A stretch of DNA of 64,000 nt, from contig NZ_AUDV01000005.1 of assembly GCF_000425645.1 (NCBI RefSeq), positions 310,001 through 374,000 of the forward strand, read 5' to 3'. Under the pieces are notes generated by a model. It was not told the origin of the DNA. It saw only the letters and a program-made list of their open reading frames with translations, and did not search any database. Position 1 is the first letter of the stretch; each line of letters opens with the position of its first letter. Origin of the DNA: Gaetbulibacter saemankumensis DSM 17032 (GTDB lineage: Bacteria > Bacteroidota > Bacteroidia > Flavobacteriales > Flavobacteriaceae). This document shows positions 1 to 64,000 of this stretch, piece by piece. Both the position numbers and the translations under genes were made by a program.

Positions 1-171
1 ATATTAAAATTAATCTGTTTTAAATTATTCCCTATACTATGACAGCGGCAATACAAAGGATTAAAACAATGATTATTATATTTGATTCAGTTTTAGTGAT
101 TTTGTCTTTCTGTAACTCATAATTTTTTCCTTTTTCATGTTCATATTTTAATTAAGCTCATTCTTTTGATT

Positions 172-1537
172 TTATTTATTAATGTATACTGTTTTTATAT
201 TTACAAATTCGTGAATACCTTCTACAGATAATTCTCTGCCAAAACCAGATGCTTTTGTACCCCCAAAGGGCAACCTAGGATCTGACTTTACCATCTCATT
301 AATAAAAAAAGCACCATCTGGTATTTTAGAAATAATATGCATAGCTTCTTCTGTATTCTCTGTAAATAACATTGTTCCCAATCCGAATTTGGAATTTGTT
401 GTGAGTTTCAAAGCTTCTTCTAAATTGTTAACTTTAAGAATGGGAGCCACAGGACCAAAAGTTTCTTCTTTAAAAACAGCCATATCTTCAGTTACTTTAG
501 CTAAAATGGTTGGTGCAAAATAGGCTTTATCTCTTTTGTTACCCATAATAACTTTAGCTCCTTTTGTGATGGCATCATTAACTTGTTTATCTAAATCCAA
601 AGCAAGATCTACACGAGCCATCGTTGCTATTTCTGTATCTGTTTTTATTGGATTTCCAAATTTTAAATCTTTTACTCTTTTTGTGAATTTGCCTATAAAT
701 TCGTCATAAATGCCTATAGTAACTATAAATCGCTTTGCAGCAATACAACTTTGACCAGTATTTTGCATTCTGGCATTAACCATAGTATCTAAGTATTTAT
801 CCAAATTAGCATCATCTAGAATAATACAAGCATTATTTTCTCCAAGTTCAAGCACAGATTTTTTAAGATTTTCACCAGCTATTTTCGCAATATGTCTTCC
901 GGCTTTTTCACTACCGGTTAATGAGACTGCTTTAATGATGTCGTCCTTTATAAGATTTTCTATTTTTTTATGATTGGTAAGTAGTGTTTGAAAGCACCCT
1001 TTTGGATAGCCAGCATCTTCAAAAATTTCCTGAATAACTAATGCACAACCACTTACATTAGAAGCATGCTTTAATAATGCTGTGTTACCAGACGTTAAGG
1101 TAGGTACTGCAAACCTAAAAACTTGCCAAAAAGGAAAGTTCCAAGGCATAATGGCTAAAATAACACTTAAGGGATCATAGCAAATAAAACTTTCTTGAGC
1201 ATCGGTTTCTATAATTTGATCAGCTAAAAAAGTTTCAGCATTTATTGCGTAAAAGTCACAAAAAAAAAATACATTTATTTATTTCGGCAATACTTTCATT
1301 GATAGGTTTTCCCATCTCTATTGTTATAAGTTCACTTAAATAATCAATACGTTCTTCTAATATGTTACTTACTTCAGATAATAATGCTATTCTTTCACTA
1401 ATCTCTTGATCTTTCCATATTTTAAACACATCATCTGCTAATTTCAGTTTAGATTCTATTTTTGTTGGAGTATCCAAATCATAAACTTTAATGACTTTCT
1501 CATTATACGGGTTTATGGATATTAGATTTTTAGTCAT
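172..1537 (-). pseudogene. Succinate-semialdehyde dehydrogenase (aldehyde dehydrogenase family), split by a homopolymer frameshift
   Basis: This aldehyde dehydrogenase would oxidise succinate semialdehyde to succinate with NAD(P). The N-terminal part (1256-1537) ends in a stop just after a run of ten A (1260-1269, T on the coding strand). The rest (172 to about 1260) stays open in another frame and begins CDFYAINAETFLADQ, the expected family continuation. Removing one A joins the parts into a protein of about 450 residues. The second part holds MPWNFPFWQVFR, an LTGSEKAG cofactor loop, the catalytic Glu in LELGENN and the catalytic Cys in NTGQSCIAAKRF. All key residues survive, so the lesion is recent, a slippage event or a sequencing error. 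The substrate is inferred from family resemblance only. Confidence 0.85.
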
Positions 1538-1722
1538 TTCATTGCGCTTTTATTTTAAGAATAAATAGTATTTGAAGCTTATAACTTAACTATATAGAAA
1601 GAAATATTAACGCAATCAAAATTAATTTTTTAGCGATAATAATTTAGGCAAAAGAGTTAATCGAAATTCATAATTAATCACATCTTTCGATTATAGGTTT
1701 AACATAAAAAATTAAATAATTT

Positions 1723-2055
1723 ATGAGTAAAAGTGAAAATACATTAATTGGAATAATTATAGGAACGGCAATTGGGGCCACGCTTGGTGTTTTATTTGCT
1801 CCTGACAAAGGAACGAATACAAGACAAAGAATTGCTGATGAAGCAATAGCCGCTAAAGATAAAATAGCTGATACCGCTCATGATTTAAAAGATAATGTTG
1901 TAAATACAGTAAGTAATAAAAAACAAACACTAGATGAAGAGGTGGAAACATTGATGTCTAATGCTAGTTACAAAGCTGAAGATGTTATTGAAATACTAGA
2001 AAAGAAATTGAAAAATTTGAAAGAAAAAAATAAAAAAATGCAAAAAACAGTTTAA
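1723..2055 (+). CDS. YtxH-domain membrane-anchored stress protein
   Basis: A 110-residue protein with a glycine-rich hydrophobic segment at about residues 8-26 (IGIIIGTAIGATLGVLFAP), the signature of the YtxH/gas-vesicle-protein-like family. A lysine-rich, probably helical tail follows (residues 30-110). These proteins are usually small envelope-stress-induced membrane proteins of unknown biochemistry. The gene starts a three-gene unit: its stop lies 3 bp before the holin-X-like ATG, and the third gene follows directly. The family assignment is firm; the role is not shown by the sequence. Confidence 0.85.
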   Translation: MSKSENTLIGIIIGTAIGATLGVLFAPDKGTNTRQRIADEAIAAKDKIADTAHDLKDNVVNTVSNKKQTLDEEVETLMSNASYKAEDVIEILEKKLKNLKEKNKKMQKTV

Positions 2056-2058
2056 TAA

Positions 2059-2406
2059 ATGAGTCTACTTAAATCCCTAGATAATTCTTCTACTGAGGCT
2101 AAACATATTGTTGAAAAGTACTTAAAGACATCACATCAATATTTAAGGCTAAAAATATTTCAACAGTTAACATTGTCTTTAAGCTTAATAATTAAATTTT
2201 TTGCCATTGGAACTTTTGTTTTTCTGGCATTTATGTTTCTTGCAATTACTGCGGCAATAGCCATTGGTAATGCGCTAGATAGCTTCACAATGGCTTGCTT
2301 AATTATAGCTGCAATTTTTATTTTAATAGCTTTATTAGTTTACTTCTTAAGAAAAAATATTGAACGTAAAATAATCAAAGCAATGTCTATTAAATTTTTT
2401 GATTAA
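2059..2406 (+). CDS. Holin-X-like (PF07332-type) two-TM membrane protein
   Basis: This 115-residue protein has an amphipathic N-terminus (residues 1-40), two membrane segments (about 42-70 and 76-97) and a short basic tail. The arrangement matches the phage holin-X-like family, which in Bacteroidota usually sits beside YtxH genes and is not part of a prophage. No phage genes are nearby, so a lytic role is unlikely; envelope-stress function is more plausible. It lies 3 bp after the YtxH gene and runs directly into the next small gene. Confidence 0.75.
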   Translation: MSLLKSLDNSSTEAKHIVEKYLKTSHQYLRLKIFQQLTLSLSLIIKFFAIGTFVFLAFMFLAITAAIAIGNALDSFTMACLIIAAIFILIALLVYFLRKNIERKIIKAMSIKFFD

Positions 2407-2407
2407 A

Positions 2408-2611
2408 ATGATGAAAGAATATAACACATTTGAAGATATTGATACAGATTTAAAACGCCTCAATCTTGAGCGACAAATTGCAATCGAAGAATTAAAGCTT
2501 GTTCAGATAAAGATTGAAGAAGAATTTAAACCATATAATTTGATTTTGACCGCATTTAAGGTAGTCAGCAAAATTGGGCTATTTAAGATACTAAAGAAAA
2601 TTATGAAATAA
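2408..2611 (+). CDS. Small helical protein of the YtxH/holin-X operon
   Basis: About 67 residues, starting MMKEYNTFEDID. A TTG at 2399 is in frame, but the ATG at 2408 directly after the upstream stop is the better start. The first half is charged and probably coiled-coil (ERQIAIEELKLVQIKIEEEF); the C-terminus is basic and hydrophobic. Small proteins of this kind commonly end YtxH operons in flavobacteria. No function is known. A hairpin terminator follows at 2618-2648. Confidence 0.7.
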   Translation: MMKEYNTFEDIDTDLKRLNLERQIAIEELKLVQIKIEEEFKPYNLILTAFKVVSKIGLFKILKKIMK

Positions 2612-2617
2612 GAAAAT

Positions 2618-2648
2618 AAAAAAGATTGGTAGGTTACCAATCTTTTTT
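2618..2648. terminator. Bidirectional intrinsic terminator
   Basis: An 8-bp perfect stem (GATTGGTA / TACCAATC, 2624-2631 and 2635-2642) with a 3-nt loop is flanked by an A run on the left and a T run on the right. It can therefore end both the plus-strand YtxH operon and the convergent minus-strand AraC gene. Confidence 0.85.
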
Positions 2649-3684
2649 ATTTTAAATCCTTATCCAAGCTAACAATTACTTGTTTTTTAAATTGACTTGG
2701 AGAGATTCCATATTTTTCTTTAAAAATTTTGGAAAAATAACTTCTGCTTGTAAAGCCAATTGAATAAACTATTTGAGAAATATTTAGATTGGATTTATTC
2801 ATTAAATCTCTAGCTTCCTCTAATCTGGCATGTCTTATATATTCGCTTACAGTTCTACCATACAGAAATTTAAATCCTTCTTGTAATTTGGCCTGTGATA
2901 ATCCAGAATTTAGTGAAATTTCATCTAAAGAATAATTTTTAGAAGAATTCTTCGCTATTTTTTTTGCAAGCAATCTAATTTTTTTGAGTTCAGATTTTAA
3001 AAGAGATACTTTTAAAGGTTTAGAATTTTCATAGGTGTTATGCATTGTGATATGCATAGAAAGTAATTGATAAACCTCACCTTCTATTTGTAAAATTCTT
3101 GATATTCCTCTGGTCTCAACATTTTGCAATGCTTTGACGTGGTCAGCCATCTTAAGGCTCATTGGACCATAATAAGCAAATTGATTTTCATGTTGTGTAT
3201 CAACAAAAACATTGTAAAGCTTATTATTTAACATGTGTGAAATATTCAATCTTTTTTTTAAGAATCGCTTTCTAACTATGCTAATAGTATTAAGTTGAAT
3301 GTTTATGTCTTTTTTAAAATAAGATCGATGATTTGATTTTGAACTCCCCACAGTAATGGCTGAATGGAATTGCTCCACTTTTTTATAATTTTCTTGATTA
3401 GTAAACTTATGTTCAAAATAACCATTGGTACAATAAAAAAAATAAATAGGATTAAACTCTGAAGTTCCAGATGTAATGATTATGTCCTCAAAAAAGACAA
3501 TATTAAAATCTATTAGGCTAACTCCCCAATCGAAAACTATATATTTTATACATCCTCTTGCCAGACCATTATCTACTTCTAAAATATATTCATTCCAACT
3601 TTGACTTATCTTACCTCCAATATGCCTTTGCATTTGCTTCGCACTTTCTAATATATTAGAAACAGTAAGGTTAATTTCTTTCAT
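2647..3684 (-). CDS. AraC-family transcriptional regulator
   Basis: A 345-residue regulator. Roughly the last 100 residues form the double helix-turn-helix of AraC proteins: a first helix pair near LSQAKLQEGFKFLYGRTVSEY, then ISQIVYSIGFTSRSYFSKIF and the signature tail KEKYGISPSQFKK. The N-terminal 230 residues have no recognisable cupin or periplasmic sensor and resemble the PchR-like group. The ATG at 3684 is preferred over the TTG at 3690. The gene is isolated and convergent with the YtxH operon, so its targets are unknown. The region from 3685 to 3950 holds only AT-rich DNA. Confidence 0.85.
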   Translation of the reverse strand: MKEINLTVSNILESAKQMQRHIGGKISQSWNEYILEVDNGLARGCIKYIVFDWGVSLIDFNIVFFEDIIITSGTSEFNPIYFFYCTNGYFEHKFTNQENYKKVEQFHSAITVGSSKSNHRSYFKKDINIQLNTISIVRKRFLKKRLNISHMLNNKLYNVFVDTQHENQFAYYGPMSLKMADHVKALQNVETRGISRILQIEGEVYQLLSMHITMHNTYENSKPLKVSLLKSELKKIRLLAKKIAKNSSKNYSLDEISLNSGLSQAKLQEGFKFLYGRTVSEYIRHARLEEARDLMNKSNLNISQIVYSIGFTSRSYFSKIFKEKYGISPSQFKKQVIVSLDKDLK

Positions 3685-3950
3685 TAGCAATGATTAATTA
3701 ATTAATTAAATATAGCTTAAATATACCCTTAAGATATGTTTTTAATAATAATGTTAAAAATATTCTTAATACAATATAAATTCGACAATTAATGGAAAAC
3801 TATTAAGGCGAACTAATTAAGTGATTTCCAATTGCAAAAAGATTTAATACTTTTTGAAAAAGCTCACGCTTTTTTGAGTTAAAGTTATTTTTTTTAGGAT
3901 CAAAAAAAACGCTCACCATTCCGTACATTTTACTAAATATAAATTAAAAG

Positions 3951-4418
3951 ATGAACAAGAAAATTTACGAAGCTATAATAAAAGATCATAAGCTTCATAG
4001 AGACTTATGTGAATAAAGAAAACAAGAGGGGCTTAGAAGAACGAAAAAAGCTATGCCTAGAATTAAAAAAAGAATTGGAAGTGCATGAGGTAGCTGAAGA
4101 GCGTCATTTCAATTCAGATTTAATTGATTCGGTTAAAATGCAAGAAGATGCCAGACATGGAATGGGGGAACATCATAAAATGGACAAGTTGATAGAAACA
4201 TTAGATGATTCAGATATATGTTCTGCGCATTTGGTTAGAAGCCATAGGAAAACTCATAGAGAAAATGTATCATCACCTGTAAGATGAAGAAGATGAATTT
4301 TTAAAAAAGCAAAAAAGTTTACAGTGATGATGAGGAAACCAGCTTAGCAAAAACCTATAAAAGTACGGTAAATGAATATCGCAACACCCGGCCAGAATCT
4401 ATCCCAAAATATAAATAG
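3951..4418 (+). pseudogene. Hemerythrin-like (HHE) domain protein, degraded
   Basis: A hemerythrin HHE gene is scattered over three frames. An ATG at 3951 starts MNKKIYEAIIKDHKLHRDLCE and stops. The frame from about 4009 carries ELEVHEVAEERHFN and GEHHKMDKLIETLDD, with the His/Glu iron ligands. A further frame reads LEAIGKLIEKMYHHL, an in-frame stop where Glu is expected, then DEEDEFLKKQKSL. The last part (YSDDEETSLAKTYKSTVNEY) ends at 4418 in yet another frame. At least three frameshifts and one nonsense change are needed, so this is genuine decay and not one sequencing error. Intact members bind a di-iron centre. The following DNA up to 4668 shows no gene. Confidence 0.8.
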
Positions 4419-4668
4419 CTTATAAAAGTGGTTGAAATTTATTTAAGCACCTCAAAATATTATGTGAAAATGCATTTATATGCTTTACAAGTGTTACAAG
4501 GAAACTATTAACCCTATAAATATACCTTGACACTAGTATTTATGGCTTTTTTTAGAAATTATTGCTCCCACTAAAAACAATAAAAAGGAAAAGAAGAAAC
4601 ACTAAAAAAATTTCAAATAACAAGTTGGTTTATAAAACTCAGCCAATTTAAAAATTAAAACATCTAAA

Positions 4669-5067
4669 ATGAAAACAATTAAAAATGTATTAGTAATAGC
4701 ATTGATAGTATTGCTTAGTTCTTGTGGTTCTAGGAATGTAAAATTCCCAGTCTCTAGTGTAGTTCCAGCAGCAACTATTTATGCCACGAAAAAAATTGGA
4801 GATCAGAAAAATTTCACCTTAGAAATTAATACAAAAAACATGGCCAGTGCAGACAGGCTCGATCCCCCCGGAAACAATTATTCTATTTGGATTGTATCTA
4901 AAGAATATGGCTTGAAAAACGTAGGACAATTAAATGTAGATAACGCTGAAAAAGCAACTTTTAAAACAGTTACACCATTTAATTTTGATGAAGTTTTTAT
5001 CACCGTTGAAAAACAAGGAAATTTAGAATATCCTGAAGGTATTGAAATTGCCAGAACTAAATTATAA
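4669..5067 (+). CDS. Lipoprotein with anti-sigma C-terminal (RskA)-like fold
   Basis: A 132-residue lipoprotein: the signal ends in the lipobox LLSSC with Cys19. Residues 73-132 (YSIWIVSKEYGLKNVGQLN ... EVFITVEKQGN ... PEGIEIARTKL) resemble the beta-sandwich at the C-terminus of RskA-type anti-sigma factors, where a VW/IWIV strand and an FxVTVE strand recur. There is no transmembrane helix after the signal, no zinc-binding N-terminus and no sigma factor gene nearby, so an anti-sigma role is not supported. It is best treated as an uncharacterised periplasm-facing lipoprotein. Confidence 0.7.
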   Translation: MKTIKNVLVIALIVLLSSCGSRNVKFPVSSVVPAATIYATKKIGDQKNFTLEINTKNMASADRLDPPGNNYSIWIVSKEYGLKNVGQLNVDNAEKATFKTVTPFNFDEVFITVEKQGNLEYPEGIEIARTKL

Positions 5068-5288
5068 AAGAATGAAAAATTAGGAATTTGAATTGACAAA
5101 ATAAGCAAAAATTATCCCCTTTGAATGCAGATATTATGTAGTTACCCTAAAAATAAAACTGTTTAAAATTATAAAAATAATTATTAAATTCAGTTAAATT
5201 AATTTAACTCTATAGGTTAAATCTGCATATCGTTTTATGAAAATATATCAAAAGAGCATTTAGACTCATTTCTTAATATTTATAAATT

Positions 5289-5780
5289 ATGAGTAACAAA
5301 ATTATAATTGTCTTAGGCGCACCTAATTCTCCTAAAGGAATTTTAAGTTCAATTGCAGAAAACAGACTTAATTTATGCTTTAAAATGTTCTCAAAAGGCG
5401 ATTTGATTTTGTGTACAGGGGGTTGGGGCAAGCACTTTAATAATTCTAGTTTACCACATTCTCATTATGCTCAAGAATATTTATTAAATAAAGGAATTTC
5501 AAAATCTTGCTTCTTAGAACCTGCTCTATCAAGTAATACTGTTGATGACGCTGTTAAAACAAAAGAAATAATTTATAATTATAAAAACCTAGAACTATTA
5601 ATAATAACATCTGATTTTCATTTAGATAGAGCTAAACTAATTTTTAAAGAAATTCTAAAAGAATACACCATCGGATTTATTGGTGCAAAAAATAATTTAC
5701 CGAAAAATCAATTACAAAAAATAATTGAACACGAAAAAAAATCAATTAATGAGATTGTTAAAAATGGTCTATATTATTAA
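5289..5780 (+). CDS. YdcF/ElyC/SanA-type DUF218 protein
   Basis: A 163-residue protein with the Rossmann-like DUF218 pattern: IIIVLGAPN at the N-terminus, a LILCTGGWGKHF loop (about 37-48), SSNTVDDAVKTKEII (about 83-97) and ITSDFHLDRAKLIFKEIL (about 105-122). YdcF binds S-adenosylmethionine, and SanA/ElyC act in envelope integrity. This version has no membrane anchor and is likely cytoplasmic. The substrate is unknown. It stands alone between AT-rich gaps (5068-5288 and 5781-6285). Confidence 0.8.
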   Translation: MSNKIIIVLGAPNSPKGILSSIAENRLNLCFKMFSKGDLILCTGGWGKHFNNSSLPHSHYAQEYLLNKGISKSCFLEPALSSNTVDDAVKTKEIIYNYKNLELLIITSDFHLDRAKLIFKEILKEYTIGFIGAKNNLPKNQLQKIIEHEKKSINEIVKNGLYY

Positions 5781-5928
5781 CCTATTAAACAAATAAACAA
5801 AAGATGGATTTTTTAGATTTTATCACAAAGTATCTTTTTTTAATTATTGTTCATTTGCAGGATTTGTTACTTGTCTTGTAAAAACACCGAATATAGTATA
5901 TAAATTAACAACATAAATTCAATTTTAG

Positions 5929-6072
5929 CCTGTAGCCAAATTACTGGATAAGACATTTGAAAAACAGAATACCACTTTTAAAATAGATTTGAAAAAAAAG
6001 ATTGTTTACCTCAAAATCACCTCCTTTAATGCTGATAAAGTTGTGAGTCGAATTAATAAACTATTCAAATAA
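5929..6072 (+). pseudogene. Possible remnant of a small lipoprotein gene inside a 505-bp gene-poor gap
   Basis: The gap 5781-6285 has no intact gene. Within it, 5929-6072 is open after a TAG at 5926 and reads PVAKLLDKTFEKQNTTFKID ... VYLKITSFNADKVVSRINKL before a stop. It has no start codon. Upstream (5804-5885), a hydrophobic run and a Cys-Lys-Asn-Thr stretch occur in shifted frames, as in a broken signal peptide. The open stretch loosely resembles a heavy-metal-associated domain without its Cys pair. This is a weak reading; the rest of the gap shows nothing. Confidence 0.3.
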
Positions 6073-6285
6073 TTACGTAAATCACATTTACCCATGATTT
6101 ACATACCATATGATGCATCTATAGCTTAAAATTTGTGAAAATTATGCCACAATGGTGATTACTAGACTATCTAGTTATTGAAACGACTGATGTTTTGATT
6201 GACAAATATGTAAGTTATTTGTTCTAAATTGAATGTTAAATCAATAATCATTAATTAAATTTAAAGGTTTTTAAAAAGATTCTTT

Positions 6286-7452
6286 ATGAACCAAAAGAAA
6301 AGAATTGCATCGATAGACATTTTTAGAGCTTTAACCATGTTGTTTATGATTTGGGTAAATGATTTTCCAACCCTATCCGATATACCAAAATGGCTAAAAC
6401 ATGGACCATCAGGTGAGGAATATATTGGTTTTTCTGATTTTATTTTTCCTTTATTTCTTTTCATTGTTGGGCTTAGCATCCCTTTTGCAATTCAACAGCG
6501 TTTGAAAAAAGGTGTCGAGGTGTTTTCAATATTAAAACACATTATTTTAAGGTCGGTTTCCTTATTGATAATAGGTGTCTATATGGTGAATTACGAAACA
6601 TCTCATCATGAAACATTGAGTATTGGAACATATTGGTGGTGTATTTTAATGGCAACAGGGGTGGCGTTAATTTGGATGGATTGGAAACGCAGTCCAGTAC
6701 CAAAAAAATTACATAAAGTTTTTCAGGCAATAGGTGTATTAATTTTGATTTATTTGGCTGTAATTTACAAAGGAGGAGAGAATGGTTTATTAGGAATGAC
6801 GACACAATGGTGGGGGATTTTAGGACTGATTGGTTGGGCATATATGATAAATGCTTCGTGCTTTGTTTTATTTAAAGGAAATTTTATTGCTATAGTGGTA
6901 GTTTTTATTCTATTCAATGTTTTGGCAGTCTTTAATTACGCAGGGTATTTTGACAATATGGATGGTATTCTTACCTATTTCAGTACCATTTATGGAGGGT
7001 TCATTCCTGCTTTTACATCTGCCGGAGTTGTTGGAGGAATGGTGTTGAATCGCCTAGCCGACCAAAAGCAAAGTAAAGTGATATTAACTTTGATTACATT
7101 AGGCGTTTTAAATCTAGCTTATGGTTTCCTAATGGAACCACATTTATGGATGATTTATAAGTTAGGAGTTTCTATTGGTGTCGGGTATATTTCCTTTGCT
7201 GTCATCTATTTCATTGCAGATATTAAAAGTAAAACCTCTTGGGCAAAAATTATTGCACCTGCAGGAACGGCAACATTAACTTGTTATTTATTTCAGTATT
7301 TTGAATATCCGTTAAGAATTGAAACAGGAATTCGCTTTCCCGACTTTATGAATACAGGTACTATAGGACTTTTTGTTTCATTTTCACTTGCAATTTTGAT
7401 TGTAGTATTTACAGGTTGGATGGAAAAAAAGGGTTTTAAACTGAAATTATAG
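6286..7452 (+). CDS. DUF5009-family acyltransferase-like membrane protein (HGSNAT/NagX-like)
   Basis: A 388-residue polytopic protein with about ten membrane helices. It starts RIASIDIFRALTMLFMIWVND, the opening of DUF5009 and heparan-alpha-glucosaminide N-acetyltransferase-like proteins, followed by FPLFLFIVGLSIPFAI. The family's intramembrane acyltransfer is proposed by similarity to eukaryotic HGSNAT and is mostly untested in Bacteroidota. No amino-sugar genes lie next to it, so the substrate is open. It stands alone and opens the plus-strand mosaic of single genes. Confidence 0.8.
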   Translation: MNQKKRIASIDIFRALTMLFMIWVNDFPTLSDIPKWLKHGPSGEEYIGFSDFIFPLFLFIVGLSIPFAIQQRLKKGVEVFSILKHIILRSVSLLIIGVYMVNYETSHHETLSIGTYWWCILMATGVALIWMDWKRSPVPKKLHKVFQAIGVLILIYLAVIYKGGENGLLGMTTQWWGILGLIGWAYMINASCFVLFKGNFIAIVVVFILFNVLAVFNYAGYFDNMDGILTYFSTIYGGFIPAFTSAGVVGGMVLNRLADQKQSKVILTLITLGVLNLAYGFLMEPHLWMIYKLGVSIGVGYISFAVIYFIADIKSKTSWAKIIAPAGTATLTCYLFQYFEYPLRIETGIRFPDFMNTGTIGLFVSFSLAILIVVFTGWMEKKGFKLKL

Positions 7453-7650
7453 ATGTGTAAAAGGCAACTCCTATAGTTAAAAATCAGACAATAAAATCTT
7501 TTTTCAATATCTTAAATTATATTATGCTCAATTAAAAAGAAATGGACATAAATCAATGGAGTTCATTATTGTTTTAGAAAAGGTTGAATTTAAAAGGGAA
7601 TTAAGAAATAAAGAATCAAATATTAAGGTTAGAAAGTAATTTAATGTATA

Positions 7651-7675
7651 GTCTAATCTTTAACTTGTGCAAACT
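7651..7675 (+). repeat. 25-bp intergenic repeat, copy 1
   Basis: The sequence GTCTAATCTTTAACTTGTGC followed by AAACT recurs at 9184-9208 with 22 of 25 bases matching in the same orientation. This copy lies 36 bp before the DUF6090 start, in the gap 7453-7711, which otherwise shows no gene. Confidence 0.55.
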
Positions 7676-7711
7676 ATGTCCTTAACAAACATTATATCCA
7701 ACCAATAACAA

Positions 7712-8482
7712 ATGATAAAATTCTTTAGGAAAATTCGTCAAAACCTACTTTCTGAAAATAAGTTCAGTAAATATTTGATTTACGCAATAGGAGAAATAAT
7801 TCTTGTTGTAATTGGTATTCTAATTGCACTACAAATCAATAATTCCAACGAATTAAATAAACAAAGAGCTAAAGAGATTCAGTTCCTTAAAAACCTAAAG
7901 AGTGATTTGATTTTTGAAGAAAGTGAACTTAATCGCTTTATAGGAATAAGAGAAAGTATGATCACTTCTGCCAAATTTGCTCTTGAACACTTTAGAGGAA
8001 AGCCATTAGAAAACATTCAAATATTTAATTTCCATACGTTCAACGTTGGTATCTGGCAAGAGTTTCAGAGAAATAATAACACATTTTTGGAACTATTAAA
8101 TTCAGGCAACTTGACAATAATTTCAAACGATTCAATAAAAAATGGACTTTTAAACTTAGATTTAATTCACAAAAAAATCATATCCAATCGAGAACATCTA
8201 AGAAACGATATGGAGCATTATTTCTATGACCCTTGGTTTAAAACTGTTGATTTAGACCCCTTTGCCCAAAGTTTTATTTTCTATGCTGACAATGGAGAAT
8301 TTGATAATAAAATAAAGCTTTCAAGGAAAGAAATAGATAGACTGATAAATGATAAAGTATTTAAGAATGGATTTGTCGTTTCAGTGTTTACTAATTCATT
8401 GATTATTGATGATTACAAAAGAATGAAAAGTTTGACCAAGAAAGTTGTTCAATTAATTAATAAAGAAATAACTAAAGACTAA
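7712..8482 (+). CDS. DUF6090-family single-TM protein
   Basis: A 256-residue protein with the family start MIKFFRKIRQNLLSENKFSKY, then one strongly hydrophobic helix (about residues 23-44, YLIYAIGEIILVVIGILIALQI), the motif QINNSNELNKQRAKE and a long helical domain. DUF6090 is very common and often multicopy in marine Flavobacteriaceae, typically in variable gene islands, and has no known function. One helix plus a large soluble domain suggests an inner-membrane anchored protein. Confidence 0.85.
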   Translation: MIKFFRKIRQNLLSENKFSKYLIYAIGEIILVVIGILIALQINNSNELNKQRAKEIQFLKNLKSDLIFEESELNRFIGIRESMITSAKFALEHFRGKPLENIQIFNFHTFNVGIWQEFQRNNNTFLELLNSGNLTIISNDSIKNGLLNLDLIHKKIISNREHLRNDMEHYFYDPWFKTVDLDPFAQSFIFYADNGEFDNKIKLSRKEIDRLINDKVFKNGFVVSVFTNSLIIDDYKRMKSLTKKVVQLINKEITKD

Positions 8483-8622
8483 TAATGTTTAATTGCCATT
8501 ACGGCGGATTTAAATAAAACCAAATCCTCTCTGAAATACTAAAGCCCGTCTAAATCAAAAAAAATCACTAATTTACATTAGAAACTAATGGGCTATTCAA
8601 AGGCCTTATAATAAATAGATTC

Positions 8623-9150
8623 ATGAAATTTTTCCTTATAATAGTTATGCTCACTTCAATGTCGTCAAATATAATATTCGATTTTAATGAAAAATCAAAC
8701 GTAAAAGAATGGGTAATAACCAATGATGTTGTTATGGGGGGGAAATCCTCAAGTACTTTTGGCTTAAGTCCTAAAGGTCATGGCCTATTTAAAGGTGCTA
8801 TCTCATTAGATAACAATGGGGGGTTCTGTTCTGTAAAGCACAAATTAGAAAGAAAATTAATTAAGAACTTCACTACAATAGCCCTCAGAATAAAGGGGGA
8901 CGGTAAAAACTATCAACTCAGAATAAAGTCCAATTCTGGTGATTATTTTTCTTATATCATAATATTTTCAACAAATGGAGATTGGCAAGAAATTCAAATC
9001 CCACTAAAAGACATGTACCCGTCATTTAGAGGCAGAAAGCTAGACAAACCAAACTTTTCAGAAGATTACATTGAAGAAATAGGTTTCTTGTTCGGAAACA
9101 AAACTGAGGAAAATTTTCAGCTCATGATCGATAAAATAGAACTAAAGTAA
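8623..9150 (+). CDS. CIA30-family protein
   Basis: A 175-residue protein with a short hydrophobic N-terminus (MKFFLIIVMLTSMSSN) that may be a signal, then the CIA30 jelly-roll: FDFNEKSNVKEWVITNDVVMGG, FKGAISLDNNGGF, ALRIKGDGKNYQLRI and DWQEIQIPLKDMYPSFRG. CIA30 in eukaryotes is a complex I assembly factor; free-standing bacterial copies are secreted or soluble sandwich proteins, possibly ligand binding. Complex I genes are absent from the window, so no assembly role is claimed. Confidence 0.85.
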   Translation: MKFFLIIVMLTSMSSNIIFDFNEKSNVKEWVITNDVVMGGKSSSTFGLSPKGHGLFKGAISLDNNGGFCSVKHKLERKLIKNFTTIALRIKGDGKNYQLRIKSNSGDYFSYIIIFSTNGDWQEIQIPLKDMYPSFRGRKLDKPNFSEDYIEEIGFLFGNKTEENFQLMIDKIELK

Positions 9151-9183
9151 AATACAAGTCATTTTACAGATATAGCGAATAAA

Positions 9184-9208
9184 GTCTAATCTATTACTTG
9201 TGTAAACT
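9184..9208 (+). repeat. 25-bp intergenic repeat, copy 2
   Basis: GTCTAATCTATTACTTGTG followed by TAAACT matches 7651-7675 at 22 of 25 positions. It lies between the CIA30 gene (stop 9150) and the next gene (ATG 9312). Confidence 0.55.
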
Positions 9209-9311
9209 GCCCCCTCAAAGAATATTTTTTAGCCCTAATGATTTGAACATTTATGCTGAATTACAACCATGGATTTCAAAATTTTTAGAATGGTTTTATC
9301 AACTAAATATT

Positions 9312-10358
9312 ATGAAAATTTATAATATAATATTTACCATTTATTTTTTGTTCACAAGCCTCGAAGTACAGGCTCAATTCGGTAGTGTGGTAAACAAATC
9401 CGATTCAATTAAGAGTTTGGATTATAGATTTTATAAGATAGAAACAAAGAACAATAAAATTGTTAAAGGTAAACCTAAAATACTTTTTGAAGGTTATCCC
9501 ATACTATATCCTACATCAAAGCTTTTTTTCAACAAGAATGAGGAGTTAATAAAAGAAGAAAAATCTCATCAAAAGGATACAACATATTATAATTCTGTAA
9601 ATCAGAAAATTAAAATGGTTCTTTATCCAGATGGTGGAAATGACAGTATCACTTTTAATTATTCCTATGATAGTCATGGCAATATAGAAACCATAAGGAA
9701 AAAAGCTTCTGCACCTAAAATGGATTTTAGTTTAAAAGGTAATTATTATTCTTACACTGCTTTAATTGACGAATTTTATAAAAATTACTACTTATCAAAA
9801 GATAACCCTAATGTTGTAAATCAATTTGAAGCGATAACACCCATAGAGAATTATACATACAGATTATACAATGATCAAAATGAATTAATAGAACAAAAGA
9901 ATTTATATGGTTCAAGAATACGTACAATTAAATATGAGTATAACACAGAAAAAAAGATTATTAAAATCTTAAAAATTGATAAAACACCTAATCCTAAAGG
10001 TAAACCATTCATATCGACTGAAACTGAACAACATAAATACTTGAAAGACGGATTACTTCATGAAATAAAATACTTTTCCAATGGCAAATTTTGGAGAGAG
10101 GAGCAAGTTATTTATAATTCAAAAGGTATACGTGTTAAGTATATTGATAAGGGAAAGGTTCTGAAAAACACTTATATATACAATTCTAATGGAGAACTGG
10201 TACAGTATATTTTTGAGAATACAAAAAGAAATAAAATTAAAAGAAATATTACTCTTGAATATACCTATAATGACAAAGGAAATTGGATAACATGTATCCA
10301 TTTTGACAAAAAAAACAAACCGAAATATTTGATTGAACGAATCATTGAATATTATTAA
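9312..10358 (+). CDS. Secreted protein with YD/RHS-like beta-strand repeats
   Basis: The chosen ATG at 9312 gives a clean signal peptide (MKIYNIIFTIYFLFTSLEVQ, then AQ). An in-frame start at 9198 would add a tail without signal features and include repeat DNA. The 348-residue product has imperfect strand-turn units such as FNYSYDSHGNIETI, IKYEYNTEKKIIKI, TYIYNSNGELVQY and LEYTYNDKGNWITC, like YD/RHS repeats or the MORN-like toxin-antitoxin repeats of Bacteroidota. No toxin domain is visible. It is probably a periplasmic or surface protein of unknown role. Confidence 0.7.
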   Translation: MKIYNIIFTIYFLFTSLEVQAQFGSVVNKSDSIKSLDYRFYKIETKNNKIVKGKPKILFEGYPILYPTSKLFFNKNEELIKEEKSHQKDTTYYNSVNQKIKMVLYPDGGNDSITFNYSYDSHGNIETIRKKASAPKMDFSLKGNYYSYTALIDEFYKNYYLSKDNPNVVNQFEAITPIENYTYRLYNDQNELIEQKNLYGSRIRTIKYEYNTEKKIIKILKIDKTPNPKGKPFISTETEQHKYLKDGLLHEIKYFSNGKFWREEQVIYNSKGIRVKYIDKGKVLKNTYIYNSNGELVQYIFENTKRNKIKRNITLEYTYNDKGNWITCIHFDKKNKPKYLIERIIEYY

Positions 10359-10385
10359 TTTAATAATCTAAAACTACTTAAAACA

Positions 10386-10476
10386 CCGGCTACAATCCAA
10401 TGTTTCTGACTTTCCACGAGGAAAGTCCTCGCAAATTTGCTATCTTCGGTTTACGGCGGACAAATCCTGCAGATTT
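10386..10476. other. Foldable intergenic element with several inverted repeats
   Basis: The gap between the YD-like gene and the hydrolase contains a perfect hairpin GACTTTCC-ACGA-GGAAAGTC (10408-10427), the palindrome GCAAATTTGC (10431-10440) and AAATC-CTGCA-GATTT (10462-10476), bracketed by CCGGCTACAATCC and TTTACGGCGGACAAA. No T run follows, so it is not a normal terminator. It resembles recombination-type or repetitive intergenic elements more than coding DNA. Confidence 0.5.
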
Positions 10477-10526
10477 ATCATAACGAAACCATAACCAAAC
10501 ACCATGGCAAACATAAACGAATAATA

Positions 10527-11339
10527 ATGGCTGCAATTAACAAGCAAAATATGGTAGTGCACTTTAAATTGATCACCCTCATATTATGTTTAAATGCAGT
10601 GTACAGCTTTGTTTATGCACAAAACGACACTACTAGTTACTCTACTGTTATTTGGAATAAAATAGAAGCTATTAGCCCTACGATTGTTACACTGCCAAAT
10701 AGCTTCGATTCAACAAAAAGCCATACACTAGTAATAGGACTTCATGGGTTTAGTAGTACAGCTGAATATTTTCAAAGTTTTAGTAAACCATTTACCGATG
10801 CTGGATTTATTTTTGCAACACCGGAAGCACCATACAGCTATTTAAGAAATGACGGAACTATAGGCTATGAATGGTTTCTGTATGATATTTCGTCCTATAT
10901 CATGCTAGAAAGACCTGCGTCCGAATTAGAAATATCTGCTATGCGTGTGACCACTGAAAAGCAGATGGATAAGGTTATTGAAGATTTAAAAGCACATTAC
11001 AACATTGGGGAAGTTTATTTTGCAGGCATGTCACAAGGTGGCATTATCACCTACCTAAGCGGCATCCATCATCATGACAAAATTAACGGTATGATCATCT
11101 TCGGATCTGTAGTTGATGAAGATTGGCTAGGTACAGATGATATTCAAGACGGCAAGGGTGTAAGAACTCTGATTATACAAGGTGAAAAAGATACGGCCGT
11201 ACCATTTAAATACGCAGAAGCAGCACGCGATCTTCTGATTAACAATGGATATGAAGTTACCTACAAAACATTTGATGGAGGTCATATTGTCCCTCAACAT
11301 CTTTTGCCTTTTGTAATTGATTGGATAAATCAAAAGTGA
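10527..11339 (+). CDS. Secreted alpha/beta-hydrolase (carboxylesterase/phospholipase type)
   Basis: The product of the ATG at 10527 is 270 residues; an in-frame ATG at 10437 would begin inside the foldable element and is disfavoured. A signal peptide follows at about residues 10-31 (ending FVYAQ). The hydrolase core shows LVIGLHGFSSTAEYF (oxyanion region), GMSQGG with nucleophile Ser about 169, GEKDTAVP with Asp about 222 and GGHIVP with His about 253, a complete triad. The AB_hydrolase_2/YpfH group hydrolyses short acyl esters. It stands alone, so the natural substrate is unknown. Confidence 0.8.
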   Translation: MAAINKQNMVVHFKLITLILCLNAVYSFVYAQNDTTSYSTVIWNKIEAISPTIVTLPNSFDSTKSHTLVIGLHGFSSTAEYFQSFSKPFTDAGFIFATPEAPYSYLRNDGTIGYEWFLYDISSYIMLERPASELEISAMRVTTEKQMDKVIEDLKAHYNIGEVYFAGMSQGGIITYLSGIHHHDKINGMIIFGSVVDEDWLGTDDIQDGKGVRTLIIQGEKDTAVPFKYAEAARDLLINNGYEVTYKTFDGGHIVPQHLLPFVIDWINQK

Positions 11340-11607
11340 TCCTAAAAAAGTTGGCCTACAAAGCCTATGCGGAAATGGAACAATTGTGATTTTCGAAAAA
11401 GTTATGGATTTTGGGAAATTCTGACTTCAATAAATCAATTGGAATCTTATAAAATAAAAATACTGCACATAACATGGTGTATAATAAATTTTGTGAGGAC
11501 TGATTCTAATTCGAAAATTGATTCCCACAAATTAAACTTACTGCAAAAATAATCCATTACACTAACCTCCGATAAATAAAATCATAGTGTTAATTAAATC
11601 CTTTAAT

Positions 11608-12702
11608 CTAATTGCAGTTGAGTTTGTAAATATCTGTTTGTATTCCAACATACCAATTTTCTGGTATATTTTCAAGCTGTGTTTGATTAACTTGAACACA
11701 AGTTAAAAATTCGTTATATGCCTGAAAATAATCTAAAACAACATTCCTACTCACATCAATAGTAGTTATTTCATTTCGATAACAACCAAAACTAGTTAAC
11801 ATTGAGTTTTTAGTTACATCTAAACTACTTATTTTATTATCTCCACAAAAAAGTCTTTCCAACTTAGTATTACTTGTTACGTCTAGAGTAGTGAGCTTAT
11901 TATTTTCACAATTAAACCATGTTATTAAAGTATTGTTGCTAACATTCAAATCGTTAAGAAGGTTATCGGAACAATAAAAACCCTCTAGCAAAGAGTTATT
12001 ATTTACATCAATATTTGACAATGAGTTATAACTACAATTCAAAGATTTTAAAAAAACGTTATTACTAACATCTAAAGTTGATAGCTCGTTATTTTCACAA
12101 TCCAATACTTCTAATAAGGTATTATTACTTACATCTAAAGTCCCAATTTTGTTATCACCATATGGTGGCGTCGCATAATAGTCAACGTACCCACAATCCA
12201 ATATAATCAAGTTGGTATTATTGGTGACATCCAAATTAGTCAATAAATTGTCTCGGCAAATTAAACTTGTTAGTTTTATATTTTTACTCACATCTAACTC
12301 TTTTAAATTACTTGATTCGATAACTAATTCTACTAAATCTGTATTTTGACTTAAATCTAATTTTAAAATTTCATTTATAAACCCAATTTTTAAAACCTTC
12401 AAATTTTTAAAACCCTCAATACCCGTAAAATCTTTAATTTCTCTTTCAGGCGCAGATGACAAAAAACCACTATAACCCATCCTCAATTCCGTAACATTAT
12501 TTATCTTGTCTGTTAATACATAATTATCCATTTCATCATCAAGCTCAATTTGAATTAAAAATCTTTCAAAAACATCATCTGGAATAAATGTTTTACTTGA
12601 ATTATTGGACATAGAATCAGATTCACTATCAATTGCATTTTTGCTACATCCCATGTAGACAATAAGACAAAAAAACACAAAAAATTTAATCAAAATTTTC
12701 AT
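11608..12702 (-). CDS. Leucine-rich-repeat lipoprotein (internalin-like)
   Basis: From the ATG at 12702 the product is 364 residues. The signal MKILIKFFVFFCLIVYMGC gives a lipobox Cys at 19. After a non-repetitive segment (FIPDDVFERFLIQIELDD) there are about ten tandem repeats of roughly 21 residues with the core L-x-x-L-D-V-S-x-N-T-x-L-x-x-L-x-C, for example TLDVSNNTLLEVLDCENNEL. The C-terminus ends YKLNCN without a T9SS domain. It is a surface or periplasmic lipoprotein likely used for protein binding. The gap 11340-11607 downstream has no supported gene. Confidence 0.85.
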   Translation of the reverse strand: MKILIKFFVFFCLIVYMGCSKNAIDSESDSMSNNSSKTFIPDDVFERFLIQIELDDEMDNYVLTDKINNVTELRMGYSGFLSSAPEREIKDFTGIEGFKNLKVLKIGFINEILKLDLSQNTDLVELVIESSNLKELDVSKNIKLTSLICRDNLLTNLDVTNNTNLIILDCGYVDYYATPPYGDNKIGTLDVSNNTLLEVLDCENNELSTLDVSNNVFLKSLNCSYNSLSNIDVNNNSLLEGFYCSDNLLNDLNVSNNTLITWFNCENNKLTTLDVTSNTKLERLFCGDNKISSLDVTKNSMLTSFGCYRNEITTIDVSRNVVLDYFQAYNEFLTCVQVNQTQLENIPENWYVGIQTDIYKLNCN

Positions 12703-12740
12703 ACTTTCATTACTTAACAACTAAAGTTAAAAAAAATAAC

Positions 12741-12852
12741 GATGTATAACCTAAATTACTGCAGATACCACTACGTTCGAATACACTCGGAATTAACAAG
12801 GATAGGGCTAAACCGAAAAACAAAGTAACCTAAATCGATAACTGACAGTTAT
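12741..12852. repeat. Dispersed intergenic element, copy A
   Basis: This segment aligns without gaps to 47533-47644 (constant offset 34,792) with about 77 of 110 bases identical by eye. The best blocks are GATGTATAAC, CTACGTTCGA, GCTAAACCGAAAAA and AACTGACAGTT. It lies between the divergent LRR lipoprotein and a truncated DUF6998-like gene. Copy B follows a stop codon directly, so the element tracks gene borders. Confidence 0.7.
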
Positions 12853-12885
12853 ACAAACCGTTACCCACAAGCGAAAAACTGAACG

Positions 12886-13123
12886 GTGACCCAAAAAGAA
12901 AAAAGTAGCTTATTGAAACAGTTTGCAGACCAAAGTGACAAGTTATTTGATTTAGGACTAATAAGAACAGACAGTTTCACAGGGGTAATCGGTGAATATG
13001 TCTCCTCAATTGTTTTTGATTTAAAAAACACAGAAAGAGTGACCAGAGCAATTGACGGAATAGACACAAAATGAAAGAAATATCAAATAAAATCAAAAGT
13101 TGTTGATAACGACAAAGTGAATT
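12886..13123 (+). pseudogene. Truncated DUF6998-like protein
   Basis: A GTG at 12886 opens a 62-residue frame containing LFDLGLIRTDSFTGVIGEY and TRAIDGIDTK, then TGA at 13072. Reading through that stop continues KKYQIKSKVVDNDKVN, the expected family sequence. The gene therefore carries a nonsense change (probably Gly to stop) and has lost its 3' half at the border with the RidA gene. The E...DGID...YQIKSK spacing resembles a PD-(D/E)XK nuclease-like core, an inference only. Confidence 0.7.
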
Positions 13124-13504
13124 ATGGAAAGACAATTAATAAGTTCTGGCTCCTCTTTTGAAAAAGACATGGCCTATTCGAGAGCCGTTATTGATGGAAA
13201 CTGGGTATTTGTATCTGGAACCACCGGATTCGATTATGAAAACATGAGCATTTCGGAAGACATCGGTTCTCAAACCGAACAGTGTTTAAAAAATATTGTG
13301 TCAACATTACATAAGGCCGATTCGAAACTCCAGGATGTGGTGAGAGTCACTTATATTGTACCAGACCCTTCGGAGTTTGAGCATTGCTGGCCCGTATTAA
13401 GAAAGTATTTTGGAGAAATAAGACCGGCTGCAACCATGTTTTCTGCTGGTTTAGCCGATCCCAGAATGAAAATTGAAATTCAGGTAACCGCATTAAAAAA
13501 ATAA
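13124..13504 (+). CDS. RidA family (YjgF/UK114) protein
   Basis: A 126-residue single-domain protein covering the full RidA fold: RQLISSGSSFE, YSRAVIDGNWVFVSGTTGFD, QCLKNIVSTLHKADSKLQDVV and IRPAATMFSAGLADPRMKIEIQ. Arg100 in RPAATM is the conserved residue that contacts the carboxylate in the deaminase-active subgroup. RidA proteins hydrolyse reactive enamine/imine intermediates. The ATG at 13124 follows the DUF6998 remnant directly. It is in the group whose physiological substrate is not defined. Confidence 0.88.
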   Translation: MERQLISSGSSFEKDMAYSRAVIDGNWVFVSGTTGFDYENMSISEDIGSQTEQCLKNIVSTLHKADSKLQDVVRVTYIVPDPSEFEHCWPVLRKYFGEIRPAATMFSAGLADPRMKIEIQVTALKK

Positions 13505-13568
13505 TGTCGAAATTAGACTCATGCGGTACAATAAGAATAATGACATTCACTTAAACTCTAACAAACCA

Positions 13569-14015
13569 ATGCTTATAAAAACCACTTTAATACTTCTTTT
13601 AACATGTTTTCAAATTTCAATGGCGCAAACCACTAAAGACTCTTTGTCCATTATAGAGGTTTTAAAAAAAGACTATGAAGCCTTTGGAAGTTATGATATA
13701 GAAAAACACCGCAGCTACCTTACCAATGATTATATCCTGATTGAAAACGGAGAAATCTGGAATTTAAATCAGGAAATCGACTATTTAAAAAAGCATAAAA
13801 ACAGTAAAACGAAACGTGTGGATGCTTTCACGATTTCAGATGTAAAAATCTTTGATAATATTGCCTATGTAGTGTATAATTTATATTCCACCAAAACCAA
13901 CGAGGGTACTATTAAAAAGTTTCATTGGTTAGAGAGCACTGTATTTAGAAAGGTAAACGGAAACTGGAAAATAGCATTAATACATTCTACTAAAATTAGT
14001 AAAAAGGAAGAATAA
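13569..14015 (+). CDS. Secreted DUF4440/SnoaL-like (NTF2 fold) protein
   Basis: From the ATG at 13569 the product is 148 residues with a signal peptide (MLIKTTLILLLTCFQISMAQ). An in-frame ATG at 13521 would put 16 polar residues before it and is less likely. The mature part follows the NTF2-like pattern of DUF4440: IIEVLKKDYEAFGSYDIEKH, LTNDYILIENGEIW, VDAFTISDVKIFDNIAYVVY and STVFRKVNGNWKIALIHST. Such proteins bind small molecules or are orphan enzymes. A second DUF4440-like gene lies at 14761, so the island carries two. Confidence 0.8.
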   Translation: MLIKTTLILLLTCFQISMAQTTKDSLSIIEVLKKDYEAFGSYDIEKHRSYLTNDYILIENGEIWNLNQEIDYLKKHKNSKTKRVDAFTISDVKIFDNIAYVVYNLYSTKTNEGTIKKFHWLESTVFRKVNGNWKIALIHSTKISKKEE

Positions 14016-14216
14016 AAACCATTTTACCAATTTACTGCTTCCATAAAGCAAAGCAGCCTAACTTATCAACATACACCTTTAATCTGCAACACTTTACGAA
14101 GTATTTGATCTCATTGTGAAATTTTACAAATATTCAACAGTTTCATACAATTTTATTAAATTAGGTGCTTAACAATAAAACCACCCCAGAAAAAATCGTT
14201 TCATATCTTTTATTAA

Positions 14217-14639
14217 ATGTCGAAAACAGATACTAACATAGCCATTGAATTTTTAGACCATGTTGCCATTCGAGTGGCAGATATGGAAGTCTCGGCAAAA
14301 TGGTATGAAAACGTATTAGGTTTACAGCGGTACCAATTACCTGAATGGGGCGATTTCCCCATCTTTTTACTTTCAGGGAGGTCTGGAATCGCACTGTTCC
14401 CCGCAAACACTACCGATTCTAAACTTGACCCTGCTTCAAAAAATGTAAAAATCGATCATTTTGCCTTTAATGTAACTCATGACAATTTTGAGAAAGCCAA
14501 GAAGCGGTATCGTGAGTTAGGGTTGAATTTTAACGTTCAGGATCATTATTACTTTCATTCTATTTACACAAAAGATCCCGATGGGCATACGGTTGAACTA
14601 ACCACCATTAAAGTGGATGAACAAGATTTTTACAAATAA
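14217..14639 (+). CDS. VOC (glyoxalase/bleomycin-resistance fold) protein
   Basis: A 140-residue VOC protein with two beta-alpha-beta-beta-beta units. Candidate metal ligands are His15 (LDHVAIRV), His81 (KIDHFAFNV) and Glu127 (HTVELTT). The residues DPDGHTVEL are the usual second-half signature. There is no signal peptide. VOC proteins include dioxygenases, isomerases and resistance proteins, and the substrate cannot be told here. It is isolated in the plus-strand mosaic. Confidence 0.8.
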   Translation: MSKTDTNIAIEFLDHVAIRVADMEVSAKWYENVLGLQRYQLPEWGDFPIFLLSGRSGIALFPANTTDSKLDPASKNVKIDHFAFNVTHDNFEKAKKRYRELGLNFNVQDHYYFHSIYTKDPDGHTVELTTIKVDEQDFYK

Positions 14640-14760
14640 AAATCTTACGTTTTGCATGTTGCTATTTAGATATCGAAAGAAGACGAAACGTTCATGCTAT
14701 TTTATGCTTTGTAATTACTAAATTAGTAACAAAAGTAATTCGCTATTAATATGTTATGAT

Positions 14761-15198
14761 ATGAAATCACCAGTAATCTTATTTAGTTTTCTTATTATGA
14801 GCTGCACTTCAAACAACAAACAACAGGCCATACAGCAATGGCAATCGGAAATATTAACAGTTGAAAAGTCGTTTAATACTATGGTACAAAGCGAGGGCAT
14901 AGCTAAAGCTTTTGAGCACTTTGCTGCTCCCGATGCTGTGATACTAAGAGGCGAAGCACTAATAAAAGGAAAAAAGGCTATTTGTACCTGGTACCGAGAT
15001 CGTGCTAATCCGCACACCACACTCACCTGGACTCCAAACTATGTGGATGTGAGCGACTCTGGAGATATGGCGTATACTTATGGCGATTACACTTATACAG
15101 CAGTAGATTCCTTAGGAAATAAAAATGAAAGTAAAGGCATTTTTCATACGGTTTGGAAACGACAAACCGATGGATCCTGGAAATTTGTGTATGATTAA
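14761..15198 (+). CDS. DUF4440/SnoaL-like lipoprotein
   Basis: A 145-residue lipoprotein: a short signal ends FLIMSC with Cys15. The body fits the SnoaL/DUF4440 fold: QSEILTVEKSFNTMVQSEG, AFEHFAAPDAVILRGE, IKGKKAICTWYRD, DMAYTYGDYTYTAVD and TVWKRQTDGSWKFVYD at the end. It is probably periplasmic. It precedes an APC permease by 136 bp but nothing ties their functions together. Confidence 0.8.
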   Translation: MKSPVILFSFLIMSCTSNNKQQAIQQWQSEILTVEKSFNTMVQSEGIAKAFEHFAAPDAVILRGEALIKGKKAICTWYRDRANPHTTLTWTPNYVDVSDSGDMAYTYGDYTYTAVDSLGNKNESKGIFHTVWKRQTDGSWKFVYD

Positions 15199-15334
15199 TT
15201 AGGAGATGGCTCTGCGAAAAAGAAAGTAAAACACTTTATCACAAACATTTAACCAACCCATTATTTTTTCGTAAGTTAGTAAGGATAAACATAAACACGC
15301 TTATTACCTGTAAGTAGTCTTCAAATAAATCTAC

Positions 15335-16624
15335 ATGACTCAACCAAATAAAATCAGATTAAAAGATGCTATTTCTATTGGTATTGGTGGTATGGTTGGT
15401 GGTGGTATTTTTGCCGTTCTGGGTCTGGCAGTATCATTAGCTCAAGGCGGCACTCCTTTGGCCTTTTTATTCTCTGGAATAGTCGCTTTAATTACCTCTT
15501 ATAGCTATGTAAAACTATCTATGACTTATGCAGACAGAGGCGGTACTGTAAAGTTTATTAATCAAGGTTTTGGCAAATCGGTTTTTAGTGGAGCCGTTAA
15601 CAACCTTTTATGGGTTAGCTATATTATTATGCTCTCATTATATGCGTCGGCATTTGGTTCGTATGCTCCAAACTTACTAAAGCTCACTCATAACGGAACC
15701 ATTGATTTTCATATTTACGCAAGTGCTATTATTGTATTAGCAACGGCCATTAATTATTACAGTATTGCCATAGTAGGTAAAATAGAATCCTACGCAGTTA
15801 TTATAAAATTAATTATCTTAATAGCATTTGTAGGTATCGGGGCCTATGGTTTAATTGGCAATCCTAATTTAGAACAACTGAGTCTTGTACATTGGGAAGC
15901 ACCTATGAAATTATTCGCCGGGGGCATGGTCATTTTTATAGCCTATGAAGGGTTCGAATTAATAGCAAATGCAGCACCCGACATTATTAATCCTGAGAAA
16001 AATATTCCAAGAGCCTATTACGGTTCTGTCATTTTTGTGATTATACTCTATCTGCTCATCGCTATAGTTACTATCGGCTCCTTACCTTTTAAAAACATAG
16101 CGAATGCCCAGGATTATGTATTGGCAGAAGCCGCGAAACCCATGCTAGGCAAACTGGGTTTTGGCATCATTACTATAGCCGCTTTAATATCCACCTTTTC
16201 GGCCATTAACGCATCGTTATACGGAGGAAGTCGTGTAAACTTTGAAATAGCAGAAGACGATGAACTCCCGCATCATTTTATGGCCCAACTATGGAATCAA
16301 CCCATCGGTTTATTGATTACGGCCATAGCTACTTTTATACTGGTAAACCTGTTGGAACTGGAAAGCATTTCTACGGCAGGAAGTGTTGGTTTTCTGCTTA
16401 TTTTCAGTATTGTCAATTTTGTAGGATTTAAATTATCTAAAGATATTGGTGCTAACAAAACCATCCCTTTATTAGGGTTTATTTTGTGCTTAATAGCTCT
16501 TGTCATTCTTCTTAATCAACAAATTAAAACCAATATTATTGGTGTTGTTATAGCCTTAAGTATTGTTGGAGCGTGTTTTGTTATGGAATGGCTATATAAA
16601 AACAGGGAAAAAAAACACAAATAA
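15335..16624 (+). CDS. APC-superfamily amino-acid permease
   Basis: A 429-residue protein with about twelve membrane helices. Helix 1 carries IGIGGMVGGGIFAVLGLAV, the unwound glycine motif that binds the amino-acid backbone in APC transporters. Helix 6 carries FAGGMVIFIAYEGFELIANAA, also typical. It would take up or exchange amino acids across the inner membrane. Substrate specificity cannot be read, and there is no amino-acid catabolic gene next to it. Confidence 0.85.
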   Translation: MTQPNKIRLKDAISIGIGGMVGGGIFAVLGLAVSLAQGGTPLAFLFSGIVALITSYSYVKLSMTYADRGGTVKFINQGFGKSVFSGAVNNLLWVSYIIMLSLYASAFGSYAPNLLKLTHNGTIDFHIYASAIIVLATAINYYSIAIVGKIESYAVIIKLIILIAFVGIGAYGLIGNPNLEQLSLVHWEAPMKLFAGGMVIFIAYEGFELIANAAPDIINPEKNIPRAYYGSVIFVIILYLLIAIVTIGSLPFKNIANAQDYVLAEAAKPMLGKLGFGIITIAALISTFSAINASLYGGSRVNFEIAEDDELPHHFMAQLWNQPIGLLITAIATFILVNLLELESISTAGSVGFLLIFSIVNFVGFKLSKDIGANKTIPLLGFILCLIALVILLNQQIKTNIIGVVIALSIVGACFVMEWLYKNREKKHK

Positions 16625-16739
16625 CCAACTATATCACAGCGAAATAGATTTAATATTAAACCCCAAAAGTAACCATATAGTAATTAAATAATCTTTATCT
16701 TAGTTCTATAAGAACGAAGCCTAATTAAGAAATTAATGT

Positions 16740-17918
16740 ATGATTTCAACACCTAACGTACCATTGCCAAAAAACCGAATAGCATATCAACTTTTACTTG
16801 TTTTATTTTTAGGCACAACAGAACTGCTTCTGGCACAGGATAAAACAGCTCCCATAGAAAAACTACACGCCGCTGTAAGTCAATATTATTACGAATCGGA
16901 TTCACTACAAATGGCCGATCGGCAAAAAGGAGTCGTACCGGTTCCTATAATCGTAACCGAACCTGCACTTGGAGGCTTTGGTGGTGGACTTGGGATTGGT
17001 TATGTACATTCCAATAAACGTAGTTTTAGAAAGAATACCCCCGCGACTATTACAGGCGTTTTTGGAGGCATGAGTTTGAATAAATCCTGGCTATACGGTA
17101 TGGGACACTCTCAGACTTTAAATAATGACCATATTCGCTATTTAGGATATATTTTTAATTCGAAAGTTAATATGGCTTTTTATGAAGAAATATTATCCAG
17201 AACCTTTTCTTTTGATGTGAATATGAATCTGTGGGGAACATCGCATAAAGTGTTATTCCGGATAAAAGAAACCAATCTCTTTGTGGGTACCAAATATACT
17301 TTTGCCAAGACTAAAAACAAACTCGATTTAGTAACTAATCATCCTAAATTAGACTCCTTATTAAGCAAGGTGCAAAACACCTCCAAATTAGGTATGCTGG
17401 GCGTTGTGGTGTCTTATGATAGCCGAGACAACACCTTATCTCCTAATCGAGGCGTGGATGTGGCCTTATATTATGATTATAATGCGACATTTTTTGGTGG
17501 TGACCAAAACTTCTCGATGCTAGAAGCTTCTTGTAAATATTACTTTCAGGTAGCAAGTTCTGTCTATGGGGGTTTGCGAGCTGATGGCCAGTTTACTGGT
17601 AATAATACGCCGTTTTATTCCAAGCCCTATATAGAATTACGAGGGGTCCCTGCGATGCGCTATCAGGGGAACATGGTTTTTCTTACTGAAACCCAATGGC
17701 GCTGGGCCTTTTATAAAAACTGGTCTGTTCTAGGGTTTGCAGGAGCTGCGAAGGCCTTAAAAGAAATTGAAGATTTTAATGACGAAAAAACCATATATAA
17801 CTATGGTGTAGGTGCACGCTATGCCCTTAATAAAATATTCGGACTTCGTGTTGGTATAGATACCGCATGGAGCAATGATGACTTTGCTTGGTATATTTCG
17901 GTGGGTAGTTCCTTTTAA
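16740..17918 (+). CDS. Omp85/BamA-type surface-antigen barrel protein
   Basis: A 392-residue outer-membrane protein: a signal peptide near residues 12-33 (LLLVLFLGTTELLLAQ), a short linker and a barrel domain of the bacterial surface antigen (PF01103-type) family. The typical SYDSRDNTLSPNRGVDVALYY strand-turn and a final aromatic residue (YISVGSSF) are present. There are no POTRA domains, so it is a stripped-down Omp85 relative and not BamA itself. Role unknown. A strong hairpin terminator follows. Confidence 0.8.
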   Translation: MISTPNVPLPKNRIAYQLLLVLFLGTTELLLAQDKTAPIEKLHAAVSQYYYESDSLQMADRQKGVVPVPIIVTEPALGGFGGGLGIGYVHSNKRSFRKNTPATITGVFGGMSLNKSWLYGMGHSQTLNNDHIRYLGYIFNSKVNMAFYEEILSRTFSFDVNMNLWGTSHKVLFRIKETNLFVGTKYTFAKTKNKLDLVTNHPKLDSLLSKVQNTSKLGMLGVVVSYDSRDNTLSPNRGVDVALYYDYNATFFGGDQNFSMLEASCKYYFQVASSVYGGLRADGQFTGNNTPFYSKPYIELRGVPAMRYQGNMVFLTETQWRWAFYKNWSVLGFAGAAKALKEIEDFNDEKTIYNYGVGARYALNKIFGLRVGIDTAWSNDDFAWYISVGSSF

Positions 17919-17958
17919 AACTTATTTAAAAACAAACGACAATCCCTCCTAAAAACAA

Positions 17959-17996
17959 CAAAGGCTTTATTGTAATTATAATAAAGCCTTTGTTTA
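17959..17996. terminator. Intrinsic terminator between convergent genes
   Basis: A 13-bp perfect stem CAAAGGCTTTATT / AATAAAGCCTTTG (17959-17971 and 17980-17992) with an 8-nt loop lies between the plus-strand barrel gene and the minus-strand amylase. Short A/T runs flank both sides, so it can act in both directions. Confidence 0.8.
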
Positions 17997-18017
17997 TAAT
18001 GAAAAAATCAACCCTTT

Positions 18018-19448
18018 TTACTTTTTAACAAGTATTCTAAAATCATTTGGTTGCAATATTATCACATGACCCCCTAAATCTACAAACTCACTAGTAAAAT
18101 AATCTTGAAACTTTCCTTCTAATGGCATCTGTACTTCTTGACTTTCCTGAGATATATTCCCCACAAATACGACTTCATTGTTACCTTTTCTTCTCGAAAA
18201 CGCAATGAGACTTTCATTTAGACCCAGAGGTAGATAAGCGCCACCATTAAGGCCTGCAGCAAGAGCTTCGTTATTTTGCTTTAACTTACCTAATTGCTCG
18301 AGCAGGGAGAAATAGTCTCCCTTAGTTTTTGGAATGCTATCCTTTTCAAAAAACTTTAACGCATGCTCCAGGTCATACTCCTGCCCCGAGTAAATTAATG
18401 GCATACCAGGCATGGTATAGGTAAGCGCAGTAAATAGTGCCTTATTCTCAGGCATACGCTCTTTTAATGTCCCATTCCAGGAGTTTTCATCGTGATTAGT
18501 AATAAAGTGCATCACTATATCGTCAGGTTCTAAAATGGTATCTACCTTTTGCATATAATTTTGAAAATCGGAAACTTTGGCGCTTCCTTCGGCCAGCTTA
18601 TTAAATATATGATGTACCTCCCAACCATAATGCATATCAAAGGCCCGTTTTAACAGATCCGGCTGCTCTGCTTCTGCCAACATAAATACGGGCTTAATTT
18701 CTTTTAATTCTGCGGTAGCCGTTTCAAAAAAATCTACAGGTACCTGATGTGCCACATCCATGCGGTATCCATCAATATCGGCTTCGGTAATCCAATACTT
18801 TAAATCTGAAATCATTGCTTTACGCATGTCCAAATTATCATAATTTAAGTCGGCCACATCATTCCAACCATAGGGTTCTCCGGTTTTATCATCTAGGGGA
18901 TCTATAATAGTTCCATTACTATTCTGAGTATACCATTCTGGATGTTCTGTTATCCAGGGATGGTCCCAGCCCGTATGATTAGGCACCCAATCCACAATCA
19001 CATAAATACCATGTTCATGTGCCGTAGCAACCAATTGTTTAAAGTCTTCCAAGGTTCCAAATTCAGGGTTTATAGCCTTATAATCGGATACCGAATAATA
19101 ACTCCCTAAATACTTACTTCTTAAAGCATCATCTTCAATATCTGAAGTAAACTTATCGCCTGTAGCTTTGCGTTTAATTTCAGATATAGGATTAATAGGC
19201 ATAACCCAGATAATTTTAACCCCCAGTTCCTTTAAAACAGGTATGTCTTTTGTAAAGGCATCAAAAGTGCCTTCAGGTGAATACTGACGAATATTAGCCT
19301 CATAGATCACAGCTCTTTCAATAGTCTCAGTTGATACGGGTGCAATGGCAAAGGGCTGTTCCTGCTGGATTGATTCCGTCTTTTTTTGTTCTTTACATGC
19401 ATATAAAGTGATAATTGCAAGGAAAGCTAGACTTATTATATGTTTCAT
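18018..19448 (-). CDS. GH13 alpha-amylase, lipoprotein
   Basis: A 476-residue GH13 enzyme that cuts alpha-1,4-glucan or maltodextrin. The lipobox LYAC places lipid on Cys18, so it is membrane anchored. The catalytic triad is intact: nucleophile Asp231 in IDGYRMDVAH, acid/base Glu259 in FMLAEAE and Asp320 in FITNHDEN. VDWVPNHTGWDHPW is conserved region I. A small C-terminal beta domain follows. It is the last gene of the six-gene minus-strand operon, 26 bp after the upstream GH13. No starch-binding module is present. Preference for short oligosaccharides is inferred from context. Confidence 0.9.
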   Translation of the reverse strand: MKHIISLAFLAIITLYACKEQKKTESIQQEQPFAIAPVSTETIERAVIYEANIRQYSPEGTFDAFTKDIPVLKELGVKIIWVMPINPISEIKRKATGDKFTSDIEDDALRSKYLGSYYSVSDYKAINPEFGTLEDFKQLVATAHEHGIYVIVDWVPNHTGWDHPWITEHPEWYTQNSNGTIIDPLDDKTGEPYGWNDVADLNYDNLDMRKAMISDLKYWITEADIDGYRMDVAHQVPVDFFETATAELKEIKPVFMLAEAEQPDLLKRAFDMHYGWEVHHIFNKLAEGSAKVSDFQNYMQKVDTILEPDDIVMHFITNHDENSWNGTLKERMPENKALFTALTYTMPGMPLIYSGQEYDLEHALKFFEKDSIPKTKGDYFSLLEQLGKLKQNNEALAAGLNGGAYLPLGLNESLIAFSRRKGNNEVVFVGNISQESQEVQMPLEGKFQDYFTSEFVDLGGHVIILQPNDFRILVKK

Positions 19449-19474
19449 TATCTATATTTATTTGAATAAGTTCT

Positions 19475-21424
19475 TTATTGTTTGGTAGTTAAAAGGATAC
19501 TTCCACTTTCATTTAAAATTATACTATCCCCCCAAATAAAGGTTTTATTGGTTAAGATATTACGAAACTGTTTACCCTCCAAACCAAGCTCTTCAAATCG
19601 TTTTAAATTTAAAGATACTTCACTTTCATTTCTATTCATAATATGAGCCAAGACCTCATCTTTATAAATTCGAAACAACACATAGATTCCATTTTCAGGA
19701 GCAAAATGGACCGTTTCTCCTTCATGTATGGCCTTGCTAGTCTTACGATATTGTAGTACTGCCTTTAAAAACGCCTGCATCTCAAGCTGCTCTTTACTTA
19801 ATCCTGTTCCAGTAAAAGCGTTAATAGCATCACCTGCCCATCCACCTGGAAAATCAGTTCGGATTAAACCATGATCGCCGGGCTTCTCAAAATCGTTCAT
19901 GAGAATTTCTGTACCATAATAGATCTGAGGAATTCTGGGCAATACCAGTATATAACTTAAAGCCATTTTTGTATGTATCACATGGCCATTTAACCTGGTG
20001 AAAATGCGACTCATATCGTGATTATCCGGAAAGATTAAAATATCCTTAGGCGATTTATAAGCAAAATCATTAGCCAGTCCTTCATACAATTTAAACAAGC
20101 CAGACCAGGTTGATTCCATTTCATTCAGACCATTAACAATGGTTTCTTGCATAGCGAAATCCATAGATGATGGTAAATACGATTGATAACCATCCTTATT
20201 TTCGTGACCCGCCTGCCAGTACGCTATAAGCAAAGGATTTATAGACCATTCTTCGCCAACGATTGAAAAGTTTGGATATTCAGTCATTATAGCTTTAGCC
20301 CAACGACTTAAAAACGCCTTGTCCGGATAAGGATAGGTATCCTGACGAATCCCTCCCAAATGGGCTGTTTCAATCCACCATATACTATTTTGAATAAGAT
20401 AGTTTGCCATAAAAGGATTCTTCTGGTTTAAATCGGGCATAGCTGGAACAAACCAGCCTTCGGTTAAGGCAGCTTTATCTATGTTTGAAGCATATAAATC
20501 CTGATTAGCCGTGCGTCTGTGAGAAGAAACTTCAAGCGTATTATGGTTTTCGTAAGCCTCCTGCTGGTTAAGCCAGTCTTTAAAGGGTAAATCCTGCATC
20601 CACCAGTGCTTAGAGCCACAATGATTAACGACCTGATCCATAACAAGCTTCATGCCTTTTTCAGACATTTGGGTAGATAATTTAAGATAATCATCTAAGC
20701 TACCAAATCGCGGATCGATGGCGTAATAATCTGTAATGGCATAACCATGATAGGAACTATTGGGCATATCATTCGTTAAAAGCGGACAAGGCCAAATCGC
20801 GGTAAAACCCAAATCATTAATATAATCCAAATGATTTGCAATACCCTTAATATCGCCACCATGTCGCTTATAATCATGTGCTCTATCTAAATCTTGTTCC
20901 AATAACCCTTCTACGACATCATTTTCCGAATTGCCATTAGCAAATCGATCGGGGGTGATTAAATAAATGGCATCGCTACTATCGAAACCCATATAACTAT
21001 CAGCGTCTTTAGTTCTTGCTTTTAACTCATACGAATATAATAGGGACTCTTTAGTGTCCTTTTTAAACACCAGATTAAACGTACCTGCTTTGGTAGTTTC
21101 ATCCAGTTCTAAATCGATAAACAAATAATTAGGACTATCAGCCTGGTGTACCTCTTTTATAGAAACACCAGGATAAGAAATCTCGGGATTATAACTTGAA
21201 ATACCCGGATGCTTGACCAATAATTGCAACTTCGTACTTTTAAAACCCACCCACCAGTTTGGTGGTTCCACGCGCTCAATGTCGTACCGTTCAACTACTG
21301 GTGTATCTGACTGTTGATCATTATCAATACTGTTACTTTTTTGCTTACATGCTAGATTTAACTGTGCTAAAAGCACCACAGCCATAATGAGTAATTGATG
21401 ATTGTATTTTTTTTGATTACACAT
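19475..21424 (-). CDS. GH13 neopullulanase/cyclomaltodextrinase-like (SusA-type), lipoprotein
   Basis: From the ATG at 21424 the product is 649 residues; a longer in-frame start overlaps the GH97 gene. A lipobox LNLAC puts lipid on Cys26. Residues about 50-140 form the N-terminal cyclomaltodextrinase-type beta domain (VEPPNWWVGFKSTKLQLLV). The catalytic barrel shows DQVVNHCG, Asp362 in GGIRQDTYPYP, Glu391 in SIVGEEWS and Asp470 in FPDNHDMSR. Such enzymes debranch or hydrolyse cyclic and linear maltodextrins, as SusA does in the periplasm. It starts 10 bp after the GH97 stop. Confidence 0.9.
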   Translation of the reverse strand: MCNQKKYNHQLLIMAVVLLAQLNLACKQKSNSIDNDQQSDTPVVERYDIERVEPPNWWVGFKSTKLQLLVKHPGISSYNPEISYPGVSIKEVHQADSPNYLFIDLELDETTKAGTFNLVFKKDTKESLLYSYELKARTKDADSYMGFDSSDAIYLITPDRFANGNSENDVVEGLLEQDLDRAHDYKRHGGDIKGIANHLDYINDLGFTAIWPCPLLTNDMPNSSYHGYAITDYYAIDPRFGSLDDYLKLSTQMSEKGMKLVMDQVVNHCGSKHWWMQDLPFKDWLNQQEAYENHNTLEVSSHRRTANQDLYASNIDKAALTEGWFVPAMPDLNQKNPFMANYLIQNSIWWIETAHLGGIRQDTYPYPDKAFLSRWAKAIMTEYPNFSIVGEEWSINPLLIAYWQAGHENKDGYQSYLPSSMDFAMQETIVNGLNEMESTWSGLFKLYEGLANDFAYKSPKDILIFPDNHDMSRIFTRLNGHVIHTKMALSYILVLPRIPQIYYGTEILMNDFEKPGDHGLIRTDFPGGWAGDAINAFTGTGLSKEQLEMQAFLKAVLQYRKTSKAIHEGETVHFAPENGIYVLFRIYKDEVLAHIMNRNESEVSLNLKRFEELGLEGKQFRNILTNKTFIWGDSIILNESGSILLTTKQ

Positions 21425-21434
21425 ATAAACCTGT

Positions 21435-23561
<2,127 letters not shown>

Positions 23562-25871
23562 TTAGTTTAATTCCGGTTCTTTTTCAGCCTTTATTAACTG
23601 GGTTTCATTGTTTACATAAATTTGAAGTGCCTGACCCTGCAGTAATTTAAAGGTTGTTTCTGTCTGACTTACTGTAATTTTTAAAACGTGATTTCTAAAA
23701 TTCACTTTAAAGGAATATCCTTCCCATTGTGTTGGAATTTTAGGTTCGAAATGCAGTGCATTATTTTTTACCCGCATACCACCGAAACCTTCAACAATAC
23801 TCATCCAGGTTCCTGCCATAGAGGTTATATGAAGCCCCTCTTCTACCTCTTTATTATAGTCATCTAAGTCCAATCGCGAGGTTCTTAAATAGAAGGTATA
23901 AGCCTGTTCCATGCGATCAAGCTTGGCCGCTTGAATACTATGCACACAGGGAGACAGCGAACTTTCATGAACAGTGAAAGGTTCATAAAAATCGAAATGT
24001 CGCTCCAATGATTCGGTCGTAAAATGGTCTTCAAATAAGTAAAACCCTTGTAACGTATCAGCCTGTTTAATATATGGCGATCGTAATATGCGATCCCAGC
24101 TCCATTTTTGATTAATAGGACGTTGGGACTTATTTAAATCATTTACGGTAATTAATTCTTTATCTAAAAACCCATCCTGTTGAAGGTACACCTTGTGTTT
24201 TTCTGAATACGGGAAATACATATTATCTGCCACCCGCTTCCAGTCACTAATTTCTTTTGTTGAAATACGAACTTTCTCTTTAATTCTTATAAATTCCGAC
24301 GGATAATCAGCCTTCACTTTTTCAATACTTTCTATTGCATAATTAATACACCACTGTGCCAGATAATTAGTATACCAGTTGTTATTTACATTGTTTTCGT
24401 ATTCGTTTGGTCCGGTTACCCCAAGAATCACATACTGATTTTTATCTTCTGAAAACGTAGCGCGTTGCTGCCAGAATCGCGCAATTCCAATTAAAACTTC
24501 CAGTCCTTTTTCAGGGATATAACTATAGTCACCCGTATAACGATGATAATTATAAATAGCAAAGGCAATGGCCCCATTACGATGAATTTCTTCGAATGTT
24601 ATTTCCCATTCGTTATGACATTCTTCGCCATTCATAGTTACCATAGGGTATAAGGCCGCTCCATTAGTAAAACCTAGCTTCCTGGCATTTTCTATGGCTC
24701 GCTCCAAATGATTATAACGATATTCCAGAAGGTTTCTCGCTACCTTTTGGTCTTTGGTTGCCATATAAAACGGAATACAATAGGCTTCAGTATCCCAATA
24801 AGTACTTCCACCATATTTTTCACCCGTAAATCCTTTAGGTCCAATATTAAGTCTGGAATCTTTCCCTAAATAGGTTTGATTTAACTGAAATATATTGAAA
24901 CGAATACCTTGCTGTGCTTTTACATCACCGGCAATGTTGATATCGGCCATATCCCAAATATCTGCCCAGTCTTGTTTTTGTTGGTCTAATAGTCCCTCAA
25001 AACCTATAGCATTTACTTTATCTAATACCTGATTAGCCGCAGCAACCAGTTCCGTTGCCTCGTGATTTCTATCGACCGTATACCCCCCAAACTTTACAAT
25101 AGTTAAAGACTCGCCTTTAGCTACCTGTTGTTTAAAACTAAAAGAAATATAATTAGATTTTGAATCTACCTCTGGACTGTATGACTGCAATTCTCCATTC
25201 AAGTAGACTTGGGATTCCATGAAAGTACAAATATGAAAATCTGTTTTCATGGTTTTCGATTCTATAAATGCTCGGTGTAATTGCTGAGATACTTTCGTGG
25301 TATCCCAAAACTGATCATCCCAATTGGTGTCTTCATTGGTAATACCTGCATCTAAGTATGGCTGAAAAATGATTTCAGCATCTTTATTAAGAGGTGTTAC
25401 CTGATATTGAATAGCTCCAACCTCATCTAAGTGTAAACTTAAGAAGCGCTTGGTTTTCACCTCTACTTTCGTATCATTCTTTAAGGTGGCCGTAAAACTT
25501 CTGGACAGCCAACCTTCTTTCATGTTGAGTTCTCTTGTAAAATCCTCAACAGTTTTACATGAAAACAAATCTAAACGTTCCCCGTTAACAGATACTTGAA
25601 TACCTATCCAACTCGGTGCGTTTAATACCTTGGCAAAATACTCGGGGTAACCATTCTTCCACCACCCCACTCGGGTTTTATCAGGGTAATACACGCCAGC
25701 AATATAACTGCCTTGAAAGGTAGCACCTGTATAGGCTTCTTCAAAATTAGCACGTTGCCCCATGGCACCATTACCAATGCTAAATATACTTTCGGAAGAC
25801 TTCACTCTATCGGCATCGAAACCCTCCTCTACGATTGACCAGTTATTTGGTTTTATATAGTCTTGATTCAT
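23562..25871 (-). CDS. GH65 disaccharide phosphorylase (probable maltose phosphorylase)
   Basis: A 769-residue GH65 protein without signal peptide, so cytoplasmic. The N-terminal beta-sandwich opens with FDADRVKSSESIFSIGNGAMG. The (alpha/alpha)6 barrel has YGGSTYWDTEAYC (about 353-365) and NGEECHNEWEITFEEIHRNG (about 414-433), which includes the catalytic glutamate. Family members split maltose, trehalose or kojibiose with phosphate. The context of amylases, GH97 and a beta-phosphoglucomutase gene 10 bp upstream argues for maltose giving glucose and beta-glucose-1-phosphate. Trehalose phosphorylase activity cannot be ruled out from sequence alone. Confidence 0.9.
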   Translation of the reverse strand: MNQDYIKPNNWSIVEEGFDADRVKSSESIFSIGNGAMGQRANFEEAYTGATFQGSYIAGVYYPDKTRVGWWKNGYPEYFAKVLNAPSWIGIQVSVNGERLDLFSCKTVEDFTRELNMKEGWLSRSFTATLKNDTKVEVKTKRFLSLHLDEVGAIQYQVTPLNKDAEIIFQPYLDAGITNEDTNWDDQFWDTTKVSQQLHRAFIESKTMKTDFHICTFMESQVYLNGELQSYSPEVDSKSNYISFSFKQQVAKGESLTIVKFGGYTVDRNHEATELVAAANQVLDKVNAIGFEGLLDQQKQDWADIWDMADINIAGDVKAQQGIRFNIFQLNQTYLGKDSRLNIGPKGFTGEKYGGSTYWDTEAYCIPFYMATKDQKVARNLLEYRYNHLERAIENARKLGFTNGAALYPMVTMNGEECHNEWEITFEEIHRNGAIAFAIYNYHRYTGDYSYIPEKGLEVLIGIARFWQQRATFSEDKNQYVILGVTGPNEYENNVNNNWYTNYLAQWCINYAIESIEKVKADYPSEFIRIKEKVRISTKEISDWKRVADNMYFPYSEKHKVYLQQDGFLDKELITVNDLNKSQRPINQKWSWDRILRSPYIKQADTLQGFYLFEDHFTTESLERHFDFYEPFTVHESSLSPCVHSIQAAKLDRMEQAYTFYLRTSRLDLDDYNKEVEEGLHITSMAGTWMSIVEGFGGMRVKNNALHFEPKIPTQWEGYSFKVNFRNHVLKITVSQTETTFKLLQGQALQIYVNNETQLIKAEKEPELN

Positions 25872-25881
25872 TGTTTTTAAT

Positions 25882-26541
25882 TTAATTTTCTACAAGTAGA
25901 CTTTGAAAAAATTGACTTGGGAGTTCCGTTAGGTCATTAAAATTATAATCGGCCTCACTCAAAGTATTCTTATCTCCTATCCCTACAGATATCATATTGG
26001 CGGTGTTTGCTGCTTCTACACCAGCAATAGCATCCTCAAAAACCACACAATTTTCTGGTGAAAGTTGTAACTTTTGAGCTCCTATTAAGAACACTTCTGG
26101 GTCGGGTTTTGCTCTGGAAACACTATTCCCATCAACAATAGCCTTAAATCTATCTAACAGATTCACCTGTTTTAATATCAGTGCGGCATTTTTACTAGCC
26201 GACCCTAAAACGTAGTCTATTTTTAAATTATCTAAAGTATCTAGTAACTCGGTGACTCCAGGCAGTATTTCCTCCTGCCCCATTTTTGTTATGTAACTTA
26301 AATAGTGTTCATTTTTACTCTTCAAAATCTTCTGTTTCTCTCTTTCTGATAATGTTACATTACCTATTTCTAGTAAAATTTCAAGCGATTTCACACGACT
26401 AACGCCCTTCAACAATTCATTATGAGTTTCTGTAAACTGAAATCCCAGTTCGTCGGCAAGGGATTTCCAAGCCAAGAAATGATACTTAGCGGTGTCGACA
26501 ATAACCCCGTCTAAATCGAATATTACTCCTATCTTTTGCAT
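25882..26541 (-). CDS. pgmB: Beta-phosphoglucomutase
   Basis: A 219-residue HAD-superfamily protein. It has nucleophile Asp9 and acid/base Asp11 in FDLDGVIVDT, a helical cap with the KGVSRVKSLEILLE substrate loop, the SASKNAALIL region, KPDPEVFLIGAQKL and the metal-binding EDAIAGVEAA. It turns beta-glucose-1-phosphate into glucose-6-phosphate and is the standard partner of GH65 maltose phosphorylase, whose gene follows 10 bp downstream. It starts 17 bp after the transporter stop. Confidence 0.92.
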   Translation of the reverse strand: MQKIGVIFDLDGVIVDTAKYHFLAWKSLADELGFQFTETHNELLKGVSRVKSLEILLEIGNVTLSEREKQKILKSKNEHYLSYITKMGQEEILPGVTELLDTLDNLKIDYVLGSASKNAALILKQVNLLDRFKAIVDGNSVSRAKPDPEVFLIGAQKLQLSPENCVVFEDAIAGVEAANTANMISVGIGDKNTLSEADYNFNDLTELPSQFFQSLLVEN

Positions 26542-26558
26542 TATAATTTTAAATACTA

Positions 26559-27917
26559 TTATTGAATTATATCGTCGACATCCTTTACTTTAAAAACTAA
26601 AGTTGCCGCTATTAAAAAACTTACCCCACTAACCATTAATGCAAATATGGCCTGATTACCATAGGCATACTTAACAAGGGGACCACCTATTAAAGCATTA
26701 ATAATTTGGGGTATTACTATGAAGAAATTGAAGATACCCATGTAAACGCCCATTTTTTTTGGTGAAATGGATCCAGCTAAAATAGCGTAGGGCATGGCAA
26801 GAATACTTGCCCAGGCTATACCAACCCCAATCATGGAAATGATAAGCCAATTTTTACCGGGCAAAATATAAATGGAGAGTAAGCCCAGACCTCCTATAAT
26901 TAAGGAAAGGGCATGTGTTTTCTTTCTACCAATCTGTTTTGCTATGTAAGGTAAGGCGAACGCATATAGTGCTGAAACTAAATTGTAAACACCAAATAAA
27001 ACACCCACCCAATCGCCAGCTTCCTGATATCTTAAACTACTACTATCGGAAATTGGTAAATAAAATGTATGCTGTGCTATAGCGGGTGTTGTAAACACCC
27101 ACATACCGAAAAGTCCAAACCAAGAAAAAAACTGCACCCAGCTTAACTGGCGCATGGTTTCAGGCATTTTCTTAAAATCTTCAAAAACATCTAACAGACT
27201 AGACTCCTTTTTTTCACTTTCTGAAACCACCGTTTCGGCATGCAAACTCTCATCTTCAAATTGTGCCAACTCCTCAGGAGAATACTCTTTGGTAGTTAAA
27301 ACCGTTACTAAAATGGATATTATTAATACAGCCGCACCTATAATAAAGGAGAGAATTAAATGGGTTGGTACGGCTCCATTAAGAGCTTCATTCGATACGC
27401 CAAACCAATTAGACAATGCATAAGGCAACCAGGATCCTATTACGGCCCCGAACCCTATTAAGGCGGTTTGCACACTAAAACCTAAGGTACGCTGATCGGT
27501 TCTTAAATTATCACCAACTAAGGCTCGAAAAGGTTCCATTGCAATATTTATGGAAGCATCCATAATCATGAGCATGCCTGCGCCTACCCAAAGGGCTGGC
27601 ATAAAAGCAATGAATAAATCGGCTTGAGGGAGTAATACCAATCCTACAGCAGCCAATATGGCTCCAATAAGAAAATAAGGCTTTCTTCGTCCAAATTTAC
27701 CCCATGTTTTATCACTGTAATGACCAATAATAGGCTGTACAATTAACCCCATTAAAGGAGCAATTATCCAAAACCATGATAACTCATGTACATCGGCACC
27801 AAAAATTTGAAGTATCCTACTGGCGTTGGCATTTTGAAGGGCGAAACCCATCTGGATTCCTAAAAATCCGAAACTCATGTTCCAAATTTCTAAGAAACTT
27901 AACTTACGCTTTTCCAT
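26559..27917 (-). CDS. MFS maltose/oligosaccharide:H+ symporter (SLC45-like)
   Basis: A 452-residue, twelve-helix transporter. The start EIWNMSFGFLGIQMGFALQN and the loop GHYSDKTWGKFGRRKPYFLIG match the SLC45/sucrose-maltose branch of MFS that is usually found in flavobacterial alpha-glucan loci. It would carry maltose or short maltodextrins from periplasm to cytoplasm for phosphorolysis by GH65. It is the first gene of the minus-strand operon. Its leader holds a -7 box (28012-28019), a 17-bp motif shared with the susC leader and two overlapping hairpins. Exact sugar specificity is inferred. Confidence 0.88.
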   Translation of the reverse strand: MEKRKLSFLEIWNMSFGFLGIQMGFALQNANASRILQIFGADVHELSWFWIIAPLMGLIVQPIIGHYSDKTWGKFGRRKPYFLIGAILAAVGLVLLPQADLFIAFMPALWVGAGMLMIMDASINIAMEPFRALVGDNLRTDQRTLGFSVQTALIGFGAVIGSWLPYALSNWFGVSNEALNGAVPTHLILSFIIGAAVLIISILVTVLTTKEYSPEELAQFEDESLHAETVVSESEKKESSLLDVFEDFKKMPETMRQLSWVQFFSWFGLFGMWVFTTPAIAQHTFYLPISDSSSLRYQEAGDWVGVLFGVYNLVSALYAFALPYIAKQIGRKKTHALSLIIGGLGLLSIYILPGKNWLIISMIGVGIAWASILAMPYAILAGSISPKKMGVYMGIFNFFIVIPQIINALIGGPLVKYAYGNQAIFALMVSGVSFLIAATLVFKVKDVDDIIQ

Positions 27918-27918
27918 T

Positions 27919-27971
27919 AAATAGTATGTTTACATTAATACTATTTGATAAGCGAATATTTACTTATCAAA
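27919..27971 (-). promoter_or_regulatory. Two overlapping hairpins in the transporter leader
   Basis: Stem 1 pairs AAATAGTAT (27919-27927) with ATACTATTT (27938-27946). Stem 2 pairs TTTGATAAG (27944-27952) with CTTATCAAA (27963-27971). They share three bases and so compete at the edge. Stem 1 ends 2 bases from the start codon of the operon's first gene, where folding could hide the start. Confidence 0.5.
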
Positions 27972-27979
27972 ACTTACGT

Positions 27980-28019
27980 GAGAAGTGAAAATATAAGTTT
28001 TGATTTGGATACAAATATA
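27980..28019 (-). promoter_or_regulatory. Predicted promoter of the alpha-glucan catabolic operon
   Basis: On the minus strand, TATATTTG (28012-28019) fits the Bacteroidota -7 consensus TAnnTTTG. A clear -33 TTTG is not seen. Just downstream lies the reverse complement of GAGAAGTGAAAATATAA (27980-27996), a 17-bp sequence found exactly once more at 29324-29340 in the susC leader. Confidence 0.5.
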
Positions 28020-28050
28020 GGAAAGATTTTTATTTATCCTAAAAAAAATA

Positions 28051-29127
28051 CTATTTAGTAGATTCTCTTTCAATAATTTCGGTTTCAATAACCACCTTTA
28101 TATAATCAGATTTCACATCATTATTTACTATGTATTGATCATATTCGGTATTATCGGCTTCCAGTCTATCTATTAACAAATTAGCGGCTTGCTCACCCAT
28201 CTTTTGCCCATGTTGACTCACCGTTGTTAAGCTAGGTGTAGCGTGTTTAGACAGTACACCATCAGTAAATCCGATAACCTGAATATCCTCTGGAATACTT
28301 AAACCTAACTTTCTTGCTACTTTCATGGCAGATACCGCATATAATTCATTAACCGCAAAAACACCATCAATATGACTATTAGCCTTAAAAAATTGTGCAA
28401 TCTCAGTTTCAAGAATCTCTAAATGATTCTCGACATCTAAGCTATCATCAATCTTTAAAATTAAATTCGACTGGGGCTCTAGTTTATTGTTTTCCAAAGC
28501 TTCCAAATACCCTTCGGTTCTTAATCGTCCTACGCTTACATAATCCATTGTAGTAATTAAGGCTATATTTTTACATCCCTTTTCTACCAGCTTGTTAACA
28601 GCTTTTACCGCACCGTTAAAATCGTCGACAATAACCTTATCGCAATTCACCTCATTAACCACTCGATCAAACATCACAATGGGCATGCCTTGATTTATAG
28701 TAGCTTTAAAATGATGGTAATCTTGTTTTAACAAGGTTTCCTTTGAAATAGACAATATAAACCCATCAATGCTTCCATTAGCCAGCATTTCCATATTAAT
28801 AATTTCCTTGGAAAAGGATTCATTAGAGAGTCCGACAATAACATTGTACCCACGCCTGTTCGCTATGAGCTCGATACCTCTAATAACCGTTGAGAAAAAG
28901 TGATGTACAATTTCAGGAATTAAAATACCAATGGTTTTGGTTTTTCTGTTTTTTAAACTAAGCGCGATATTATTAGGCTTATAATTGTATAAGTTTGCAA
29001 AGGCTTGAATTTTCTGTGTGGTCTCTTCACTAATTTCCTTGCTACCACTTAACGCTTTGGAAACCGTTGATATGGAGACATCTAATTCTCGCGCAATCTG
29101 TTTTAAAGTGATCTTTTTTTTCATCAT
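28051..29127 (-). CDS. LacI-family regulator of the alpha-glucan locus (MalR-like)
   Basis: A 358-residue LacI-type repressor. Its N-terminal helix-turn-helix is ITLKQIARELDVSISTVSKAL, then the hinge helix NYKPNNIALSLKNRKTKTIG and a periplasmic-binding-like ligand domain (about 63-350) ending near TTVSQHGQKMGEQAANLLIDR. It lies between the two alpha-glucan operons and is divergent from susC. A perfect palindrome with central CG (29251-29264) in the divergent gap suits this family's recognition half-sites. A flavobacterial starch locus under LacI control is consistent with the absence of a SusR-type sensor in the window. Direct control is inferred. Confidence 0.9.
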   Translation of the reverse strand: MMKKKITLKQIARELDVSISTVSKALSGSKEISEETTQKIQAFANLYNYKPNNIALSLKNRKTKTIGILIPEIVHHFFSTVIRGIELIANRRGYNVIVGLSNESFSKEIINMEMLANGSIDGFILSISKETLLKQDYHHFKATINQGMPIVMFDRVVNEVNCDKVIVDDFNGAVKAVNKLVEKGCKNIALITTMDYVSVGRLRTEGYLEALENNKLEPQSNLILKIDDSLDVENHLEILETEIAQFFKANSHIDGVFAVNELYAVSAMKVARKLGLSIPEDIQVIGFTDGVLSKHATPSLTTVSQHGQKMGEQAANLLIDRLEADNTEYDQYIVNNDVKSDYIKVVIETEIIERESTK

Positions 29128-29182
29128 GTTATTTCGGAGCTATATTCCGACTATTTAAATATGGTCATATAAAGATATCATA

Positions 29183-29200
29183 TTATTTGAAATCAAATAA
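29183..29200. promoter_or_regulatory. Inverted repeat upstream of the LacI gene
   Basis: TTATTTGA-AA-TCAAATAA is a perfect 8-bp inverted repeat with a 2-bp spacer, 56 bp before the regulator's start codon. It could be a second protein-binding site or part of the regulator promoter. AT-rich background makes chance occurrence possible. Confidence 0.35.
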
Positions 29201-29250
29201 CGGTTATGTAATTATGAATTTTTACCTCCAAAACTGAAAAGTTATCAACA

Positions 29251-29264
29251 CGAAAACGTTTTCG
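29251..29264. promoter_or_regulatory. Likely LacI-type operator
   Basis: CGAAAACGTTTTCG is a perfect 14-bp palindrome with a central CG step, the hallmark of LacI/CcpA-family operators. It lies about 60 bp upstream of the susC transcription start region and in the gap shared with the regulator, so it can control both directions. Confidence 0.7.
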
Positions 29265-29311
29265 CTAAATATTTCGTAATTCAAAAGCATTAATTTTAAG
29301 AATCAATTATT

Positions 29312-29340
29312 TAGATTTGAATCGAGAAGTGAAAATATAA
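29312..29340 (+). promoter_or_regulatory. Predicted susC promoter and shared 17-bp leader motif
   Basis: TAGATTTG (29312-29319) fits the Bacteroidota -7 box; the -33 region lacks a good TTTG. Five bases later GAGAAGTGAAAATATAA (29324-29340) repeats exactly the sequence at 27980-27996. The susC ATG follows at 29377, giving a leader of about 50 nt. Confidence 0.55.
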
Positions 29341-29376
29341 CTAAACTAAAACCAAGATTTTAACAAAAATTAATGT

Positions 29377-32300
29377 ATGAAAACAATAATTAATAGCCTA
29401 TTGTTTTTTCTGCTTTTTGCACCCTCAATATTATTGGCGCAAACAAGTTTGAAGGGAACAGTAACAGAACAATCTACATCGCTCCCCATTCCCGGAGTGA
29501 ATGTTATTGTAAAAGGAACATCGATTGGTGCCGCCACCGATTTTGATGGCAACTATGAAATTGAAGTCAAAGAAGGGGATATTCTCTCATTTACCTTTTT
29601 GGGTTACCAACCACAAGAAATCACTTATACCGGACAACAACGACTGGATGTAATCCTTTTAGAAGACACCGCCGTATTAGATGAAGTTGTCGTTATTGGT
29701 TACGGTAGCGTAAAAAAAGAAGACCTAACCGGATCGGTTGAAGTAATCTCATCGGATGACTTCAATCAGGGAGCCGTAGTATCTCCTGATCAATTATTAC
29801 AAGGTAAAGCGGCAGGTGTGCGTATAACAAGTGCAGGTGGACAACCCGACGCTGCTCCAAACATTCGAATTAGAGGTGGTTCTTCCCTATCGGGAAATAA
29901 TTCACCGCTAATAGTTATCGATGGTGTTCCATTAGATAACGGCGGTGTTGCCGGAGTAGGAAACCCTTTAAGCTTAGTTAACCCCAATGATATTGAAAGT
30001 TTTTCTATTTTAAAAGATGCATCTGCAACTGCCATCTATGGTTCTAGAGCTTCTAATGGGGTAATTATCATTACCACAAAAAAAGGAACTTCAGGAGACC
30101 CAAAATTCAATTTCTCAGCAAGAACTTCACTTAGTAACATTAACAGAAATGATCAAGTAGAGGTTATGGATGGTAATACGTTTGTAAAATTTGTACAAAT
30201 GTATTTCCCCGAAAACTTAGGAGCTTTAGGTGTTCCTATTGGTTCGGTTTCTTCTAATGAGAAAGTATCTCAAATAATTAGTACACCAGACGGGGATCGT
30301 GCTATTTATAATTCTAACTGGCAAGATGCTATTTATAGAACAGCTCTAACCTCTGATTACAATTTTGGTGTTCGAGCGAATCTGTTCGAAACACTACCAT
30401 TACGAGCGTCTATAGGATATAACAATACTGAAGGTGTAGTAAAAACTAATGATTATGAAAGAGTTACAGCTTCTCTTAGATTATCTCCTAAATTTTTTGA
30501 TGAACATTTAAAAATCGATTTAAATGCCAAAGTGACTGCCGTAGACAAAAACGCTGTAGATGAAGGAGGTGCTATAGGAGGTGCTATTTCCATGGATCCT
30601 ACTAAACCTGTTTATGATAGCAACTCTATTTTCGGTGGCTATTACCAACAGTTAAGACCTGCAGATCACCCGAATGCTCCAAATGAAAAAGTTGGATCTT
30701 CAAACCCACTTGCCGTGTTAATGCAGAGACATAGACCTGAAAAAGTAAAACGCCTACTAGGTAACATTGAATTCGATTATAAACTTCATTTTTTACCTGA
30801 ATTAAGAGCTGTTGTTAACTTAGGATTGGAAGCCTCTAGAGCAAAAATTAATGAATCCTATACAGATTATGCAGTAAACAGCTATGCACCTGTAAGTAGT
30901 GCTGACCCAGATAGTCCACTACCTGCTGGCACCTACATTTTACAACCAGGTATAAGTTTTGGTGAAAATCAGCACATCACGAATACCACAATGGAATCTT
31001 ATCTCGTTTACCGAAAAGAATTCGACAACATCTTTGTTAGAAGCTTTGATGTACAGGGTGGCTACTCATACCAAAACTTCAAAAATGATGGCAACAAAAC
31101 GGAATTCACCGAAGACCCTGCATATGAAGACGGTAAAATTGCTGGCGTAGATTACGACCTGGATTTAGATGGTATTACAGGTGACCGTGTGCGCTCTATA
31201 AACCCAAACAACCCGAATGGCAGATATTTTAATGAATTAAATTTACAATCCTTTTTTGGACGTGCAAACATAAATTTAGGCAACAAATATTTATTAACCG
31301 CATCATTTAGAGCAGATGCGTCTTCATTCTTTACAGAAGAAAATCGCTGGGGCTATTTCCCTTCAGCGGCACTAGCCTGGAAAGTAAAAGAAGAGACTTT
31401 TTTAAAGGATGTAAATTTTGTGCAAGACTTTAAAATAAGATTAGGATGGGGTAAAACGGGTCAGCAAGATATTTCTGGTCAGGTTGGGTTCTATCCATCT
31501 ATTCCTTTATTTGAAATAGGATCACAAACCAGTCAATATATTAGTGGCGTAACACTATATAATGCCAAAGAATTCAACCCCGATTTAACATGGGAAAAAA
31601 CATCTACTTATAACGCCGGCGTCGATTTTGGATTTTTCAACAACAATGTCCTTTCGGGTTCATTCGATATCTTCAAAAGAGAAACAACCGACTTATTGGT
31701 ATTAACAGGTGTACCTCCTGGACAAGCTTTAAGCGACCAGATTATTCAAAATGTTGGTGAAACCGAGAGTAAAGGTTTTGAATTAAACTTAAACCTAACT
31801 CCAGTACAAACTAACGATTTCAATCTTTCATTAAATGGTAATCTATCATACAATATCACCGAAGTTACTAACTTAAGTGGCGTTGAAAGAATTACCGTTA
31901 ACAAAGATGAAGCTAGATTAGATTTTGGTACAGGTAATTTCTTATTAAGACATGCGGTGGGACAGCAAGCAGGTTCTGCTTGGGTTTACAAACAAGTGTA
32001 TGCCGAAAACGGCGACCCTGTACTTGGAGCCTTTGTAGACTTAAATGGTGACGGCCGTATTACTGAAGCAGACAGATATTACAGACCTATACAACCTAAC
32101 TGGACCTTTGGCTATGGCATTAATATCACCTATAAAAATTGGGATTTTGGCGCAAGTTTTAGAGGTCAGCTAGATGGTGAAATATACAATTCTAGAAGAT
32201 TATCTCATGGTGCTATTGCCAATGCCAAGTCGTTAGACGGCAACTCGTTTACCAACCAATTAAACTTTTTCACAGGTGCAGCAAATCCTGTATTCACGAA

Positions 32301-32553
32301 TATCAAGGATCCTATCCAATATTCTGATTATTTCTTAGAAGGAGCTTCCTTCTTACGATGTGAAAATATAGTTGTAGGTCATACTTTAACTGATGTTATT
32401 AAAAACGCATCCATTAAAATTTATGGAGCTGTTAATAACCCATTCCTTATAACAAATTATTCTGGACAAGATCCGGAAAATTTCACGGGAATAGATAAAA
32501 ATTTCTACCCTAGATCGACTATCTATAATATGGGTGTAAACATTGATTTTTAA
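29377..32553 (+). CDS. susC: SusC-type TonB-dependent maltodextrin transporter
   Basis: A 1058-residue outer-membrane transporter: signal peptide (ending SILLAQ), a carboxypeptidase-regulatory-like domain (about 24-100, LKGTVTEQSTSLPIPGVNVI), the conserved LDEVVVIGYGSVKKEDLTGS, a plug (about 115-225, with LSGNNSPLIVIDGVPL and ATAIYGSRASNGVIIITT) and a 22-strand barrel ending in Phe. It imports oligosaccharides with energy from TonB. It leads an operon with susD (9 bp downstream) and a SusE-like gene. Neighbouring amylases and the maltose pathway point to alpha-glucan as cargo. It lacks an STN domain, so it is not a sigma/anti-sigma signalling transporter. Confidence 0.95.
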   Translation: MKTIINSLLFFLLFAPSILLAQTSLKGTVTEQSTSLPIPGVNVIVKGTSIGAATDFDGNYEIEVKEGDILSFTFLGYQPQEITYTGQQRLDVILLEDTAVLDEVVVIGYGSVKKEDLTGSVEVISSDDFNQGAVVSPDQLLQGKAAGVRITSAGGQPDAAPNIRIRGGSSLSGNNSPLIVIDGVPLDNGGVAGVGNPLSLVNPNDIESFSILKDASATAIYGSRASNGVIIITTKKGTSGDPKFNFSARTSLSNINRNDQVEVMDGNTFVKFVQMYFPENLGALGVPIGSVSSNEKVSQIISTPDGDRAIYNSNWQDAIYRTALTSDYNFGVRANLFETLPLRASIGYNNTEGVVKTNDYERVTASLRLSPKFFDEHLKIDLNAKVTAVDKNAVDEGGAIGGAISMDPTKPVYDSNSIFGGYYQQLRPADHPNAPNEKVGSSNPLAVLMQRHRPEKVKRLLGNIEFDYKLHFLPELRAVVNLGLEASRAKINESYTDYAVNSYAPVSSADPDSPLPAGTYILQPGISFGENQHITNTTMESYLVYRKEFDNIFVRSFDVQGGYSYQNFKNDGNKTEFTEDPAYEDGKIAGVDYDLDLDGITGDRVRSINPNNPNGRYFNELNLQSFFGRANINLGNKYLLTASFRADASSFFTEENRWGYFPSAALAWKVKEETFLKDVNFVQDFKIRLGWGKTGQQDISGQVGFYPSIPLFEIGSQTSQYISGVTLYNAKEFNPDLTWEKTSTYNAGVDFGFFNNNVLSGSFDIFKRETTDLLVLTGVPPGQALSDQIIQNVGETESKGFELNLNLTPVQTNDFNLSLNGNLSYNITEVTNLSGVERITVNKDEARLDFGTGNFLLRHAVGQQAGSAWVYKQVYAENGDPVLGAFVDLNGDGRITEADRYYRPIQPNWTFGYGINITYKNWDFGASFRGQLDGEIYNSRRLSHGAIANAKSLDGNSFTNQLNFFTGAANPVFTNIKDPIQYSDYFLEGASFLRCENIVVGHTLTDVIKNASIKIYGAVNNPFLITNYSGQDPENFTGIDKNFYPRSTIYNMGVNIDF

Positions 32554-32562
32554 ACAACGAAC

Positions 32563-34113
32563 ATGATGAAAAATAAAATATTAAAATTAGTATTTAGCTT
32601 TGTTGTTATTAGTTCACTAACCATAGGATGCACAAGTGACCTAGACACCAAACCTTTAATTGAGCTTTCTTTGGATGAGCTATTAGCTCAAGACCCAAAT
32701 GCTGTAGAAGGAATTCTTTCCAGACTTTATGGTTCATTTGCTCTATCAGGACCTCAAGGTGAAGGTAGCTCTGATATTAGTGATGATGCGGGAGAATCAC
32801 CGTTTTTAAGAGGTATTGTAAATCTACAGGATTTTGCTGCCGATGCTATGAAAAATCGTTGGGGAGATAACGGATTAGATCAATTAACCACCACAACAGA
32901 CTGGACTCCGGACAACAAATTCTTTAGATATCTTTATAACCGTATATTCTTTACCATTCCTCAGTGCAACAATTTGTTGGCTGCAATGCAAAATGTAAAT
33001 GTAGATAATGCTGAAGCAATTAACGCAGAAGTACGATTTATTAGAGCCTTAGCAAACTTTTATTTAATAGATGTATTTGGTAAAGGTGTAAAAGCTACAG
33101 AAGAAAACATTGGTCAATTAGACCCACTACCAGAAATTTCAAGAAAAGATTTATTCGCTTGGGTAGAATCTGAACTTTTAGATGTCGTAGACAAATTACC
33201 GGACACAAACACTTATGGACGTGCCACAAACGCTGCTGCTCAAATGCTATTAGCTAAACTTTATTTAAATGCCGAAGTTTACACAGGTACCGAACAATAC
33301 GAAAAGGCTGCTTTTTATGCAAACAAAGTAATTACTGAAAGTTCGTTTTCTTTAGACCCTGATTTTATCAGTTTGTTTTCAGCCGATAATAATACGTCTA
33401 ACGAAATTATATTTCCATTAATAGCCGATGCAACAAGCAGTAAAAGTTTTGGAAACACAACTTACTTAGTAAATGGCAGTTTAAATTCTGCAACCATGCC
33501 TATAGCTGAATTCGGGGCTACCGAAGGCTGGGGCGGACACAGATCTAGCAAAGCCTGGTATGGATTATTTGGAAATTTAGAAACTTCAACCGATGTGAGG
33601 GCATCTTTATTCTGGACTGAAGGCCATGAATATGAAATGACAGACTATAAAGAATGGACAGACGGTTATCCTTCAACTAAATTCAGAAATACAAATTATT
33701 ATTCAAGCTCTTCTGCAACGAAATTTTCTAATACCGATTTTCCACTATTTAGATTGGCAGATGCCTATTTAATGTACGCTGAGTGTGCGGTAAGAAATGC
33801 AGCTGGAACCAATATGAATACTGCAGTTGCATATGTTAATGCTGTTCGTAAGCGTTCTAATGCTTCTGAAATAACCCAAAACGATTTAACCGAGCAATTT
33901 ATTATCGATGAGCGCGGAAGAGAATTAAATTTTGAAGGTCATAGACGTACCGATTTAATACGTTTTGGCTTGTTTACAGGCAGTTCATATCTATGGCCTT
34001 GGAAAGGTGGCGTAAAAGATGGCACAAGTATTCCTGCTACTTATAAGCTTTACCCGATTCCATCTTCTGCCTTACAGGCAAACCCCAACTTAACTCAAAA
34101 CCCAGGTTATTAA
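32563..34113 (+). CDS. susD: SusD/RagB-family surface glycan-binding lipoprotein
   Basis: A 516-residue SusD lipoprotein (lipobox TIGC, Cys23). It opens with LDTKPLIELSLDELLAQDPNAV, has tetratricopeptide-like helices (RFIRALANFYLIDVFG, AAQMLLAKLYLNAEVY) and a C-terminal RagB/SusD end with LRADAYLMYAEC-type sequence (FRLADAYLMYAECAVR), FIIDERGRELNFEGHRRTDLIR and YPIPSSALQANPNLTQNPGY. It forms the lid on SusC and captures oligosaccharides at the cell surface. The gene follows susC by 9 bp. Confidence 0.95.
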   Translation: MMKNKILKLVFSFVVISSLTIGCTSDLDTKPLIELSLDELLAQDPNAVEGILSRLYGSFALSGPQGEGSSDISDDAGESPFLRGIVNLQDFAADAMKNRWGDNGLDQLTTTTDWTPDNKFFRYLYNRIFFTIPQCNNLLAAMQNVNVDNAEAINAEVRFIRALANFYLIDVFGKGVKATEENIGQLDPLPEISRKDLFAWVESELLDVVDKLPDTNTYGRATNAAAQMLLAKLYLNAEVYTGTEQYEKAAFYANKVITESSFSLDPDFISLFSADNNTSNEIIFPLIADATSSKSFGNTTYLVNGSLNSATMPIAEFGATEGWGGHRSSKAWYGLFGNLETSTDVRASLFWTEGHEYEMTDYKEWTDGYPSTKFRNTNYYSSSSATKFSNTDFPLFRLADAYLMYAECAVRNAAGTNMNTAVAYVNAVRKRSNASEITQNDLTEQFIIDERGRELNFEGHRRTDLIRFGLFTGSSYLWPWKGGVKDGTSIPATYKLYPIPSSALQANPNLTQNPGY

Positions 34114-34134
34114 TAAACTAAACTAATTATTACG

Positions 34135-35484
34135 ATGAAAAATATAAAATTATTATCGCTGCTTATTATAGCCTTAATAAGCTTTAACTCTTGCGACCAA
34201 GAAGACGACCTAGTATTTGTTGCACAACCACCAGCAGATGGTATTACATTTTCTAATATGTTTTTAGAAGAATACGTGCTTATTCCGTCTGCGGCCAATA
34301 ATATTGGAGAACGTTTCACTTGGAGAAACGCTGACTTTGGTGTTCCTACCAATACGACTTACGAATTGGAAAATTCTATTTTAGGTGATTTTACAGATGC
34401 CACAACATTAGGAACTACTATGGAAAATGACTTAGCCGTTACTATAGGAAAAATGTTAAGCTTAGCTAAAGAATCAGGATTAGACAACGACCCTGGTACC
34501 GAAGCTCCTAACACAGGAAAACTTTATTTCAGACTAAAAGCTACTATTGGTATCGATGGTCTTCCTACTTATTCGGAACCACAAGAACTAACGGTTGTTT
34601 TGCCAGAAGCTGTTGATACCGGAGGTGCATATGAAGTGGCTAGCTGGGGGATTGTAGGCTCTGGATATAACAATTGGGGCGGATTTGCTGATGCCAAATT
34701 CTATACCACAGATACAGATGGGGTTATCGTTTCTTATGTTAATTTAATTGATGGAGATATAAAATTCCGTGAAAATAATGCTTGGGGAGGTGATCTTGGT
34801 GATGCTAATCTGGATGGTGTTTTAGATAGTGACCCAGATAATAATATTGCTGTTACTGCGGGAGATTACAAAGTAACGATCAACACTAACGACAATAGCT
34901 ATACCATAGAAGAATTTTCATGGGGTATTGTAGGCTCAGGATATAACAACTGGGGAGAAACACCAGATGCTAAATTATATTACGACTATACTACTGACAC
35001 TTTTAAAGTAGGCTTAAAATTACTTGATGGCGAAATAAAATTTAGAATGAATAACGCATGGGGCGGCGATCTTGGTGACGCTAATCAGGATGGTGTTTTA
35101 GATGCCGATCCAGATAACAATATCGCTACCACAGAAGGTCATTATCTAATAACACTTGATTTAAAGGACAACTCCTACTCTATTGAACCTGCAACCGTAT
35201 TAGGTCTTGTTGGTTCTGGATATAACAACTGGGGTGAGACGGCTGATGCCAGTTTAACAGAAATTCAACCAGGTGTTTGGTTTGCCGACAACATCACCCT
35301 TCTTGATGGAGAAATTAAAGTAAGACCAAACAACAAATGGGAAAACGATTATGGTGATGCTAATGGCGATAACATCCTTGACCAGGATGCCGATAATAAT
35401 ATTGCTGTTGAAGCCGGAAATTATGTAATAAGCATTGATTTTAACGATCCTAGCGGTCCTGTTTACGCTTTCGACAAAAGATAG
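34135..35484 (+). CDS. SusE-like lipoprotein with three tandem starch-binding-type repeats
   Basis: A 449-residue lipoprotein (FNSC, Cys20). Residues about 25-160 fit the SusE N-terminal domain. Three repeats of about 90 residues follow, each starting WGIVGSGYNNWG or GLVGSGYNNWG, with DGxIKFRxNNxW and an acidic loop such as GDANLDGVLDSDPDNN. SusE and SusF hold similar tandem carbohydrate-binding modules on the surface. The Asp/Asn-rich loops could bind calcium, an inference. It follows susD by 21 bp. A hairpin terminator after it separates it from the secreted amylase. Confidence 0.88.
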   Translation: MKNIKLLSLLIIALISFNSCDQEDDLVFVAQPPADGITFSNMFLEEYVLIPSAANNIGERFTWRNADFGVPTNTTYELENSILGDFTDATTLGTTMENDLAVTIGKMLSLAKESGLDNDPGTEAPNTGKLYFRLKATIGIDGLPTYSEPQELTVVLPEAVDTGGAYEVASWGIVGSGYNNWGGFADAKFYTTDTDGVIVSYVNLIDGDIKFRENNAWGGDLGDANLDGVLDSDPDNNIAVTAGDYKVTINTNDNSYTIEEFSWGIVGSGYNNWGETPDAKLYYDYTTDTFKVGLKLLDGEIKFRMNNAWGGDLGDANQDGVLDADPDNNIATTEGHYLITLDLKDNSYSIEPATVLGLVGSGYNNWGETADASLTEIQPGVWFADNITLLDGEIKVRPNNKWENDYGDANGDNILDQDADNNIAVEAGNYVISIDFNDPSGPVYAFDKR

Positions 35485-35518
35485 ATATAGTAAAATATTG
35501 TTTAATATTTATTAACCA

Positions 35519-35555
35519 AAACGGTTGTACTATATCCTAGTACAACCGTTTTTTT
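35519..35555 (+). terminator. Intrinsic terminator inside the sus operon
   Basis: ACGGTTGTAC (35521-35530) pairs with GTACAACCGT (35540-35549) around a 9-nt loop and is followed by a T run. It falls between the SusE-like gene and the amylase start at 35568, so it would attenuate amylase transcription relative to susCDE or force a separate promoter. Confidence 0.75.
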
Positions 35556-35567
35556 ATGCTACTAAAA

Positions 35568-38462
35568 ATGAGAAAAATTACTACCATATTATTGATATTG
35601 TTTACATACTTGGGGTTTTCCCAAAAACAAGATATCAGTTATACGATAACACCGCTCCCCTTTAATGAAGACGACAATATTACCATAACATTTGAAGGAA
35701 ACACCATCAACGAATCTACATGGGGCGTTACAGATAATGCCCTATACCTATGGGCATGGTCTAAAGATTCGAACCTCGAGAATATACAAGATTGCCCTAC
35801 TAATGGGAGTTGGGATAATTCAAATGAAGCCAATCGTTTAACTTACAATTCCGTAAACGACACCTATGCAATCAGATTTGTTCCATCCGTATTTTATAGC
35901 CGAACCAACATAGGACAAATTGGATTTTTAGTGAAGGCTAAAGATGGTAGTAACTTAAAGCAATCTGAAGATTACCTTGAAGACGTTGGCCTCTTTCAAA
36001 TCACATTAACACAACCCACAAAAACGACATCAATAATTACAATGGGAAGCAATTTTAATGTAGCCGCCTCTAACACAGGAGGCACGGCCAATTATATCCT
36101 AAAAGCCAATGAAACTATTATTGACTCTCAATCTAACATTTCCAACTATAGCTTTACCGATACATCGGTATCTGAAAACAAAAACTACACTTTAGAAGTT
36201 ACAGTCTTAGGAGAAACTAAAACCAAAACATTTTCTGTACTTGTAGACCCCGAAACTTCATACGAAATAATGCCGCAAAGTTATTTGGATGGTATTAATT
36301 ATGATGACAACGACCCTACCAAAGCTACTTTGGTTTTATATGCTCCAGGAAAAGACTTTGTGTATGTAGCAGGAAGTTTTAACAACTGGCAACCTGATAC
36401 CAGTTATGCTATGAAACGTGACCCATCCAGAAACAACAAATTCTGGTTAACCTTAACAGGTTTAACTCCCGGACAGCTTGAGTCGTATCAATATTGGGTC
36501 ATCGACAAAACACCTATTACAAATTCACCCACTTTAGTAAAAGTAGCCGATCCCTATTCTAACTTGGTGTTATCGCCATTCGATGATCCCTATATACCTA
36601 ATACTACCTATCCAAATTTACCAGAATACCCATCGGGACAAGAACGTGAGGTTACGGTACTTCAAACCAATCAGCCCTCCTATAACTGGCAGGTTGAAAA
36701 CTTTGTAAAACCAAAAAAAGAAGATTTGATCATTTATGAATTATTGATTCGTGATTTTGATGCTGATAGAAATTTTCAAGATGTTATAGATAAAATAGAC
36801 TATTTAAAAAGTTTAAATATTAATGCTATTGAACTCATGCCTATTATGGAATTTGAAGGCAATGAAAGTTGGGGCTACAATACATCTTTTCACATGGCCT
36901 TGGATAAATTCTACGGTACAGAATCAAAATTTAAAGAGCTTATTGATACCTGTCATCAAAACGGCATTGCCGTAATTTTGGATTTAGCCATTAATCACGC
37001 CTTTGGAAGAAATCCGCTGGTGCGACTCTGGATGAACGATCCGGAAAATGATGGTTGGGGAGACCCTAGCTCTGAAAATCCTTATTTTAATCAATCACCA
37101 AAACATTCTTACAATGTAGGTTCAGACTTCGATCATTCAAATTCGTTTACTAAAGTTTATACCAAGCGCGTTGTAAAACACTGGATTGAAAACTTTAAAA
37201 TTGATGGTATACGATGGGATTTAACCAAAGGATTCACTCAAAACTGTGAAAATAATGAAGGTTGCACGAATGACTATAATGCCGATCGTGTTGCCGTACT
37301 TAAAGAATATGCCGATTACAGCTGGAGTCTAGACCCCGATCATTATATCATTTTTGAACATCTTGGAACAGCATGGGATGCGAACAACGATGGATTGACC
37401 TCTAGAGATGAAGAAACCGAATGGGCTAATTATAGAGTTGATGAAGGAAAAGGCATCATGCTGTGGGGCAATATAAACCACGAGTATAATGAGCTCACTA
37501 TGGGATACACCGGCAATATAACCGATATGGGACATAAGGCCAGAAGTTTCCAAAAACCACGACTTGTTGGCTATGCCGAAAGTCATGACGAAGAACGCCT
37601 CATGTACAAAAACCTGCAATTCGGTAATAGTAATGGCAGTTATGATGTAACTAATTTAGAAACCGCCTTGTCCAGAATGCCCGCTTTGGGAGCTGTAAGC
37701 TTAACCATCCCTGGACCTAAAATGATATGGCATTTTGGTGAATTAGGTATGAACAACTCCATTTTTACATGTAATAATGGGGCTGTTAATGATTTGAATG
37801 GCAATAACGGTGATTGTAAACTAGATACAAAGCCTCAACCCCAATGGAGCAATAACTGGACGGACGATAGCGCAAGAAATCAAATTTATGAGGCTTGGTC
37901 CCGAATTATTAATTTAAAAATTAACGAACCAGTATTTGAAGGCGATTATACAATTACCTCTAATAACCTCACCCCGAGAATAAGCATCTTTACTGGTGAT
38001 GAAAACAGCTCAGGAAGCTCCCTTAAAAATATTATAATCATAGCTAATTTTGGTGTGGTTTCACAAAACATTAATCCCAATTTCCCTTACACAGGCACTT
38101 GGTATGATTTAATGGATACTTCTGGAAACACTACAATTGATGGCAGTACAAGCAGTATTAATTTAGAGCCTGGCGGTTATAAAATTTATGGCAATACCAT
38201 GACTACCCTATCTTCACCAATATTTGAAGACCAATCCGACTTAAAAATGTTTCCAAATCCTGTTTCCGAAAAATTCACTCTAAACCAGTCCGTAACAAAA
38301 GTTAATATTTACGACATCACCGGGAAACATTTACAATCCCATCATGGATACTTTTCGAAAGGCCATGAATTTAATATTTCATCATTATCTCATGGTATAT
38401 ACATTGTTGAAATAATTAATAACCATAAACAATCCCAATCAAAAAAAATAATTAAACTATAA
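35568..38462 (+). CDS. T9SS-secreted GH13 alpha-amylase with E-set/CBM48-type module
   Basis: The ATG at 35568 gives the signal MRKITTILLILFTYLGFSQK; the in-frame ATG at 35556 sits in the terminator T run. The 964-residue protein has an N-terminal sandwich region (about 25-240), an E-set module like CBM48 (about 255-345, VYVAGSFNNWQP), a GH13 barrel with Asp555 (IDGIRWDLTKG), Glu601 (IIFEHLG) and Asp678 (GYAESHDEE), counted from 35556, and a T9SS C-terminal domain (about 885-968: FPNPVSEKFTL, VNIYDITGK, ISSLSHGIYIVEI, SKKIIKL). It is exported and attached or released at the surface to start alpha-glucan breakdown. Confidence 0.92.
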   Translation: MRKITTILLILFTYLGFSQKQDISYTITPLPFNEDDNITITFEGNTINESTWGVTDNALYLWAWSKDSNLENIQDCPTNGSWDNSNEANRLTYNSVNDTYAIRFVPSVFYSRTNIGQIGFLVKAKDGSNLKQSEDYLEDVGLFQITLTQPTKTTSIITMGSNFNVAASNTGGTANYILKANETIIDSQSNISNYSFTDTSVSENKNYTLEVTVLGETKTKTFSVLVDPETSYEIMPQSYLDGINYDDNDPTKATLVLYAPGKDFVYVAGSFNNWQPDTSYAMKRDPSRNNKFWLTLTGLTPGQLESYQYWVIDKTPITNSPTLVKVADPYSNLVLSPFDDPYIPNTTYPNLPEYPSGQEREVTVLQTNQPSYNWQVENFVKPKKEDLIIYELLIRDFDADRNFQDVIDKIDYLKSLNINAIELMPIMEFEGNESWGYNTSFHMALDKFYGTESKFKELIDTCHQNGIAVILDLAINHAFGRNPLVRLWMNDPENDGWGDPSSENPYFNQSPKHSYNVGSDFDHSNSFTKVYTKRVVKHWIENFKIDGIRWDLTKGFTQNCENNEGCTNDYNADRVAVLKEYADYSWSLDPDHYIIFEHLGTAWDANNDGLTSRDEETEWANYRVDEGKGIMLWGNINHEYNELTMGYTGNITDMGHKARSFQKPRLVGYAESHDEERLMYKNLQFGNSNGSYDVTNLETALSRMPALGAVSLTIPGPKMIWHFGELGMNNSIFTCNNGAVNDLNGNNGDCKLDTKPQPQWSNNWTDDSARNQIYEAWSRIINLKINEPVFEGDYTITSNNLTPRISIFTGDENSSGSSLKNIIIIANFGVVSQNINPNFPYTGTWYDLMDTSGNTTIDGSTSSINLEPGGYKIYGNTMTTLSSPIFEDQSDLKMFPNPVSEKFTLNQSVTKVNIYDITGKHLQSHHGYFSKGHEFNISSLSHGIYIVEIINNHKQSQSKKIIKL

Positions 38463-38468
38463 CTAAAT

Positions 38469-38507
38469 AAAAAAGGCTTAGTTCAACACTAAGCCTTTTT
38501 TTTTACT
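38469..38507 (+). terminator. Intrinsic terminator after the secreted amylase
   Basis: AAAAGGCTTAGT (38471-38482) pairs perfectly with ACTAAGCCTTTT (38488-38499) around TCAAC, followed by a T run. It ends the sus operon; the next gene is on the other strand and convergent. Confidence 0.9.
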
Positions 38508-38543
38508 GACTACTGCAACATGATTACATTAATAAATTTTCTG

Positions 38544-39824
38544 CTAATAATTAATTTGTATCTGCATACGTAATAAGTGTCCTGTCTGAAAGTTCGAAGT
38601 CTTTACACCATCTTCAAAGCGGCGTTCCGCATAGGTGTAATTTAAAGCAATTTCAAAAGGATAAAATGGACTCCACTCCGATCCGATTTCAAATTCTTTT
38701 ACATTATAGCTTCGAGCGTCCAATTCAAATTTCTTGCCGCCATCGTAATACTGAAAACGCATGAAAGGATAAAATTTATGCTTTCCAGCCTGAACATTAC
38801 CTATAATACTAAGGTAACCACCGTTTAAATTCTGCTGTTCTACCCAATTATTCATCGGAGAATACTCAGGTCCATTACCAATGTTATATTCCATTTGAAA
38901 ACCTATTGGCTGGGGATAATAAATAACGGAAGCTGCCACACGGTAATCGTCAAAAAAGGCGTCCTGCGCATTTAAAGGGTTGCCAAAATCGTCATATCGT
39001 CCTTTAGCAATTACCCCTTCGGTAGTTGACGTTAATTGATACTTCCCATAATATCCCTGTATAGAGGTTTCTAAATACTGTCCGTTAGCAAATTCGAAAG
39101 GATAGGTTAATCGCGTTGCTACATGAAAGGAACCATTATTGTCTGGAACTGTAGCATTAGCGGTTTGTCCATTAAATATCCCAATACCAAAAACACCATA
39201 ATCACCACTTCCTTTTAAACCTTTATCGATTAAAGTTTTAAATCGTTTTTGTACCGTAGGAGAAGCGTAATAAAAAGCGACCATCATATCCCGTTCGTTT
39301 TTAAAAGCACTATTTATAGGGTCTGATCGATCTAAAGGTATCCTATTTTGAGACGACTGTAAATTATCAAATCCATACATAATCTTACTTTGGCCAATCC
39401 TAAAACGGTACTTCTTTAACTTATCTAAATAAACATCAAAATAGCCATCGCGCAATTGCCCCAGATTTTTACCATCGGAAGCAAAATCGGGCTGGATATA
39501 AAAATAAATCTGCGGATGAATCCACCCTGAAAATTTAATTCTCAACCTTCGTAATGAAAACCCTTTTTCACCACCGTAAGTGGCATCACATTGTTCACAT
39601 TTCAAATCTGTATTCGATTTCGCATTACCACGAAATTGTAAGTAACCATCAATTTTAATTCTGTCTGTCCAGTTCTTAAAGCCGAAAGGATTCGAAACAG
39701 AGTCTTGTTTGAATGAGTCGTTATAAATACTTTGAAGAAATCCGGAATTATTAACACTACCGTCCTGTGCGACCAGTTTAAAAATTCCGAAAATAATAAT
39801 TAAAAGGAGTATTATTTTTTTCAT
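38544..39824 (-). CDS. OprO/OprP-type porin
   Basis: A 426-residue outer-membrane protein with signal peptide (ending LVAQ). The early strands (IKIDGYLQFRG, GFSLRRLRIKFSGWIHPQIYF, FYIQPDFASDG) and the regular alternation of aromatic beta strands up to a terminal LLRMQIQINY match the phosphate-selective porin O/P family. In Bacteroidota such porins can carry phosphate, polyphosphate or other anions; no phosphate-uptake genes adjoin. CDATYGG contains a Cys pair (CEQC) unusual for a porin loop. Specificity is not determined. Confidence 0.85.
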   Translation of the reverse strand: MKKIILLLIIIFGIFKLVAQDGSVNNSGFLQSIYNDSFKQDSVSNPFGFKNWTDRIKIDGYLQFRGNAKSNTDLKCEQCDATYGGEKGFSLRRLRIKFSGWIHPQIYFYIQPDFASDGKNLGQLRDGYFDVYLDKLKKYRFRIGQSKIMYGFDNLQSSQNRIPLDRSDPINSAFKNERDMMVAFYYASPTVQKRFKTLIDKGLKGSGDYGVFGIGIFNGQTANATVPDNNGSFHVATRLTYPFEFANGQYLETSIQGYYGKYQLTSTTEGVIAKGRYDDFGNPLNAQDAFFDDYRVAASVIYYPQPIGFQMEYNIGNGPEYSPMNNWVEQQNLNGGYLSIIGNVQAGKHKFYPFMRFQYYDGGKKFELDARSYNVKEFEIGSEWSPFYPFEIALNYTYAERRFEDGVKTSNFQTGHLLRMQIQINY

Positions 39825-39918
39825 ATAAAGTGTTATTTACTAACCCTCAACACCTTATAAATGTACTAAATTAAACGCATAAATTAATTGGCTTAACAAT
39901 AAAATAATACCAAAAAAG

Positions 39919-39947
39919 AAAAAGACTCAGATTTACTGAGCCTTTTT
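39919..39947 (-). terminator. Intrinsic terminator of the GH43 gene
   Basis: On the minus strand AAGGCTCAG-TAAAT-CTGAGTCTTTTTC forms a hairpin with a T-rich tail (plus positions about 39921-39945), 33 bp after the GH43 stop. Confidence 0.75.
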
Positions 39948-39979
39948 AATATGATATTGCATGGTTTTATTATTTCAGT

Positions 39980-41785
39980 TTAATCAACTTTAATAATTTC
40001 AGAAGCATCGGAAATTCCATTTTCACTGTAGGCTTCTATTCTAAAATAATAAGAGGTATCTCTGTCTAAACAACGCATATAATGTTCGTTATCACCATAA
40101 ACTTGCCACGACTGGTATAATTTATCAGGGGCTATTCCCCATTGGATATTATACCCTTGAGCGCCCTTAACCGGTTTCCAAGTCAGAGTTACATCTCTTC
40201 GATCGTCTTCACGCTTTACCGAGAAGTCTTTTACCTTTTGGGGTGCTTTACCAAAGCCTTTACCAAACACTCTTATTTCAGATAATGCCAGATTATTTCC
40301 AGGCACTTCTACATTACGGTAACGCACATATTTAGCAGATACTGGTGCATTAAGTACGATGTAAGCATTCGGACTATCTTTGTAACTATTACTTCTATCT
40401 ACTACAGTTTCCCAGTTTTTTCTATCGTTAGATATGTCGATGTAAAATCGATGACGCAAGCCTTCGGTACGCGTATAAATACCAGATTCATGATCGTGAT
40501 AATTTAACTGGAACGCATATATTTTTCCAGGATTTAACATGTCTATTTTCACCCATTGCTTATCATCGTTTGCATCGGCTACCCAGAAAGATTTCGGACT
40601 TTCATCCGTCAATACATTTGCGATTATTTCGCCTTCAGTATTTTTTTCCAATGGTATTTCTGTAATGTCATAATTATCATCGGTAGATGTGCTTTTAACA
40701 ATTTGCATTTGCGATGACGATACGGTGGTTTTTCCCTTGTAGGATAATAACATCCAACCATTATGTTGTCCGGCTTTTGTAGGGTGATTAGGAGCATAAC
40801 GCGGATAATCACCATAATTTGTATTTGATGACATTAATCCTTCATCATCGAAATTTACAGGAAACATACACAGGCGTCTTTCCCAATGGGAGTTAGAAGC
40901 CAAGGCCATAGTTGAAAAATGCCAGTACTGATCGTTAGTCTGTTTTACCGTAATACCATGTCCGGCACCGTTAGTAAACCCTCCTGGTTTGAAAGACATT
41001 GGATTACTCTTCATATATTCGAAAGGACCTAATGGTGTTTCTCCAATATATACACCATCGGCATATACATTAAACTGTGTACCCGGGGCTGCGTATTGCA
41101 GATAGTATTTACCATTATATTTGGTCATGGAAGCACCTTCCATATAACCTTCCTTGATTGTTGGATGAAAGTTATTTTCACCAAAACGCTCCCAACCGTG
41201 TTCTTCTTCAACAAGATTGATTAAATCCTTCTTCACTCCGGTTTCCAGCATACGATCGTCTTTATTTAATTCTTTAACACGAATAGGATGCACGTTTGAG
41301 GATCCCCAATACAAATACGTTTTCCCATCATCGTCGATAAATAATTCTGAATCCTGAATATTATTGGTGATAGAAGCTGTTGGTGTCCATTTACCATTCT
41401 TTGGATCGTCGGTATAAAGAATACTTCCGTAGCCTGCAGGATCTCCGGCTAAATATATTTTTTCGTCTTTAAAATTAAATGCTGTTGGAGCATTACACCC
41501 CTCAAAAAACCACTGATCAGGTTTAATAAATGTCCAGTTTACCAGATCTGTAGAGTGCCAATACCCAAACGAACGGGTTACAAACATATAATATTCACCA
41601 CGGAATTCTACCACGGCAGGATCGGCGCCAGATCGATACGATATGTTCCGGCTCGAATTATATACCATATAGGTATAATCGATATCGATTGGGTTACAAT
41701 ATGTCTGAGGAACTATTTCCTGTGCCTGTAAAGCCACACTTAAAAATAAAGCTAGCCCTGCAAACAAATGCCTTAAAAATGTCAT
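39980..41785 (-). CDS. GH43-family glycosidase with discoidin and FN3 modules
   Basis: A 601-residue secreted enzyme with signal peptide (ending VALQAQ). The five-bladed GH43-type propeller (about 28-370) has Asp55 in YRSGADPAVVEF, Asp146 in NIQDSELFIDDDG and Glu216 in YMEGASMTKYNGKYYL, matching the three acidic catalytic positions. An F5/8-type discoidin domain (about 385-510, GKIYAFQLNYHDHESGIY, VSAKYVRYRNVEVPG) and a fibronectin III domain (about 515-601) follow. GH43 enzymes act on arabinan, xylan or galactan side chains; the subfamily cannot be set by eye. It is unlinked to a SusCD pair here and not clearly part of the starch locus. Confidence 0.85.
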   Translation of the reverse strand: MTFLRHLFAGLALFLSVALQAQEIVPQTYCNPIDIDYTYMVYNSSRNISYRSGADPAVVEFRGEYYMFVTRSFGYWHSTDLVNWTFIKPDQWFFEGCNAPTAFNFKDEKIYLAGDPAGYGSILYTDDPKNGKWTPTASITNNIQDSELFIDDDGKTYLYWGSSNVHPIRVKELNKDDRMLETGVKKDLINLVEEEHGWERFGENNFHPTIKEGYMEGASMTKYNGKYYLQYAAPGTQFNVYADGVYIGETPLGPFEYMKSNPMSFKPGGFTNGAGHGITVKQTNDQYWHFSTMALASNSHWERRLCMFPVNFDDEGLMSSNTNYGDYPRYAPNHPTKAGQHNGWMLLSYKGKTTVSSSQMQIVKSTSTDDNYDITEIPLEKNTEGEIIANVLTDESPKSFWVADANDDKQWVKIDMLNPGKIYAFQLNYHDHESGIYTRTEGLRHRFYIDISNDRKNWETVVDRSNSYKDSPNAYIVLNAPVSAKYVRYRNVEVPGNNLALSEIRVFGKGFGKAPQKVKDFSVKREDDRRDVTLTWKPVKGAQGYNIQWGIAPDKLYQSWQVYGDNEHYMRCLDRDTSYYFRIEAYSENGISDASEIIKVD

Positions 41786-42083
41786 GTTTTAATATTTAAA
41801 TTATTAATCCCACAAATTTACTGCTTTTCAATTGAGACATTCTGAAATTTATTCTTAAATAATTAGTGGATACTCTTAAATAAAATATAAAAAGTACTCA
41901 CTTTAAATATAAGATATTACCAATCCACCCTATTTAAAATATTTTTAAACTGATTCTTTATTCAATTACCCTTCCACACCAATGATTTACACCCTAAATT
42001 ATGTAAGTCTATTTTAATTTAGTAATTTAGTAAAACCCCGCAAACAACAGAAACACAATCACATAACTACAAAATCTTTCGCA

Positions 42084-43034
42084 ATGAAAACAACTAAAAC
42101 AATAGCCATATTTGGTGCTACCGGAGCGCAAGGTGGTGGACTTGCTCGTGCCATTTTAGCCGATCCTAGTTCGGAATATACCGTTAGAGCCGTAACAAGA
42201 AATGCTAATTCAGAGAAAGCCAAGGCTCTATCTGGTTTGGGGGCAGAAATTATTGAGGCAGACCTCAATAATCCCGATAGTATAAAAAAAGCTCTAAATG
42301 GAGCAGCGGCCGCCTATTTTGTAACATTCTTTTGGGAGCATTTCTCCCCTGAAAAAGAACTTGAACAAATAAAACATTTTATTCAGTGTGCTAAAGAAGC
42401 GAATTTAGAGCATATTATCTGGTCTACGCTTGAAGATACTCGAAACTGGATTCCTTTAGATGACGATAGAATGCCAACGCTACAAGAAAAATATAAGGTA
42501 CCTCATTTCGACGCCAAAGGAGCAGCAGACAAACTCTTTGTTGAAGCAGGCCTACCTGTAACTTTCCTAAGAACCTCCTTTTATTGGGATAATTTTATTT
42601 ATTTCGGAATGGGTCCACAAAAAGGGGACGATGGCAATTACTACATTGCTTTCCCGATGGATGATAAACCTTTAGCGGGCATTGCAGCCGAAGATATTGG
42701 CAAATGCGCCTATGGCATATTCAAAAAAGGAAAAGCATTAATTGGTAAAACCGTTGGTATCGTGGGTGAAAAACTAAGTGGTAACGATATGGCTGCCAAA
42801 CTTTCAAAAGCATTAAACATTCAAGTTATTTATAATAATGTGAGTCCTGAAACTTATCGTAGTTTTGGTTTCCCCGGAGCTGACGACTTAGGTAATATGT
42901 TTCAATTTAAAAGAGATTTTAATAACGACTTTAACAAAGTACGTGATGAGAAATTTTCTTTGGAACTTAACCCACAATTACAGGATTTTGACACTTGGCT
43001 TTCTATGAATGCCTCTCGAATTCCAATTGATTAA
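42084..43034 (+). CDS. NmrA-family NAD(P)-binding protein
   Basis: A 316-residue atypical short-chain dehydrogenase. The dinucleotide loop IFGATGAQGGGLARAIL (about 9-25) is followed by RAVTRN, EIIEADLNNPDSIKKAL and YFVTFFWEHFSPEKE. The active-site tyrosine motif is degenerate, as in NmrA/HSCARG proteins that sense the NADPH/NADP ratio or reduce quinones and other carbonyls. It is cytoplasmic and monocistronic; a foldable gap follows. The 41786-42083 gap before it shows no gene. Confidence 0.85.
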   Translation: MKTTKTIAIFGATGAQGGGLARAILADPSSEYTVRAVTRNANSEKAKALSGLGAEIIEADLNNPDSIKKALNGAAAAYFVTFFWEHFSPEKELEQIKHFIQCAKEANLEHIIWSTLEDTRNWIPLDDDRMPTLQEKYKVPHFDAKGAADKLFVEAGLPVTFLRTSFYWDNFIYFGMGPQKGDDGNYYIAFPMDDKPLAGIAAEDIGKCAYGIFKKGKALIGKTVGIVGEKLSGNDMAAKLSKALNIQVIYNNVSPETYRSFGFPGADDLGNMFQFKRDFNNDFNKVRDEKFSLELNPQLQDFDTWLSMNASRIPID

Positions 43035-43104
43035 ATTTTCGTTCAAACAACAATAACGTTCTAATTGCTATAGCACAAAAAAGGATCGTACTTATTTATA
43101 ACAG

Positions 43105-43190
43105 ACAACCTGCAAAGCAACGGCTTCATAGTTCCAATATATACTAACTGCTGTATATGTTTGAAGGAACTATAAAGCTCAGGGTTGTTT
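43105..43190. other. Long imperfect inverted repeat in a gene-less gap
   Basis: In the gap 43035-43326, ATAGTTCC (43128-43135) pairs with GGAACTAT (43166-43173). Inner GTATAT/ATATAC arms and outer GCTT/AAGC and ACAACCTG/CAGGGTTGT arms extend the fold over about 85 bp. The rest of the gap is AT-rich with no gene. It may be a terminator-like structure, a small element or chance. Confidence 0.4.
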
Positions 43191-43326
43191 TATGTATCTA
43201 GGTGAACAAAACCACGTTTCTGTTTTCAATATTGATAATAAAATAAACTCAAATTAATTAAAAAATCATTACTTTAATCTCGCATTATTTTTTTACAACC
43301 AATCCATTAGAACAACCACCACCACT

Positions 43327-44106
43327 ATGAAAATCATTCTTACTGTTATAATTTCACTGGGCTTGCTATATACAAATGCGGCCCTTTCACAAAAAAAAAG
43401 CAAAGAAGATACTTATACTCCCTATGAGTTATTATCGGGCTATTATAATGAAGATTTCCAGCCATTCAAAAAAAGGAATATATATATAGGGTTTGCAATG
43501 TCTCTTGAAGATAAAAAGGTTGAGAATACTGATGAGATTATTCAGAAAATATTAAATGGTGAACGCGCAAATTTCGATCTTCATTTAAAAGGGGGTTACT
43601 TTATTGGTAATTATGCTATGGCCGGACTTAATATAAATTACCACCAAAACAAATTCACAGGAGATATTTTAAGAGATTCCGATACGATTAACTCTCATTC
43701 CATAACCAGAGGATTTGCTTTGACTCCTTTTATTAGGTCGGCCGTACCACTTACCTCTAATGAACGTTTAAGTTTTTTTACTGAATTTGGAATTACTTTT
43801 GGAAGAAGTAATACTTTAACGAGAGATATTCAGAACATGGATGAGATTACCAAAAAATACGAAACCGATTATAAATTTAGGATTGGCTTAAGTCCGGGGG
43901 TAACATTTTTTGCAATGGAAAATTTTGCTCTTGAAGTTGGTATTGATGTATTGGGATATGAATTAAACACAGCACAAACAACAATCAACGATACTGAAAA
44001 ATCCAGAGAAACGCGCAACAACATCGATTTTGAAATAAACATATTATCACTTCAGCTCGGACTAGCCTATTATATAGGCGCTGAAAAATCAAAAAAACGT
44101 AAATAA
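43327..44106 (+). CDS. Outer-membrane beta-barrel protein
   Basis: A 259-residue protein with signal peptide (about 1-22, ending AALSQ) and alternating beta strands typical of the small OmpA-like or beta-barrel domain group: IYIGFAMSLEDK, GYFIGNYAMAGLNINY, RSAVPLTSNERLSFFTEFG, IGLSPGVTFFAMENFALEVG and LSLQLGLAYYIG. It ends with a charged tail and not with a terminal Phe. It is paired with a PCMD lipoprotein whose ATG is 2 bp after its stop, so the two are probably co-translated parts of one surface system. Function unknown. Confidence 0.75.
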   Translation: MKIILTVIISLGLLYTNAALSQKKSKEDTYTPYELLSGYYNEDFQPFKKRNIYIGFAMSLEDKKVENTDEIIQKILNGERANFDLHLKGGYFIGNYAMAGLNINYHQNKFTGDILRDSDTINSHSITRGFALTPFIRSAVPLTSNERLSFFTEFGITFGRSNTLTRDIQNMDEITKKYETDYKFRIGLSPGVTFFAMENFALEVGIDVLGYELNTAQTTINDTEKSRETRNNIDFEINILSLQLGLAYYIGAEKSKKRK

Positions 44107-44108
44107 TT

Positions 44109-45194
44109 ATGGGACGGATAAAAAGCATATTACTCTTAACCTGCTCTGGACTAATAATGTTAGGCTGTATCAAAGAAGATTACTTTGGAGCTTCTCCCTT
44201 TGGGAATATAAAACAAATTCTGGTAAGTAACCAGTCTGGCAATGCTACGATTATAAGCGATAGTCTTTTGGTAACTGTAGAAATTCCCGGGGGTGTTGAC
44301 CTAACCGAAATTACCATTGAAACTTTGGAGATTTCGTCTTTTGCCAAGGCAAATAAAGATCAAGGCGACCTTTTAAATTTAGAAAATGATGACACCATTC
44401 AAATTATTGCTGAAGATGGTTCTGCCCACAATTGGACCATTCGAGCATTTGTAGCCTCAGAAACCCCTCAATTAGATAATAATGATTTAAACGCATGGTA
44501 TAAAACTGCCACAAATTATTATGAACCAGGAGAATCCGCAGCAAATACCATTTGGGGTAGCAGTAACCCTGGCACACAACTACTAAACAAATTAGCAACC
44601 ATACCTGAGGATTTAGGAAATGATAATTTAGCGGCAAAGTTAATTACATTAGATATGGGAGACTTAGCAGCAACCTTTGGAACTCCTATAGCGGCAGGGT
44701 CTATATTTACTGGTTATTTTGATTCCGATAACATACAAATTAGTGATCCTCAAGCCGCCATTGTATTTGGAACTCCCTTTGCCGGCAGACCAGCTAAATT
44801 ACGTTTTAAATATAGCTTTATTCCTGGTCCAGAAAACAAAAACAAACAGGGAGAACTCTTAGACTTCAGTGATGCCTGCGACATCTATGCGCTTTTAGAA
44901 TTTCGGCAAGGAGGAGAAACACAACGTTTGGCAACGGCGTGGTTTAGAAGCGACCAAATTCAGGAAGAATTTATGACTCAAGAGGTTGTATTTTATTATG
45001 GAGCTTTGGACAATAGTTTCCCTGATTATATGTTTCCTCCAGATGGACAAAACTTTGTGAATGATGATATCGCTCAATACGGATTACCCACTCATATTAC
45101 TTTTGTTGCTTCCTCCAGTTTTGACGGAGCTAATTTTGCAGGAGCAATAGGCAGCACCCTAATAATTGATGATATTGAAATGGTATACGAATAA
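44109..45194 (+). CDS. PCMD-domain (putative carbohydrate metabolism domain) lipoprotein
   Basis: A 361-residue lipoprotein (lipobox LGC, Cys18 region MLGC). An N-terminal DUF4971-like or Ig-type strand domain (about 30-115, IKQILVSNQSGNATI, DTIQIIAEDGSAHNWTIRAF) precedes the PCMD domain (about 120-361), which shows the sequence NTIWGSSNPGTQLLN, AAKLITLDMG, AGSIFTGYF, GRPAKLRFKYSFIPG and IGSTLIIDDIEMVYE. PCMD proteins accompany surface proteins and carbohydrate loci in Bacteroidota without a proven activity. It is tightly coupled to the upstream barrel gene. Confidence 0.8.
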   Translation: MGRIKSILLLTCSGLIMLGCIKEDYFGASPFGNIKQILVSNQSGNATIISDSLLVTVEIPGGVDLTEITIETLEISSFAKANKDQGDLLNLENDDTIQIIAEDGSAHNWTIRAFVASETPQLDNNDLNAWYKTATNYYEPGESAANTIWGSSNPGTQLLNKLATIPEDLGNDNLAAKLITLDMGDLAATFGTPIAAGSIFTGYFDSDNIQISDPQAAIVFGTPFAGRPAKLRFKYSFIPGPENKNKQGELLDFSDACDIYALLEFRQGGETQRLATAWFRSDQIQEEFMTQEVVFYYGALDNSFPDYMFPPDGQNFVNDDIAQYGLPTHITFVASSSFDGANFAGAIGSTLIIDDIEMVYE

Positions 45195-45287
45195 CCCTAA
45201 AAACAGGAATAAATATTAGTAGTGAAAACTATGTTACGCCAAGTGTACTATGATTATAAAACATTTTTATAGCTTAACCATACAAAC

Positions 45288-45737
45288 TTAAAAATCAACC
45301 TTAACATCAAGGGTTCGAGGGAAAAAACACTGGCGATTATTACATGTTTGATATTTAAGAACCCCTTGAAGGCTACCACTATTTATGGCACTGTTTTCAC
45401 ATTTCAAGACAACGCTTATCTCCATGACACCACTAATAACCCGATGTTCAAATTCATTTATTTGCAGAGTGTTATAATGAAGATTAACAAACTTGTACTG
45501 CACAACTTCACAACCATGTGATGCTTTAAATTTTATCTCTGTGGGAATTAATTCATCTTTAGTATCGAATAAATCTTGTATGTGATAACCATCTTGAATT
45601 TTAAAAGGAATAAGTATTTCTACTAGCCCATGCCCTTTTCTTATATCAATGCCTTCTTCAACAATACTAACAAACTGTTTTTCCTGGAGAAAGATGACAT
45701 TCATTAAGAGGAAACAGATCAAACTATAACAGTTCAT
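45288..45737 (-). CDS. Stand-alone DsbD-alpha-like thiol-redox domain protein
   Basis: A 149-residue protein with a signal-like N-terminus (about 1-18) and one immunoglobulin-like fold that matches the N-terminal domain of DsbD: GLVEILIPFKIQDGYHIQD, PTEIKF and GVLKYQTCNNRQCFFPRT. Cys132 and Cys137 sit where the active cysteines of DsbD-alpha are. It lacks the eight-helix membrane part and the thioredoxin end of full DsbD. Its start overlaps the end of the TlpA-like gene by 14 bp, so the pair probably forms a periplasmic thiol relay. Confidence 0.75.
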   Translation of the reverse strand: MNCYSLICFLLMNVIFLQEKQFVSIVEEGIDIRKGHGLVEILIPFKIQDGYHIQDLFDTKDELIPTEIKFKASHGCEVVQYKFVNLHYNTLQINEFEHRVISGVMEISVVLKCENSAINSGSLQGVLKYQTCNNRQCFFPRTLDVKVDF

Positions 45738-46290
45738 CTAGTTTACTTTTTAAATGGTGTAATTCTGCATCGAAATTTTTACTATCTAAAAGAGACATAA
45801 ATTGAATGTTTCCATCTGGATCTATTAATAAATTCGAAGCCAGCATAACCTCGTCCCTTGATAAATCGGGAAGCACATCTTTAGGCGCAAAACTTGCGGC
45901 AACATCACCATCAATATCTAATAAAATTGGAAAGGTTAAATTATATTTACGTTGTAATTTCTCCTTAACCAATTCTTTTGGTTCTTTTACATCAATAAGA
46001 AGCACCTCTACATTTTTACCCTGATAGTCTTGAAAAAGCTTTTCTAAGTAAGGAGCCTCTGCATTGCAAAACGGACACCAGGTCGTAGCAATATGAATCA
46101 CTAAAAACTTCCCTTTATAGTGATCAAGACTAACAATAACATCATCCAAACTCGCTAGTGAGAAATTTGGCGATTTAATAGGTCTCTCTACAAGATTAGT
46201 AGATTGTTCAGAACCTGATGCATTAGCTTTTCTTCCAGATTCTTTGCAGTTTAATATAAACAGTACACTCAATAAAAGTAATAATTTCAT
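45724..46290 (-). CDS. TlpA-like thioredoxin-fold lipoprotein
   Basis: The ATG at 46290 gives 188 residues with lipobox LFILNC (Cys15). The mature part is a thioredoxin-fold AhpC/TlpA domain: SPNFSLASLDDVIVSL, LVIHIATTWCPFCNAEAP with the Cys72-Pro-Phe-Cys75 active site, EVLLIDVKEP and NLLIDPDGNI. It would reduce or transfer thiols in the periplasm. It overlaps the DsbD-alpha-like gene, so coupling is likely. An in-frame start 45 bp upstream lacks a clean signal. Confidence 0.85.
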   Translation of the reverse strand: MKLLLLLSVLFILNCKESGRKANASGSEQSTNLVERPIKSPNFSLASLDDVIVSLDHYKGKFLVIHIATTWCPFCNAEAPYLEKLFQDYQGKNVEVLLIDVKEPKELVKEKLQRKYNLTFPILLDIDGDVAASFAPKDVLPDLSRDEVMLASNLLIDPDGNIQFMSLLDSKNFDAELHHLKSKLDELL

Positions 46291-46405
46291 ACCCTTACAA
46301 ACCATAGCTTTAATACTTAAATTAAAAGAAAACAACTTACCTCAATTATAGTTTTAAAAAAAAAGCCACTCTAAGTTTAACAGGAGTGGCTATTAGATTA
46401 AAATT

Positions 46406-46726
46406 TTAATTCATCTGCACTTCACTCCACTTTTCAGCAAGCTTAGAAAGATCTGATTTCATAAAATCTTCAGGCGTCATTGCAATCCTAAATTCGCAAA
46501 TAGCCTTAAAATTTAAAAACCAAGGTTCAGCGATGGAAGGAATATCAGAAGCATTAGCGATTTCTAATACCATAACTGCTGCGCGACAACCATCTTGTTC
46601 GGTAAAATGAATAGTCTCTGGCTTAATATCATCGATTATTCGACCTAATATATGCCCCACAGTACCATTCTTAACCATCGCATTGAAAGGCTCAATGGGA
46701 AAGGTTACATTAACTAACATTTTCAT
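46406..46726 (-). CDS. Small uncharacterised protein (possible alpha/beta-barrel dimer fold)
   Basis: From the ATG at 46726 the product is 106 residues, starting MKMLVNVTFPIEPFNAMVKN. Elements such as KPETIHFTEQDGCRAAVMVLEI and AEPWFLNFKAICEFRIAMTPEDF suggest a ferredoxin-like dimeric alpha+beta barrel like those of DUF3303 or mono-oxygenase-type stress proteins. There is no signal or helix span. I do not recognise the family with certainty. It is monocistronic. Confidence 0.6.
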   Translation of the reverse strand: MKMLVNVTFPIEPFNAMVKNGTVGHILGRIIDDIKPETIHFTEQDGCRAAVMVLEIANASDIPSIAEPWFLNFKAICEFRIAMTPEDFMKSDLSKLAEKWSEVQMN

Positions 46727-46948
46727 ACCTTTAGTGTTTTTGGATTTATAGCCCCTTAAAGATACGAAATTAAAAGCCCACAAAGTGTTAACAATCAATT
46801 ATTTACAAGCGAAAAAAGTGATTTTAAAAAAATCACACAAATAACCACTTCTTCATTATCCATAGTCGTCATACTCTGAAGAGTAACCAACCTCCAAATT
46901 CTTTTATGATGTAAAAGTTTTTCCGATATTAGTGAAAAATTAAAAATT

Positions 46949-47098
46949 ATGATTTTAGGAGTATCAGAATGGCTTAGTAAGAAACTAGGCTGGAAAGTAT
47001 CACATATTCGAATTGCATTTGTAGTAGGTGTATTATTTTTTGGTGTTGGCTTAGGGCTATATTTAATTTTATGGCTGGTAAAGATGTTCTCTAAGTAA
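46949..47098 (+). CDS. PspC-domain-like small membrane protein (49 aa)
   Basis: A 49-codon gene translating MILGVSEWLSKKLGWKVSHI followed by a single hydrophobic helix (about residues 21-44) and FSK. The pattern SEWLxxKLGWxxxxIRIAFVV...YLILWL is that of the PspC domain, part of phage-shock and envelope-stress systems. It is shorter than many gene callers' limit. It lies 56 bp before the YrdB-like gene and may share a transcript. Confidence 0.75.
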   Translation: MILGVSEWLSKKLGWKVSHIRIAFVVGVLFFGVGLGLYLILWLVKMFSK

Positions 47099-47154
47099 AT
47101 GGAATAACAATACTAGATTAGATGTTAATCCAGAAATAAACTTCATTAAACTAG

Positions 47155-47523
47155 ATGGGCTCGAATCCGATAAATCTAATTATTAGATTTCTGCTAGAAT
47201 TTATGGCTCTAATTTCCGTGGGCATGTGGGGTTGGAAACAAAGCGATGGATGGCTCCAATTTGTTTTAGGAATCGGAATTCCAATTATTTTTGCTATTAT
47301 TTGGGGAATATTTGCAGTTCCAAATGATCCTAGCCGCTCAGGAACAGCTCCTGTTCCAACTCCTGGTATAATTCGTTTAATAATAGAATTAGGACTTTTT
47401 ACATTTGCTATTTGGTCTGTTTACGATTTAGGATTAACCACATTATGTGTAACCTTCGGAATCGTTGTACTACTTCACTATTTGGCTTCTTACGACCGAA
47501 TTATATGGCTTTTATCACGATAA
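47155..47523 (+). CDS. YrdB/DUF2568-like membrane protein
   Basis: A 122-residue protein with four membrane helices. Family features are LIIRFLLEFMALISVGMWGW, then IFAIIWGIFAVPNDPSRSG and IRLIIELGLFTFAIW. Function is unknown in all members. Its stop codon is directly followed by copy B of the dispersed intergenic element. Confidence 0.8.
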   Translation: MGSNPINLIIRFLLEFMALISVGMWGWKQSDGWLQFVLGIGIPIIFAIIWGIFAVPNDPSRSGTAPVPTPGIIRLIIELGLFTFAIWSVYDLGLTTLCVTFGIVVLLHYLASYDRIIWLLSR

Positions 47524-47532
47524 CAGCGTTAG

Positions 47533-47644
47533 GATGCATAACCATAATCTCAACGCATTGGACTAGGTTCGAACCTATTCGGGTTTTCGAACGATATTGC
47601 TAAACCGAAAAATAAAGTAAATCAAAGTAATAACTGACTGTTAC
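47533..47644. repeat. Dispersed intergenic element, copy B
   Basis: This is the partner of 12741-12852, with gap-free alignment and about 70 percent identity. It begins 9 bp after a stop codon and holds the perfect palindrome AGGTTCGAACCT (47565-47576), where copy A has a diverged form. The rest of the gap 47524-47813 shows no gene. Confidence 0.7.
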
Positions 47645-47813
47645 ACTAAAATGCAGGCCATAATTCAAAAATTAGTAAAATAACCTTCATTACGATTAAT
47701 CGTACGGCTATTTTGTTTATTCCTTGGGCATTGTTTAGATAAATTGAAAATTGCTTCATTTAAGTTTGATACAATTCCTTAACTTTATCATCAAAATTTT
47801 AACAATATAAATA

Positions 47814-49739
47814 ATGCAAAAGATTCTGATATTAACACTGTGTAACATCTTTTTTTTAACTAGTGGAATCAGCCAATCTAAAGTAATGACTCCAGAACAG
47901 CTCATTGAATTAAATAAAGTTTCTGCTGTGGGATTAAGCGATGATGGCAACCATGTAATTTACAAAACATCGACTTTCGATTTAAAAACAAATAAACACA
48001 CTAGTAAAATATATTCTGTTTCGGTGCTTGGTGGCAATCCAAAATCTTTGGACGAAGTTGGGGAACAGGTAAAAAATAAAAATGTTTCTCCAGACGGAAA
48101 ATGGAAATTAATAACTAAAGACATAAAAATTCAGAAAGTAAGTGGCATTGATCACTATAATGATGTTCCAAATTCAAATGTTCTTATCTACGATCAGCTT
48201 AACTACAGACATTGGGATACATGGGAAGATGGTTCCTATAGCCATGTATTTATTCAATCTGCAACCGATACGCTCGATAAAGGAATTGATATAATGAAAG
48301 GAGAACCATTTGATTGTCCGCAGAAACCCTTTGGTGGCAACGAAGATTACATATGGAGTCCCGATTCTAAAAAAGTATTGTACGTCTCTAAAAAATTAGA
48401 TGGCACCCAATATGCTGTTAGCACTAATTCAGACATTTATGAGTATAACCTAGAAACAAAACAAACAACCAACCTTACAGAACATAATAAAGGATATGAT
48501 ACTCATCCTGTATTTTCTTCCAAGGGTACCCTCGCTTGGTTGCAAATGGCAAGAGATGGCTATGAATCAGATAAAAATGATATCATCGTCAGGTTACCGG
48601 AAGGAGATGTGAACCTTACTAAAGATTGGGATGGCACCGTTAATGGGTTTATTTGGAGTGAAGACGGATCAAAAATATTTTACAACGCACCAGTTGGAGG
48701 GACAGTGCATGTCTTTCAAATTGATATACCTATTGATGAAAAAAACCAGTTACAGCCCAGACAAATTTCTGAAGGTCAATTTGATGTGACTGGCATTATA
48801 GGTCAAAGCGGAAATTATTTAGTTGTGTCTCGAACAGACATGAATCATGCAACAGAGATTTATAATCTGAATATCGAAACTGGTGAAATGAAGCAATTGT
48901 CTGAAGCCAATAATGACATATATAAAGACATCCAAATGTCTCATATTGAAAAGAGAATTGTTAAAACAACAGATAAAAAAGATATGGTTACATGGGTGAT
49001 TTACCCACCAGATTTTGACCCTGCTAAAAAATATCCCACCCTTCTTTATTGTCAGGGTGGCCCCCAAGGTGCTTTGTCTCAATTTTATTCTTTTAGATGG
49101 AACTTTCAACTTATGGCTGCGAATGGCTATATCGTTGTTGCCCCCAATAGAAGAGGTATGCCGGGTTATGGTGTTGAATGGAATGAACAAATCTCAAAAG
49201 ATTACGGCGGACAAAATATGAAGGATTACCTTTCTGCAATTGATGATGTTGCAAAAGAGCCTTATGTGGATAAAGATAGATTGGGTTGCGTTGGAGCAAG
49301 TTTTGGCGGATACTCTGTTTTTTATTTGGCTTCAAGACATGAAGGTAGATTTAAATCGTTTATTTCGCACGATGGCATTTTCAATTGGAAATCCATGTAT
49401 GGAACCACGGAAGAATTATTTTTTGTGAATTGGGATCTTGGAGGTCCTTATTGGGATAAAGAAAATGCTGCTGCTCAAAGAGCATATACCGAATTTAATC
49501 CAGTAAATTTTGTTGACAAATGGGATACACCAATCCTGATTATTCAAGGAGGTATTGATTTTAGAGTGCCTATTGGACAAGGACTAGAAGCTTTTCAGGC
49601 GGCACAATTGCAAGGTGTAAAATCAAGACTATTATTTTTCCCAGAGGAAAACCACTGGGTACTTTCATCTCAAAATAGCTTAGTATGGCAAAGAGAATTC
49701 TTTAAGTGGTTAGATGAAACGCTACAGATGTCGAAATAA
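47814..49739 (+). CDS. S9-family serine peptidase (dipeptidyl/acylaminoacyl peptidase)
   Basis: A 641-residue secreted peptidase with signal peptide (about 1-21, ending GISQS). A WD40-like beta-propeller (about 35-380) is followed by the alpha/beta-hydrolase catalytic domain. Triad: Ser496 in GCVGASFGGYSV, Asp582 in IQGGIDFRVP and His614 in PEENHWVL. GGPQGA before the nucleophile and NRRGMPGYGVEWNEQI are also typical. It hydrolyses short peptides in the periplasm or at the cell surface. It is monocistronic. Confidence 0.92.
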   Translation: MQKILILTLCNIFFLTSGISQSKVMTPEQLIELNKVSAVGLSDDGNHVIYKTSTFDLKTNKHTSKIYSVSVLGGNPKSLDEVGEQVKNKNVSPDGKWKLITKDIKIQKVSGIDHYNDVPNSNVLIYDQLNYRHWDTWEDGSYSHVFIQSATDTLDKGIDIMKGEPFDCPQKPFGGNEDYIWSPDSKKVLYVSKKLDGTQYAVSTNSDIYEYNLETKQTTNLTEHNKGYDTHPVFSSKGTLAWLQMARDGYESDKNDIIVRLPEGDVNLTKDWDGTVNGFIWSEDGSKIFYNAPVGGTVHVFQIDIPIDEKNQLQPRQISEGQFDVTGIIGQSGNYLVVSRTDMNHATEIYNLNIETGEMKQLSEANNDIYKDIQMSHIEKRIVKTTDKKDMVTWVIYPPDFDPAKKYPTLLYCQGGPQGALSQFYSFRWNFQLMAANGYIVVAPNRRGMPGYGVEWNEQISKDYGGQNMKDYLSAIDDVAKEPYVDKDRLGCVGASFGGYSVFYLASRHEGRFKSFISHDGIFNWKSMYGTTEELFFVNWDLGGPYWDKENAAAQRAYTEFNPVNFVDKWDTPILIIQGGIDFRVPIGQGLEAFQAAQLQGVKSRLLFFPEENHWVLSSQNSLVWQREFFKWLDETLQMSK

Positions 49740-49923
49740 ATACTGGAAAATAGGCTACTTGCTATTTATAACAATAGTCCAATAAGCAGATAATTGAGGC
49801 GATAAAAATAATGGCTAACAATCTATATCCATTAGAGAGCCAGGCAAAAACGACATCCTTAAAATGGAACGTGACGATTATTACGAAGAGTAAAACAGCA
49901 TACTTGAACTTTGCTTCCGTAAA

Positions 49924-51153
49924 ATGACAAAGAATATAAAACTTGGCCTTAGAGAAAACTGGAAGCAGTTTACGCTTTTGGTTATCGTAAATGCTTTCGT
50001 GGGAGGAATGATTGGGATGGAGCGCTCTATTTTCCCTCAATTTGCAGAATTGGAATTTGGTGTGGCTTCCAAAACTGCCATGCTAACTTTTATTACTGCC
50101 TTTGGTATTACTAAAGCTATAGCCAACTATTTTACAGGAAAGTTAGCCAATAAATTTGGTAGAAAAAATTTACTTCTATTCGGTTGGTTCATTGCAATTC
50201 CAATTCCGTTTATTTTAATTTATGCCCCCAATTGGGGTTACGTGATTTTTGCAAACATGCTTTTGGGGATTAGTCAGGGTTTAACTTGGAGTAGTACGGT
50301 AGTCATGAAAATTGACCTGGTTGGAGAAAAAGACCGCGGTTTTGCTATGGGATTAAACGAATTTGCAGGATATTTTGCAGTTGGAATCGTTGCCTTTTTA
50401 ACAGGATATCTAGCCAACACTTATGGCATAACACCATATCCATTTTACATTGGAATTTTCATTTCCTTTATAGGTTTAATTTTAACAACCTTTTGGATAA
50501 AAGACACTAGAGTGTTTGTAAACCAAGAAAGTGTCACGAATAATACAGTACAGCTTGACAATGTGTTTTTAGAAACAACTTTTAGAAATAAGACTTTGAG
50601 TTCTGTTACACAAGCAGGACTAGTTAATAACCTTAATGACGGTATGATTTGGGGATTACTTCCAGTCGTACTTTTGTCCTTAAACTACAACAACGAAAAC
50701 ATCGGAATAATAACAGCAATTTATCCAACCGTTTGGGGAATTGGTCAATTATTTACAGGAAAAATGTCTGACCATTATTCAAAAAAGAGCATGTTATTTT
50801 GGGGCATGTTATTACAGGGCTTAAGCATCTTACTTATTCCTTTCAGCAGCGACTTTTATGTATTGGCCTCCATCGCCGCTATTTTGGGTTTAGGAACAGC
50901 TTTGGTCTATCCAACCTTTCTTTCTACAATTGCCCAAGCAACAAGTCCAAGACAACGTGCCGAAAGCATTGGCTCTTTTAGGCTATGGCGAGATTTAGGA
51001 TATGCTTTTGGTGCTATATTATCTGGAATTACTGCCGACTTATTTGGAGTTTCTTATGCTATCTTTTTAATTGGTGGTTTAACAATTATGTCCTCACTCA
51101 TCATTAAATTCCGTATGCCCGAACAAATAAACGAGAAAAACACCAACCCATAA
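49924..51153 (+). CDS. MFS transporter
   Basis: A 409-residue, twelve-helix MFS protein. The helix 2-3 loop ANYFTGKLANKFGRKNLLLFGW and GFAMGLNEFAGYFAVG in helix 5 match the drug/metabolite major facilitator type. The second half repeats the loop as LFTGKMSDHYSKKSMLFWG. Substrate unknown. No regulator or resistance gene is adjacent. It is monocistronic and followed by a gap starting TAATAACGGCTATAATC. Confidence 0.8.
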   Translation: MTKNIKLGLRENWKQFTLLVIVNAFVGGMIGMERSIFPQFAELEFGVASKTAMLTFITAFGITKAIANYFTGKLANKFGRKNLLLFGWFIAIPIPFILIYAPNWGYVIFANMLLGISQGLTWSSTVVMKIDLVGEKDRGFAMGLNEFAGYFAVGIVAFLTGYLANTYGITPYPFYIGIFISFIGLILTTFWIKDTRVFVNQESVTNNTVQLDNVFLETTFRNKTLSSVTQAGLVNNLNDGMIWGLLPVVLLSLNYNNENIGIITAIYPTVWGIGQLFTGKMSDHYSKKSMLFWGMLLQGLSILLIPFSSDFYVLASIAAILGLGTALVYPTFLSTIAQATSPRQRAESIGSFRLWRDLGYAFGAILSGITADLFGVSYAIFLIGGLTIMSSLIIKFRMPEQINEKNTNP

Positions 51154-51425
51154 TAACGGCTATAATCTTTATTAACAACCAATCAAAAACAAAAAATGCT
51201 ATGTTTTATAACGATTAACTTATCCATAAATGTTTTTCCGGAGTTTTATCTTTCCTATTTCTGACTCTAAATAGAAAAAATAATCATCATATCACATCTT
51301 TAAACCTCCATCGCAATTGAAAATGGGTTTTGTCTTCTAAATCGCATAAGATTGGTTTCGTTTTTATATATAATATTTTAAATCCAAATGAGTCGTTATT
51401 AACACCATTACAATCACTTACCAGC

Positions 51426-51938
51426 TTATTCAGAATATGCACCCGATGAATATGTTAATTCATAGCTATGTGTATAAATTTCAAAAACAATCCCAAAAGG
51501 ATCTTCCACGTAACACATTTTATATGGTTTATCATCAGGATAATATTCTCGAATTGGCATCCTTTGCTTTCCCCCATAGGCCAAAATATTGTTAATGAGA
51601 TCTTCTATATTAGGATCCTGAACACAAAAATGAAACAAACCCGTATTAAAAGGGTTAAATTCAGGGGCTTCTTTAATGCCATGAGGAAACGAGAATAATT
51701 CAATCCCTATTCCGTCTGAGGTTGACAAATGAGCAATTTCAAATTCCGTCCAATCTTCACCAAATACATCAATACACATTTTACCAATTGCTGTTTCGGT
51801 TTCCTTTTTTACTTTTGAAGGTTGCATAATAATATACCACCCCATAACCTCTGAATAAAATTTCACTGCTTTTCTAATATCTGGAACCGTAATTCCAATA
51901 TGTGAAAATGATTTTGGATATTTTTTAATATTTGCCAT
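51426..51938 (-). CDS. VOC-family protein (glyoxalase-like)
   Basis: A 170-residue VOC protein. Candidate metal ligands are His13 (FSHIGITVPD), Glu80 (GIGIELFSFP), His103 (GLFHFCVQDP) and Glu153 (GIVFEIYTHS). The spacing is that of a complete two-module VOC fold. It is cytoplasmic and could be an isomerase or lactoylglutathione lyase-like enzyme. Just upstream of its start lies an HxlR regulator remnant on the other strand, and pairs of HxlR with VOC genes are common. Confidence 0.8.
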   Translation of the reverse strand: MANIKKYPKSFSHIGITVPDIRKAVKFYSEVMGWYIIMQPSKVKKETETAIGKMCIDVFGEDWTEFEIAHLSTSDGIGIELFSFPHGIKEAPEFNPFNTGLFHFCVQDPNIEDLINNILAYGGKQRMPIREYYPDDKPYKMCYVEDPFGIVFEIYTHSYELTYSSGAYSE

Positions 51939-52054
51939 ACGTTATAATTTAAAATACACACAATAACTTACTAAAGAGCAGCATAGTTAGCACAAAAAGT
52001 AAATTAATGATTATCAACAATATAAACAACTTTTGTTTTGTATAAAAGGATTAC

Positions 52055-52356
52055 TACCCTTTAAATTACACCAATAATTAAATCGGCTCGAAATGGAAAC
52101 CGTTAACACTATTACATTTATTAGAAGGCGCTTCAAAATCTGGTATACTACAAAAAAACAGCATCAAATATCAAATAAAATATTCACCCAGGTGGTATGA
52201 GAGCTAGAAAAAGACTAACTTATTTTAAGGGAAATTTATCCTGTGGCACCTCTCAAATTAGAATATGGTTTAACCGAATGGGGCAAATATCTTGACCATA
52301 CACCAGAAGACCTAATCAACTGTAAATCAAAATACAACAAATTAATTTCCGCATAA
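52055..52356 (+). pseudogene. HxlR-family regulator, degraded
   Basis: One frame (from 52055) reads an HxlR start with a stop, then IGSKWKPLTLLHLLEG. A frameshift near GGCGCT leads to RFKIW ... FTQVV, stop, ELEKD, stop, LILREIYPVAPLKLEYGLTE and WGKYLDHTPEDLIN up to 52356. These match, in order, the winged-helix signature of HxlR proteins. Two to three nonsense changes and one frameshift make it non-functional. HxlR proteins sense aldehyde or redox stress; the neighbouring VOC gene may once have been a target. Confidence 0.85.
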
Positions 52357-52370
52357 ATAATTTTACTAAT

Positions 52371-52406
52371 GTAAAAAGGAAGGCAAATAGCTCTCACCTT
52401 CCTTAT
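52371..52406 (-). terminator. Intrinsic terminator of the GH81 gene
   Basis: On the minus strand AAGGAAGG (52397-52404) pairs with CCTTCCTT (52376-52383) across a 13-nt loop and is followed by a T run into 52372. It lies 28 bp past the GH81 stop codon. Confidence 0.75.
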
Positions 52407-52434
52407 TTGCTAGTTTTAAACTTAAATAAACCTG

Positions 52435-55400
52435 TTACTCCTTTATTAATTTAATAGTACTTCTTCCTTGATTTGTACGTATTTGAGCAAAGTATATACC
52501 TGATCTTAATTGAGAAACCTCTATGGAAGTTGCTTTTGAATTTGGATTTAAGCTTACTACTTTACTGCCTAAAATATCATACACATCAATTGAAAGCAAG
52601 ACCTCATTTCCACTTTTAATATTCCAGTAATTTGAAGATGGATTCGGAAAAACTTTAATATCAATTAATGTTCGATTTTCATTTGATAATGAGGCTACCT
52701 GAGAAACGTCATCAAAGTAAAAAGTTGAAGTAGCAGAACCATTACCTATATTTCCTATATCAAAAAGAAAAACAATTCTATCAAACACTGTATTTCCGTA
52801 GGTCGAAAAATCGTAAGTTAATGTATGCCAAGAACCACTTTCATTGGTATAATTTTTTAACTCTACGTTATTTCCTTGATTCGCTTGCTCTTCTAACTTT
52901 ATGCTTATTGGCGTTCCAACAGGAGCTTCTGTCCACACCTTTAATGTAATGTACTTTTTGGTGAGAAAATTTAAAGAAGCATCTAAATTCAAATAAGAGC
53001 CTGCCCAAACCTGACCGCCATTTCTTATCAATTTAGCCATTTTATTACTTTCATTCCCCTGACTAAGCGATCCTGTAACCACTTCTACATAAGTACTTCC
53101 TCCATCAAAATCTACAAAATCTGAAGCTATAGGCGTCGTTTCAAAATCAAATGGCAACCCTGTTGTTCCTTCTGGATTACATTCAGAACAAGGTCCTCCA
53201 CAATCTACTCCTGTTTCTCCTTGATTTTGAATACCATCAAAACACGTTGGTCCTGAATCAGTACAATTTGATCCCACGACGTAATCAACATATTCGGTTA
53301 CTGCCAACCCTCCTGTAAATTCAAACTTACAAGCATAACTAATGGTTTCTCCATGGGCTAATCCTGTTAATGTTTTAGTAAATTTATTAACCGCTAAATT
53401 GGTCATTCCACTTTCAGAAAATGGTGATTCCTGCCACAAATAGGCATTCCATGAAGATTTATCGGTATCTAGTAATTCAAAAGTGACAATAACATTTGAG
53501 CCAATAGTTTCGAACGTACTTTTGTACCCTAATGAGAAATTACCCTGAATAGCATTACTTCCCGTTTGAGTACAACTCCTCACTTCATCAACAGAAATAT
53601 TAACAACTTGAGACGTTCCAATGCTTCCTTTATCGTCCGTTGCTTTAACAGTCAGTTCGTGACTGCCAACACCAGCATTACTCCAATTAAAACTGTATGG
53701 TTCTGCCGCATCTTCACCAAGTTTAATAGCTCCATCATAAAATTCAACTTTTGTTATGACACCATCAATATCGCTGGCCATAGCAGATATTAAAATATCG
53801 TTACCTTCTTTAAAAGTTTCATTATTTTTCGGAGTGCTAATGGTTGTTGTTGGTGCCACATTACCATTTTGAGTAACAATTATCAATACCGTATCTGATG
53901 AAGTATATTCACCATCATCCACTGTTAATTTAATCTTATAAATTCCTTCCTCCAAATTAGAAACACTAGGTGTTTCAGAATTGTTATTTGAAAAACTAAT
54001 AATAGAAGGCCCATAAATCTGTTCCCAAGTATAATTTAATATTGTAGTATCTGTATCGGTACTTAAAGAAGCATCTAAAACTGCACTAGTATCGGGTAAA
54101 ATTACAGAAATGTTACCACCTGCATTAGCAACTGGTGGATTATAAGCAAGGGAACTACTGTATGAAAAAGTTAATTTCCCTAAATTAAATTCACCATTAT
54201 CAAATGCTATTTTCAAAGTTTGTATCCCTTCGTTTAATTCAATACCATTTACTGTATGTGTAGACCATGTGGACCAATCTGAATTACTGGTTGCTGACAA
54301 GTAAATATCACTACTTATCACTTTATCATCTATTTCAAGATGAAACGGACCTCCTCCTGCAACATTTCCTGAGGAATACCTAAAAGATAAATCGTAAACT
54401 CCAGCTGTTTGAACATCGATGGTATACTCCAACCACTCGCCAGATGCGATCCAACCGACAAATGCGCCTTCATTTGTATCCATAGAAGTATCAACATATT
54501 CATCGGTTCTAAACCCCCCTTCATTATTCAAAGACAAATCCAAATATGCAATATCCTGTGCAATACCGCCCTCAAATTTATCATAATGACCGGCTTCAAT
54601 TGTACCTGGTATTTCAATTGCTGTTCCAGAATACGGCACTTGCTCTCCAACCTGCACCTTTACAATGTTAGTAACATTAAACTTCGTGTCTTTATAGACC
54701 TTGGCATAAAAACCGTGCATTCCTAATGTAAGATTTTCCACTTTTAGCGTGTAAGGAGCAGTTAACACTTCGTCTAACAATTTGGAACCATCATAAAATG
54801 CCACTTTTGTAACCCCTGATCCCGTAATTTCAACATTTAAGTTCACACTACCACCCGGAAATGCTTGAGTGAAATCTGAATAAATAATACCAGCAACATC
54901 AGTATCCTTACTTGTTACCATTTGATGCGCCGGAACGAACAAAGTATAGCCATCGGAAAAAGTTACTGTTATATCTGAATCGTAATAATTATGAGCGACA
55001 TAAGTCTTATCTCCATTATTATCAAAAACAGCAGCTATAGGATAATCGGCATAAATATCTGATTCTAAAGTGCCCATCGCATTCATGGCATGTAACCAAT
55101 GGTAAGTTTGCGCATCAGATACACCAAACTTCATTATTCGATCTGGATAGCTATCGTACAAATCAACAGCTAACTGTGGATCTAAAAAAGATAGATACTT
55201 CCATATTGTATCGTGCCACAAGTTTGGATTAGTGCTTGTAGTACTCAGTATTTCGGTATATAACTTTAACTCATCCCATATTTTTTGTACATAATTTTTA
55301 TTGTGCCCTAAATAAAGAGATCCGCCATGCATTGGATAAAGCTCAATTCCATAAGATGCAGTTATATCAGCCGTCCAAAAGGTACCGTTATCATAAGAAT

Positions 55401-57147
55401 TCCCCCAAACACGAGACACTAAGCCATATTGCTGAGAAGGTTGAAAATTACGCTCGTACATATCGAACCAATATTCTTCTATCGCTGTTTGTTCGGTAGT
55501 ATATAAATAAATTCCTAAATCTCTTATGGCATCATTATTCGTAATAGTTCCCCAATGAATTAATGAAGAATTAAACTGCATACTCTCTGAGGTAGATTCT
55601 TGATCATTTCCTTGCGGAAAGGTAGCAAAACCATTAGCCCAACAATGACCAGCATATGGACTAAAATTTCTTAAGAATGGAAATTGTGAATCGTTTCTAT
55701 CTTCTGAAGCGGCATCTCTGATTAATAGATTTACCATATCACCCCAGTCATTTGCCCAGCCAGGCTCAAATTGTTCTAAAAATGCGGCTGCATGTATAAA
55801 GTAGCCCCAATGAAAATGATGATCATTTATATTAGAGTCCTGACCATGTCCCGCCGGATAACCCAATAATGCCGACCAATCATTATTATAATAAAAAAGA
55901 AAAGCCTTTTCCCCTGCCTCATAAGTTAACCAGTCTTCCAATCTTTCTTTTATGGTTGAAACCATTTTATCTCTTGCCTCGATATTACCCGTTTGATCGG
56001 CAATTCTAGCCGTTTGAATTAAACGATTCAATACCTGACCTTCATTATAGGAATCTGTCCAGGTAGCTAAACCATCATTCTGAATTTGAGATATCTTATC
56101 ATTTAACAATGCGGGATCAAAACCATCGCTATAATTAGATAAGTAAGGCATGGTTGGTAAAATTCCTTTAAAGCTATTTTCAACAATAAACCCATTGCCT
56201 TCAAGTGTTTTTATTTCTCCTCTAACGCCATCATAACTATATCCTGTAGGCATCGCCGATATGGACGATAAATTTGCCCATTGATGCGGCAAAAGCCCCA
56301 ATAATATATTCGTTTCACTGCCCTCTTTTGTTTCAGTAACAACTGTAAAATCTGTTATCACCTTACTTGTACTTTCACTATACGACCAATTTGTAGTTGT
56401 ATTAACGGGAAACACATAGGCGTATTTTTTATATTCCTGAGCTATCGAATTTACATTTACATTATTTTGAGGCAACATGGCCATAGAACAATACTTTTTA
56501 CCATTTAACATGGAGGTATATGTATTTCCTGAATGAACCCAGGTACTACCCGATGGCGCATAAAACACAAAATCGGCGCCATTACTTGCATTTTCTATAA
56601 TTAACAACTCGGCTGAAATAGTCACGTTACCACTATTGACTTTTACCTGAAAAACGTCATCTAATTCTTTTTCAAAATATAAAAATGGCATGCCGATTCC
56701 AGATGTTGCTTTTAAATCATGATTACCATCATTCCAATGCATCGTAACAGTCCAATCTGAATAATCAGATACCGAAACCTTTGAACTATTTAGCCCATTT
56801 ACACCAACTTCAATAGGTGAAGAATCACCAATGACACCAAACGGAATATAAGTAACAATTAAGCCGTTATTAGTCGTTTTCATAGTCATGGGATAATTAA
56901 ACAGATTATCGGCATGATTTTCTTTTACCAGCTTGGACCACCAATCGTTAGTAGGCACTGGTTTCCCTTGTACAACACCAGACAACTGTGGTGTACCAGA
57001 CGGATACCCATTTCTTCCTGCCGAATCTGCACCAGGATATACATTAGTATAACTTCCATTTCCAACCGATATCTGTGAAAAAACGAGGCACGTATTTACA
57101 TAGAATAAGATTACAAGTAACTTTTGAATTGAATTTTTTAATAACAT
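52435..57147 (-). CDS. Multimodular GH81 endo-beta-1,3-glucanase with T9SS tail
   Basis: A 1570-residue laminarinase that cuts internal beta-1,3-glucan bonds, inverting. Signal peptide (ends VFSQ). The GH81 domain (about 30-745) has the acid Asp442 in NDHHFHWGYF and the base Glu517 in GNDQESTSES. Then come an Ig-like domain (about 755-835), a CBM6-type module (about 840-998), a PKD domain (about 1004-1095), a second Ig-like domain (about 1097-1186), a beta-sandwich (about 1190-1300, also seen beside other laminarinases), a Cys-rich linker DGIQNQGETGVDCGGPC, a second sandwich (about 1335-1490) and a T9SS type A sorting domain (about 1495-1570, FPNPSSNYWNI ... TIKLIKE). It acts outside the cell, probably on the surface. 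It is the farthest gene of the beta-glucan locus, 96 bp after the binding protein with a terminator between. Confidence 0.93.
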   Translation of the reverse strand: MLLKNSIQKLLVILFYVNTCLVFSQISVGNGSYTNVYPGADSAGRNGYPSGTPQLSGVVQGKPVPTNDWWSKLVKENHADNLFNYPMTMKTTNNGLIVTYIPFGVIGDSSPIEVGVNGLNSSKVSVSDYSDWTVTMHWNDGNHDLKATSGIGMPFLYFEKELDDVFQVKVNSGNVTISAELLIIENASNGADFVFYAPSGSTWVHSGNTYTSMLNGKKYCSMAMLPQNNVNVNSIAQEYKKYAYVFPVNTTTNWSYSESTSKVITDFTVVTETKEGSETNILLGLLPHQWANLSSISAMPTGYSYDGVRGEIKTLEGNGFIVENSFKGILPTMPYLSNYSDGFDPALLNDKISQIQNDGLATWTDSYNEGQVLNRLIQTARIADQTGNIEARDKMVSTIKERLEDWLTYEAGEKAFLFYYNNDWSALLGYPAGHGQDSNINDHHFHWGYFIHAAAFLEQFEPGWANDWGDMVNLLIRDAASEDRNDSQFPFLRNFSPYAGHCWANGFATFPQGNDQESTSESMQFNSSLIHWGTITNNDAIRDLGIYLYTTEQTAIEEYWFDMYERNFQPSQQYGLVSRVWGNSYDNGTFWTADITASYGIELYPMHGGSLYLGHNKNYVQKIWDELKLYTEILSTTSTNPNLWHDTIWKYLSFLDPQLAVDLYDSYPDRIMKFGVSDAQTYHWLHAMNAMGTLESDIYADYPIAAVFDNNGDKTYVAHNYYDSDITVTFSDGYTLFVPAHQMVTSKDTDVAGIIYSDFTQAFPGGSVNLNVEITGSGVTKVAFYDGSKLLDEVLTAPYTLKVENLTLGMHGFYAKVYKDTKFNVTNIVKVQVGEQVPYSGTAIEIPGTIEAGHYDKFEGGIAQDIAYLDLSLNNEGGFRTDEYVDTSMDTNEGAFVGWIASGEWLEYTIDVQTAGVYDLSFRYSSGNVAGGGPFHLEIDDKVISSDIYLSATSNSDWSTWSTHTVNGIELNEGIQTLKIAFDNGEFNLGKLTFSYSSSLAYNPPVANAGGNISVILPDTSAVLDASLSTDTDTTILNYTWEQIYGPSIISFSNNNSETPSVSNLEEGIYKIKLTVDDGEYTSSDTVLIIVTQNGNVAPTTTISTPKNNETFKEGNDILISAMASDIDGVITKVEFYDGAIKLGEDAAEPYSFNWSNAGVGSHELTVKATDDKGSIGTSQVVNISVDEVRSCTQTGSNAIQGNFSLGYKSTFETIGSNVIVTFELLDTDKSSWNAYLWQESPFSESGMTNLAVNKFTKTLTGLAHGETISYACKFEFTGGLAVTEYVDYVVGSNCTDSGPTCFDGIQNQGETGVDCGGPCSECNPEGTTGLPFDFETTPIASDFVDFDGGSTYVEVVTGSLSQGNESNKMAKLIRNGGQVWAGSYLNLDASLNFLTKKYITLKVWTEAPVGTPISIKLEEQANQGNNVELKNYTNESGSWHTLTYDFSTYGNTVFDRIVFLFDIGNIGNGSATSTFYFDDVSQVASLSNENRTLIDIKVFPNPSSNYWNIKSGNEVLLSIDVYDILGSKVVSLNPNSKATSIEVSQLRSGIYFAQIRTNQGRSTIKLIKE

Positions 57148-57186
57148 AACATTTGTAATTACACGTGAATGAGGCCTGAGAAAATC

Positions 57187-57218
57187 AAAAAAGAGCGAGG
57201 ATTTACCCTCACTCTTTT
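57187..57218 (-). terminator. Hairpin between the binding protein and GH81 genes
   Basis: Minus-strand AAAAGAGTGAGGG-TAAAT-CCTCGCTCTTTT has one mismatch in the stem and a T run after it (plus 57189-57218). It follows the stop of the 57243-58640 gene and precedes the GH81 ATG, so it can lower GH81 expression or separate the units. Confidence 0.7.
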
Positions 57219-57242
57219 CTTTATCAACACTTTTTTATTAAA

Positions 57243-58640
57243 CTAGTTTTTGATGAGTTTTAAACTACTTGTGCCTCGTTCTGTTTGAACTTGCGCAAAA
57301 TACAGTCCTGATTTTAAGGAAGAACCATCAACCTGAACTTCTAAAGTATTTGGCGTTAACGACAGTACCATTTTACCTAATACATCAAATACTTTTACAG
57401 ATGAGATAGGATTATCTACATTTTGAATGGTCCAGCTTCCTTCGGTTGGATTAGGGTAAGTTCTAAATGAAGCTCTATGTGCATCTTTAGTGCTTAAAGG
57501 AGTACCTTTATATAAGTAAACATTATCATAATAAACCGTACCTAAATCAGAAGTAATTACAAATTGTACCACATCATTAATTTTCGCATTAGTTATAGGG
57601 GTCCAACTACTCAAGTCGATATCGAAAGAATACCAAGTTCCAGGATTCGGATTAGTCAAAAAGTTACCATTAGTGATGGAGAACTCTATGGCGTTTGCTT
57701 CTCCGGCACCATTATCCCAGTTAGAGAATTTAATATTAAAACTTTTATCTAAAGTAGGGGTATTCGTATACATATCCATATGAAACTTAGTAAAGCCGGT
57801 AGCATCAAATCTACCTGAGATGAATTCTACTCCTTCACAGCCTAAACCTGTAATTTTTTTAGTGGGGTTACCATCAATCATTACTTCTGTGGTTGTACCT
57901 GGACACCAAGAGGTATCAAAAGTATCAACAGAAATATCAGTATAAGCATCGCTGAAAATCGAAATAACATCGTCTGCATTTCTTGCCGGTGGTGTTGGAG
58001 CTGCAGTGGCTGGTGGAATGTCACACACATTTGGACATGAACCTCCACAATCTACCCCTGTTTCATCTCCATCTTGGATTCCATTTGAACATGTATCAAC
58101 ATTACCAGAAATATTATCTACATAAAACGTCCTAGAATCGGTTGTTACACCACCAAAAGTAGTTTCTCCAGCCTTCCAATAGGCATGAATTACAAAAGTA
58201 GCATAGATTCCATCTGCTTCTGCCGCTTTTCCATCAAGCGAAGTATTAAATGTAAAAGAAAGCGTCTGCCAAGTATCATCTCCATTGTGCGTAACTTCAG
58301 CAGCTGCCTCTGGGGCACCAGAAAGTCCTCCATTCACCTTAACTAAAAAAGTTATTGGGGTCGCCGACTTAACATCAATCGACATAGTTTTTGAACTTCT
58401 TAAATCAACATTCTTAGTAAGGTTTAAATTTACTCCTTGCCATACCGCACCTCCGGGGTTACCGATAATTTCGAGTACTTCACTTGTATTACTTCCTGTT
58501 CCTGTAACAACAGACGGCGCTGCCATACTTCCAAATTCGGCACCAACAGCACCACTTGTCTCAAAGCTCTGAAGAACTTCTTGAGAATAACCCATAGAAG
58601 CTATCAGAAAAACAAATAAAATTGTAATTTTTTTCATCAT
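57243..58640 (-). CDS. T9SS-secreted glycan-binding-type protein of the laminarin locus, no catalytic domain
   Basis: A 465-residue protein with signal peptide (ends GYSQ). Two beta-sandwich modules (about 20-180 and 222-380) flank a Cys-rich linker, DGDETGVDCGGSCPNVC, which is close to the linker in GH81. It ends in a T9SS sorting domain (about 390-465, YPNPTEGSWTI, VFDVLGKMV, SLKLIKN). The first module resembles the penultimate module of GH81 in strand order and motifs (AVWQGVNLNL versus QVWAGSYLNL; FYVDNIS versus FYFDDVS). No glycosidase motifs are seen, so surface glycan binding is inferred. Three 11-bp tandem repeats lie 220 bp upstream. It could instead be a truncated GH16-type protein. 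Confidence 0.75.
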   Translation of the reverse strand: MMKKITILFVFLIASMGYSQEVLQSFETSGAVGAEFGSMAAPSVVTGTGSNTSEVLEIIGNPGGAVWQGVNLNLTKNVDLRSSKTMSIDVKSATPITFLVKVNGGLSGAPEAAAEVTHNGDDTWQTLSFTFNTSLDGKAAEADGIYATFVIHAYWKAGETTFGGVTTDSRTFYVDNISGNVDTCSNGIQDGDETGVDCGGSCPNVCDIPPATAAPTPPARNADDVISIFSDAYTDISVDTFDTSWCPGTTTEVMIDGNPTKKITGLGCEGVEFISGRFDATGFTKFHMDMYTNTPTLDKSFNIKFSNWDNGAGEANAIEFSITNGNFLTNPNPGTWYSFDIDLSSWTPITNAKINDVVQFVITSDLGTVYYDNVYLYKGTPLSTKDAHRASFRTYPNPTEGSWTIQNVDNPISSVKVFDVLGKMVLSLTPNTLEVQVDGSSLKSGLYFAQVQTERGTSSLKLIKN

Positions 58641-58859
58641 TAATTTTGTTTTAGTTAATTATTAAATAATCCAGTTTTCGGTATTATAAAAGTACTCACG
58701 CCAATTACCAATACCATAAAATATACCCCTACAAAAAACATACATCGCAAAATATTCCTACTTATACTGTCTATATATCAACAAACCGTCTAATTTTATT
58801 GACTTTAGAGTTGTTAAAATGTATTCACGTATACTCTTTAAATCCCTAAAATATTTACA

Positions 58860-58892
58860 ATGTTGTGGTAATGTTGTGGTGGTGTTGAGGTA
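58860..58892 (-). promoter_or_regulatory. Three tandem 11-bp units, candidate activator binding array
   Basis: ATGTTGTGGTA, ATGTTGTGGTG and GTGTTGAGGTA lie head to tail without gaps, one helical turn apart, in the 674-bp gene-less region 58641-59314 upstream of the binding-protein gene. Same-face spacing fits a multimeric DNA-binding regulator. The rest of this gap holds AT-rich DNA and the terminator of the symporter gene. Confidence 0.6.
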
Positions 58893-59180
58893 AATTTCAT
58901 CAATTGAACAGCTCCTTTTCATAATATGGTTCATATGAGAAAAAAATAATGCACAAAACCTAAAACAAACTAAGCTTACTAAACGCTGTTGCCATTAAAT
59001 AGTAAGTAAAAGGAGTTTAAATAAGTATTAGAAAACAAAACATACCCAATTTTAATTCTACTCGAAATTATTGAACAGAATATTGTTGTACTCTTCATTT
59101 AGCTAAAACAACGTTTAAGTGCTTAAGGAGACACCTCGTAAAACTTTAATTAAGGGGTATGATTTAACTAATTGGGTCCT

Positions 59181-59236
59181 TATAAAAAGAAACAGGCGAA
59201 TTAAACTTGAGAAGTTATACCCGCCTGTTTATAAAA
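59181..59236 (-). terminator. Terminator of the phosphorylase-symporter operon
   Basis: AAACAGGCG (59190-59198) pairs with CGCCTGTTT (59222-59230), with an inner AACTT-GAG-AAGTT hairpin in the loop. On the minus strand a T-rich tract follows at 59181-59189. It sits about 85 bp after the symporter stop codon. Confidence 0.7.
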
Positions 59237-59314
59237 AAAATGTATCTGCTGCTACTTTGGGTAAGAAAAAAGCACCCTGCATATAGCATTGTTATTTCAA
59301 TCTAAATGATTATA

Positions 59315-60739
59315 CTATAATTTAACCATCGGTTTTCTACGATTATCCAGCTCAACCCGAACTTGGTTTGCCCGTTCCTCAGTAACATTATAATTTCTCA
59401 TGACATACATAGCTATCAAGGTTCCTAATATTGGAATTCCTGAATAGAAAAATCTTAATCCGGTTATCGCTTCCGGTGTTTGCTCTGCAGCTCCCGGATC
59501 GAAACCTACAAGACTCAAAATGGCCCCACTTAGTAAACCTGCAATAGCAAAACCAAATTTAACCATCCACCAGTAAATAGCCCCAAAGATACCTTCTCTT
59601 CGCTTGCCTGTATTAAGTTCATCTAAATCAATCACATCAGCTGTCATAGACATCATGAGTGTAAACAAACTACCAATACCAAATGAGAAAAACGGAAGCG
59701 CATAAATAAACATATATGGCTTTCCTGGAATAAATAAAAACCACAATAAAATATACCCAATTATTGAAATCCCTTGTGAATAAATAAATGCCATTTTTTT
59801 TCCTAATAATTTTGACATTTTTGCTACTGTAGGGATCACCAAAAATGTAGTAACAAGTGAGGCTAAACTACCAAACAAAGTAGGCCATAAGCCAGCTGCT
59901 CCAGCGTCTCCATTAAAAAGATGATAAACTATTATGAAAAATGAAAATGCGGCAATAGTGTTAAAAGCATTAAAAATAAAGAATGTTGCTATACATAATT
60001 TTCTGAAAGGTACCGATTGAAAAGATTCTTTAAATCCTTTTACAATCTCTTTAAAACTGCTTCCAATGGTTTTAAAATTTAATGGCAAATAGTCCTTATT
60101 GACTGTTGATTCACTTTTTATAAATATAGCAGGAATCATAGCAAATATCATACAGCCAATACCTACCCAAACGGCTAAAGTTCTCGTGGCAATGTCTGCC
60201 GTTTCAAACCAGCCTTTATCGTACATAATAACCCAAAACCAAGGAGCAATCACCCAAGCCCATTGTCCTATCCATTGAGCTACTGCCATGATATTGGTTC
60301 GCTCATGAAAATCATCACTCATCTCATAACCCATAGCCACATAAGGCACACTAAAAATGGTTAATCCCAAATAAAATACGAAAGACCATATTAAAAAATA
60401 TGCGAAATTATAATTAATACCATTTTCTCGGTAAAGCTGCCACATTATTATGAAGGCTATCCCCATAATTATGGCGCCCACAAATACATATTGTCGGCGT
60501 CTCCCCCATTTCGACTTTGTATTATCTGAAATAAACCCCATTATAGGATCTGTTAAAGAGTCGAATACCCGCGGAAGAAAAAAGAGGATACCCCACATCC
60601 AACCTGGAAATCCCAAATCCTGGACCAAAACAACCATAAATATTCCTAAGGCTGCCGGAAACATTTGATTAGCGAGCATTCCGATTCCAAAAGCTATTTT
60701 TTGACCATATGGCACTTTTCTGGAGGTATTATTAGACAT
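59315..60739 (-). CDS. GPH-family glycoside:cation symporter
   Basis: A 474-residue, twelve-helix transporter of the glycoside-pentoside-hexuronide family. The typical loop LPRVFDSLTDPIMGFISDNT followed by KSKWGRRRQYV and the motif VPYVAMGYEMSDDFHERTNI are present. It imports short saccharides with Na+ or H+. The phosphorylase gene is 32 bp upstream in the same operon, so laminari-oligosaccharides are the likely cargo; this is inferred from context. Confidence 0.9.
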   Translation of the reverse strand: MSNNTSRKVPYGQKIAFGIGMLANQMFPAALGIFMVVLVQDLGFPGWMWGILFFLPRVFDSLTDPIMGFISDNTKSKWGRRRQYVFVGAIIMGIAFIIMWQLYRENGINYNFAYFLIWSFVFYLGLTIFSVPYVAMGYEMSDDFHERTNIMAVAQWIGQWAWVIAPWFWVIMYDKGWFETADIATRTLAVWVGIGCMIFAMIPAIFIKSESTVNKDYLPLNFKTIGSSFKEIVKGFKESFQSVPFRKLCIATFFIFNAFNTIAAFSFFIIVYHLFNGDAGAAGLWPTLFGSLASLVTTFLVIPTVAKMSKLLGKKMAFIYSQGISIIGYILLWFLFIPGKPYMFIYALPFFSFGIGSLFTLMMSMTADVIDLDELNTGKRREGIFGAIYWWMVKFGFAIAGLLSGAILSLVGFDPGAAEQTPEAITGLRFFYSGIPILGTLIAMYVMRNYNVTEERANQVRVELDNRRKPMVKL

Positions 60740-60771
60740 AATTTATAATTGGTTAGGGTTAGACTTATTTA

Positions 60772-63700
60772 TTATTTTTTAATGGAGACTTCAACAATAG
60801 TTATTTCTCCTCTTCGTTCAAATATAGATTTAGATATTTCTAAGCTTAAAGTCCATGCATTAAAATGAACGCTCTTACCATTTTTGTAATGCACTTTAAT
60901 TTCATCTTGCTCAGATAAATTGTAAACGACAGGCACTTGACAACATGTAAAACATACTGTATTTGATGCTACTGAGAGTTGTTGTTCTTCTTGAAACACA
61001 TCAACATAATTAAATACCGATGATTTATCCAGAAATTCATTCATCCTTAATAAGCGTGGATTAAATGATATTTTACCGTTATTTACAATGACACCTAACT
61101 CACCAAATCGACTCAGAACATCTTCCTTAACTTGTCCTGTCATCCCTGGCTGCTGGGCTCCTTTTGTTGCTGGTGTATGCGAATAAGGGTCTATAGGAAA
61201 CGCGCCGTATAATTTTGGCGATTTATGTACCCCAATGCCCGCATTGATCTCATAGTAATGATCTAAAAGTTTTCCTAGATCAGCTTCACTATTTTGTTGA
61301 TTTATTTCTAACCAACAGTTTTCCTGAACGGCTAGCAGCAGTTTTGAAACCATATGCCAATAGATTGAACCTAATCCTTCGTATCCAAAAAATGTTCCTG
61401 AACGCCCCGTGAAAGATTTATGATTAAAAACCTCTTCAAAAGTTTGCAGCAGGTACTTTTTTTCTTCTTTAACAAGATTATCGTATTTACTATCAAGACC
61501 TTCTAATGCCTTTTCTAAACTTTTAGCGTTATGGAAATTTTTATTAAAATGACAATCCCCAATAATATCCTGATCAATGATTTGTTTATTTCCATCTGCA
61601 ATTAACTGCTTCATTAATTGAGATTGTTCCACATTCTTTTTGGGAATATTGTTCTTTTTATCAAAACGAGGTAATTCCTTGTTAGGATACAAAATATAAC
61701 TATATTGATCTTCCCTGAACAGATCACTCTGTTTCAATCCATTCAGCAATTTTAAAGCCTCTGATGGAGATAAATAGCCGGCACTTAAAACAGCGACTTG
61801 TCCTTCAAGCATAACGGACAAATGAGAAACGGAAACTTCTTTCTCGTTTTCAATAGTCATTAAATTATAAGCGTGAAACATATTATCTTCACGTCTATTA
61901 GCCTCTATACTGTGAGCTAAATGTAACTTGGTAATGTTTATAAAACTTTGAAGTGTTTCAAAACTTATTGAAACTTTCGCATTCGAAAATCCATTTTCAT
62001 AAATAGTCTCACGGTATGTACTCCCCGCATTTCCTAAGGCATCTAAAATAGATCTTCTGTCCGCATCCGAAATTTTATCAGACAAAACAGCTTTATTACT
62101 AACAAACACGTCATGAATGTCATCAAAGAACTCTTTAAGTTCTATGGAAATTTCAATATCGGTTGATTTGGCATTTCCAATAACACCTTCAAGGAAAGTC
62201 ATAAAACGATATAAGTAATACAAGGTTACCATAGAGGTACCATTACCCACTAAAGCATTATTTGCATCATTCCATTCCGGCCTTTGAGTATTTAACCAAA
62301 TCCCAGCTTCCGGAATAAAATTTGACAGTTTAGCTAAAGTAGTTGCAAGTAACTTTTCGATAAGATTTACGTGAATAATTCCACCACTTTTATCTGCTAA
62401 TAAAGCACCATCTGCACCTAATTCATTTCGTTTTTTTGCGATATTTCGATCCAATTCAGAATCAAAAGATATGGTGTCCTTTGGATTTTTTAGAATATCC
62501 TCATATGTTTTAATCTTATAAGGAACATTCGCGTAGACAAAAATTTCTTTACTTAAACTATCTACCAATTTACCAGGATAGTATGCCTCAATAAATTCTA
62601 AAAATTTTAATAAGTATATTATTTGATGATCTCCCCAATACCCGATATAAGACCATGGATCATGTTCTTCAACAACTTCCCAGTCGAATCCATCTTTAGT
62701 CACTCGATATGGATTATATCCATCAAAAGTTGAGGCGTTTAAAAATTTATGGATCATTCCTTCTATAAATTCCGGATAAGAATGCGCTAGCGCTTCCCAA
62801 TTCTGAAATATATCTCGCCAATTCCCTTCATAATCAAGAATTTTAGATCCATCTATTTCACTTCGGGTATTAATAGAGAACTTATTCCATGGCCTACTAG
62901 GATCGCCATGTCTTCGGCTAAATTTTAAGGGTAAATATTCAGTACATAAACGTTTAAAATCACTACTCGAATTATCAGCTATGAGTTTTTGCAGGTATTT
63001 TAAATTGAAACTTTCTGGTAAATTTTCTAAAACCTGTTCTTGTTCATAAAAAACAAGCTTATTGGCTTTGTTTACATACTTTTTAAAATCGCTCTTCTCA
63101 ATAGTATAACCATTATCAAATATACCTCCTCTCATAATATTAAACATGGTATTTGAAAAATGTCTAATATTAATTAATGAATCTGAAGATAATTGCAATC
63201 CATCTGCAGCAGCCGTTAATTTGATGAGATTTTTTGTCCCCAAATCGATATCTTCTGCAATTAAAGTTTCAATATTTTGAGTGTTTTTGATAAGCTCTTT
63301 TAGAGCGACAATATCTGATATTGATTGATCGACATTTGCTACTAACGACCAGTGTTTTTCTTGATTAGCCTCTAATAAAATATCTGTTGAAATAAAATAA
63401 GCACCTTTTTCGGCCTTTACATCAATTTCCTGATCGACATTGCCCTTTTTTCTAAATTTATCTAGCTGTAAGGAAGATAATAGATAGCTTGGGTGATTAA
63501 CCCCATAAGACCAAACCATGTTCGCTTTTAAAGCCTCACTAGGCTCCGCCTTATCAACAATAACAGCACTTAAGGCATAAACACCCAAACCTGTTGCTTC
63601 ATCTAATTCACTTTTCTTATAGGCATCAACTAAATTACTGCTACCATTTTGTAAATCTGAAGACACATTGCTAGGCAAAATATTTTGAATACCATCTAAG

Positions 63701-64000
63701 ACTTTTACCTCCTTAGGGTGTTCAGAAATATTTAATAAGGTCGATTTTTTCACAAAACCAAACTGATTGCTAGAACTCCATTGGTATCTAAAAACTAAAC
63801 CTAAATCATAATTTATTTCTTCAAAAACAATCTTATTTCCATAAATGCTCTTGTATAAATTATTTTGAGTTCGATAAATACCGAATTGTCGTATAGAAAA
63901 TGGCTCCCATATTCTACAGTCTCCGTTGACATAAACCTGAAAGATAGACTTGCTTCCCGTAGTCTCTGCCATTTCAGTAATCTTATCATCGGAATAATAA
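60772..64000 (-). CDS. GH149-like beta-1,3-glucan phosphorylase (partial, runs off the right edge)
   Basis: At least 1,075 residues are open to the window end: upstream of Met at 63972 the frame continues YYSDDKITE with no stop, so the true start lies beyond 64000. The fold is a GH94-clan phosphorylase: N-terminal sandwich, RRHGDPSRPWNKFSI (about 353), YEGNWRDIFQNWEAL (about 381) and NTQRPEWNDANNALVGNG (about 561, residues counted from 63972) with the Asp of EWND as likely acid. Size and these motifs fit the beta-1,3-glucan phosphorylase families GH149 or GH161 better than the smaller cellobiose phosphorylases; GH149 is my preference. It would split laminari-oligosaccharides with phosphate in the cytoplasm, giving alpha-glucose-1-phosphate. 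It begins the operon with the symporter. Confidence 0.8.
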   Translation of the reverse strand, partial: YYSDDKITEMAETTGSKSIFQVYVNGDCRIWEPFSIRQFGIYRTQNNLYKSIYGNKIVFEEINYDLGLVFRYQWSSSNQFGFVKKSTLLNISEHPKEVKVLDGIQNILPSNVSSDLQNGSSNLVDAYKKSELDEATGLGVYALSAVIVDKAEPSEALKANMVWSYGVNHPSYLLSSLQLDKFRKKGNVDQEIDVKAEKGAYFISTDILLEANQEKHWSLVANVDQSISDIVALKELIKNTQNIETLIAEDIDLGTKNLIKLTAAADGLQLSSDSLINIRHFSNTMFNIMRGGIFDNGYTIEKSDFKKYVNKANKLVFYEQEQVLENLPESFNLKYLQKLIADNSSSDFKRLCTEYLPLKFSRRHGDPSRPWNKFSINTRSEIDGSKILDYEGNWRDIFQNWEALAHSYPEFIEGMIHKFLNASTFDGYNPYRVTKDGFDWEVVEEHDPWSYIGYWGDHQIIYLLKFLEFIEAYYPGKLVDSLSKEIFVYANVPYKIKTYEDILKNPKDTISFDSELDRNIAKKRNELGADGALLADKSGGIIHVNLIEKLLATTLAKLSNFIPEAGIWLNTQRPEWNDANNALVGNGTSMVTLYYLYRFMTFLEGVIGNAKSTDIEISIELKEFFDDIHDVFVSNKAVLSDKISDADRRSILDALGNAGSTYRETIYENGFSNAKVSISFETLQSFINITKLHLAHSIEANRREDNMFHAYNLMTIENEKEVSVSHLSVMLEGQVAVLSAGYLSPSEALKLLNGLKQSDLFREDQYSYILYPNKELPRFDKKNNIPKKNVEQSQLMKQLIADGNKQIIDQDIIGDCHFNKNFHNAKSLEKALEGLDSKYDNLVKEEKKYLLQTFEEVFNHKSFTGRSGTFFGYEGLGSIYWHMVSKLLLAVQENCWLEINQQNSEADLGKLLDHYYEINAGIGVHKSPKLYGAFPIDPYSHTPATKGAQQPGMTGQVKEDVLSRFGELGVIVNNGKISFNPRLLRMNEFLDKSSVFNYVDVFQEEQQLSVASNTVCFTCCQVPVVYNLSEQDEIKVHYKNGKSVHFNAWTLSLEISKSIFERRGEITIVEVSIKK

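Follow-up and report, generated by a model that had tools for sequence, protein, structure and literature searches.

What is the function of a short tandem repeat that stands in front of a laminarin-type operon of Gaetbulibacter saemankumensis DSM 17032? Laminarin is a major storage sugar of algae and is eaten by marine flavobacteria. In the 64,000 nucleotides that we analysed (the window; contig NZ_AUDV01000005.1, positions 310,001 to 374,000), an initial annotation had described three RTGTTGWGGTR units exactly 11 bp apart, two of them differing at a single position, 220 bp before the gene 57243-58640. The sequence bears this out: the units ATGTTGTGGTA, ATGTTGTGGTG and GTGTTGAGGTA occupy 58860-58870, 58871-58881 and 58882-58892, units 1 and 2 differ at one position, and 220 bp separate the start of the array from the ATG of the minus-strand gene, to which the array (unit TGTTGWGGT; hereafter A) is antisense. 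Judged from its sequence and conservation, A is probably a regulatory site, the distal half of a conserved two-part operator (Table 1). In laminarin-eating flavobacteria, a single membrane sensor probably acts through this two-part site to turn on dispersed genes of laminarin digestion.

Table 1 Operators, promoter element and genes at the array and at the second laminarin-type operon (window positions unless prefixed)
Feature	Position	Strand	Basis
Distal operator A (predicted)	58860-58892	+	Three 11-bp units, exact sequence; TRF; conservation in relatives
Promoter-proximal operator B (predicted), TGTATGTTTTTTGTAGGGGT	58744-58725	-	De novo EM; genome B scan
Predicted -7 element TACTTTTA, TAnnTTT type	58694-58687	-	Starts 50 bp after B start
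Target gene, 465-aa secreted protein with T9SS C-terminal sorting domain	57243-58640	-	Pfam; relatives follow the array elsewhere
GH81 (laminarinase family) with CBM6, PKD and T9SS tail	52435-57147	-	Downstream of target gene
MFS sugar transporter, last gene of second laminarin-type operon	59315-60739	-	
GH149 beta-1,3-glucan phosphorylase, second operon, cut by window edge	60772-63999	-	
A and B of the second operon (beyond the window)	C2:379903-379923 and 379777-379796		

Tandem arrays in front of laminarin-type operons

TRF reports the repeat in the window at 58859-58893 (period 11, 3.2 copies, score 49). The 33-bp triple occurs once in the window at up to 3 mismatches and in none of 100 dinucleotide shuffles; single units (up to 1 mismatch) occur 15 times, three of them in the array, against 6.7 expected, and none of 100 shuffles reached 15. 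A search of the complete genome (3.09 Mb) for the tandem pair, at up to 2 mismatches, gives three matches, two of which are A itself, and the reversed control has none. The third match, C2:379902, lies 11 kb off, antisense to a gene that it precedes by about 209 bp, in front of another laminarin-type operon. This second operon encodes, in order, a 1043-aa protein, a possible surface glycan-binding protein, GH16, GH149 and the MFS transporter. The 1043-aa protein has no Pfam match and is a predicted outer-membrane protein, which would place it at that membrane. The GH149 profile match scores 1778 bits (cut-off 1150), and the full gene (L004:2772-6224) encodes 1150 aa, so the start of the 1066-aa ORF in the window is not the real start.

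Because the second array heads a laminarin-type operon and A precedes 57243-58640 and the GH81 gene, both arrays lie at laminarin-type operons. In the product of 57243-58640, labelled ‘binding protein’ at the outset, Pfam recognizes only the T9SS tail; the product is possibly a glucan-binding protein. The GH81 gene has no B box (described below) of its own at up to 2 mismatches in the genome scan, and is presumably cotranscribed with 57243-58640.

Within the intergenic region, a sigma-70-type scan gave 3 sites (shuffle mean, 4.2), and a terminator scan found no terminator-like site. An inverted repeat, AAACAGGCG ... CGCCTGTTT (59190-59230), lies between the stop of the MFS gene and the array; its loop is too long for the terminator scan, and it is possibly the end signal of the upstream operon. 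An AraC-type regulator with an ExsA_N domain (L004:12238-13110) is divergent from the second laminarin-type operon. The window also holds a separate starch-type PUL (28051-41785) with a LacI regulator (28051-29127), SusE/F-like and alpha-amylase-family proteins at 34135-38462, behind two further genes, and a GH43 protein alongside at 39980-41785; the tandem pair search found nothing there.

At up to 1 mismatch, the 21-bp tandem core occurs in 29 of 199 genomes of the family, sampled at one per genus (33 match rows), and its reversed control in 2. Thirty of the match rows were viewed as loci and the other three within 20-kb regions. In three of the 33 the surroundings are not of laminarin type: L024 lies inside a coding gene, L033 is next to a glycosyltransferase, and the match listed second for G188 (L047) falls in a region resembling glycan biosynthesis. 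L024 and L033 were left out of anatomy counts and kept in presence counts. At 27 of the 29 loci L006-L034 the core runs antisense to a gene whose start is 190-335 bp off and which encodes SusC, a relative of the 57243-58640 product, a relative of the 1043-aa protein or (L028) the candidate regulator described below. Often, the array lies about 25 bp behind the regulator gene and 200 bp before susC. Among fourteen regions of up to 20 kb, it stands between regulator and susC in five (L036-L039, L045), before 57243-like genes in five (L040, L042-L044, L049), between the regulator and a 1043-aa relative in L041, in front of the regulator in L046, and before a 1043-aa relative in L045 (a second array) and L048. 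Proteins of about 1100 aa adjoin GH17 in laminarin clusters of relatives (L042:4880-8170, L043:10238-13528 and L049), and that of L042:4880-8170 carries FG-GAP and UnbV/ASPIC domains.

The exact core has 56 matches in 84,980 named genomes, 54 of them beside susC or laminarin-locus-type genes; the motif is thus not equally common in unrelated DNA, the outcome that had been named as speaking against a regulatory role. The nearest target-side gene is susC in 27, a 57243-like gene in 9 (in one of these, L171, the array lies within an over-long predicted ORF), a GH16-type gene in 8, and an SGBP-like, a GH81 and a 1043-aa-like gene in one each. It is unlabelled or cut off in 7, each of which has the regulator, GH17 or another laminarin-locus gene on the opposite side. 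Gene labels at the 56 loci come from BLAST to 15 reference proteins of G. saemankumensis and three relatives; six of the susC matches have 29-35% identity and may represent susCs that serve other glycans. The regulator ends within 60 bp of the core in 28 of the 56 cases. Two exact matches outside Bacteroidota (L168, L196) appear to be chance; they do not enter the anatomy counts but stay in the presence counts. An order-level exact search gave 5 of 296 genomes, from a sample in which many other families are represented and one genus is heavily sampled. The exact core also precedes susC-like genes in L165 (Marinifilum), L167 (Portibacter) and L176 (Phaeodactylibacter), genera that we take to lie outside Flavobacteriaceae; in L165 the regulator (31% identical) is divergent, not in line.

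The 117 unique sites (27 + 54 + 48 + 1 minus duplicates) carry a unit at offset 0 in 113 cases and at 11 in 106, both favoured by selection, and a third unit at +32 in 35, which is independent of selection and compares with a background of 0.2%. The gap-free 0/11/22 layout is rare, with two clean cases, A and Lacinutrix jangbogonensis (L152), and one imperfect case. We therefore dropped the gap-free triple as the defining feature, the third unit at +32 being commoner. A unit signal at +63 (13 of 117 sites), probably the C-terminal coding end of the regulator, was left unused.

A second box at a set distance from the -7 element

The flank between array and gene, initially described as otherwise featureless, contains both a second box and a -7 box (Table 1). 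De novo EM on array-to-gene stretches yielded this box, B (TGTATRTTTTTTGTWGNGGT on the gene strand), for which the window promoter scores highest. Its two units, TGTATRTTT and TGTWGNGGT, are spaced by 11 bp and have the opposite orientation to those of the array. At up to 3 mismatches, B occurs in 99 of the 117 array-bearing promoters and in none of 117 reversed sequences; the other 18 have no recognizable B. The housekeeping -7 consensus of Bacteroidota is TAnnTTTG. TAnnTT[TG] starts 50 bp after the start of B in 78 of the 99 promoters, 51 bp after it in 10 and 49 bp in 3, against a mean of 0.46 at other offsets. In the window, TACTTTTA fits the consensus except at its last base, and the presumed start site would give 57243-58640 a leader of about 40 nt.

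As the B consensus was derived from promoters in which it was then scored, only scans of the own genome and of the 199 genomes test it outside that set. In the own genome, B (up to 1 mismatch) occurs three times, at exactly the three laminarin-type promoters, each with A upstream; nine other matches all have 3 mismatches (reversed control, 12). In the family, B (up to 1 mismatch) is found in 76 of 199 genomes, 70 of which hold an orthologue of the candidate regulator (P = 2e-16; reversed control, 8 of 199). Exact B occurs in 46 of the 199, all with the orthologue.

A and B start 113-176 bp apart, inverted to each other, at distances that cluster near 114, 126, 137 and 148 bp. With one site per genus (51 sites), a choice that reduces and does not remove shared ancestry, the best period within 10-12.5 bp is 11.9 bp (R = 0.67; with local jitter as the null, P = 2e-4, the lowest value that 5000 draws allow). 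The best-fit period of about 11.6-12.0 bp exceeds the 10.5 bp of relaxed B-DNA, at which R is only 0.45 (all 99 promoters). Periods of about 11 bp are known from lac looping in vivo.

A SusR-like candidate regulator and its paralogues

The initial annotation had suggested that the array may recruit a dimeric or cooperative activator and may serve a sensor outside the window. Both suggestions fit a putative SusR-like, LuxR-type regulator encoded on contig C1 of the same genome (L055:10169-12982). All 29 core-positive genomes hold its orthologue, which occurs in 114 of the 199 (P = 1.7e-8; orthologues score at least 599 bits and the next match 507, a cut chosen after the gap was seen). The other 85 orthologue-bearing genomes have no strict core, and the core is degenerate in many (second unit TGTATAGGT). 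We also took the stretch after the regulator gene blind to the motif, in alternate rows among the first 120 of the 127 that list orthologues. The antisense core appears at up to 4 mismatches in 48 of these 60 regions, as against 0.33% of 1200 shuffles, and exceeds 4 mismatches in 12; it was found at this threshold in 0 of 20 corresponding paralogue regions.

A Y_Y_Y scan of the genome found five proteins, four of them HTCS-sized (1328-1393 aa) and one of 939 aa on C1; the C1 regulator has 937 aa from the start used. It matches Reg_prop (22.4 bits; cut-off 20.4) and Y_Y_Y (34.8 bits; cut-off 26.6), and this propeller/Y_Y_Y sensor would be periplasmic. Its C terminus is GerE-like, at 22.7 bits (cut-off 23.5) or 27.2 bits in the genome scan, and the scores of four regulator proteins straddle the cut-off (21.8-24.2 versus 23.5 bits). 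Pfam gives it no HisKA, HATPase, Response_reg or AraC domain. The gene for susC starts 227 bp past its last base, followed by susD and a PKD protein, and the gap before susC holds a weaker array, TGTTGTGGTG, TGTATAGGTA and AGTTGTGCTA at offsets 0/11/32. The looser A pattern that finds this array has one further genome match, C1:5167 (reversed control, 4). In the features tested, namely sensor domains, an HTH without kinase or receiver and susC/susD neighbours, the protein appears SusR-like.

We modelled the last 215 residues of the Maribacter stanieri orthologue (27 sequences; mean pLDDT 82, pTM 0.39). The model has a long helix, which may be transmembrane helix and coiled coil together, followed by four short C-terminal helices. 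The 50 PDB matches listed, of 206, are, from their titles and families, proteins that we take to have LuxR/NarL-type domains (VraR, LiaR, DosR, NarL); TM scores normalized to the isolated domains are 0.70-0.78, and no E-value among the matches listed is below 0.001. In the model, the C terminus of this orthologue thus resembles a LuxR/NarL-type HTH preceded by a long helix.

Paralogous regulators (30-35% identical, with a second G. saemankumensis copy on C5 among them; 20 of 23 lower-scoring matches among the matches listed, with one incomplete and two others left out) have other letters in their flanks. ACGTCA occurs twice, 11 bp apart (complement of the array strand), in 14 of the 20 paralogue regions; a further direct copy lies 55 bp after another in 14 of 20, mostly 66 bp after the first. 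A sense TGRCGTA unit is present in 17 of 20, each time with TAnnTT at +49 or +50. The recognition helix of the paralogues reads [IVTP]-R-G-[LVI]-E-T-[HNQ]-R-Y-R (14 sequences; HTH from 14 of 16 stretches) and the laminarin group has x-R-S-V-E-[VI]-K-R-Y-R, in which S and K never vary among 39 sequences (of 41 matches, 2 were excluded on length, and one of the 39 carries I in place of V). The same geometry with different letters is expected if the SusR-like family reads these boxes. We give even odds to the wider reading that flavobacterial SusR-family regulators share one promoter architecture, an inverted, enhancer-like distal array of tandem 11-bp units that is helically phased to a box set 50 bp from the -7 element, the two being bridged by a DNA loop that a membrane-anchored LuxR-type activator holds, and in which the recognition helix sets the unit, x-R-S-V-E-V/I-K reading TGTTGTGGT and x-R-G-L/V-E-T-H reading TGACGTA.

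An HTCS protein could instead be the binder: in the 0/11/32 layout, the 21-bp step from unit 2 to unit 3 would match the half-site distance of HTCS operators, which in Bacteroides were predicted as direct repeats about 21 bp apart (PMC3878776, in excerpt). In Bacteroides uniformis, a PUL for beta-1,3-glucan includes an HTCS regulator (PMC7157763, in excerpt), and the genome here has its four HTCS-sized Y_Y_Y proteins (1328-1393 aa) as well as HisKA, HATPase_c and Response_reg domains at L050. We regard this binder as quite improbable, because the motif-adjacent gene in relatives is often the LuxR-type SusR-like regulator and not an HTCS, the presence of A and of B tracks that regulator, the site sequence shifts with its recognition helix, and the units of A lie at 0/11/22 with no third unit at +32. 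The AraC-type regulator L004:12238-13110 is divergent to the operon and about 315 bp from the second array, yet none was recognized at the same-operon loci L041, L045, L046 and L048 (judged from the sequence ends given in the ORF listings) or beside the other two A and B promoters of the genome; it makes a very doubtful cognate factor.

A could also belong to a different protein, as a repressor or auxiliary site, leaving only B to the SusR-like activator. The two sites differ in detail (B1 is TGTATRTTT), A is distant from the promoter, and 18 of 117 array promoters have no clear B. However, A and the B2 unit share the core TGTWRWGGT, both sites track one regulator, A is phased to B, and in the paralogues they change together to TGACGT, so we think such a division unlikely. 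A chance tandem, or a selfish or simple repeat without function, would account for the few matches elsewhere that look random (L024, L033, L168, L196), but not for the 0 of 100 shuffles or for a position, orientation and neighbourhood that recur across genera; this conservation rules it out as far as computation reaches, and we give it next to no credence.

A proposed laminarin regulon and its relation to known systems

We consider it likely, from the sequence comparisons above, that A serves as distal operator for a one-component membrane activator of SusR-like type, which binds B as well, in a laminarin regulon of three promoters. The support computed for this reading comprises the sites, their conservation, co-occurrence with the regulator, the spacing from B to the -7 element, phasing and recognition-helix covariation; topology, binding, ligand, induction, activation rather than repression, and looping are what we infer. 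The activator, encoded on C1 beside a laminarin-type susC/susD operon, would consist of a periplasmic propeller/Y_Y_Y sensor, one transmembrane helix, a coiled coil and a LuxR/NarL-type HTH, with each HTH reading one 11-bp unit TGTWRWGGT. When beta-1,3-glucan oligosaccharides fill the sensor, ligand-bound, membrane-anchored dimers would occupy B, 50 bp upstream of the -7 element, and A further upstream, and transcription would be switched on. A may raise local occupancy, probably by looping. Regulators of the CadC/ToxR type likewise combine a periplasmic sensor, one TM helix and a cytoplasmic HTH in one protein and use more than one operator. The likeness lies in this one-protein membrane activator build with several operators; their winged-helix domains, however, are unrelated to the LuxR/NarL type seen here. 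The argument for looping comes from inversion and phasing alone, and that for activation, by analogy, from SusR (PMC3878776) and from the induction of three Formosa PULs by laminarin (PMC6246565), both seen in excerpt.

As A, B and the -7 element together mark three promoters, we propose that the dispersed laminarin genes form one regulon. Laminarin genes can be dispersed in a Maribacter genome (PMC11345257), and separate Formosa laminarin PULs can be co-induced (PMC6246565), according to the accessible parts of these articles. If true, the joint induction of dispersed laminarin genes would be accounted for by a common operator for which a candidate regulator can be named, and laminarin regulons, dispersed parts included, would become readable from genomes and metagenomes. 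SusR-type regulators would gain a concrete, testable promoter layout and, if the recognition helix sets the unit, one could deduce from the sequences of other SusR-like proteins which operators and regulons they have.

In its content of susC/D, GH16, GH17 and GH149, the system resembles flavobacterial laminarin PULs (Muricauda, PMC13188888; Formosa, PMC6246565; both in excerpt). A LuxR-annotated first gene heads many of the laminarin clusters of Muricauda and relatives in PMC13188888, which agrees with our reading of the regulator as LuxR-type. The words promoter and SusR are absent from its main text, and the excerpts of neither paper give an operator or promoter motif. The array motif was likewise not found in the excerpts covered from openly accessible papers on SusR motifs and on flavobacterial laminarin regulators and operators. 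With HTCS operators (PMC3878776, in excerpt) the arrays share direct repeats and, in the 0/11/32 layout, the 21-bp step between units 2 and 3. The linked regulator, in contrast, is LuxR-type and has no kinase, receiver or AraC Pfam match.

SusR-family sites in Bacteroides (SusR BT3705 and SusR2-4) were predicted by Ravcheev et al. as direct repeats with 67 or 77 bp between centres, and such sites were called uncharacterized before these 2013 predictions (PMC3878776; this and the following comparisons refer to its accessible part). Shared with them are a SusR-like membrane regulator, often by susC/susD, far-apart repeated sites, a helical-phase argument and a motif likeness that follows regulator likeness (PMC3878776). 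The differences are a distal 11-bp tandem with an inverted proximal box, steps of about 11.8 bp and the 50 bp to the -7 element. A and B, inverted and 113-176 bp apart, do not form two direct repeats at 67 or 77 bp, which sets this operator apart from published SusR sites, whereas the protein has the SusR-like features tested. The paralogue ACGTCA copies, at 55 and 66 bp, come closer to the published Bacteroides layout (PMC3878776). A second SusR-like regulator of G. saemankumensis, on C5 (L198:4350-7154, L141; about 935 aa, 30% identical), precedes a susC, and the gap between the two genes holds TACGTCA copies at an 11-bp spacing, together with a sense TGACGTA unit that precedes a -7 box by 50 bp.
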